From a virus: a stretch of 29,957 nt of DNA. The position numbers were made by a program, and so were the translations under genes. The notes under the pieces are model-generated. The model saw nothing but the letters and a program-made list of their open reading frames with translations. It was not told the origin of the DNA and made no database searches. How positions within the stretch are numbered: the stretch's first letter is position 1; each line of letters opens with the position of its first letter. Shown one piece after another: positions 1 through 29,957 of the stretch. The stretch lies in IMG/VR virus record IMGVR_UViG_3300042111_000204, positions 1 to 29,957 of that record; one strand, written 5' to 3'.

Positions 1-2410
1 GCTTCCGCGAGTCGCCGCTCTCGTACTGGACCCAAGTCTCCTTGAAAGTTCCGAGGTTGAACACGGCGAGTTGCCCGGCCTTGCGTCCGGCTTCGAGGGC
101 GTCCTCGGCCCTGTCTGGCGCAAACCTCGTAGATATGTCGATGTAGAAGTCGTCTCCGGCTCTCCAGCCGCCAACGTACCGATCGGGGTTGTCGAGCACG
201 TCTTCGTTCTCTTCGAGCCACGACGCGAATGCGTCGCGTCCTTCTCTCGTTCTGATCTCGCTGGCCCTGATCTGTAGCGACCGGCGGCTGTCGTTTTGAA
301 ACTCGCTGACCATGATTCCGTCCGACGGCGACTCGGCAGAACTCGGGTCGAGCGTGAAGCCATCTGGGTTCTGCGAAATCTTGTCGAGCAGTTTCTCGAC
401 GTCGTCGTCGCTGACGCGTCGCGATGGTGTCTTCGTCGCAGAGGGTGGCCTATCGGAGGCGACAGCACCGCCGCCGCCGCCTGTGCCATCAGCCTGACAC
501 TGATTCTTCGGACCGAATCGGCCGCCGTCGTCTCGCCCGCAGTTGTCTCCGAAGACACGCTGCTCTGCCTCTTCCGGAGACCTCGCCTCGATGAGTTTCT
601 CCGAGGGAATCACCCACAGTTTGCAGATGCCGTCCGGATTGATCCCGCCCTTGACGATCTCGCACGCGCCGCCTTCTTCGTAGTACACGCAATTGCGGCA
701 TACCATTCCGCGATTCGCGAACGGCGAACGAGGCGAGTAGTGAGCGTCGACCTGCGTCCACCGGCCCTGCTTCCTCGCGATCTCCTCCTGAGCCTTGTAG
801 AGCGCCTCGCTCTGCGGCGTGAGCCCTCGGCTCTCCTCGACCGCTGGCTTCTCCTCCGCCGGCTTGAGTGTCGACGCCTCGACGCCAACCTCGTCGCCCG
901 TCTCCTCGTCGACGACGAGAGCGAGCGGTTTGCCGGGCTCGACCTCGATCTTCTCGCCCGACTTGAGATCGAGCGTGCCTTTCTCCATCACATGCTTGAC
1001 GCGACCGAACTTGCCCTTCGCGTACTCGACGAGTGGCTCGGCCTTCTTCTCGGACGGCTTGCCCTGCTCGGCCTCCATCGGAGTCTTGCCAGTCTTGACC
1101 TCCGGAAGACTCGGGACACCTCCGGCGGCCTCGGGCGGAGGTCCGGGCATGCCGGGCATGCCGCCGGGTTGCTCCTTGGGCTTGAGTGCCTCCTCGATCG
1201 GCTGAAGGTTCATCGCGACCAGATGGTGATCGCCGATCTCGCCCATGGGAGGCAGATTCTCGGCCCTGCGGCACTCGTTGTGCGTCATCAGGCCGAGGTT
1301 GAGCATCGTGGAATAAAACGCGGCGCGAGCGTTTGAGTTGCCTCGCATCAGGCCGCGTGTGTCGAACTCAGCGAAGAACACGTCGTCGTTGTAGATCAGG
1401 CTGCGGGAGATCGCGCTCTCGATTCGACGCAGCCACGGCACGAGCGTGTACGTCACGAACTCTTGTCCGTTCTCCTCGATGCTGCCGGACGACTGGCCCT
1501 GAATCAGCGAAAGAGGCAACCTATAGACCCTCGCGATCTCCTCGGACTGGAAGCGTCGCGTGGATTCGTACTGGCTCTGCTCTGCATTGAAGCCGACCTG
1601 CTCGACACGGAGCCCGTTGGTGAGGATCGCTGTTCGGCTCGCTCGATCGACGCCCCTGTGAATCCTCTCCCAGTTGTCGCGAAGACGCTCGGCCGCTTCG
1701 GGAGAAAGCGAACTGTCCGTCTGGAGCACGATCCCCGGGCGAGCGGAGTTCGCCCAGAACCTGCCGGCGTGAATCTCGCAGGCCCTCGCAAGCGCGATCG
1801 CCTCGCGAGCGATCTCCACCGGGACCATGCCCTTGATGCCGTCCGGCTCCGGAGTCCACCGGACGTGCATGATGTCGTCCTGAGTGTATTTCTCGGCGTG
1901 GCCGTTCTCGGGATTCATATACGAGTACCGCAGCCGGCCGTTCTCAAGACGCTCCACGTCCATGTTCGACGGGTGAAGGTTGTCTAGCGCCGACACGGCC
2001 CCATACCTTCCCGACCGAATGCGGCTATAAGAATTACCCCAGAGGGTAAGGTTCATAACCATCTGCTCGAAGAACTCGAACTTGGTCTGCCATTCGTTCG
2101 GCGCGAACGACAAGACCTTGTAGAGAGGAATGTCCGAGGCGAGTTCCTTGTACCCGTCCTTGGTGCGGCGATAGACGTGCAAAGGCATGGCCGCGATGGT
2201 CTCGGCCAGAATGCGACACGCGGCGAGCACGACAGTGCTCTGGAGGGCCGTGTCCGGCGTGATCCGGATGTCGGCGGACGTCTGCGTCTTGCCAGTGAAG
2301 CCGTCTTCTCCGAAGAGAAGATTGTTCCAGTACATGGAGCGAATCTCGGGCTCCGCGTGCCCGCGTTCCGGTGTCCAGACAATGTCGGACAAGACCCGCT
2401 CTTCGCTCAT
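1..2410 (-). CDS. HK97-type portal protein with long C-terminal extension (3' end beyond window)
   Basis: The frame is open for 803 codons from the ATG at 2410 to the window edge; I checked every codon for stops. Residues 1 to about 400 read as an HK97-family portal, the dodecameric ring at the capsid vertex through which DNA passes. Visible features include the N-terminal 'PDTALQSTVVLAACRILAET', 'MPLHVYRR' and 'RVYRLPLSLIQG'. Portals of this family usually stop near 400-450 residues. Here a Gly/Pro-rich linker (about 405-425) leads into a charged segment, then a four-cysteine cluster (Cys571, 574, 583, 596) ending CKLWVI. A second Cys/Gly segment (FGPKNQCQADG) and a poly-Gly stretch follow, then an alpha/beta-looking domain (about 705-803, 'YVGGWRAGDDFYIDIS'). 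The start overlaps the terminase stop as ATGA. The portal call is firm; the extension's function is unknown. It could be a fused maturation or ejected module. Confidence 0.88.
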   Translation of the reverse strand, partial: MSEERVLSDIVWTPERGHAEPEIRSMYWNNLLFGEDGFTGKTQTSADIRITPDTALQSTVVLAACRILAETIAAMPLHVYRRTKDGYKELASDIPLYKVLSFAPNEWQTKFEFFEQMVMNLTLWGNSYSRIRSGRYGAVSALDNLHPSNMDVERLENGRLRYSYMNPENGHAEKYTQDDIMHVRWTPEPDGIKGMVPVEIAREAIALARACEIHAGRFWANSARPGIVLQTDSSLSPEAAERLRDNWERIHRGVDRASRTAILTNGLRVEQVGFNAEQSQYESTRRFQSEEIARVYRLPLSLIQGQSSGSIEENGQEFVTYTLVPWLRRIESAISRSLIYNDDVFFAEFDTRGLMRGNSNARAAFYSTMLNLGLMTHNECRRAENLPPMGEIGDHHLVAMNLQPIEEALKPKEQPGGMPGMPGPPPEAAGGVPSLPEVKTGKTPMEAEQGKPSEKKAEPLVEYAKGKFGRVKHVMEKGTLDLKSGEKIEVEPGKPLALVVDEETGDEVGVEASTLKPAEEKPAVEESRGLTPQSEALYKAQEEIARKQGRWTQVDAHYSPRSPFANRGMVCRNCVYYEEGGACEIVKGGINPDGICKLWVIPSEKLIEARSPEEAEQRVFGDNCGRDDGGRFGPKNQCQADGTGGGGGAVASDRPPSATKTPSRRVSDDDVEKLLDKISQNPDGFTLDPSSAESPSDGIMVSEFQNDSRRSLQIRASEIRTREGRDAFASWLEENEDVLDNPDRYVGGWRAGDDFYIDISTRFAPDRAEDALEAGRKAGQLAVFNLGTFKETWVQYESGDSRK

Positions 2411-4026
2411 AGCACGAGAATCTCCGGCTCGGGAGTCTTAGCGGCGGCCTCGGCGTCGCTGGCCCCGGCAAGTGCCATGACGAGCGCGACGATGCCGTCA
2501 ACTCGGGCAGGGCTTGTGCTGGATGGCTTCACGACCTTGATGTACCCCTCGGCCGACGTCTTCGTCACCGCGTTGCCGGCCATCCAGTTGATGATCGGGT
2601 TGTCTTGCGTTCTCAGCCGGCCCTGACTGATCAATGTTTCGAGCAGACGCGTCGATGAGTTCATCGAGGCGAACGACTGTGAAAAGCCTAGCACGGTCAG
2701 GCCTTCCGCCTGAAGTTGCTGCGTCAGGTAATGGGCGTTGTGTGGGTCGCAGAGAATCTTCGCGACCTGACGCTCCTTCGCGAACGCGAGGATGTCTCGC
2801 TTGATGAACTCGTAGTCGCACGTATCTCCCGGTGTCATCACCAAGCCTGTCGACGCGTCTTTCGCCCAGATCGTGTACGGCACCTCTTCTTTTCGCTGGT
2901 GTGCGTTGTCAGCGGGTATCCAGAACCTGAACAGGCAGTCGTAGACGTCGTCGTGGGCCTTCGAGACCGCCACCAACGCGTTGACGTCCCATGTCTGGGC
3001 GAGGTCGAGCCCGCAGTACCAGACGCGAGACTTGTCGAGGTGCCCAGACTTGCCCTTGCACTTCTCCCACTGGGTCAAGTTCACGAACTTGTTCTCGCCG
3101 TGCACCCAGACGTTGAGTCGGTACCGCAAGAAGCCGGCGAGTTTCGAGCCGCCCGACCGCTCAGCCTCAAGCACGTCGGCCTTGAACGTCTCCTCGTCCA
3201 TCGTGACGCCGAACGACGGATTCGCGGCACGCCAGACGCTCGGGCTCCTGTAGTCGTCGTCCGTGGAGGCCGCGCGGACGTATGCGAAAAACTGCGAGTC
3301 GTACGACGGGTCTTCCATGACCTTGATCGCCTGATCATGCAGTTCGTAGCCGATCGAGTCTCGGTCGACTCCGGCTGTTGTAATGGCGAGCACGAGGCCT
3401 TGACTTCGAGAAATCGAACCGTAACGGACGGCGTCCCATAGCGCCCTGTCGCGGCTCTGATGTATCTCGTCATAACAGAGCGAGTGGATGTTCAGGCCTT
3501 CCTGCCGGCCGGCGTCCGACGAGATCACCCGCCAGAAAGAGTTCGTCGGGACGCACGCGATCGTCTTGCGAGAGTCGACGATCTCCAGCATCGACGACAG
3601 GTATGGACTCGCCTGTACCAACTCCTTCATCTGCTTGTAGACGATGCTCGCCTGATCTCGCGAATTGGCGGCGCCGAAGCATTCAGCCGATGGCTCGCCG
3701 TCTGCGACGAGCATGTAGAGGCCGATACCGGAGAGGAGGGTCGACTTGCCGTTTTTCTTCGGCACCTCGATGTACCCGACACGATACTTTCGCGTGTCTG
3801 AGTCAGTTCGCATCCACCCGAAGAGTTCCTCGATGACGTCATGCTTCTGCCACGGCAGCAGCGTGAACGGCTTGCCGGCGAAGCGACCCTTCGAGTGGAT
3901 CAGAAACTTCTCGAAGAACCCGACCGCGTGCGCGGCTTTGGTCTCGTCGAAGTAGTACGGCTCGCCTTGTTCAACCGCCTCGTCGCGAGATATACGCGGC
4001 AAGAGGATTTTCGGGGGCAGAGGCAC
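2407..4026 (-). CDS. terL: Terminase large subunit (packaging ATPase/nuclease)
   Basis: 539 residues. This is the motor that cuts concatemeric DNA and pumps it through the portal. The Walker A-like motif is KNGKST (91-96), Walker B is LCYDE (183-187) and the coupling motif is AITTAG (about 215-220). The RuvC-like nuclease domain starts at about 335 with YCGLDLAQ (Asp341). The C-terminal 'VDGIVALVMALAGA' is typical of the Terminase_1/HK97-like family. The GTG at 4026 has AAGG about 7 nt upstream and overlaps the small subunit gene by 56 nt. The stop overlaps the portal start. Length and motif order are normal. Confidence 0.95.
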   Translation of the reverse strand: MPLPPKILLPRISRDEAVEQGEPYYFDETKAAHAVGFFEKFLIHSKGRFAGKPFTLLPWQKHDVIEELFGWMRTDSDTRKYRVGYIEVPKKNGKSTLLSGIGLYMLVADGEPSAECFGAANSRDQASIVYKQMKELVQASPYLSSMLEIVDSRKTIACVPTNSFWRVISSDAGRQEGLNIHSLCYDEIHQSRDRALWDAVRYGSISRSQGLVLAITTAGVDRDSIGYELHDQAIKVMEDPSYDSQFFAYVRAASTDDDYRSPSVWRAANPSFGVTMDEETFKADVLEAERSGGSKLAGFLRYRLNVWVHGENKFVNLTQWEKCKGKSGHLDKSRVWYCGLDLAQTWDVNALVAVSKAHDDVYDCLFRFWIPADNAHQRKEEVPYTIWAKDASTGLVMTPGDTCDYEFIKRDILAFAKERQVAKILCDPHNAHYLTQQLQAEGLTVLGFSQSFASMNSSTRLLETLISQGRLRTQDNPIINWMAGNAVTKTSAEGYIKVVKPSSTSPARVDGIVALVMALAGASDAEAAAKTPEPEILVL

Positions 4027-4435
4027 CGGGAGCCTTGATCGAGGAGCGTGCGGCGGGGGTCATGCCGAACTGTCGCTCGATCGCGAGCATGTCGGCCCGA
4101 AGAGACTTGATCAGCGTGGCCTCCGCGGTGATCTGGCTGTAGCCAGTCTGCGTCACCTGCGTCCAACCATGTTCCTTGCAGTGCGCTTCGAGCGAGAGCC
4201 ACTGTTCGTACATCAGGCAGTAGCGCTGAAGCGGCTGCCGATCAGCCTGAGTGAACACGCCCATCTTCGAGAGCAGGTCGACCATCTCGTCCCACTTGTC
4301 GAGCGCGATTCCGGCAAGGCCAGCCGGCGGGTTGGGGTCAGCGGGCGGCGGCTGAGGCTCGTCGGCGTTCAGCGGGCGCTGGCCCGGGTTGCCGCGAAGA
4401 ACCTTGAGCGACGTCGGAGTCGGGTGCCGTCCCAT
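3971..4435 (-). CDS. terS: Terminase small subunit, P27 family
   Basis: 154 residues. The small subunit recognises the packaging site and recruits the large subunit. The N-terminus GRHPTPTSLKVLRGNPGQRP is the P27-family signature, followed by a Pro-rich linker, 'KWDEMVDLLSKMGVFTQADR' and 'QRYCLMYEQW'. I chose the ATG at 4435 because the family consensus begins there. The frame stays open upstream to 4912, but that part is low-complexity sequence from the repeat-rich non-coding region. It is followed directly by the large subunit with an overlap. Confidence 0.9.
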   Translation of the reverse strand: MGRHPTPTSLKVLRGNPGQRPLNADEPQPPPADPNPPAGLAGIALDKWDEMVDLLSKMGVFTQADRQPLQRYCLMYEQWLSLEAHCKEHGWTQVTQTGYSQITAEATLIKSLRADMLAIERQFGMTPAARSSIKAPGASAPENPLAAYISRRGG

Positions 4436-5126
4436 TTTGCCTGTTTTTGGCCTCGAAACCCCTACCCCAAAATTCTGCGGGCGTTCACGCTGTCGCGCAG
4501 CGTGGGGCTTGCGTTTGAAACCCCCGAAAAAACCGACACTCCCCGGGGGTGGGTCGCCATATGCATTCTCAGGCGTCGAAGTGGCGACGTAAAGTTCCCA
4601 ACGCACATCGAGAAGTCGACGTTTTGCGATTTGTTTTCGATATGACTGGGGCTTCGAGGTTCTGCGCTCGCGACCTTGCAGGAAACATCGCGCGTTTTTC
4701 TTACGCGCGTTGCCCTCTGGTGTCGCGTCTCTCGCTGGCCCTCTCGGCCCTTGCCCTCTACACGCGCAGGCGCGAGTGCATGCCTGCCCGCGCGCGTGCG
4801 TTGCTTCGGAAGTTTGTGTTTCCCGGGAAAGCGATGGTGCGTGACAGATTTCTGTCAGAGCGATGACAGGGACCAGCGGGACCAAATTTGGATTTCGATT
4901 TTGGTCCCCCATAAGTCCTTGTCAGATAACGACTTACGTCACGAAAATGCCTCTGGGACCGGGGACCACTCGTGCGCACGCCTACGCGTGTGCGTGCGCA
5001 TGCGTGGTTTTTTGGTCCCACAGCACTTAAACCCAATGCTGACAACGACTTAGGAGATACCAGATCGCTCAAAATACTTTGTCCCTTTGGTCCCTTCATT
5101 ATTTGAGTTCTAACACCCCGATTTTT
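4436..5126. repeat. Non-coding repeat-rich region, candidate packaging (cos/pac) or regulatory site
   Basis: No convincing gene lies in these 690 bp. The box GGGACC occurs at 4869, 4878, 4955 and 4962, and its complement GGTCCC at 4903, 5014 and 5089. TGACAG/CTGTCA boxes at 4842, 4852 and 4864 form two nested inverted repeats. AACGACTTA is directly repeated at 4928 and 5044, each just after a GTCA or GACA. Two alternating purine-pyrimidine tracts (about 4755-4800 and 4971-5006) could adopt Z-DNA. A CCCCGGGG palindrome near 4541-4549 sits beside an A/T run. The position directly ahead of the small terminase gene is where packaging sites commonly lie. The function is inferred, not shown. Confidence 0.55.
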
Positions 5127-5471
5127 TCAGGCTACCTCGACACTCCCATCGACCTGATCAGGCCTCTCAGGGCACGCTGGAGCCCTCAGATCGCGTTTTG
5201 TCTTCTTCCCATGGCACCTCCTACAGAGGGTCTGTAGGTTGTCCAGCGAGTCTGCCCCACCTGCCCGTTTTGCCAAGACGTGGTCAACTTGCGCATCTCC
5301 ACTATCTTCGCAAATCTTCCCACAGTGCCTACATTGCCAAGCGTCCCTGACGAGCACCTGACGTCGGAGCGACGACCATTCGGGGCCGCCATACCCTCGG
5401 ACGTACGACGAGGGCCTCGCCTCGCGATACCGGGGCTTCTTCGCGCGATGGAACTCCAGTCGCTTGGGCAT
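5127..5471 (-). CDS. HNH endonuclease
   Basis: 114 residues. This is a beta-beta-alpha metal HNH nuclease with Zn-ribbon cysteines Cys47-x2-Cys50 and Cys83-x2-Cys86, catalytic Asp63-His64 and the final His87. The intervening 'DSLDNLQTLC' holds the conserved Asn78. Free-standing HNH proteins beside terminase genes are often needed for specific cleavage at cos sites in HK97-like phages. The ATG at 5471 overlaps the previous stop as TGATG. Its place beside the non-coding repeat region supports a packaging role over a homing role. Confidence 0.9.
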   Translation of the reverse strand: MPKRLEFHRAKKPRYREARPSSYVRGYGGPEWSSLRRQVLVRDAWQCRHCGKICEDSGDAQVDHVLAKRAGGADSLDNLQTLCRRCHGKKTKRDLRAPACPERPDQVDGSVEVA

Positions 5472-5824
5472 CAGACAATCCAGACGAGGAGTTCGCCTGC
5501 TCCGAACTCGCCGTACGACTCAATTCGGATCGAGTCGCCGTAACCGACCGAGATGGCTGTTTCTAGGCGTTCATCCAGTGTGGTGTACACCATGATGCCG
5601 TTGCGCTTCACGCTAGAAGAGAACACCCCTTCGAGTTGCCCGTACACATTGAAAGTTCCGGACTCCATAGCCGTGAATGTAATGTCGGACGTCGCCGAGC
5701 CAGTCATCTCGTCGCCGACCACGCCGCTCCCGGACCACCCGGAGGCAGTTGTTGTCACTCTGTTCTGTGGCGTGCCGGCTGGAGACTCTTCCCTCGAACC
5801 TCTCAGGAGAAGCATGTGGATCAT
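5471..5824 (-). CDS. Small protein of unknown function, beta-rich
   Basis: 117 residues, family not recognised. The middle is rich in Ser/Thr/Gly and alternating hydrophobics ('SATSDITFTAMESGTFNVYG'), which suggests beta-structure and possibly a small virion or head-fibre protein. There is no signal peptide or membrane segment. The ATG at 5824 is preceded by GAGG at good spacing, 5 nt after the methyltransferase stop. It shares a transcript with the HNH gene. Confidence 0.7.
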   Translation of the reverse strand: MIHMLLLRGSREESPAGTPQNRVTTTASGWSGSGVVGDEMTGSATSDITFTAMESGTFNVYGQLEGVFSSSVKRNGIMVYTTLDERLETAISVGYGDSIRIESYGEFGAGELLVWIV

Positions 5825-5829
5825 TGGCT

Positions 5830-6375
5830 CTACCTCGTCTTGAGCACGGCGACTTGCGCCGTGCGGTGAAGAACCTGCATTCTCAGGCAGTAGCAGGACA
5901 GAAACGCGTCGATGCCAAAATGCGTGTCGATCGCGCCGATCGAGTACTCGACTGGGATTTTGTATCGGTAATCGTCAAACACCAAGACTCCACCGACCGA
6001 CAACACCATCCACGCGAGCACTGCGTTTTCGAGCACGACACGACCGTCGTGATTTCCGTCGATGTAGACGCAGTCGAACTTCTCTCGCTGCGACACGAGC
6101 CCGAGCAACGCCTCGGTGATATCGCCCTTGACCGCGCGAGCACGCCCATTGACGTTGCCGGCGAAACGCCTTTCAACGGGCTCGCTCTTCCAGATATCGA
6201 CGCACGTCAGTTCGTCGCCGGGCCGCATGGCATGTTCGAGGAACCATACGGCAGACCGCCCCTCGTGAGAGCCCAGTTCGAGGAACTTGCGAGTGCCCGA
6301 CGGCAGCCGCGGCAGGACGACCTTCTCCCAGACGGGGATTGAGTAGGAGAACCAGTCGGCTGTGTACTCTGGCAT
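5830..6375 (-). CDS. Class I SAM-dependent methyltransferase
   Basis: 181 residues. The fold is visible as FLELGSHEGRS (motif I, 31-41), an acidic residue after the second strand (TCVDIW, Asp60), 'GDITEALLG', then 'KFDCVYIDGNHDG' and 'VGGVLVFDDY'. This matches the Methyltransf_24-type enzymes that often act on sugars or small molecules. The ATG at 6375 overlaps the glycosyltransferase stop as TAATG, so the two are translationally coupled. The enzyme probably methylates a sugar added by its neighbour. The substrate is not deducible. Confidence 0.85.
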   Translation of the reverse strand: MPEYTADWFSYSIPVWEKVVLPRLPSGTRKFLELGSHEGRSAVWFLEHAMRPGDELTCVDIWKSEPVERRFAGNVNGRARAVKGDITEALLGLVSQREKFDCVYIDGNHDGRVVLENAVLAWMVLSVGGVLVFDDYRYKIPVEYSIGAIDTHFGIDAFLSCYCLRMQVLHRTAQVAVLKTR

Positions 6376-7496
6376 TAGCCGTCCTCGTTCCTTGCGAGAA
6401 AGTACTTCATAGCGAGATCGCTGCTCTCTCGCGTGCTCCACACGAGAAGTCCGTCTTCTCTATGCATCAACGGGTACTCGCCGCCTTGCATTGGCGGCAT
6501 GAACTTGTATCGCTCCTCGTATTTTCTATTTTCTCTTGTCCCGTGCCACCTGTGATACACAGTTCCTGACACATGACCGACTCTTGCTTTGAGTGACAGC
6601 ATGTGTGTTCTGTAAGACTTGTACGAATCAGTCTCGGCAAACGCGTGGCTATCGCTCTTGGGAAGTCTCGGCACGCACGGCGTCATGGCGAAGACAAACG
6701 CCGCATCGCCGCCGCCAAGCGGATGCCGCTCGTAAAAGCCACCGCAGCGATTGAAAAAGTCGCGAGTCATGCCCCACGCGAAGCCCGGGTGATATCTGCC
6801 GAGAAGCGGCTGCTCGCCTTTCTCGATGGCGAACACAGAAGGCTCCCTCGCGAGTTCGATTCTTCCGTCTTGTGAGAGCCACGCGGCGTTCGTGAATGGC
6901 TGGATGACGTCGTGAGATTCGAGCGATTCGCTGACTGCATCGAAGATGTCGCGGCGAGTGAAGAAGATGTCAGCGTCGAGGAACAGGATTTTGCTGCGAG
7001 AGCCCATTCTCGCGGCCATGTTCCAGATATTTTCTTTCAGAAAGAGCACAGAGTCGCTCTCGAACAAGACACACTCGGCGCCGGGCGGAAGTTCGGCCGG
7101 CTTTTGCCCGGGGAGCGTCACCTGCACGACGACTGGCCGCAGGCCCGCCTCGATCACGGACTTGCATGTCTCGTACAGGAGCACCGGCGTCGTCTTCCAT
7201 CCGGCCGGGTTGTAGTGGCACATAACAACGTCGAGGTCTCCTCGCGTTGCCTGCCAATAGCCGCCACCTCGCCTGCGGCTCGCGACTGAGATGAGGCGTT
7301 CTGCCGTATCGTTGCCGATCGAGAAGCCTCGCTTGGAAGCCTCTTCGACAACCCACGACGAGAGCCTCTCGTCCGAGTTTCCAGAGTCAGCGACGCGGAT
7401 TCGCGCTTCGAGCGTCTTGCCAGTCAGGCGAGACTTCGTGAGTCGCTCGCATATCCTGCGAAGCCTGCTGCCAATCAACTGCTGACGCCGCAGCAT
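6375..7496 (-). CDS. Glycosyltransferase, GT-A type
   Basis: 373 residues from the ATG at 7496. The DxD metal/nucleotide-sugar motif lies in ILFLDADIFF (DAD at about 174-176). It is followed by 'HPGFAWGMTRDFFNRCGGFY', 'GGGDAAF' and 'VYHRWHG', the acceptor-side elements typical of inverting GT2/galactosyltransferase-like enzymes. The N-terminal ~80 residues are basic and of unclear role. I chose 7496 for its GGAG at 9-nt spacing; an in-frame ATG at 7511 is possible. The gene overlaps the end of the tail-fibre gene. It likely decorates a virion or host surface glycan. Confidence 0.85.
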   Translation of the reverse strand: MLRRQQLIGSRLRRICERLTKSRLTGKTLEARIRVADSGNSDERLSSWVVEEASKRGFSIGNDTAERLISVASRRRGGGYWQATRGDLDVVMCHYNPAGWKTTPVLLYETCKSVIEAGLRPVVVQVTLPGQKPAELPPGAECVLFESDSVLFLKENIWNMAARMGSRSKILFLDADIFFTRRDIFDAVSESLESHDVIQPFTNAAWLSQDGRIELAREPSVFAIEKGEQPLLGRYHPGFAWGMTRDFFNRCGGFYERHPLGGGDAAFVFAMTPCVPRLPKSDSHAFAETDSYKSYRTHMLSLKARVGHVSGTVYHRWHGTRENRKYEERYKFMPPMQGGEYPLMHREDGLLVWSTRESSDLAMKYFLARNEDG

Positions 7497-9967
7497 GGCG
7501 TCACTCTCCATCTCGATGAGATCGGATCGTACAGGAGTTCTGCCTGATCGTTCTCCTGAAGAGCCCTGTCCGTCCCTGCGTCGAGCAAGAGCCTGTTGGC
7601 TGCATCGCTGCTGCTGCTTTCGTGATACAGAGTCAGGCTGTTTGTCGAGATATTGATGACTCGCAGGGCTTTGTTTGGCCCGCCGCCCGAGAAGCCGCTG
7701 ATGAATCTGTTTCCGCCGCTGGCGACGACCCTCAGCACAGTGGCCGTGCCCGGAGAGTAGTTATTGAGCGTGCTTGTCGCCGTCACTGTCGCCCAGTGAT
7801 ATGGCGGGGCAGCCGGCTCGTCGGCGATGAGCCTCCATCGCTGGCTCGTGCTGTCGTAGAACGTCGACGCAGAGTCGTTCTCGGACAAGACTCTGTCGGA
7901 GCCCGTAAACAAAAACCTGTTCGTCGAGTTGCTGTTCGTGTTCGATGAACTCAAGAGCACGTTGTGCGTGCTGACGTTGACGAGCAGTTTCACGACGCCA
8001 GACACGCCGCCGGCAAGGCCCGTGATGGTCAGGCCCGTAGTCGGGTCGACACGCACGACGTCTGTCGTCCCTGCGTCGTAATCGTTGCTCGGGTTGCTGC
8101 TTGGAGACTTCGTGCCAATAGAAGCAGCCGTCGACCCGCCGCCTCCTCCTGAAGTCGAGATCGTGACGGCCCCCGTGAGCCCGTTGACCGAGACCACGTT
8201 TGCGACGTTCGTGAGGTCTGTGACGCTGGCGGCGAGGTGTGTGTGCGACGTACTTGCGGCAGAGACGTCGACATTGTTCAGGACGACGACGCCTGTCTTG
8301 CCATTGACCGATACGACATTGTTCTCGCCAGAGATGGCGATCGAGCCGGCGGATGTCGAGACGGTGATGTTTGAGCCGGCGACGACGCTCAGCGAGCCTG
8401 TCTGGCCGTTAAGCGACGAGACGTACACGAGGCCGCTCACGTCAGACGTCGAGTGCGTATGAACTGCCGGAGCGGCTGTCAGGTCGGTCACGCTGAGGAC
8501 GACAGTCCCGACCTTCCCTTGCACGCTCGATACAGGCGAGTTCGCTGCAATCGCTGCCGTCAGGCCGCTCACGTCAGTGGTCGAGTGCGTATGGACAGCC
8601 GCCGCTGCCGTGATGTCGGAGATCGTCGGGATTTTGTGAACGTGGTCTTCCCGAGAAGCAAAACTTGACGTGCCAGCCGCTGCCACTCCAAGCGGAAGAG
8701 GAGTGCTGCTCCCGACGCTCACTCCAGACGTGCCGCCGGCCGCCTCGATCGTGATGCTGCCGGACGTCGTGTCACGAGTCAGCGTGATGCCGCCGCCTTG
8801 CACGAGCACTGGATCAACGACGCTGTATCGCGTCGCCCACGTCGCCGTGGTGCCGTCTGTCGAAAGAAGCCGATTCGCGTTGCCGCCCTGCTGCGGCAAG
8901 CCGTCGCCGGCTGCGATCTGGATGTTCGAGCCACTCGTGCTGACTGTGATTCCCTGCCCGGCGACCACGACGGGAGTGCCTGTGATCCCGTTGACGCTGG
9001 CGACGGTCATCAGGCCGCTGATGTCGCTCGTCGAATGGGTGTGTGCGACGCTCGCCGCCGACAGGTCTGCAACGCTGACGACGACATGACCTGTCCTCCC
9101 CTGCACGCTGACGACGGGAGAGTTCGCGGCGATTGCAGTCGCCAGCCCGCTCACGTCGCTCGTGGAATGAGTGTGAACCGCGGGGGCGGCCGTCAGGTCA
9201 ATGACGCCGAGGACGACGATGCCAGTCTTCCCTTGCACGCTGGATACAGGCGAGTTTACGGCAATCGCGGCAGTCAGGCCGCTCACGTCGCTCGTGGAGT
9301 GTGTGTGAACGGCAGCCGCGGCCGTCAGGTCCGAGGTGCCGAGCACAACAACGCCGACTTTCCCCTGCACGCTCGACACTGGCGAGTTCGCGACGATTGC
9401 AGTCGTCAGCCCACTCACGTCACTCGTGGAGTGTGTGTGGACGACGGCTGCGGCAGTGATGTCTGCGATGCTGAGGACGACAGTGCCGACCTTGCCCTGC
9501 ACGCTCGACACGGGCGAGTTCGAGACGATCGCTGTCGTGAGCCCACTCACGTCAGTCGTCGAGTGCGTGTGAACGCTGGCGGCGGCCGTCAGGTCGACTA
9601 CCCCAAGCACCACAGCGCCAACCTTGCCCTGCACGCTCGACACTGGCGAGTTCACGACGATTGCGGTCGTAAGACCACTGACGTCGCTGGTCGAGTGCGT
9701 ATGGACTGCCGGGGCGGCCGTCAGGTCGGCGAGACTGAGCACGACGCTGCCTGTCCTGCCCTGCACAAGGCTGACGGGCGGGTTCGCCGACGAGATCGTG
9801 ATCCCAAGACTCGACGTGGCGATCGAGATGTTCGCGCCGGCGATGAATGGATTGACGCCGATGACGCCGACGATGTTCGTGGCTGAGCCATCGACGATGA
9901 TCGCCGGGCCGATGCCACCAGACACGGTGACGTTAATGGGCGATACATTTGGAAGAATGACTGACAT
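7475..9967 (-). CDS. Tail fibre protein with HTH repeats
   Basis: 830 residues. The N-terminal ~60 residues ('GGIGPAIIVDGSATNIVGVI') resemble the start of the fibre at 11543-12514. Then come nine repeats of about 44 residues, built as SVQGKxG-VVL-DLTAA-VHTHSTSDVSGL. His-x-His motifs of this kind coordinate iron along intertwined fibre trimers in T4-like fibres; a similar role here is inference. The C-terminus has two copies of an ~85-residue beta domain, each ending 'ENDxA...YD..S.RWR'. It probably acts as a host-binding fibre. The start overlaps the upstream gene as ATGA. Confidence 0.88.
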   Translation of the reverse strand: MSVILPNVSPINVTVSGGIGPAIIVDGSATNIVGVIGVNPFIAGANISIATSSLGITISSANPPVSLVQGRTGSVVLSLADLTAAPAVHTHSTSDVSGLTTAIVVNSPVSSVQGKVGAVVLGVVDLTAAASVHTHSTTDVSGLTTAIVSNSPVSSVQGKVGTVVLSIADITAAAVVHTHSTSDVSGLTTAIVANSPVSSVQGKVGVVVLGTSDLTAAAAVHTHSTSDVSGLTAAIAVNSPVSSVQGKTGIVVLGVIDLTAAPAVHTHSTSDVSGLATAIAANSPVVSVQGRTGHVVVSVADLSAASVAHTHSTSDISGLMTVASVNGITGTPVVVAGQGITVSTSGSNIQIAAGDGLPQQGGNANRLLSTDGTTATWATRYSVVDPVLVQGGGITLTRDTTSGSITIEAAGGTSGVSVGSSTPLPLGVAAAGTSSFASREDHVHKIPTISDITAAAAVHTHSTTDVSGLTAAIAANSPVSSVQGKVGTVVLSVTDLTAAPAVHTHSTSDVSGLVYVSSLNGQTGSLSVVAGSNITVSTSAGSIAISGENNVVSVNGKTGVVVLNNVDVSAASTSHTHLAASVTDLTNVANVVSVNGLTGAVTISTSGGGGGSTAASIGTKSPSSNPSNDYDAGTTDVVRVDPTTGLTITGLAGGVSGVVKLLVNVSTHNVLLSSSNTNSNSTNRFLFTGSDRVLSENDSASTFYDSTSQRWRLIADEPAAPPYHWATVTATSTLNNYSPGTATVLRVVASGGNRFISGFSGGGPNKALRVINISTNSLTLYHESSSSDAANRLLLDAGTDRALQENDQAELLYDPISSRWRVTPCCGVSS
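8997..9892 (-). repeat. 132-bp tandem coding repeats in tail fibre gene
   Basis: The block (C/T)TGCAC recurs at 9101, 9233, 9365, 9497, 9629 and 9761, an exact 132-bp (44-codon) period. Each unit encodes one HTHSTSDVSGL-type repeat. Neighbouring units are close to identical at DNA level, so recombination could change copy number. A more divergent unit lies near 8519. Confidence 0.85.
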
Positions 9968-10941
9968 CAGTGCTCCAGCAAGATCGAGTCAACCATCGAT
10001 GTTGTGGACCCCGCGAACACGTATCCAATCGTCGAGGCTCCGTCAGACTGCACGGCCGGGGCCTGAGCGTCAGAGTAGGCGTAGATTTCCCGGAGCCTGC
10101 CGATGTAATTGTCCGGCGACGCTGACCGCATGATGATCGCTGTCCTCGCGAACCGGCCGGAGCGAGTCTTGAGCCCGGTCGACGACGGCGACGTGATGAA
10201 CTGCTGCGTCGGCGAGATATTGATGACCGTCGACGACGCCGGCGAGAATACTCCAGCGTGCGGCTGCGCGTCGCTCCCTGAGTTCCCAAGGAACACGGCA
10301 CTGAACTGGCCTTGCCCAGTCCAGAACGACCCGCTGATGGCAGTCGTCCCGCTCGTTACGATGCCATAGAGAGCACCGTCTGTCTCTGAGTCCACTGTCG
10401 TGTCGCTCGACTCGGAGTCGATGATCGCGCCGGCAATGCACCCATATGTGGTGCCCGACGAGGTGTTGATCAGCACGGCGACCGAGTCTTTGGACTCCCA
10501 TAGGTAGACGTTGCCCGCGCCTGCCGTCGTCGGCCATAACTTCCAGAAGCCGAAGTTTTCGCCGGACGTGAAAGGCGACGCGGCGTTCCATGACGTGAAC
10601 GCTCCTGCGTTCTTCACGACGTTGACCATGAGCGTGTTCGCGGAGTAGAAGTCCGGAGTCCGCATCGTTGGAGAGGGCGTCGGCGTGTACGACGTGCCGC
10701 CGAACATGATGCGATGCGAGAGAGGCGACGTGACTGGCGTGACGTAGACACACTCCGTGGTGCCTGCCACCTGCACCTTCGTCCAAGTTCCGGCCGACCC
10801 AGAGCCGACAGTTCGAGTGGTGGCGTTGGCGTATTGGTTTTTCGTCCCGAGCGTATGGAGAGCGTCCATCACGCCGGCCACCGACGACACCGAAAAAGCC
10901 TGCGATCCGACGTATCGCCAATTCGAGTGTGCAAGACTCAC
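9967..10941 (-). CDS. Predicted virion structural protein
   Basis: 324 residues, no family I can name. It is Ser/Thr/Gly-rich, without Cys-rich or membrane segments, and looks like a folded beta protein ('TPDFYSANTLMVNVVKNAG', 'GENFGFWKLWPTTAGAG'). Similar proteins sit among phage minor tail and fibre genes. The GTG at 10941 overlaps the previous stop as GTGA, and the stop overlaps the fibre ATG. Position between fibre genes supports a tail or baseplate role. Confidence 0.75.
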   Translation of the reverse strand: MSLAHSNWRYVGSQAFSVSSVAGVMDALHTLGTKNQYANATTRTVGSGSAGTWTKVQVAGTTECVYVTPVTSPLSHRIMFGGTSYTPTPSPTMRTPDFYSANTLMVNVVKNAGAFTSWNAASPFTSGENFGFWKLWPTTAGAGNVYLWESKDSVAVLINTSSGTTYGCIAGAIIDSESSDTTVDSETDGALYGIVTSGTTAISGSFWTGQGQFSAVFLGNSGSDAQPHAGVFSPASSTVINISPTQQFITSPSSTGLKTRSGRFARTAIIMRSASPDNYIGRLREIYAYSDAQAPAVQSDGASTIGYVFAGSTTSMVDSILLEH

Positions 10942-11183
10942 GAGAGCGTTCCTCCGCTGACAAAAACCGGCCCGGACGGCCTGATATGGGCCGGCGAGTG
11001 AAAGAAAATGCCGACGCCGCCGCTGGACGGGGCGGGCGGCTGAACAGGCTGCGTGTGCGTGTCAGGCCAAGACCTGCCCTTGAGTTTCGTCTCGGCAACC
11101 TCACCGAGGCCAAAGACCCCAGTCACGCTTCCCGTCAGCGTTGCGGTCTTGAGCCCTATTCTTCCGGCAAACTTGCCACGCAT
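10938..11183 (-). CDS. Small hypothetical protein
   Basis: 81 residues, function unknown. The ATG at 11183 overlaps the stop of the upstream gene as TGATG. The sequence has a basic, Gly/Thr-rich N-terminal half and a Pro-rich middle ('HTQPVQPPAPSSGGVG'). It sits in a tightly packed tail region. Confidence 0.65.
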   Translation of the reverse strand: MRGKFAGRIGLKTATLTGSVTGVFGLGEVAETKLKGRSWPDTHTQPVQPPAPSSGGVGIFFHSPAHIRPSGPVFVSGGTLS

Positions 11184-11539
11184 CAGGAGATGTCCTCGTA
11201 CGAGCAGATGCCCTGAGCCGAACCTGCACTGACTGCCGAAAGCCTGATCGAGTCGCCTTCTTCGAGGTACACTGGATTTTCTTTGGCGACGATCGCGATC
11301 GAAGACCCCAGCGGCACAGTCAGACCCTTGGCGAGGTGATAGGCGGTCGAGCCTCGATAGATGTCCGCCGTGACAACGGCGTCGCTCGCGCCCACAGACG
11401 ACACGACGAGCGTGTTGACCTTGTAGACCTTGCCGCTCGCGGCAGAGTTCGACGTGATCGACGTGGACGTCGTCCCAACGCTCTGCACGTCTGTCTTTCC
11501 ACGAATCGTCGTCGCGCTGACGATGTTTGGGTTTGCCAT
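11183..11539 (-). CDS. Small virion-associated protein, beta-rich
   Basis: 118 residues. The pattern 'VVTADIYRGSTAYHLAKGL', 'VPLGSSIAIVAKENPVYLEE', 'GDSIRLSAVSAGS' and a final SYEDIS matches a common unnamed family found among phage tail genes. I recognise the family type but know of no assigned function. The ATG at 11539 follows 3 nt after the fibre stop. Confidence 0.75.
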   Translation of the reverse strand: MANPNIVSATTIRGKTDVQSVGTTSTSITSNSAASGKVYKVNTLVVSSVGASDAVVTADIYRGSTAYHLAKGLTVPLGSSIAIVAKENPVYLEEGDSIRLSAVSAGSAQGICSYEDIS

Positions 11540-11542
11540 GCC

Positions 11543-12514
11543 TCAGCCTCCGAAGACCAGCACAGGCCACATCGATGCGGCCACTTGGTTTGTGTTCGAC
11601 GCCGCCGAGATCGTCAGGGTTGTCCCGTCCTTCGCCACGCCGACGTTGCTGCCGGCGACGATCGAGACAGCCCCCGTGATCTCGTTGACTGCGAAGTTGC
11701 CGGCGAGCCCTGAGATGTCGCTGGTCGAATGTGTATGAACTGCCGGAGCGGCCGTCAGGTCCGCTGGAGACAGGGTCACGGTGCCAGTCTTGCCCTGCAC
11801 ACTGACCACGTTCGCGAGCGTCGTGAGCCCGCTGATCTGGCTCGTCGAGTGCGTATGCGTCGCCGGCGCGGCCGTCAGGTCAGCGACCGAGAGCGAGACG
11901 GCGCCGGTCCTCCCCTGCACGCTGACCACGTTCGCAATGGTCGTGAGCCCGGAGATATCGCTCGTCGCGTGGGTGTGGACGGCAGCCGCGCCAGTGAAGT
12001 CGACAATGGAGAGCGTGACTGTCCCGGTCCTGCCCTGCACGCTGAAAACCCGCGAGTTCGCGACGATCGCGGCCGTCAAGCCGGTCACGTCGGTCGTCGA
12101 GTGGGTATGGACGACCTCTGCGTAGGAGTGCGTATGCGACGCCGCCGCGGCAGTGAGATCGGCCAGCGTCAGGACGACAGAGCCAGTCCTGCCCTGCACC
12201 GAGGCCACGGCCGCGCTGTATCCAGAGATATCGCTGGTCGAGTGCGTGTGAACTGCGGGTGCAGCGGTCAGGTCTGCCACAGAGAGCGTGACGGTCCCTG
12301 TCTTCCCCTGCACTGAGAAGAGTCGGGCTATTTCGCCCGAAATTACGATCGAACTAGACGAAGTCGAGACCGTGATCCCGACGCCGGCGACGATGGGGTT
12401 GATCCCAGCGACGCCAACGACGGACGTCGCCGAGCCGGTGACGATGACGGCCGGGCCCACTCCGGCGGACACCGAGACCTGAATGGCAGCGTCTTGAGTT
12501 GTCTCGACGGGCAC
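11543..12514 (-). CDS. Tail fibre protein with HTH repeats (paralogue)
   Basis: 323 residues. The N-terminus ('GVGPAVIVTGSATSVVGVAG') is clearly related to the fibre at 7475-9967. Six HTH motifs follow in the same SVQGxTG-VxLS-DLTAA-HTHSTSDISGL units, ending with a short Gly/Ala-rich tail. I chose the GTG at 12514, which lies just after the previous stop and has AGGAG at 9-nt spacing. Reading could begin earlier, but that would overlap the upstream gene. It probably assembles as a trimeric fibre. Confidence 0.85.
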   Translation of the reverse strand: MPVETTQDAAIQVSVSAGVGPAVIVTGSATSVVGVAGINPIVAGVGITVSTSSSSIVISGEIARLFSVQGKTGTVTLSVADLTAAPAVHTHSTSDISGYSAAVASVQGRTGSVVLTLADLTAAAASHTHSYAEVVHTHSTTDVTGLTAAIVANSRVFSVQGRTGTVTLSIVDFTGAAAVHTHATSDISGLTTIANVVSVQGRTGAVSLSVADLTAAPATHTHSTSQISGLTTLANVVSVQGKTGTVTLSPADLTAAPAVHTHSTSDISGLAGNFAVNEITGAVSIVAGSNVGVAKDGTTLTISAASNTNQVAASMWPVLVFGG

Positions 12515-12515
12515 G

Positions 12516-12866
12516 TCACGGACTCCTGACGGACACTGTGCCACTCAGGACAGTCCGGGTGATCAGGCCCGGTGCCGTCCATCGCATGAACCACCTGTAG
12601 TTGCCCGTGAGGCTCAGCGACTGCGTCTGTGACTCGTCGAGCGACAGATTGATGCGGCCCTCACTCAGCGAGACAACCAACTGAGTGAACTGCATGACGT
12701 TGTTGTACGCAGTCACGTTCCCCCCCGAGACGCCGAGCACCTCGATGATGCGAGTCTCGAAGAGATACCCAGACAAGTCTTGATCGAAGTCCAAGAGCAG
12801 ACTCAGTTCATCGCCTTGGACGAAGACAACGTCCAATGTGTCGGGCAAGACAGAGTAAACAGCCAA
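12516..12866 (-). CDS. Beta-rich tail accessory protein (paralogue of 17801-18121)
   Basis: 116 residues from a TTG at 12866 with GGAGG 7 nt upstream. It shares a pattern with the gene at 17801-18121: early 'GD' followed by 'DFD', a later 'L-QTQSL', and a C-terminal 'RWTAPG..RTVLSGTVSV'. The fold looks like a single beta-sandwich, as in baseplate or receptor-binding adaptor domains. Each paralogue precedes a fibre gene, suggesting an adaptor for its own fibre. Confidence 0.75.
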   Translation of the reverse strand: MAVYSVLPDTLDVVFVQGDELSLLLDFDQDLSGYLFETRIIEVLGVSGGNVTAYNNVMQFTQLVVSLSEGRINLSLDESQTQSLSLTGNYRWFMRWTAPGLITRTVLSGTVSVRSP

Positions 12867-12918
12867 GACCTCGCCTCCGTGCGTTGCTGTTCACAATACC
12901 GCACGAAGCAGCATGACC

Positions 12919-13149
12919 CTAAGTGTCTCGCCCCCGCCAGAAAGCCCACGCGCCGGCAAGCAGTGGCGGCGCCCAGATGGCCCACGCCTGCGGGGACGCG
13001 TATCCGAGACTGCCGGCAGCGACCATCGCCAGCACGCCGACGACTGCGCCGGCTGTCTTCCATCCGAAAGAAGAGAGCAGAGACGCGACGGCACCGAGGA
13101 GGAGCGTTGTGCCGACGATCGCAGCGACGAGAAATGCCAACGACTCCAT
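12919..13149 (-). CDS. Small membrane protein, possible holin
   Basis: 76 residues with two or three hydrophobic segments (about 5-25, 33-50 and 55-70; 'LAFLVAAIVGTTLLLGAVAS') and a short charged tail WRGRDT. Length and topology fit a holin, but no family signature is visible. The ATG at 13149 has GGAG 6 nt upstream; an in-frame GTG at 13155 overlaps the previous stop. It lies apart from the peptidase/lipoprotein group. Confidence 0.65.
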   Translation of the reverse strand: MESLAFLVAAIVGTTLLLGAVASLLSSFGWKTAGAVVGVLAMVAAGSLGYASPQAWAIWAPPLLAGAWAFWRGRDT

Positions 13150-13151
13150 GG

Positions 13152-13499
13152 TCACTCCAGACTCCCAAGCCTCGACGCGTACTCCCCGGACAGCGACGCG
13201 CGATAGTGTCCGTATCCAAGCATTACGGCAGTCAGTTGCTCCAGCGTGAGCGAGTGCGGCCTGCCGTCAGAGTCGATCAACGCGGGCACGTCGAAGCCCG
13301 CCGCGGCTGCTTCCTTCGCCAAGACGAACGCGCCGGTCAGGAGCGTCACGTCCTCTTGTCGAAGGCCTAGACGAAATCCGAGTCCGGGCACTTCGTAGCC
13401 CTCGCCGATCTTGGACTCGAACCAAGATTCGACGTCTGCTCTCTGCCGCTGTCGATCAATCGCCTGCTTCACCGTCGGGTCGAGCCGCATCTTGCTCAC
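13152..13499 (-). CDS. Tail-fibre-linked protein, DUF4376-like
   Basis: 115 residues. It has a helical N-terminus ('KQAIDRQRQRADVESWFESK'), then 'GLGFRLGLRQEDVTLLTGAF' and 'SDGRPHSLTLEQLTAVMLGY'. This resembles the DUF4376 family found next to tail-fibre genes, some members of which are thought to assist fibre assembly. The GTG at 13499 has AGGAGG about 10 nt upstream and overlaps the previous gene by 44 nt. Confidence 0.72.
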   Translation of the reverse strand: MSKMRLDPTVKQAIDRQRQRADVESWFESKIGEGYEVPGLGFRLGLRQEDVTLLTGAFVLAKEAAAAGFDVPALIDSDGRPHSLTLEQLTAVMLGYGHYRASLSGEYASRLGSLE

Positions 13500-13755
13500 G
13501 TTGCTTCGCCTCCTGCTCCTCGAACCACGCTGCCGCACCGATCCCGTAGCCGTCGGGCTCTGAGAAATCGCAATCCCACGCCTCGCGGTACTGCCCGTCT
13601 GGCAGTTCCGAGTCGTCCACGTAGACGTATGGGAGTCCAGCGGGAACGTCCTTTCTCGCTATGTCCTCCAGCGACAGCGGGCAGTTGGCCGCTGGGACAA
13701 TTACCCACACCCCTTTGTCGGGAGGCGGCGCTGCATGAACAATTACGGTCGCCAT
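13456..13755 (-). CDS. Putative tail-fibre assembly/chaperone protein
   Basis: 99 residues. The stretch 'VDDSELPDGQYREAWDCDFS' matches a small family commonly encoded directly after tail-fibre genes. The N-terminus 'VIVHAAPPPDKGVWVIVPAA' is also shared with such proteins. The C-terminus is charged. It starts with the ATG at 13755, 7 nt after the fibre stop, so it likely helps fold that fibre. Function is inferred from context. Confidence 0.72.
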   Translation of the reverse strand: MATVIVHAAPPPDKGVWVIVPAANCPLSLEDIARKDVPAGLPYVYVDDSELPDGQYREAWDCDFSEPDGYGIGAAAWFEEQEAKQREQDAARPDGEAGD

Positions 13756-13762
13756 ACTTCGC

Positions 13763-15970
13763 CTAACTAACTGCGATAAACGAGCATTCCGCCATTGCGT
13801 CGGATGCCGAAGGCACGCCCTGCCCGCCAGATGACACGATATTGATGTCTTGATATGTCGCCCTTCCCGACACGACGTTACGCACGCCCATTCGCATTGT
13901 TGTATTTGTAAACGTATCGGTCGCATTGCCGACGTTGCCAAGACACGCAAGATGATTTGGAATACTGGTAGTGAAATTGACGCGATACTTACCAGCCGCG
14001 CTGCGGTAAGTGATGCTGCTGACATTCCCGCTACCCAGTAGCGTTGGGGATGTCGAAGCGTCGAACTTTGCCCACGCCCGCACAAGAAATCCCGGCGTGC
14101 TGTTGTGCGTTATCGCGCCGCTGCTAGCGATCGACATTAGCACGTTATTTGCGATGACGAAGTCGATCTGCGTCTCCGCGCCGACCGTAAAGGAGGTGTT
14201 GTTGTAGACGCCGGGCCGCCCCCACGCTGCGCCTACCCTGACGTAGGTGCCAGTACCCTCTGCGTTGTAGACGGCCGTGCCATAATCAGCGGTGAAGTAC
14301 GTCACGCGGTCGCTAGTGCCGCCTCGCAGGTAATAGCCGCCGTTGGCCGGATTCACCCAATATCCGGAATTGTCACTGTCGTAGTAGATCGGCGCGTACA
14401 TGGCGACGGCCGATTGCCACGACCCATCGTCGTTGCACCACGACCCCCACGCGCCCGCCTGCGTGAGAAAGCCGATGCGGTTGCTGTTGCAGTGGAGGAT
14501 TCGTTCACCCTCGTTACTGTCCCGCATCGCTATCGTCGAGAACGTCGCCGTGTCGCTTTTGCCCACGTAGAGGTACTCGCCAAACACTTGCAGCGAGTCG
14601 ATATTCATGCCCGCAAAGCGACTCGTGCCGTTTGGGTCGCAGTAGTACGCAGCGTTCTGAGAGTCGTAGTAGATCGGCGCATACATTGCCGTCGCGGATG
14701 TGATAGCCGAATCGGCGTAAAATTGCTTGTTGTTGTAGACCCGCACGTAGGTGGAGTCCGTCATCCAGATTCCGCCGCCGTAGGTCTGGCTGAACCAACC
14801 TGATGTCCCGTTGGACCGAAACCAGTTATCGGTGTACACCGTGTTGAATGTCGGCCCGTACCCGCTGGCGTTGACGCCTCGCGAGCACACGGTGTTCAGC
14901 GTCTCGCTGTTCGCAGTGCCGGTGACGCTGATGCCCCACGTACCGCTGGCGCCACCGCCGGTCAGTGTCGGCGCGTAGGAGTTGTAGTTGCCGCTGTGAA
15001 TGAAGCGGACCCATGAGCCCCATGTGCCGCCCTGCACATTGCGCGACCACAGTTCGTTCGCGTTGTCCTCCCACCCCCACGCATTCTGGCGGCCCCAGTA
15101 GTTGGAACCGTTGCTGTGCCGCATGTTCTCGACGAACCACCACGCACCTTGCGGACCACCGGCAGACATTTCGCGGAATGCTCTGTTGTGCGTAGGTGTC
15201 TCGGTGAAGTTCGTGTTGAAGTTGTTGGCCGTTCCGGACCCGACTTGGTACGTGCAGGTCGTCGCGCTGCCAGCGCTCCCTGTCACGTTGATTGACCAAG
15301 TACCGCTGGCACCCGTGCCAGTGAGTGTCGGAGAGTATGAGTTGTAGTTGCCGGCGTGCAGGACTGTGTTGCCTCCGACGGCGAGCACCCCTGCGGATGT
15401 GACCGTGAGGAGCGTCGATTCGCCTGCGCCGTATCCGTTGTTGTTGATGAGTCGCAGAGTCTTGGTTCCTGTGGCATCACACTGCCACGCGAACCCGCCC
15501 TGCCCGTTGACATCAATCTGTATCGCAGCCTTGCCAGTGCCGCCGCTCGAAGTCTGGAGCCCCTGCACTGTCACAAGACCGTCGCTGGTCGTGCGATAGA
15601 AGAGGGCCGCGCCACGCACGTCCAACTTCATGTTGGCCGAGACGGTCGAGGTGCCGATGCCAACATTGCCTGCGGCGTCGACCACGAACGGTGACGTGTC
15701 GCCAGACTCGTCGTTGACCCGGAACGACAGGTCCGTGCCTGTGTTGGTGATGACCACCGGCACTCCGGACGACGCCGTGAACGTCGAGTTGCCGGTGAAC
15801 GACGGGCTGGCCGGCACTCCGGCCACGAGAGAGAAGTTGCGGATCGTGTTGGAACTGTCCTTCCAATACACGAGCCCGTCGGCGTAGTTCAGGGCTAACT
15901 CGCCGTGAACGAGGCTATTAGGAGCCGTCGCCGCGACTCCTGATCTCTTGAGAACTATCGGTAGCGGCAT
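13763..15970 (-). CDS. Large tail fibre protein
   Basis: 735 residues. The N-terminus 'MPLPIVLKRSGVAATAPNSL' followed by 'GELALNYADGLVYWKDS' is a typical fibre start. The middle carries two copies of 'GNYNSYxPTLTGxGASGTW' (a phage fibre repeat), then 'GPQGAWWFVENMRHSNGSNY' and 'GTWGSWVRFIHSG' like T4-type distal fibres. Two copies of 'MYAPIYYDSxN..Y' follow. The C-terminal ~150 residues look like a head domain. Asn/Thr/Ser codons are frequent, giving lower GC than neighbouring genes, perhaps a sign of exchange. It likely determines host range. Confidence 0.88.
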   Translation of the reverse strand: MPLPIVLKRSGVAATAPNSLVHGELALNYADGLVYWKDSSNTIRNFSLVAGVPASPSFTGNSTFTASSGVPVVITNTGTDLSFRVNDESGDTSPFVVDAAGNVGIGTSTVSANMKLDVRGAALFYRTTSDGLVTVQGLQTSSGGTGKAAIQIDVNGQGGFAWQCDATGTKTLRLINNNGYGAGESTLLTVTSAGVLAVGGNTVLHAGNYNSYSPTLTGTGASGTWSINVTGSAGSATTCTYQVGSGTANNFNTNFTETPTHNRAFREMSAGGPQGAWWFVENMRHSNGSNYWGRQNAWGWEDNANELWSRNVQGGTWGSWVRFIHSGNYNSYAPTLTGGGASGTWGISVTGTANSETLNTVCSRGVNASGYGPTFNTVYTDNWFRSNGTSGWFSQTYGGGIWMTDSTYVRVYNNKQFYADSAITSATAMYAPIYYDSQNAAYYCDPNGTSRFAGMNIDSLQVFGEYLYVGKSDTATFSTIAMRDSNEGERILHCNSNRIGFLTQAGAWGSWCNDDGSWQSAVAMYAPIYYDSDNSGYWVNPANGGYYLRGGTSDRVTYFTADYGTAVYNAEGTGTYVRVGAAWGRPGVYNNTSFTVGAETQIDFVIANNVLMSIASSGAITHNSTPGFLVRAWAKFDASTSPTLLGSGNVSSITYRSAAGKYRVNFTTSIPNHLACLGNVGNATDTFTNTTMRMGVRNVVSGRATYQDINIVSSGGQGVPSASDAMAECSFIAVS

Positions 15971-15973
15971 ACG

Positions 15974-17419
15974 TCAAAAAACCCCGCCGTCGAGGCTCGT
16001 TGCCCACGCGATCGTGTCAGACGACGCAGTGTACAACAAAATCCCGTCGGCGGACCCACCGCCATCAAGCGCGGTGTACGTGTCGACTGCGTTCGCCACG
16101 AGAACGCTGCCCTTCGGAGCGGACGTCAATGCCGTGCCGCCCTTCGCGACCGAGATGGCCGTCGCGTTCCACGTCCCGGTGCTCACCGTCCCGAGCGTCG
16201 TGATTGACGACTGCCCGGCGTAGGTCGAGGCAATGTCGATCGAGTCCGAGTTCGCCGTGATGCGGTCGGCGGTCCCGACGACATTCAGCGTGTTCGCCGA
16301 CTTTGTGAGCCCGTCGCCGGCAACGACCTGCCCGGCACCGGAGAACTGCGCAAATGCGAGCGACGTTGTCCCAAGCGTGATCGTGCCGTCGGTCGTGAGA
16401 ACCCACCCCGAGTCGGCATTCGTTGTGCCTTCTTCGATAAACACAAAGGCACCCGGCGACACTTCGTCCGCCGAGTCGAAGTCGGTCGCCCTCACCGCCG
16501 CACCGGACGCCTGCACGACGTAGATGCCGTTCTGCGACCCGGTCGTCTGGTTCTTTACCAAGACGCGATCGCCTGTCGCGAGCGTCACGCCGTCGATGAC
16601 GTCGCCGTTCTCAAGTGCGCTCGACAGATCGACGTTCGCCGTTGTTGCGACGCGAGCCGACTGCTTCACGTCGAGGCCGCTCCTTGCGGCATCCACGTAT
16701 TGTTTATTCACCCCGTCGGTCGGGTCGACTGGCGACGCTACGTTCGTAAGCCGCTGCGAGTTCATCGACACCGACGCAGTCGGGGAGGCCATCTGGTCGA
16801 GCCTGCTTGACCGAACCCCGGTGTCGAAGTCGCTGATGTCTGACTTGGTGATCGCGAGCAGAGTCTTGACCGACGAAGCCGACAAGTCTTCGGGATCACC
16901 AGTGCCGGCCGAGGCCCGCCCCTTGATTGTCGCCGTCGCCATGTTGGCGAGTTTCGCGTTCGTCACCGCGTCGTTGGCGATCGTAGCCGTGATCGAGGTT
17001 GAGCCAGACCCTGTCACGTCGCCAGAGATCGTGATGCTCTGATTGCCGGTGATGTAGTTCTGAGCCTTGACGTATGCAGTCGTGGCGACTGTCGTTGAGT
17101 TGTCCGACGTTGCGGGGGTAGTGGCAGTCGCCGAGGCACCCAGAGACACGGTGCTCGAATAGGTCACGCCGCCGGAGAACGTGTACGTGCCGGCCGCCGT
17201 CTGCGTCAGTGAGTTCGACAGGCCGAGGTAGGCGCCTGGTCCGGCGACTGCGACGATCGACGTGGCCGTTCCGAACTCGCCGGAAGACCCAAAGCCGTAA
17301 TAGAGGATGCCGCCGCCGGCGTCAGACTCGTTGTAGGCGAGTTCCGCGTTCGCAAGGCTCGCGGGCGATCCGGCCGAGCCGCCTGCTGCACGCCGCTTGA
17401 TCCTGATTGTCGCTGGCAT
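15974..17419 (-). CDS. Tail fibre protein
   Basis: 481 residues. The N-terminus 'ATIRIKRRAAGGSAGSPASL' with 'NAELAYNESDAGGGILYYG' is the same kind of fibre-base domain as in the next gene. The middle includes 'SQRLTNVASPVDPTDGVNKQ' followed by YVD, a widespread phage-fibre motif, and 'NGDVIDGVTLATGDRVLVKN'. The C-terminus carries 'GTWNATAISVAKGGTALTS', another common fibre motif. The ATG is at 17419 and the next fibre starts 3 nt downstream. Confidence 0.88.
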   Translation of the reverse strand: MPATIRIKRRAAGGSAGSPASLANAELAYNESDAGGGILYYGFGSSGEFGTATSIVAVAGPGAYLGLSNSLTQTAAGTYTFSGGVTYSSTVSLGASATATTPATSDNSTTVATTAYVKAQNYITGNQSITISGDVTGSGSTSITATIANDAVTNAKLANMATATIKGRASAGTGDPEDLSASSVKTLLAITKSDISDFDTGVRSSRLDQMASPTASVSMNSQRLTNVASPVDPTDGVNKQYVDAARSGLDVKQSARVATTANVDLSSALENGDVIDGVTLATGDRVLVKNQTTGSQNGIYVVQASGAAVRATDFDSADEVSPGAFVFIEEGTTNADSGWVLTTDGTITLGTTSLAFAQFSGAGQVVAGDGLTKSANTLNVVGTADRITANSDSIDIASTYAGQSSITTLGTVSTGTWNATAISVAKGGTALTSAPKGSVLVANAVDTYTALDGGGSADGILLYTASSDTIAWATSLDGGVF

Positions 17420-17435
17420 TGTTCAACTTTCTCTA

Positions 17436-17804
17436 CTAGAAGGCGCCGCCGTCGGTTAGGTTCGCGTCTGCGTAGTCAGTCCAAGCAGTTCCGTCGAATC
17501 GCAGCACATCTCCTGACGTTGCAGAATTAATTGTGACATCCAAGAGTTCCGCCAGATAAGAGACGCCGCCGGCGGGACCAGCCGGCCCAGCGGGACCAGC
17601 CGGCCCGAATCCGCCGATCACAGAGGCCTGCACGGACTCGCCGGCGGCCTGCACGGACACCGCCTGCTGCTGCAATGCGACTGACACCTGCCCGCCAGAG
17701 ACGGCATACCCAGACTGAGAGCCGGACACAACGGCCTCGACTCGTCCTCCCGAGACGGAGGCTGATATTGAGCCGCCCGAGACAACAGCGTTCACGCTGC
17801 TCAT
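17436..17804 (-). CDS. Short collagen-like tail protein
   Basis: 122 residues. The first half is a degenerate repeat of VSGG ('VVSGGSISASVSGG', 'VVSGSQSGYAVSGG'). A short collagen-like run GPAGPAGPAGPAG follows, then 'YLAELLDVTI' and 'GDVLRFDGTAW', the tail-fibre L-DV-GD-L-DG-W motif. It probably forms a trimeric stalk linking fibre and baseplate. The ATG at 17804 overlaps the previous stop as ATGA; a longer frame upstream lacks support. Confidence 0.8.
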   Translation of the reverse strand: MSSVNAVVSGGSISASVSGGRVEAVVSGSQSGYAVSGGQVSVALQQQAVSVQAAGESVQASVIGGFGPAGPAGPAGPAGGVSYLAELLDVTINSATSGDVLRFDGTAWTDYADANLTDGGAF

Positions 17805-18121
17805 CGAGTTACCTCGACGTGACCAGAGAGCACAGTCCTCTTGATGCCGCCCGGGGCCGTCCATTCCAGCCGCCACCCGTGCGTGCCGACTCGAAGTGCC
17901 GATGTCTGCGTGTCTGTCATGGACAGAGACACGACGCCGGCCGTCGCGTTCGCGATGCTCGCGGTCATCGAGCCGGTCGTCACGCCGGAGATCGGCGACG
18001 TCAGGTATGCGGCGACCGTGTGCGACGCGACGCTCACGTCGAAGTCGACGGTCGTGCCAAACGAGTCGCCGCGACGCAGAGATAGATTCAGGAGTCCCGG
18101 CAGTTGGCTATACGTGCCCAT
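17801..18121 (-). CDS. Beta-rich tail accessory protein
   Basis: 106 residues, paralogous in pattern to 12516-12866: 'LSLRRGDSFGTTVDFDVS' early, 'VVSLSMTDTQTSAL' and 'WRLEWTAPGGIKRTVLSG' late. It is probably a beta-sandwich adaptor in the baseplate or fibre. The ATG at 18121 overlaps the previous stop (TGATG) and has GGAG 5 nt upstream. Confidence 0.75.
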   Translation of the reverse strand: MGTYSQLPGLLNLSLRRGDSFGTTVDFDVSVASHTVAAYLTSPISGVTTGSMTASIANATAGVVSLSMTDTQTSALRVGTHGWRLEWTAPGGIKRTVLSGHVEVTR

Positions 18122-18360
18122 CACTGCTCCTTTTTGACCTGCGGCTGAAGCGCATAGAGAAGCCGCGTCTGCTCTTGCACGGCCTCGGCTATTTCTTTCT
18201 GTGACTCCGCGATCGTCTTGAGAAAGGCGCTGTGTTGCTCAACGAGCGGCAAAATCATGTCGTGACGAATCACGAACAACAAAACCATCGCGAACAAGGT
18301 TGGAAGACCCCAACGCTCCAGAATCGTCTTGACCGCGTCCGACACGTCGGTGCCGCTCAT
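18121..18360 (-). CDS. Small membrane protein with coiled coil
   Basis: 79 residues. One transmembrane segment ('LPTLFAMVLLFVIRHDMILP', about 19-38) is followed by a heptad-like helix ('FLKTIAESQKEIAEAVQEQT') and a charged end. The layout recalls XhlA/hemolysin-type lysis accessory proteins. No family is certain. The ATG at 18360 overlaps the preceding stop as ATGA. Confidence 0.65.
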   Translation of the reverse strand: MSGTDVSDAVKTILERWGLPTLFAMVLLFVIRHDMILPLVEQHSAFLKTIAESQKEIAEAVQEQTRLLYALQPQVKKEQ

Positions 18361-18725
18361 TGAGTGAGGCCTTTCTTCCATCGTTTCAGCGTCGCCCGGT
18401 TCGCGCGAGACTCGAAGAACCATTCGAGGATTCTCTGGATCACGTAGTGAAGCACGGGAGACACGAGAATCCAGAACAGAGGCCCGAACTTTGCTTCATC
18501 GCCCGTGTACAGGAGGCAATAAGACCGCTTGATGTCCTGCGACCAAGCGGCTTCCAGCACCTCGCACTCCTTGGAGCCCTGCGAGACGTGAGCACACAGA
18601 TCGAGTGGACACTGCTCAATGGCGATGAGCACCATGTCTCCGACGCGTTCCCGGCCGAGAAGTTGTCGGCGGAAAAACGGAAGGTCTTTCCAGATACTCT
18701 CAGCGAGTTCGTCGATGGTCTGCAT
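18357..18725 (-). CDS. Membrane-associated hypothetical protein
   Basis: 122 residues. The first half is soluble ('MQTIDELAESIWKDLPFFRR'). The second half has a hydrophobic segment ('FGPLFWILVSPVLHYVIQRI', about 80-105) followed by a basic tail ending KKGLTQ. The ATG at 18725 overlaps the lipoprotein gene by 26 nt and has no clear Shine-Dalgarno, so it may depend on coupling. Function is unknown; it sits in the membrane/lysis-like cluster. Confidence 0.65.
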   Translation of the reverse strand: MQTIDELAESIWKDLPFFRRQLLGRERVGDMVLIAIEQCPLDLCAHVSQGSKECEVLEAAWSQDIKRSYCLLYTGDEAKFGPLFWILVSPVLHYVIQRILEWFFESRANRATLKRWKKGLTQ

Positions 18726-18981
18726 GCTTGCACTTGCAGGTATCGGGGCAGGGGCACGAGACAACCGCGAGTCCGTCTCCGGATCGAACCTTGCCGGGCG
18801 GCAGGCCGTTTTTGCCGCACTCACCGCAGCACTCGGTCGGCTTTGGCTTTTGATTCTTCGCCCGCACGGCCGCGTATGCCGCCTCGGCAAAGCACTCTCC
18901 GAGCCGCTCTTGGTCGACAGCATTTGGACGCGAGCATCCGCATGCCAGAGCGAGCACAATCGCTGCGACGACGAACTTCAC
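18700..18981 (-). CDS. Cysteine-rich lipoprotein
   Basis: 93 residues. The signal peptide MKFVVAAIVLALACGC ends in a lipobox-like sequence. The mature part has ECCGECGKNG and 'VVSCPCPDTCKCKHADH', giving several Cys pairs that could bind metal or form disulfides. It may be an outer-surface or spanin-like protein, or a phage-encoded envelope lipoprotein. The ATG at 18981 overlaps the peptidase stop as ATGA. Confidence 0.7.
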   Translation of the reverse strand: MKFVVAAIVLALACGCSRPNAVDQERLGECFAEAAYAAVRAKNQKPKPTECCGECGKNGLPPGKVRSGDGLAVVSCPCPDTCKCKHADHRRTR

Positions 18982-19892
18982 AGCACGCCTCCAGTCCAGT
19001 CGTCCGGAAGCCGCCTCGCCGGAAAGCCGTCATAGTTCGACAGAGCGAAACTATCACCCTGCCCGAGCATGCGGTCGAGAACGTCCGCATCGACCCAGAA
19101 CGTCGATCCTCGAAACGGCGTCGGCATGTCGTCGGGGTAGTGGCTTCCTGAGTTCGAGTTTGGACCCCACGAGTTCCAGATCAGGCCTCCCGGCCTCTTG
19201 CCGTGTCTCAGGCCTATCGCGGCCATGCAGTGCATCCATTGGCCGCGAGGCCGACAGAATCCGTCGGAGTCCCTCGTGAAAGTAAAGCCGACGTTGCTGC
19301 ATATCGACACTGGATACCCCGACCCCAAAGCCTTGCTGTACTCGGCAAAATCTCGCACAAGACTCGTCTCTCGAATGAGACGCTGCTTCGCGTACGGCTC
19401 GAACTCGTCGGGCACGCCGGTGTCACCCCATGACTTCTCACGCTGCGCCGAGTACGACTCAAACTTTTTGCCGCCGTAGTCGACGTCGTAGTGCAGGACA
19501 CCCCAGTTCATCACGGCCTTGCAGGCCGCGGCGCCAAAAGAACCATCGGAAAGACCCGCTCTCGCGCGCCCTCTCGCCTCCACGCGGCTAAATGCATACA
19601 CGGACGCTTCGAGAATCCGACCACGCCAGTCTTCCGGCTCTCCGTGGATCACAATCTCCGTCGACGCCAACGCGTCTCCGCATCCGGCGTACCCATGGCC
19701 GACGCAACTGCCGATGCCCTGAGCGACGCGGCTGTAGTTCGGCGAGACCTTCAGGAGCGGCACGTACAGGAGCACGTCTCTCGCCGTGTCCGAAGAAGAC
19801 GGCATCGCGGATGAGATCGTCGGGTACCGCAGCCGCGAGACGAATCGCTCCGTCTCAGCGGGGTGTGGCACCCAGCCTTGGAGTCGAGACAT
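18978..19892 (-). CDS. Papain-fold (C1A-like) cysteine peptidase
   Basis: 304 residues. All four papain-type active-site elements are visible in order: Gln58 in AQGIGSCVGHG, Cys63 in the same motif, His221 in QWMHCMAAIG and Asn240 in IWNSWG. There is no signal peptide and no cell-wall-binding module. Papain-like peptidases are not the usual endolysin type. Possible roles are peptidoglycan cross-link cleavage in a host with an unusual wall, virion processing, or attack on host proteins. The ATG at 19892 has GGGGAGG 8 nt upstream. Neighbours are membrane proteins and a lipoprotein. Confidence 0.82.
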   Translation of the reverse strand: MSRLQGWVPHPAETERFVSRLRYPTISSAMPSSSDTARDVLLYVPLLKVSPNYSRVAQGIGSCVGHGYAGCGDALASTEIVIHGEPEDWRGRILEASVYAFSRVEARGRARAGLSDGSFGAAACKAVMNWGVLHYDVDYGGKKFESYSAQREKSWGDTGVPDEFEPYAKQRLIRETSLVRDFAEYSKALGSGYPVSICSNVGFTFTRDSDGFCRPRGQWMHCMAAIGLRHGKRPGGLIWNSWGPNSNSGSHYPDDMPTPFRGSTFWVDADVLDRMLGQGDSFALSNYDGFPARRLPDDWTGGVL

Positions 19893-19895
19893 GCT

Positions 19896-20360
19896 CTAGC
19901 CCTCCCCGAGGCCAGCCCACGCAATCGCCTCGAACGCCTCAGCCGCTCGCTCTCTCACGTCTGGCGTGAGTGGCCGGTTTTCTTTCCCGACGGCGTGAGT
20001 GATGACGTCCGACACAGCCTCGGCGAGCCCTTCGTACTTGCCCGGCTCGTTTTCTGCGAGGCTTTTCCAGACGAACTGCAAGATCGCGACGTGCACCGCG
20101 CGTAGAGACTCGGTGCTCTGCATCAAGGGCTCGCTCTGCCCGCCGTCTCGCCGTGTGACGTTCGCGGCGCTCTGGTAGATAGTCCTGAGCCAGAGCCTGT
20201 CGGCGATGCTCATCGTCCTCGCGATCTTGAGAACCGGCGTTGCCACGGTTTGCATCTCCGATAGAGGGGCCACGATCGGCGGCTTCGGCCGCGGAATCTG
20301 CACGACGCCGCTCGCGTAGACGAGAAGCAACCCGGCGACGACGAGCCGAACCAACTTCAT
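19896..20360 (-). CDS. Membrane-anchored hypothetical protein
   Basis: 154 residues. An N-terminal hydrophobic segment ('LVRLVVAGLLLVYASGVV') is followed by a Pro-rich linker 'PRPKPPIVAP' and a helical soluble domain of about 110 residues. I recognise no family. It fits a single-span anchor with an extracytoplasmic domain. It starts by ATGA overlap with the gene at 20357 and ends 3 nt before the peptidase, so it belongs to the same module. Confidence 0.68.
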   Translation of the reverse strand: MKLVRLVVAGLLLVYASGVVQIPRPKPPIVAPLSEMQTVATPVLKIARTMSIADRLWLRTIYQSAANVTRRDGGQSEPLMQSTESLRAVHVAILQFVWKSLAENEPGKYEGLAEAVSDVITHAVGKENRPLTPDVRERAAEAFEAIAWAGLGEG

Positions 20361-20587
20361 TTCGCGGTCTCCAGAAGCACCGCGAGCAACTGCTGGCAGA
20401 GCGAGACGCCGCTCTTGCTGCCGGCGGCCTGCAACCGCCTCGCAATGCCGATGACAGCGACGGCGTCGTCCTGCTGGCTCGCCGACTTGCGGCTTCCGAG
20501 CCAAGTCACGACAGACGCGACGTTCGGCCAAGCGACGATCACGGCGCCGACGACTCCGGCCAGAACTCTGAGCGTGTTCTCAGTCAT
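20357..20587 (-). CDS. Small membrane protein
   Basis: 76 residues with one hydrophobic segment near the N-terminus ('LRVLAGVVGAVIVAWPNVAS', about 6-30), then 'GSRKSASQQDDAVAVIGIAR' and a short helix. It could be a holin-like protein, but the single span and lack of a signature leave this open. The ATG at 20587 overlaps the previous stop as ATGA. Confidence 0.65.
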   Translation of the reverse strand: MTENTLRVLAGVVGAVIVAWPNVASVVTWLGSRKSASQQDDAVAVIGIARRLQAAGSKSGVSLCQQLLAVLLETAK

Positions 20588-20859
20588 GCCTTCTCGATCC
20601 TCTCTGCAAGCCATCGGACAAGAGCCGCGCCCTCGTCTGAGCGAAGCACGGCCGAGACGTGCCGGACGAACTCGTCGTCGAGGCTTGTGTCTGTCTTCGA
20701 GGCGAGCCACTCGCATGCGTCGGCGACGATCACCGATCGCCTGTGCGGGTCATCGGTCGCCAGAAACGACTGGATGTAGGTCGCAGCGGGCGACCACTCC
20801 TGAAGCAGGCGAATCTTTTCCCAGATCGATACCTTGGGAATGAAAGTCTTGTCGTCCAT
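20584..20859 (-). CDS. Hypothetical protein
   Basis: 91 residues, mostly helical and acidic ('VSIWEKIRLLQEWSPAATYI', 'DEFVRHVSAVLRSDEGAALV'). The family is unknown. The ATG at 20859 has a strong GGAGGAGC upstream. It is the first gene of the membrane/peptidase module, 45 nt after the HTH protein stop. Confidence 0.7.
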   Translation of the reverse strand: MDDKTFIPKVSIWEKIRLLQEWSPAATYIQSFLATDDPHRRSVIVADACEWLASKTDTSLDDEFVRHVSAVLRSDEGAALVRWLAERIEKA

Positions 20860-20904
20860 GGATGCGCTCCTCCTGAGTGCAACATCCATGCTATCGGTCT
20901 AGGT

Positions 20905-21297
20905 TTATCCACCCGAAGTGTCGGCGAGGTCTTCGATTGACGGAGAATCGTCGCCGGACGACGTCACTCGGAACGACGACTCCGAGATGATCGGTACTTC
21001 AAACTGCGGAGTCGATTGCCCCACTCGCCGCCTCTCTCGCTCTTCGTCGCTCCACGTCGCCTGAAAGGCGAGGCATTTCTCGCGTATCTCCTCCTCCGTA
21101 GGCAGATAGGCCTTGCGGTGTCCTGTCTTGGAGCCGTGCCAAGACTCTCGCGGCGGCAGCCCGAGGGCTTTCCGTGTAACGTCGCAGCGGTCCGCGCTGA
21201 TCTTCAGCGTCTCGGCAATGATCCGGGTGGGAGTCCCGGCGAGCCACATCGAGGAGAATGTGGCAGTGCAAACTTCAATCTGGTTTTTCTTCGTCAT
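20905..21297 (-). CDS. HTH DNA-binding protein (paralogue of 23917-24186)
   Basis: 130 residues. The N-terminal helix-turn-helix reads 'AGTPTRIIAETLKISADRCD'. It is followed by 'EEIREKCLAFQATWSDEERE' and RRRVGQ, a conserved tail (Trp-Ser-x-Glu-Glu-Arg-x-x-Arg) found in small phage regulators. It shares both parts with the gene at 23917-24186. The C-terminus is acidic and Ser-rich. The two flank the glycosylation cluster and may regulate it; this is inference. The ATG at 21297 overlaps the glycosyltransferase stop. Confidence 0.78.
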   Translation of the reverse strand: MTKKNQIEVCTATFSSMWLAGTPTRIIAETLKISADRCDVTRKALGLPPRESWHGSKTGHRKAYLPTEEEIREKCLAFQATWSDEERERRRVGQSTPQFEVPIISESSFRVTSSGDDSPSIEDLADTSGG

Positions 21298-22159
21298 CTT
21301 GGGGAAGCCAGAACGAAACCACCCGCTGGGATGGGTTCAGGTAACATTCCCCGCCGCACGTTTGCCAATGCGAGACATGCTCGCAGTCCCCGCCCTTGTA
21401 CTCGCCGCGGAGATAGTTCTCCGTCCTGTAGACCGCGAGTTGGCCGAATGCGGAGTTCACACGCACCGGCGGCGACCCCACGGGTGGGTGCCACAGGTGG
21501 AACCACCGCATGTCGAGATGCTCCCTCCACCACGTCCACCGGCACGCGAACGCGTCGTACTGGCACGCCTCGCGTCGAAACCAGTGCGGCGGCCCCCACT
21601 CGCACCACGAGTACGCGGCCATCCCGGCGGCACTCGCGTACGCCGGGTCCGCGAGGTGGCCCACCGTGTTCATCACGCCGTCAATCGACCAGCCGCCCCA
21701 AGGGTCCGTGTCGAACACGATCGTGATGTCGAAGTCATTTGCGTGCTCGCGAACCCAGTCGCGACATGCGTTGCGGTACTCCGCCAACGCGATCGTCCTC
21801 TCGGCGGCCTTCGTGAAATTCAAGTGGGGTCGCCCGTTCGTCGTCGACACAACAGAGAGCCATTCGTTCTCTATTGCTGCTTGCTTCAGGAACTCGGCAG
21901 TACCATCGCTGGAGTCGTTCTCGAAGATGAAAACCTTGGCCTCTCGAAACTTGCTCGCTGTCGCAGCCACGCGGGCCATCGTGAGAGGCAGCCACGGCAT
22001 CGCGTTTCGGCAGATCGCCGTCAGGCAGACCCGCATCGAGGCCGCCGCTTCTTTGCCGGCCTGCACCCTCGACTCATACTCGCCGGCAAACTCCTCGTCC
22101 GGAGGAAGAAGCGAGTCCGGGTCGTGCTCTCGGACGTCGTCGAACGTCACCGTTGGCAT
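21275..22159 (-). CDS. Glycosyltransferase, GT-A (GT2/CAP59-like)
   Basis: 294 residues. Motifs are 'AKVFIFENDSSDGTAEFLKQ' (nucleotide-sugar binding, ENDSSDGT 80-87), 'LAEYRNACRDWV' and a DxD in ITIVFDTDPWGGW (150-152). This layout matches CAP59-type mannosyltransferases and related viral enzymes. The ATG at 22159 has GGAG 8 nt upstream and overlaps the previous gene by 13 nt; longer starts are unsupported. It is the last of three consecutive glycosyltransferases. Confidence 0.82.
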   Translation of the reverse strand: MPTVTFDDVREHDPDSLLPPDEEFAGEYESRVQAGKEAAASMRVCLTAICRNAMPWLPLTMARVAATASKFREAKVFIFENDSSDGTAEFLKQAAIENEWLSVVSTTNGRPHLNFTKAAERTIALAEYRNACRDWVREHANDFDITIVFDTDPWGGWSIDGVMNTVGHLADPAYASAAGMAAYSWCEWGPPHWFRREACQYDAFACRWTWWREHLDMRWFHLWHPPVGSPPVRVNSAFGQLAVYRTENYLRGEYKGGDCEHVSHWQTCGGECYLNPSQRVVSFWLPQDDEEKPD

Positions 22160-22824
22160 CGAAGCGTCTCCACGATCTCGCCGCCGACGTAGGTCGGCAC
22201 GTCCCCGCACCAGTCGTGCGTCAGCACTAACCCGGTGACGGCCAGTCCGGTGAGGTGCGGGTATCCGTACTTTCCAAACGCAGACGGGCGGTCTGGCCTC
22301 TCGAAACCGTCGTGATGGTGCGTTGTTCTGATATCGATTGCCGGGTCAATGACCTCGATGCCGCTCGATGCCGCCCAGCCGATAACCCGCTGGTCGCAGC
22401 CGTTGTGGCCGAGAGGAATCGCGTCTTCCATGTGCGGAATTCTGTCCCCGACGAACACCCACGAGTCTTGAGAGCCAGAGAACAGTCGTTCTTCGTGATG
22501 GTGCCCGATTAGGCGAGGGCTGCACGCATTCTCCCACCGAGTCAACGCGATGAGCCGTCCGGGTTCTGCGATCTTTGCGAGCATGTCGCAGCCTTCGTCG
22601 AACGTGATGTCCGTATTCGCCACCACGCAGGGCACGTCCCGGCAGCGTGTCGCGGCGAGGTCGAACAGGTCGGCGAAAGTTCGCCGGCTTTTGGTGCCGT
22701 CGAGGTACACGCACGCGTCAAGTAAGCCGCATGACTCGTTGACCCGCCTCGCGTGCCGCAACTCCCGCAGCCTCTTCGGATCGCTTGGCTCGTACCACTG
22801 CGAGATCAGTATCAAGACGCCCAC
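22147..22824 (-). CDS. Glycosyltransferase-like protein
   Basis: 225 residues. 'ISQWYEPSDPKRLRELRHAR' and 'VVANTDITFDEGCDML' (70-82) match a family of viral and phage glycosyltransferase-like proteins with an NxD in place of DxD. 'GHNGCDQRVIGWAASSGIEV' and 'DIRTTHHHDG' look like acceptor-site elements. The GTG at 22824 overlaps the previous gene by 13 nt; a TTG five codons on is an alternative. It acts with its neighbours, substrate unknown. Confidence 0.75.
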   Translation of the reverse strand: MGVLILISQWYEPSDPKRLRELRHARRVNESCGLLDACVYLDGTKSRRTFADLFDLAATRCRDVPCVVANTDITFDEGCDMLAKIAEPGRLIALTRWENACSPRLIGHHHEERLFSGSQDSWVFVGDRIPHMEDAIPLGHNGCDQRVIGWAASSGIEVIDPAIDIRTTHHHDGFERPDRPSAFGKYGYPHLTGLAVTGLVLTHDWCGDVPTYVGGEIVETLRCQR

Positions 22825-23384
22825 CCCCTAACCGCGGCGAGTTGGTCTGGCATGCCGCACGCATGCCGAAAGAACGGCTCGATCTCCGGCGGAGAACCGC
22901 TCCAGCAGTTCCACCTTTCTGGAAGTACGTGCGTTGCGATCCGTCTTCGCTCCATGACTCGATGTACGGCGGCCTGCTCCCACCAGCGGTGATGCACGCA
23001 GTCGTCCTCCATCGCGGCGGCGACGAGACTTGGCAACATGCCGCCCCGAAGAACCCACACTCCCGTGTTGAGGTGATCCGGGTTCGGGTGCATGACCATG
23101 GCCTGCTCGCATTCAGCAGGAACCTCGTCAAACACGCTGACGCCCATCGCGAGATCACACACCACCACGTCCGTGTCGAGCCACAACACCTCGTCATGGA
23201 TCGCCAACGCCTCGGCAATCCAGATCAGTTTCTCCCAAGCAGGAGGCCGGGACGTCCACGACTCGCTGAACCCGTAGCACATCACGCCTATCGACGATGC
23301 GTATCGCTGGATTCGCGGCCATGTGATGTCGGCCATCGCCCGCCAGCGATCACCGATGGCGCCGGTGACGACTGCTCGTGTCAT
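22812..23384 (-). CDS. Small glycosyltransferase (GT-A fold)
   Basis: 190 residues, short for the fold. DxD lies in 'DEVLWLDTDVVVCDLAMG' (70-72). 'HPNPDHLNTGVWVLRGG' carries the N-x-G-x-W/F acceptor element, and 'HHRWWEQAAVHRV' follows as in GT34/GT8-like enzymes. The ATG at 23384 overlaps the methyltransferase stop as ATGA. It probably extends a short glycan with the other two enzymes. Confidence 0.8.
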   Translation of the reverse strand: MTRAVVTGAIGDRWRAMADITWPRIQRYASSIGVMCYGFSESWTSRPPAWEKLIWIAEALAIHDEVLWLDTDVVVCDLAMGVSVFDEVPAECEQAMVMHPNPDHLNTGVWVLRGGMLPSLVAAAMEDDCVHHRWWEQAAVHRVMERRRIATHVLPERWNCWSGSPPEIEPFFRHACGMPDQLAAVRGWAS

Positions 23385-23941
23385 GGATTCTTACGGAGGA
23401 CGACTCCGCCGCTGTGCTGGCCGATGAGCGAGTGGAACCGCGGGTCGGCCGGAAGCAGGTCGATGGGGTGCGGCGACTGCCCCCAGCGGAAGTGCGCGTC
23501 CTCGATGACATAGAGTCCGCCCGGCGAGAGGGCATCCCAGAGCACGTTGAGCGACAACCACTGGTGCTCTGACAGGTGCGAGCCGTCGTCGATGATCACG
23601 TTCACAGGGTTAATGGCGGCGGCGAGCCGCGACAGACTCTCTCGGCTGCCTTGATCGCCCTGCACGAACCGAAAGCGAGGGCTGTTGATCTCGACGGTCG
23701 GGTTGATCAGGTCGAACCCAACGATCTCTGTCTCGGGCAGCCATTCCAGCCACGAGAGAATCGAGCCGCACGAGCCGTTGAAGTTCAGGTGCGTGCCGAT
23801 GCCGATTTCGCACAGACGCTTGATGTTGCGGCCAATTAGCGTCTCGTAATCGCGAGAGTACAGATGCCCGTGCCCGCACGTCCCCTTGTCGGAGCCGAGC
23901 CGATCGAAGATCGCCGTCAGCGAATCAGCGGTGGAGTCCAC
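23381..23941 (-). CDS. MycE/cephalosporin-hydroxylase-like methyltransferase
   Basis: 186 residues. 'GSDKGTCGHGHLYSRDYETL', 'CEIGIG' (motif I, 44-49), 'IVGFDLINP' (Asp77), 'VIIDDGSHLSEHQW' (115-127) and 'GGLYVIED' match the macrolide sugar O-methyltransferase/CmcI-like family. The family usually methylates deoxysugars and binds Mg through the DDGSH acidic residues. I chose the GTG at 23941 for its GAGGAG at 7-nt spacing; it overlaps the HTH gene by 25 nt. It likely caps a sugar added by the three glycosyltransferases. Confidence 0.85.
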   Translation of the reverse strand: MDSTADSLTAIFDRLGSDKGTCGHGHLYSRDYETLIGRNIKRLCEIGIGTHLNFNGSCGSILSWLEWLPETEIVGFDLINPTVEINSPRFRFVQGDQGSRESLSRLAAAINPVNVIIDDGSHLSEHQWLSLNVLWDALSPGGLYVIEDAHFRWGQSPHPIDLLPADPRFHSLIGQHSGGVVLRKNP

Positions 23942-24186
23942 TGCGTGCTCCTCTTGCCTCCGACCAGACGCCGGGCCTCCTCCTCCGGAGACCACGTCTC
24001 GCGGACCGCCTGAGCCCTCGCAGCGATCTCATCGGGATGCGGGTCGTCGTCGTCGGGGCCTTCCTCGATGAGGCCGATCGAGTCAGCGAGCCTCCGCACA
24101 GTCGACGGCTTGACCTGATGCGTCTTCGCGATCTGCGTGACCGTCGCCGTACCCCACACGAGCCGAAGTTCCTTCAGCGACATCAT
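23917..24186 (-). CDS. Small HTH DNA-binding protein
   Basis: 89 residues. The N-terminal HTH is 'ATVTQIAKTHQVKPSTVRRL'. The C-terminal part 'IAARAQAVRETWSPEEEARR' and RLVGGKR matches the Trp-Ser-x-Glu-Glu tail of the gene at 20905-21297. Tandem ATGs at 24186/24183 are preceded by GGAGG at 9 nt. It is the first gene after a strong hairpin, so it may begin a separate transcript covering the glycosylation cluster. Confidence 0.78.
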   Translation of the reverse strand: MMSLKELRLVWGTATVTQIAKTHQVKPSTVRRLADSIGLIEEGPDDDDPHPDEIAARAQAVRETWSPEEEARRLVGGKRSTQWTPPLIR

Positions 24187-24218
24187 CCCTGCATTCCTCC
24201 GTGAAGTGCTCTCCAAAT

Positions 24219-24270
24219 GGCCCCCCAACGGCGTGCGGGACGGGGATCACGCACGCCGCCGAGGGGGGCC
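24219..24270 (-). terminator. Strong hairpin, possible terminator
   Basis: Arms at 24219-24237 and 24250-24270 pair along about 19 bases (GGCCCCCC...GGCGTGCG against its complement with a small bulge), with a 12-nt loop. It lies in the 99-bp gap between the GNAT-like gene and the HTH gene. There is no T tract on either side, so intrinsic termination is uncertain. It could also be an RNA processing site. Confidence 0.55.
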
Positions 24271-24285
24271 ACCGGAGGGGGCCGG

Positions 24286-24702
24286 TCACGAGTTTTGCCG
24301 CCAATCCCCGTCGCGGTACTCGTATAGTCGGACGTCGCGAAAGCCGACGCATCGCGCGATCGCAATGCACAGCGGACTGAAGACCGCCACCGGCTCCGCG
24401 TGATTCAGTGCTCCGCATGAGACGAGCAATGAGGCGCCGCAGCGAGCGAGTCCACGCCGACGGGCTTCCTTTCGAGTGAAGCCCTCGATCGTCTGAAGTC
24501 CCCGCCACTTGTGCGTCGCCACCCATGAAAGGATTTCGCCGGATCGGATGATTGCGATGGGCGTGCTCGACCCGCCGCGGTTCTGCACTTCTTGCTGGAA
24601 TTCCGAGCCGTCGCGAGTAAGGTGCTCGACGATCTCGGCAGCGTCGCTGTCCGAGAGCATGCCGACGGCGGAAGTTATCGCTTCCAGACATTTATTTGTC
24701 AA
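24286..24702 (-). CDS. GNAT-like acetyltransferase-fold protein
   Basis: 138 residues. 'GFTRKEARRRGLARCGASLL' resembles the acetyl-CoA pyrophosphate-binding R-x-x-G-x-A loop, followed by 'AVFSPLCIAIARCVGFRDVR' and LYEY, a typical GNAT ending. The N-terminal half is helical. A target cannot be inferred. The TTG at 24702 (AAGGTG 7 nt upstream) overlaps the preceding small gene by 11 nt. Confidence 0.68.
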   Translation of the reverse strand: MTNKCLEAITSAVGMLSDSDAAEIVEHLTRDGSEFQQEVQNRGGSSTPIAIIRSGEILSWVATHKWRGLQTIEGFTRKEARRRGLARCGASLLVSCGALNHAEPVAVFSPLCIAIARCVGFRDVRLYEYRDGDWRQNS

Positions 24703-24802
24703 CGGTCGTCACCTTGACAACGGTCGTGGATGGGTCGCTGACTTTGACCTTCACGACCTGCACTGTCGTGCCGGTCGTGCCGGCCTTCCATTCGATCTTC
24801 AT
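24692..24802 (-). CDS. Very short protein rich in Val/Thr/Lys
   Basis: 36 residues, starting MKIEWKAGTTGTT and continuing as an alternating Val/Lys/Thr strand ending TTVDK. The ATG at 24802 lies 2 nt after the stop of the upstream gene, and the stop overlaps the next start. It fills a gap that would otherwise be empty in this tightly packed operon, which supports it being real. Function is unknown; beta-strand content is likely. Confidence 0.6.
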   Translation of the reverse strand: MKIEWKAGTTGTTVQVVKVKVSDPSTTVVKVTTVDK

Positions 24803-24804
24803 GT

Positions 24805-25080
24805 CTACTCCGTCCGCACGAACTGTGGTGAGTCTTGGCAGTCACACTGGGAGAGCGTGTGAAAATAGAAGTACAGCGTGGCGTCTTCTTCGTTGACTTC
24901 GCCGTTCTCTCGGATGATATCGATGCAAGTCTCGTACTCGTAGACCGCGACGGGCCGAAGGCCGACCGTGCATCCGAGATACGCGCGTTCAAAGCCAACC
25001 GCGATCTTCGCCTCTGGGTTTACCTCCATCAGAGTGGCGTAGACGTCCTTCGGATTCTCGCTGCGTCTGATCGCGATCAT
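24805..25080 (-). CDS. Hypothetical protein
   Basis: 91 residues, acidic, with 'AVYEYETCIDIIRENGEVNE' and 'DATLYFYFHTLSQCDCQDSP'. Family unknown. The ATG at 25080 overlaps the VRR-NUC gene stop as ATGA. Confidence 0.7.
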   Translation of the reverse strand: MIAIRRSENPKDVYATLMEVNPEAKIAVGFERAYLGCTVGLRPVAVYEYETCIDIIRENGEVNEEDATLYFYFHTLSQCDCQDSPQFVRTE

Positions 25081-25463
25081 CGATCTGCACCAGTTTCTTG
25101 ACCGTCCTGCCGCTCTCGTCTGTCACGAGCCTCCACACCCACCTCCTGCGACGGGGAGGCGGGCCTCCGCTGCTGCTGGTTATCGACCCCATCGAGCACC
25201 TCCCTAGCCTCGTCTACGCTCTTCACGACCTCCGCAACCGCACCGCCGACGTTCTTGATCTCTGCGATTCGGTGGTTCTGGAGTTTCGTCGCGTACTTGC
25301 CCGGCTGCTTGACCTCCAGAAACACGGCGATACCGTGCTTGACGCAGAGCAGGTCGGGGATACCGGCGGTCTGAAACGGGCCGCCATGAACCTTGAGCGT
25401 CCACCACCCGCGAGACGCGGCGTACTTCTGGATCGATCGTGTGATTGCCGACTCAAGTGGCAT
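25077..25463 (-). CDS. VRR-NUC domain nuclease
   Basis: 128 residues. 'QTAGIPDLLCVKHGIAVFLE' and VKQPGKYATKLQ carry the catalytic Asp37 and Glu50-x-Lys52 of the virus-type replication-repair nuclease (PD-(D/E)xK superfamily). Such stand-alone phage proteins are Holliday-junction-resolvase-like. The ATG at 25463 has GGAG 9 nt upstream and overlaps the previous gene by 11 nt. The C-terminal ~35 residues are charged and probably disordered. Confidence 0.88.
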   Translation of the reverse strand: MPLESAITRSIQKYAASRGWWTLKVHGGPFQTAGIPDLLCVKHGIAVFLEVKQPGKYATKLQNHRIAEIKNVGGAVAEVVKSVDEAREVLDGVDNQQQRRPASPSQEVGVEARDRRERQDGQETGADR

Positions 25464-25875
25464 GCGGCAGGCTCCGCAGAGAGGCCACTGCATTCGTCAG
25501 CGGGCACGGGCTTTTGTCGAGCACATGCCACGCACCGAGCCATGGGTTGCCTCGTGTCATCGAGACTTTTCGCGAGTCGCCTACGGAAGCCACGGGCACG
25601 ACCCAGTACCGCGTGCCCGCGTCTGCCATCGAGACGAACACAAACGCATCGGCGTCCGAGGCGTACGACGCGCCGTGGCGCCGCCGGACGCTGAACTGCG
25701 GGTATCCGGTGCGAGCCTTGATCTGCAATCGCCACGTAGAGCCAGCGGGCGATATCGACACGACGTCGTATCCGACGTCCGCCTCGGGCTTGGAGACCGA
25801 ATATCCGCGGCTCAGTAGTTCAGCAGAGACCAGCAGTCTCGCGATCTCGCCGACCACAGCCGTAGGGAGCGGCAT
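25453..25875 (-). CDS. PD-(D/E)xK endonuclease-fold protein
   Basis: 140 residues. 'GEIARLLVSAELLSRGYSVS' (Glu10), 'ADVGYDVVS' (Asp37) and 'STWRLQIKARTG' (Gln51-x-Lys53) form a PD-(D/E)xK active site like the group-I-intron-associated endonuclease family. It stands directly before a second nuclease of the same superfamily. It may act in DNA processing or restriction of competitors; the role is not known. Confidence 0.78.
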   Translation of the reverse strand: MPLPTAVVGEIARLLVSAELLSRGYSVSKPEADVGYDVVSISPAGSTWRLQIKARTGYPQFSVRRRHGASYASDADAFVFVSMADAGTRYWVVPVASVGDSRKVSMTRGNPWLGAWHVLDKSPCPLTNAVASLRSLPHAT

Positions 25876-25884
25876 CTTGCATTC

Positions 25885-26118
25885 TCACGGAGCAGCCCCC
25901 TCCGAGAGAAAGCCGATTTTAGCACACTTCTTGCTCTTGGTGTTCACTTCGTGCGGCGAGAGCCACACTCTCACTCTCGTGTCTCCGCACCAGTACGCCA
26001 CTTGATAAGTTAGGCAACACGAAGCGCCCCGCATGCACACGGCCAAGACCGTGGCAGGGATCGGATCGGCCGAGTCGCCGACAGTGACTCGCGTCCCGGG
26101 TCGCAGCACGTCAATCAA
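25885..26118 (-). CDS. Small conserved phage protein
   Basis: 77 residues from a TTG at 26118 overlapping the previous stop. 'PIPATVLAVCMRGASCCLTY' and 'QVAYWCGDTRVRVWLSPHEV' match a widespread unnamed family of small phage proteins. I know no function for it. The start is uncertain because it is TTG with a weak Shine-Dalgarno. Confidence 0.62.
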   Translation of the reverse strand: MIDVLRPGTRVTVGDSADPIPATVLAVCMRGASCCLTYQVAYWCGDTRVRVWLSPHEVNTKSKKCAKIGFLSEGAAP

Positions 26119-26333
26119 TGCAGCAGTTCCGTGAGTTCGGCGGGTACCAGTTGCCGCAGTTCCTCGACGACCGCAACAGCCTCGGCGGGCAACTCCCCCC
26201 ACTTCACTTTGGCCCTCATCGCTTGTTCGAGCGACTCCAGAGCCAGCAAAGCATCGAGGCCGGCGAGCGCGTAGCGGTGCTGCCGCAGGTCGTCCGGATC
26301 GCTGAGGTCATACCGAAGCGTCGCGATCGCCAT
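26115..26333 (-). CDS. Small conserved phage protein
   Basis: 72 residues. It starts MAIATLRYDLSDPDDLRQHR, and 'ALLALESLEQAMRAKVKWGE' continues the helical pattern of a small phage family of unknown role. I chose the ATG at 26333; the frame continues upstream through the half attC site, which is unlikely to be coding. It is the first ordinary phage gene left of the cassette array. Confidence 0.68.
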   Translation of the reverse strand: MAIATLRYDLSDPDDLRQHRYALAGLDALLALESLEQAMRAKVKWGELPAEAVAVVEELRQLVPAELTELLH

Positions 26334-26346
26334 GTGTCTCGTCTGT

Positions 26347-26369
26347 GCCGCTGATCGCTGGCGTTCTCC
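26347..26369 (+). other. Half attC site (L'-R' only), left end of array
   Basis: GCTGATC (L'), GCTGGC (6-nt spacer) and GTTCTCC (R') are identical in layout to the right halves of attC2 and attC3. No partner AAC/L'' half is visible within 120 bp to the left. It stands exactly where an attI or the preceding attC would lie in an array of this orientation, and is probably a truncated attC. Confidence 0.7.
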
Positions 26370-26374
26370 GACCG

Positions 26375-26620
26375 TCACTGCCGCAGCATAGCCTGCGAAT
26401 ACTCCCAGTCCGTGTCGCTCTCGGTGTAGCCCTTCCGTTCGTTTTCCCACTCTCTGTGCAGCACGGCGACAGAGACGCCGCCTATTGGGATATACCCCTG
26501 AGCCATCAACAGAGACACTTCGACCTCAAGCGCCTCCGCGCTGCTAGCAGATGCAACTCGGTACGCGCGAGTCGGAGAACCAGCCGATGCAACGGACGGC
26601 CCTGCGTCGTCATGTGTCAT
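26375..26620 (-). CDS. DUF1737-like small protein (cassette 1)
   Basis: 81 residues. The segment 'AYRVASASSAEALEVEVSLL' followed by 'MAQGYIPIGGVSVA' and SQAMLRQ matches DUF1737, a small domain of unknown function. The first ~16 residues (MTHDDAGPSVASAGS) are encoded inside attC1, nearly the same peptide as in the cassette-4 gene. The ATG at 26620 has GAGG upstream within the attC centre. The stop lies 10 nt left of the half-site GTT region. Confidence 0.8.
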   Translation of the reverse strand: MTHDDAGPSVASAGSPTRAYRVASASSAEALEVEVSLLMAQGYIPIGGVSVAVLHREWENERKGYTESDTDWEYSQAMLRQ

Positions 26621-26662
26621 GGTGAGTCCTCGTGTGGCCGCCGTTGATCTTCCGTGTTCTCA
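26574..26662 (+). other. attC1 recombination site
   Basis: R'' GGAGAAC (26574-26580), spacer CAGCC, L'' GATGCAAC, L' GTTGATC, spacer TTCCGT, R' GTTCTCA (26656-26662). After removing the extra G in L'' and the A at 26596, the arms pair perfectly over 14 bases. It contains the start codon of the cassette-1 gene (26618-26620), and the stop of the next gene lies in R'. Confidence 0.85.
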
Positions 26663-26932
26663 CTTGTCCTGTTTGTCCAACTTGGCGGCAAACAAAATCT
26701 CGGCCCGCCGCTCTTCCGCCGTCTTGCCCGGTTGTGCGGCCTGCCATTCGCCACACGTTTCAGCCCATGCTCGCTCAATGATCGGCTGCGAATAGTGGCA
26801 CACCTTGTCGCCGTATTGGTCAACAATGTCGCCAGCGTAAGCCGGCGGATGTGCCTTGCACAGCGAGTCGAAGTCGTCGTAGAAGGTGCAGTGTAGGCAC
26901 CGCTTTGTTGGGTCTAGCACCTCATTCTCCAT
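26660..26932 (-). CDS. Small Cys-rich protein (cassette 2)
   Basis: 90 residues. The N-terminal 'KRCLHCTFYDDFDSLCKAHP' with later Cys45 and Cys60 suggests a metal-binding knuckle; the C-terminal half is helical and charged. Family unknown. The stop TGA lies inside the R' box of attC1. The ATG at 26932 is just left of attC2 and has no clear Shine-Dalgarno. Confidence 0.75.
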   Translation of the reverse strand: MENEVLDPTKRCLHCTFYDDFDSLCKAHPPAYAGDIVDQYGDKVCHYSQPIIERAWAETCGEWQAAQPGKTAEERRAEILFAAKLDKQDK

Positions 26933-26940
26933 TGCTCATG

Positions 26941-27028
26941 TGATAACCACGCGATCCAGCGGACCCGCGATGCCGCCGTTTGGTGTTGTTCGTCAGCGGT
27001 CGCGGGCCGCTGATCGCTGGCGTTCTGT
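26941..27028 (+). other. attC2 recombination site
   Basis: R'' TGATAAC, spacer CACGC, L'' GATCCAGC, L' GCTGATC, spacer GCTGGC, R' GTTCTGT. The stem GATC(C)AGCGG(A)CCCGCGA pairs with TCGCGGGCCGCTGATC, leaving an extra C and A on the L'' arm. These correspond to G and T on the folded bottom strand, the two extrahelical bases described for the aadA7 attC. Confidence 0.87.
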
Positions 27029-27030
27029 GT

Positions 27031-27258
27031 CTACTTGCCGTCCGTTGGCGGGGCCGGGAGCGGCATCCAGTGGGTGACCTTTGCCGTCTCTGACCCAACC
27101 GCCGTCAACACAATCCAACGCTTTTGCTCTGCTCGCCAGCCAATCGTCACTCGCTCGCCTGACGCCCCCCACGCAGATTCGATCCTCACAAGCACCGACT
27201 TCATAAGTGGCGGCAGTCGCTTGTTCTTCGCGGAGGCCCATCGCCTTGCTGTCTGCAT
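27031..27258 (-). CDS. DUF551-like small protein (cassette 3)
   Basis: 75 residues. The end VTHWMPLPAPPTDGK is the hallmark C-terminus of DUF551 phage proteins. Upstream 'MKSVLVRIESAWGASGERVT' and 'IGWRAEQKRWIVLTAVGS' look like its beta-strands, though the family's N-terminal Trp/Pro motif is weak. The ATG at 27258 has GGGAG 6 nt upstream and lies left of attC3. The stop TAG follows attC2 by 2 nt. Confidence 0.78.
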   Translation of the reverse strand: MQTARRWASAKNKRLPPLMKSVLVRIESAWGASGERVTIGWRAEQKRWIVLTAVGSETAKVTHWMPLPAPPTDGK

Positions 27259-27282
27259 TGTCAACTCCCTTGTCCTACGCTC

Positions 27283-27372
27283 ACAGAACCCCGCGATGCA
27301 GCGGACCCGCGATAGCGTCGGTTGGTTTGTTCATGGTCATAGGTCGCGGGCCGCTGATCGCTGGCGTTGCTC
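27283..27372 (+). other. attC3 recombination site
   Basis: R'' ACAGAAC, spacer CCCGC, L'' GATGCAGC, L' GCTGATC, spacer GCTGGC, R' GTTGCTC. The stem is nearly identical to attC2 (GAT(G)CAGCGG(A)CCCGCGA), while the centre differs. The stop of the 47-residue gene overlaps R'. Confidence 0.86.
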
Positions 27373-27514
27373 ACCCCTTGCGAATGGTATCTCTTTTCGG
27401 TCGTCGCTTTGACTTCTTCGCCCGCCGCCTTCGATTTTCACCGTCATGTGGAGGGCATCTGTCGCACTTGCCAGTCTGCTTGCAAATCTCCTGCCATCGT
27501 TCTCCCTTTGGCAT
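27371..27514 (-). CDS. Short basic Cys-containing protein (cassette 4, second gene)
   Basis: 47 residues. 'WQEICKQTGKCDRCPPHDGE' contains Cys11, Cys17 and Cys20, followed by a strongly basic tail (RRRRAKKSKRRPKR), so it may bind nucleic acid. The ATG at 27514 has GAGGAG upstream. The stop TGA lies within attC3 R'. Together with the next gene it makes cassette 4 the largest in the array. Confidence 0.65.
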   Translation of the reverse strand: MPKGERWQEICKQTGKCDRCPPHDGENRRRRAKKSKRRPKRDTIRKG

Positions 27515-27562
27515 TGTCTCCTCTACTCCAGCAGCGAACGAAGCCTCCGCTTATTCTTCGCA

Positions 27563-27862
27563 TTATGCCTTCTTGCTACAGCAGCCGTCGCATCCGTGGA
27601 TGTTTTTGTAACCTTGCCCGAGCCGCTCCCGGTATGCGGCATCGTCCGGGTCCGGGTGTCCGACTCCGTGCGGGCAGATTCGCTCCATCTGCCCCTTGTC
27701 GTCCCGCCACCGCATCGGCCACTCTCGCATGTGATGGTCCGATGGATTGTGGATGCAGCAGTATTCGCCAGCGCATTTCGTTGCGTCATGCGTCACAAGG
27801 TTTGCGGGCGGCTTGGCATAACCAGACGATGCAACGGACGGCCCTGCGTCGTCATGCTTCAT
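27563..27862 (-). CDS. Small Cys/His-rich phage protein (cassette 4)
   Basis: 99 residues. 'CAGEYCCIHNPSDHHMREWP' and 'ERICPHGVGHPDPDDAAY', with a final HGCDGCC, match an unnamed small phage family whose Cys/His pattern suggests zinc binding. The first ~14 residues (MKHDDAGPSVASSG) come from attC4 and resemble those of cassette 1. I chose the ATG at 27862 (GGAG 9 nt upstream, in the attC centre); a TTG at 27910 is less likely. Confidence 0.8.
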   Translation of the reverse strand: MKHDDAGPSVASSGYAKPPANLVTHDATKCAGEYCCIHNPSDHHMREWPMRWRDDKGQMERICPHGVGHPDPDDAAYRERLGQGYKNIHGCDGCCSKKA

Positions 27863-27905
27863 GGTTGAGTACTCCGGCGGCCGCCGTTGCTCTTCCGTGT
27901 TCTCA
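27816..27905 (+). other. attC4 recombination site
   Basis: R'' GCATAAC, spacer CAGAC, L'' GATGCAAC, L' GTTGCTC, spacer TTCCGT, R' GTTCTCA. The arms match attC1 with one mismatch (GTTGCTC for GTTGATC). It contains the ATG of the cassette-4 gene and its Shine-Dalgarno GGAG. Confidence 0.84.
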
Positions 27906-27910
27906 GTCAA

Positions 27911-28084
27911 CTAGTTCAAAACGCCGCGCCCCCGTGAGGGCTGCTTAATGTGGCAACCGGCAGCGCGAACATGACTGCTTCCTCGCACGGGGGACGCGGA
28001 CGCTGTGTTGTACGTTTCATGCGCTTCATCTGAGAACCACGCGATGCAGCGGACGAGCCGCTGACCGCTGGCGTTCTCGCTCAT
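27911..28084 (-). CDS. Doubtful small ORF across attC5 (cassette 5)
   Basis: 57 residues, starting MSENASGQRLVRCIAW. The ATG at 28084 overlaps the cassette-6 gene stop as ATGA, and the first ~18 codons are attC5 itself. The rest is low in hydrophobics and unlike a folded protein. The cassette may instead be non-coding and hold the hairpin at 27924-27999. I keep it only as a candidate. Confidence 0.35.
   Translation of the reverse strand: MSENASGQRLVRCIAWFSDEAHETYNTASASPVRGSSHVRAAGCHIKQPSRGRGVLN
27924..27999. other. Imperfect hairpin in cassette 5
   Basis: Arms CCGCGCCCCCGTGAGG (27924-27939) and CCTCGCACGGGGGACGCGG (27981-27999) pair with one or two bulges. It fills most of a 174-bp cassette with no convincing gene. 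It could be an RNA element, a terminator or a decayed attC (an AAC precedes it, but no GTT lies at the right distance). Confidence 0.5.
28031..28079 (+). other. attC5 recombination site, minimal form
   Basis: R'' TGAGAAC, spacer CACGC, L'' GATGCAGC, then GG, a 5-nt loop and CCGCTGACC, spacer GCTGGC, R' GTTCTCG. The whole site is 49 nt with no variable terminal structure, the shortest in the array. L' has one mismatch to L''. Confidence 0.75.
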
Positions 28085-28410
28085 AGCCCAAAGCAAATCA
28101 GCGTAGCCCACCGCCACGCCCAGTAGATCGAATGTCTGACGCCAAACGCGCCGCGATCAATCCCGTACTGCTGTGCGAACACCAGCGGAAACGCGGCGGC
28201 CCGAAGCAGGACATGGCGTCCCGGTCGGCACCACTTCGGCAGTGAGTTCATGCGAGCCAGCAAGTTCCGCTGCTGCTCAATCGACAGCCGCATCCACATC
28301 TCATGGACTGTAATCGGTGTGCCAAGGTTGCCACCTCCGGTCTGCACGGTGCGAGAACCAGCGGATGCAGGAGACGTCTCGGCCGCGCCCCGCGTGTTGT
28401 CATCGCTCAT
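28081..28410 (-). CDS. Hypothetical protein (cassette 6)
   Basis: 109 residues. The first ~19 (MSDDNTRGAAETSPASAGS) are encoded inside attC6. The rest contains 'MWMRLSIEQQRNLLARMNSL', 'RPGRHVLLRAAAFPLVFAQQ' and a hydrophobic end 'YWAWRWATLICFGL', perhaps membrane-associated. The ATG at 28410 has AGGAG 10 nt upstream, formed by the complement of attC6 L'. Family unknown. Confidence 0.7.
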   Translation of the reverse strand: MSDDNTRGAAETSPASAGSRTVQTGGGNLGTPITVHEMWMRLSIEQQRNLLARMNSLPKWCRPGRHVLLRAAAFPLVFAQQYGIDRGAFGVRHSIYWAWRWATLICFGL

Positions 28411-28441
28411 AGTTCGCCGCTCCTGATCCTTGTCGTTCGCT
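28352..28441 (+). other. attC6 recombination site carrying a gene start
   Basis: R'' CGAGAAC, spacer CAGCG, L'' GATGCAGG, L' CCTGATC, spacer CTTGTC, R' GTTCGCT. Stem GAT(G)CAGGAG(A)CG pairs with CGCTCCTGATC. Read on the minus strand, L' gives GATCAGGAG, a Shine-Dalgarno for the ATG at 28410 in the centre of the site. Confidence 0.86.
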
Positions 28442-28740
28442 TACTCTTTCGCCTTCAGTGTGTCGCACAATTCCTGCACCGCCTTGAGCAGCACTTTGGC
28501 CGACTCCAGTTTCGGGCATCGGACGAAAACGCCAAAGTTCTCGCTGTTGCCTTTTGGCGATATGGCACCGATGTCGCATGGCTGGGTTAGCGCTCGCATG
28601 AGGATGCCGGGCGTTTTGTCTTCGTCCTCAATGCACTTGATGCCAACCAGTCCGTCGCCAAGTGGCACCGTAATCATGAACAGCGAACCAGCGGATGCAG
28701 GAGACGGCTCGGCTGCGTCATGCGTGTCGTCATCGCTCAT
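28441..28740 (-). CDS. Hypothetical protein (cassette 7)
   Basis: 99 residues. The attC7-encoded leader is MSDDDTHDAAEPSPASAGS, followed by a compact alpha/beta-looking body ('FMITVPLGDGLVGIKCIEDE', 'FGVFVRCPKLESAKVLLKAV'). Family unknown. The ATG at 28740 has AGGAG from attC7 L'. The stop TAA overlaps attC6 R' by 1 nt. Confidence 0.74.
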   Translation of the reverse strand: MSDDDTHDAAEPSPASAGSLFMITVPLGDGLVGIKCIEDEDKTPGILMRALTQPCDIGAISPKGNSENFGVFVRCPKLESAKVLLKAVQELCDTLKAKE

Positions 28741-28771
28741 TGTTCGCCGCTCCTGATCCTTGGTGTTCTGT
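28682..28771 (+). other. attC7 recombination site carrying a gene start
   Basis: R'' AGCGAAC, spacer CAGCG, L'' GATGCAGG, L' CCTGATC, spacer CTTGGT, R' GTTCTGT. Stem GAT(G)CAGGAG(A)CGGC pairs perfectly with GCCGCTCCTGATC apart from the two extra bases. It contains the start of the cassette-7 gene and is the right end of the array. Confidence 0.86.
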
Positions 28772-28773
28772 GG

Positions 28774-29229
28774 CTACTTGCTGCCATGCTCTGCGGGCGG
28801 CTTTGGCATCGGCATCCAATACTGCGGGCCGTCCACCGCATTGTTTTCTTGGCAGACCTTGTATGTGCCGACGCTGGCGTTTGGATACCACCAGCCTTCG
28901 CCCGCTGGGTCGATGGCTCCGATGTTGATGTCGAAGCCGTCGTCCCACCATGCGTTTCGCACAAACCACACGCCTGCCGACCACCAGCCGACAAGGATGT
29001 CGGTGCCGTCCTTCGGCGCGGATTCGATTGGCTGCCAGTTGTGAGCAATGAACGTCAGAGCGATTCTTTCCTCTTGAGTGAGCGACAGGCCGCAGTTCGT
29101 GAGCCGCTCGATCTCGTCGGCCGCTTCCTCGAACAACTCGCCGCTGTGTGCGAGATGCAGGCCTCGCCAGTTGCGGAGCCGCGAGACAAGGTCGCCCTCG
29201 TACGCATTCTTGCTGATGGTGTACGTCAT
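28774..29229 (-). CDS. DUF551-domain phage protein
   Basis: 151 residues. Residues 1-60 ('LVSRLRNWRGLHLAHSGELF', 'EAADEIERL') match a short helical motif shared with the next two genes. The C-terminal DUF551 domain begins 'NWQPIESAPKDGTDILVGWW' and ends 'YWMPMPKPP'. Its stop is 2 nt beyond attC7 R', as with cassette genes, but no attC lies on its start side, so it is probably resident. The ATG is at 29229. Confidence 0.82.
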   Translation of the reverse strand: MTYTISKNAYEGDLVSRLRNWRGLHLAHSGELFEEAADEIERLTNCGLSLTQEERIALTFIAHNWQPIESAPKDGTDILVGWWSAGVWFVRNAWWDDGFDINIGAIDPAGEGWWYPNASVGTYKVCQENNAVDGPQYWMPMPKPPAEHGSK

Positions 29230-29275
29230 GGAGTTTCCATTAGATAGGCGACCCCGACGGGTTCGGCGTGCCGGT

Positions 29276-29530
29276 TTATCGTTCCGGTGCCTGCCCGCCG
29301 GGGCCGCTGTGTTGCGTGCTGCACACTCGCAGCAGTAACCGCCGCTCGTCGTCCGTCATCTCGCAGCACAGTCGATTCAAGGCGCTCGCGATCACCGCTC
29401 GCTCGTCGCGTGTAAGTCGCAGCCGCTCGATCTCGGCGGCAGCGTCGTGGCAATCCCAGTAGTGCTGCTCGTCATCGGTGCCGAGCATGTCGGCGCGGGT
29501 CTGTCGCAGCCGAGTGACGATGTCTGTCAT
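29276..29530 (-). CDS. Small helical phage protein
   Basis: 84 residues. 'TDIVTRLRQTRADM', 'DAAAEIERLRLTRDERAVIA' and 'DDERRLLLRVC' form the IV-RLR...AA-EIERL pattern of many small phage early proteins. It is related in layout to its neighbours on both sides. The ATG at 29530 overlaps the upstream stop as ATGA. Function is unknown. Confidence 0.76.
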   Translation of the reverse strand: MTDIVTRLRQTRADMLGTDDEQHYWDCHDAAAEIERLRLTRDERAVIASALNRLCCEMTDDERRLLLRVCSTQHSGPGGQAPER

Positions 29531-29814
29531 GTCGCAGACCCCATTCGAGTCAGGAGCGAGTTCAAGACCGCCGCGAGCGGGGGGGTGACCGAATGGCCTC
29601 CCTTGATTGCCACGAGGGCTGCCGACTCCTCGTCCGTCAGCCACTTACCGTCCACGCACAGCGCACGCATCTTGACGTACTCCGCTGTGCATGTGTTCGC
29701 CGTCTCGGCGAGCGACTCGATCGCCTCCGCGGCGGACATGAACAACTCGGCGTCGCCTTCGCAGGCCCGCTCCGACGCGGCCCGGAGTCCCTGCACGATC
29801 TCTTCTGTGGTCAC
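29527..29814 (-). CDS. Small helical phage protein
   Basis: 95 residues from a GTG at 29814 with GGAGG 4-5 nt upstream. 'TTEEIVQGLRAASERACEGD' and 'ELFMSAAEAIESLAETANTC' share the helical repeat of the neighbouring gene, and 'DEESAALVAIKGGHSV' parallels its middle. Longer starts are unsupported. GTGA overlap couples it to the MazG-like gene. Confidence 0.75.
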   Translation of the reverse strand: MTTEEIVQGLRAASERACEGDAELFMSAAEAIESLAETANTCTAEYVKMRALCVDGKWLTDEESAALVAIKGGHSVTPPLAAVLNSLLTRMGSAT

Positions 29815-29957
29815 GGGGCCTCCTTCACGAACGCACCGGACGGCGACAGCCAGCCCTTTCGGTCTTTGATCGCGTCGTACGCGAGAGCAAGGCACTCCGT
29901 TGCGTCGAGCCCCTGCATCTGGGCGACGATGATGAGCGTGACGATCGTGTCTCCGAT
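29811..29957 (-). CDS. MazG-like nucleotide pyrophosphohydrolase (5' end beyond window)
   Basis: The last 48 residues are present, in frame to the window edge. 'IGDTIVTLIIVAQMQGLDAT' with 'ECLALAYDAIKDRKGWLSPS' is the C-terminal part of the MazG/MazG-like fold: the E-x-x-D metal helix would precede and include GDT, and 'KDRKG' closes the domain. Phage versions hydrolyse NTPs or ppGpp-like nucleotides. It overlaps the next start as GTGA. Confidence 0.75.
   Translation of the reverse strand: MGDTIVTLIIVAQMQGLDATECLALAYDAIKDRKGWLSPSGAFVKEAP

Follow-up and report, generated by a model that had tools for sequence, protein, structure and literature searches.

Seven repeats separate small genes in a viral contig of which we analysed a 29,957-nucleotide (30 kb) stretch, here called the window, and the question that this locus raises is whether the repeats are genuine integron attC sites and, if they are, how a phage may exchange and express the genes between them. 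The earlier note, made from the sequence alone, had described seven sites of attC layout with two constant extrahelical bases on one arm, and had read them as a phage using integron cassettes to exchange accessory genes. The window is a tailed-phage contig with terminase large and small subunits (TerL and TerS) and tail genes:

2407..4026, minus strand: terminase large subunit, which marks the phage identity (PF20441, 1e-32; PF03354, 2e-25)
3971..4912, minus strand: terminase small subunit (phrog_83, 2e-37; PF05119, 6e-20); the real start is probably internal

The closest TerL among isolate phages is about 38% identical to that of the window. The attC array was absent from isolate phages, the only match being a weak one of 114 bp to a Mycobacterium phage gene. 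Of the neighbours proposed earlier, the nuclease adjoining the array matches the phrog_93 endonuclease, and the MazG-like gene was not confirmed. An Rfam scan of the array region gave one match only, at chance level.

The repeats belong to the integron attC family

Seven complete attC-type sites, all on the plus strand, were identified between 26578 and 28767, together with a half-site at 26347, the first coordinate of the earlier note:

26347..26367, plus strand: half attC (right arm L'-R' only) with which the array begins on its left, the same in sequence as the right arm 27006-27026; no left arm lies upstream, and the covariance model did not find it
26578..26658, plus strand: attC 1, CAACGG stem (56.2 bits, E 6e-15; also found by geometric scan); bottom-strand loop with a Shine-Dalgarno (SD)-like motif and a start codon, ATG at 26620
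26945..27024, plus strand: attC 2, long, CAGCGG stem (74.9 bits, E 1e-20)
27287..27368, plus strand: attC 3, long, CAGCGG stem (71.5 bits, E 1e-19)
27820..27901, plus strand: attC 4, CAACGG stem (46.3 bits); bottom-strand loop with an SD-like motif and ATG at 27862
28035..28075, plus strand: attC 5, short 41-nt form (41.2 bits, E 3e-10)
28356..28437, plus strand: attC 6, CAGGAG stem (45.8 bits); AGGAG and ATG (28410) on the bottom strand
28686..28767, plus strand: attC 7, CAGGAG stem (46.0 bits); AGGAG and ATG (28740) on the bottom strand

A strict scan for the attC geometry (AAC, 5 nt, a left arm of 3+1+6+1+3, loop, complementary right arm, 6 nt and GTT, with at least 11/12 Watson-Crick pairs) recovered exactly the six long sites from the whole window; its minus strand yielded no site, and neither did 60 dinucleotide shuffles. 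Sixteen spacer combinations were tried and only 5/6 worked, a single stray match appearing at 6/7. Furthermore, a covariance model trained on 69 chromosomal planctomycete attCs, without any phage site, returned exactly the seven window sites (41-75 bits, E 3e-10 to 1e-20) and a next match of 11.6 bits, so that all seven of the proposed sites were borne out. The two constant extrahelical bases proved equally real: one, a G (or C), follows GAT, and the other, an A, follows the six-base L arm. When the bottom-strand DNA was folded, most window sites formed hairpins from which these bases bulge; the folding z-scores ranged from -5.3 to +0.3, and the site at 28356 folded no better than shuffled sequence.

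Covariation was observed directly in the wider family. In the training set, which was picked partly for pairing, standard pairs fill 98.5% of the pair cells, and double changes occupy 184 cells versus 37 after shuffling. Ten stem positions were counted in 171 sites selected regardless of their variable stem bases: the eight inner positions are 86-99% Watson-Crick in both the phage and chromosomal groups, with several pair types at most of them, whereas the two outermost positions pair in chromosomal sites but only to 34-43% in phage sites. Among 224 scanned sites, EHB1 is G in 214 and EHB2 is A in 216, and no locus had sites on both strands; looser settings yielded a minor-strand site in 20 of 216 loci. 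About 200 further viral loci contain the same sites, the largest array having 14.

The sites show the AAC/GTT ends, R and L arms, imperfect inverted repeat and variable loop of an attC, and the extrahelical bases on one arm give strand asymmetry. The sites depart from the R' consensus GTTRRRY, retaining GTT alone (GTTCTS in most phage sites), and the phage R'/R'' are AGAAC/GTTCT-like, unlike RYYYAAC/GTTRRRY. Because chromosomal planctomycete sites depart from the consensus too, this deviation looks like a lineage trait. The window also satisfies the definition of a CALIN, namely at least two attCs with no integrase nearby. As far as sequence evidence can go, this architecture confirms that the window sites are of the genuine integron attC type; their recombination by an integrase is inferred, with only indirect support from a cassette beside intI in genome L127 (see below).

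Cassette genes are mostly reversed, and many probably start inside attC

The genes between the window sites are small and lie on the minus strand:

26375..26620, minus strand: cassette gene, 81 aa, weak DUF1737 match; start inside attC 1, leader MTHDDAGPSVASAGS
26660..26932, minus strand: cassette gene, 90 aa, Cys-containing; same cassette in phage L016
27031..27264, minus strand: cassette gene, 77 aa, DUF551 (PF04448, E 6e-8)
27371..27514, minus strand: small Cys-containing ORF, 47 aa, read from the sequence; in one cassette interval with the 27563..27862 gene
27563..27862, minus strand: cassette gene, Cys/His-rich; start inside attC 4, leader MKHDDAGPSVASSGY
28081..28410, minus strand: gene, 109 aa; start inside attC 6, leader MSDDNTRGAAETSPASAGS; end just right of attC 5
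28441..28740, minus strand: cassette gene, 99 aa; start inside attC 7, leader MSDDDTHDAAEPSPASAGS; recurs in phages L059 and L218
28774..29229, minus strand: DUF551-like gene (by eye; no Pfam match), right of the last attC

Of the gene types named earlier, DUF551 is above the Pfam cut-off and Cys-rich proteins are present; DUF1737 stays below the cut-off. Since no attC lies at the upstream end of 28774..29229, this is either a resident gene or a cassette with a lost site. Methyltransferase cassettes also occur among the phage cassettes.

The canonical arrangement, in which attC is 3' of the gene and the gene runs along the attC top strand, does not hold for the phage cassettes; the earlier note had mentioned neither the reversed genes nor the start codons inside the sites. 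By longest ORF, the phage loci have 113 cases opposite to the attC top-strand direction versus 40 in the same direction, and the chromosomal planctomycete arrays are mainly canonical (47 versus 12). A gene so opposed has its attC 5' of it, and most of the long sites provide, on the coding strand, a Shine-Dalgarno sequence, an ATG and leader codons. An SD-like motif and ATG opening an ORF into the cassette were found in 222 of 325 long phage sites, with 3/325 in the canonical orientation. Such signals occur in 3 of 86 chromosomal sites, where they look spurious, none having the leader motif. The frame is directly seen to be conserved, as the ATG in the attC loop uses one fixed frame in 202/205 cases, and the leader, usually 13-19 codons, reads through R'' as Gly-Ser. 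That the cassette protein carries an attC-encoded N-terminal leader is deduced from these reading frames, and translation of the leader is likewise an inference. If the array is transcribed within the phage operon, as we infer, each leader-bearing cassette could be translated wherever it is inserted; the start signal inside most longer sites could therefore allow genes to be exchanged between viruses with translatability kept.

Recurring cassettes switch identity at G|TT

Near-identical cassettes recur beside other neighbours, sometimes permuted. Cassettes 2, 3 and 4 of L031 equal cassettes 4, 2 and 3 of L038, with genes and right attCs 100% identical and a shared flanking phage-genome stretch only about 68% identical. 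From the window, the 26660..26932 cassette matches L016 at 94% DNA identity beginning exactly at the GTT at 26656-26658, and the DUF551 cassette recurs in phage L039 (92% DNA identity). Among 29 distinct recurring pairs whose outer flanks are unrelated, identity rises abruptly at the left GTT, and in the 14 pairs with the attC retained it drops to 0.31 past the right GTT. These observed switches at G|TT are as predicted for integron recombination, which they would reflect. The earlier note had proposed to search related phages for the same flanks with different cassettes; the recurrence of cassettes with other neighbours and in permuted order supports its reading of cassette exchange, as does the covariance model.

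In the remaining 15 of the 29 pairs, the attC that belongs to the gene is not the same; among those inspected, several break exactly at AAC (R'') and others differ only in loop length. A strict rule that an attC never separates from its gene is ruled out by these pairs. The statistical support for gene-attC linkage is modest (Wilcoxon p = 0.006, n = 40 pairs, in part redundant; 19/28 in the expected direction after deduplication), and the linkage is, given the whole-attC swaps at R'' in some cassettes, preferential rather than absolute. Repeats moving independently of the genes had been named earlier as a refutation, and this was partly triggered: with a different attC in about half of the recurring pairs, the repeats are not perfectly tied to genes. 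The mobile unit fits the definition of a cassette, in that a gene and its attC move together with G|TT as the boundary; the exceptions break at R''. Bottom-strand integron recombination alone leaves the break at AAC unexplained.

Whole-attC replacement at R'' also fits another account, in which the repeats descend from attC and serve as regulatory linkers (hairpin plus ribosome-binding site), shuffled by ordinary or phage homologous recombination with no integrase now involved. Same-type attCs do have tens of bases of homology, but G|TT breakpoints occur even between different stem types with little homology. One cassette is found with both 41-43 and 80-82 nt site forms and the phages lack IntI (50 records), yet a linker needs neither the conserved extrahelical bases nor the asymmetric 5/6 spacers, and a phage-type cassette stands at the intI end of a host integron. 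We regard this account as unlikely.

The integrase is probably that of the host

Exchange by integron recombination, the reading that we prefer, was not accompanied by an integron integrase in the viral records examined. Neither intI nor attI of a complete integron was found in the window, and no IntI exceeded the cut-off in 50 related viral records, so that the host enzyme probably acts in trans. Full-length IntI over the curated cut-off was found in 12 of 16 genomes with such sites versus 0/14 controls, and arrays abut intI in several of the former; the integrase that had been sought in phage or host was thus met with on the chromosomal side only. On planctomycete chromosome L127, intI is followed by the junction TACAAG|TTCTGTGGCTACTTG, a reversed DUF551 cassette and two phage-type attCs, and a 92% DNA match to phage L065 over 134 bp ends at GTT, which directly links the phage sites to intI-adjoining ones. 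The virus host is most likely Planctomycetota, as inferred from the site type and one MAG. This evidence is thin, as no other of the 398 genomes in the class of that MAG has the exact phage-type 20-mer. The exact right-arm 20-mer occurs in 114 viral stretches, and a near-identical one once in those 398 genomes.

The idea that the phages encode IntI themselves was abandoned, with 0/50 records positive and the tyrosine recombinases present being diverse and mostly away from arrays. It might still be held that such a phage recombinase, not host IntI, acts on the sites, as 24 of 36 larger array-bearing viral records have PF00589 over the cut-off in an open frame of about 280-430 codons; these enzymes form dissimilar groups, lie mostly kilobases from the arrays, do not reach the IntI cut-off in any of the 50 records, and are missing from some array-bearing records and from the window (a fragment), which leaves this quite improbable. 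Misassembly or misclassing of chromosomal integron DNA as viral, conceivable as the viral records are all metagenomic and no isolate phage has an array, can hardly be sustained when the array prolongs a same-strand gene run on a contig that also has TerL, TerS and tail genes, related records from different metagenomes have core synteny in common, reversed genes with leader-bearing attCs are almost absent from chromosomal arrays, and the right-arm 20-mer is distributed as given above.

Collectively, it is very probable, though without a recombination assay, that the array is a CALIN carried by a tailed phage, with Planctomycetota as its most likely hosts, and that its cassettes are exchanged by the host integrase. 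Each cassette typically comprises one small phage-type gene and the attC to its right (plus strand), bounded at G|TT in the right arm. The folded bottom strand would be cut by the host chromosomal integron integrase during infection, and this enzyme may excise, insert and permute cassettes, both from one phage to another and between phages and the host integron. We lean, with less assurance, towards a broader view in which planctomycete phages use integron cassettes as a plug-in exchange system: reversed cassettes with an in-attC start and in-frame leader are traded among phages and host integrons by the host integrase, and R'' is a second exchange point that swaps leaders in frame. If true, integron recombination would recurrently drive accessory-gene exchange across a whole phage set, instead of making a stray capture on rare occasions, and would tie the cassette pools of phages and hosts together. 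A start codon within the site of recombination would directly explain how promoterless genes stay translatable after shuffling and would reverse the common notion of attC hairpins as an obstacle to translation, and phage exploitation of host integrase during infection would become testable.

Comparison with known systems

T4-type phages have mobile regulatory (promoter/stem-loop) cassettes, for which shuffling by homologous recombination has been proposed. The present array resembles them in that hairpin elements recur between small early genes of a phage and are associated with shuffling; we know of no attC geometry or integron relationship in the T4-type cassettes.

Phage integron clusters as such are not new, although the earlier note knew of no description of them. 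CALINs without integrase have been published from the genomes of both virulent and temperate phages (Qi et al. 2023, PMC9892861), with 17 in sequenced phages, the typical cassette direction described for TJE1 and PH101, and phage sites used experimentally by IntI1. Both sets have attC-bounded cassettes without integrase and include methyltransferase cassettes. Unlike those, the loci described here comprise about 200 metagenomic viral loci of one site family, with reversed genes, start signals inside attC, cassettes permuted between phages and a cassette type common to a host integron. We found no description in the literature of opposite-oriented cassette genes or of an SD and ATG in the attC loop.

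Integrons in Planctomycetes are already known (PMC2426708). Their attCs, which we saw in long arrays near intI on the chromosomes, are of the same family as the phage ones, with 81-nt sites, L arms and two extrahelical bases; they differ in mainly canonical genes and sites without a translation leader. The integron site attI1 is known to contain a short leader ORF (ORF-11) that has an SD of its own but lies in attI, and in canonical cassettes attC is 3' of the gene and its hairpins hinder translation (PMC4670013). The phage cassettes are like the canonical ones in joining a promoterless gene to an attC. In contrast, the phage attC lies 5' of its gene and appears to start translation by fusion, not by reinitiation.

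attC sites in the phage contig

Seven complete attC sites and one half-site lie within 26347-28767, with their top strand on the plus strand in all cases:

26347-26367, plus strand, half-site (right arm only)
26578-26658, plus strand, attC, long form
26945-27024, plus strand, attC, long form (attC 2)
27287-27368, plus strand, attC, long form
27820-27901, plus strand, attC, long form
28035-28075, plus strand, attC, 41-nt form
28356-28437, plus strand, attC, long form
28686-28767, plus strand, attC, long form

The earlier note had recognized the integron attC layout with two extrahelical bases, and this identification was borne out. An exact geometry scan requiring both bases matched only the six long sites in 30 kb, with no match on the other strand of the window or in 60 shuffles. 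Among 16 spacer combinations tried, only 5/6 works, with one stray match at 6/7. The L-arm sequences are of three kinds (CAGCGG, CAACGG, and CAGGAG), each with matching partners. All seven complete sites were recovered, with scores of 41-75 bits and E values from 3e-10 to 1e-20, by a covariance model trained solely on 69 chromosomal planctomycete sites; the next match reached 11.6 bits. The almost loopless 41-nt form, also seen in two retrieved loci (L016 and L280), turns up frequently in these phages, where one and the same cassette can carry either it or the 80-82 nt form; it is shorter than any other attC known to us.

The contig (29,957 bp) is the entire IMG/VR record, and no end repeats were found, so it is possibly a fragment. 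It encodes large and small terminase subunits, an HNH nuclease, and tail proteins, and its right-hand part is a run of minus-strand genes. No tyrosine recombinase is present in the window. Long tail-type proteins (7475-9967 and 11543-12544) are built from repeated SVQGKTGTVVLSVADLTAAPAVHTHSTSDVSGL-like units. A methyltransferase gene (phrog_21658, 23381-23995) lies to the left of the nuclease genes, beside glycosyltransferase-like genes recognized by eye only (21275-23384).

Relation to chromosomal integrons

Searching genomes with an exact degenerate left-arm pattern gave 45 loci, many of them in Planctomycetota MAGs, whose arrays share the site architecture and hold up to 11 sites in 8 kb. 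The integron integrase IntI was matched above the curated cut-off in 12 of 16 genomes with such sites versus 0 of 14 controls, and the sites adjoin intI in several loci (L141, L164, L166, L167, L168, and L174). The 69 training sites had been selected partly for pairing, which biases the covariation measured in them. In a second set of 171 sites, selected without reference to the variable stem bases, the eight inner counted stem positions are 86-99% Watson-Crick, and most of them show several kinds of pair; of the counted positions, the outermost two pair in chromosomal sites but do so in only 34-43% of phage sites. One locus (L128), recorded as Cyanobium sp. FGCU52, bears a phage-type attC, and full-length copies of IntI are present in its genome (G016). 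Planctomycete or phage DNA may have contaminated this record.

Reversed genes with start signals inside attC

The longest ORF, a rough gene proxy in GC-rich DNA, runs mostly along the attC top strand in chromosomal arrays (47 along versus 12 against) and against it in phage arrays (113 against versus 40 along). Start signals predicted from sequence strongly support this reversal. Requiring a Shine-Dalgarno-like (SD) motif and an ATG within the site that opens an ORF running 30 or more codons into the cassette, we found them on the bottom strand in 222 of 325 unique long phage sites and on the top strand in 3; among 86 chromosomal sites 3 qualified, and all of these lack the leader motif. Four of the six long window sites carry such signals. 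When the SD motif was defined more strictly, 202 of 205 ATGs, in sites of 77-84 nt, shared a single frame, in which the R'' box encodes Gly-Ser. The sites include related, non-independent ones, yet several leader types of differing length agree. Leaders resemble MSDDNTQDGAEPSPASAGS, MTDEVDEMSAASRGS, or MTDENEQSIPSRGS. Because the attC types have a common frame, an R'' swap preserves the protein frame. When CAGGAG-type sites are folded as RNA, their SD falls within the stem, and therefore translation from them might be regulated, which remains speculation.

Cassette recurrence and inferred exchange among phages

Window cassettes 26660-26932 and 27031-27264 recur with unrelated neighbors in phages L016 and L039, respectively, and 28441-28740 recurs in L059 and L218. 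Phages L041 and L078 share one cassette at 99% among unrelated neighbors. Cassettes 4, 2, and 3 of L038 correspond to cassettes 2, 3, and 4 of L031, with genes and right-hand attCs 100% identical and the order permuted; the shared flanking phage-genome stretch is only about 68% identical, and the left attCs or outer flanks differ.

A breakpoint profile was compiled from 29 distinct cassette pairs with unrelated outer flanks, with ungapped gene alignment. Identity starts at 0.5 in the spacer preceding the left GTT, reaches 1.00 at the GTT and just past it, and is about 0.8 in the gene beyond. The concern that repeats move independently of genes was met halfway: 14 pairs keep their attC, with identity dropping from 0.84 to 0.31 just past the right GTT, and in the remaining 15 the attC belonging to the gene is a different one. 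For L029/L077 and L022/L078, identity extends exactly up to AACCA, and the site beyond belongs to a different stem type; the L038/L061 sites agree in stem type and differ in the loop. In the two window cassettes compared base by base with their L016 and L039 counterparts, the arms are unchanged and the loop differs in length (80-82 to 41-43 nt). From these sequence comparisons we therefore infer that exchange occurs at R' and also at R''. The latter may reflect the integrase recombining the top strand or homologous recombination within the arms, and the choice is undecided.

Distribution and cargo

Three viral-contig scans yielded 114, 99, and 84 matching, partly overlapping stretches. The pooled set, window included, comprises 216 sequences, 583 sites, and 143 loci with at least two sites, some of which overlap or share a record; the largest array has 14 sites. 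Array-bearing records reach 205 kb, and the phrog_2 TerL family, the only one counted, occurs in 13 of 36 larger records. Array-bearing phages (L279, L281-L298) code for tyrosine recombinases of about 270-340 aa that fall into two or more dissimilar groups.

The 111 distinct leader-bearing proteins, mostly <160 aa, include DUF551 proteins, zinc ribbons, an HNH nuclease, C5 DNA methylases, and 'PVAWAV...LTDEEREAI...LRGLLERLG' proteins. Accessory or counter-defence roles are plausible and untested. C5 DNA methylase genes joined to attC leaders lie near 9009 in L019 and near 7739 in L043, the latter matching below the Pfam cut-off; counter-restriction cargo is possible.

A host integrase probably acting in trans

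The earlier note proposed looking for an integrase elsewhere in the phage or in its host. In 50 viral records no IntI exceeded the cut-off; the matches above it came from genomes with such sites. A chromosomal planctomycete contig (L127), with hopanoid radical-SAM-like, ABC-F-like, and ROK-like genes by our reading of its ORFs, encodes IntI at 1047-2180 on the minus strand. The 3' end of this gene faces the array, an orientation that we take to be like that of so-called reverse integrons. The first cassette past IntI is a reversed DUF551-like gene starting at GTTCTGTGGCTACTTG. After it comes a 47-nt attC such as occurs in phages L041, L078, and L065, and then one closely similar to window attC 2. 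The 5' part of the cassette gene plus attC is 92% identical to L065 over 134 bp, and the match ends at GTT. A right-arm 20-mer, nearly that used for viruses, hit 1 of 398 genomes of this class, the contig's own. Given the cassette beside IntI in L127 and the absence of IntI above the cut-off from the 50 viral records, host IntI in trans is the simplest reading: the host integrase would recombine the phage cassettes. Both this action and the host identity are inferred.

Comparison with known integrons

Integrons in planctomycetes are already known (PMC2426708). The earlier note knew of no description of such an array in a phage operon, but arrays in phages are already published: Qi et al. 2023 showed that phages, virulent ones included, have integron clusters usable by IntI1 (PMC9892861). 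What appears new is the reversal of cassettes together with predicted start codons within attC, an arrangement for which our literature search, with subscription papers mostly outside reach, found no description. In canonical cassettes the attC follows the gene on its 3' side and forms a hairpin that hinders translation (PMC4670013), whereas in the phage cassettes the gene is mostly reversed and its predicted start codon often lies inside attC. A leader is also found in attI1, as ORF-11 (PMC4670013); that leader belongs to attI, whereas the predicted phage leaders lie within attC.
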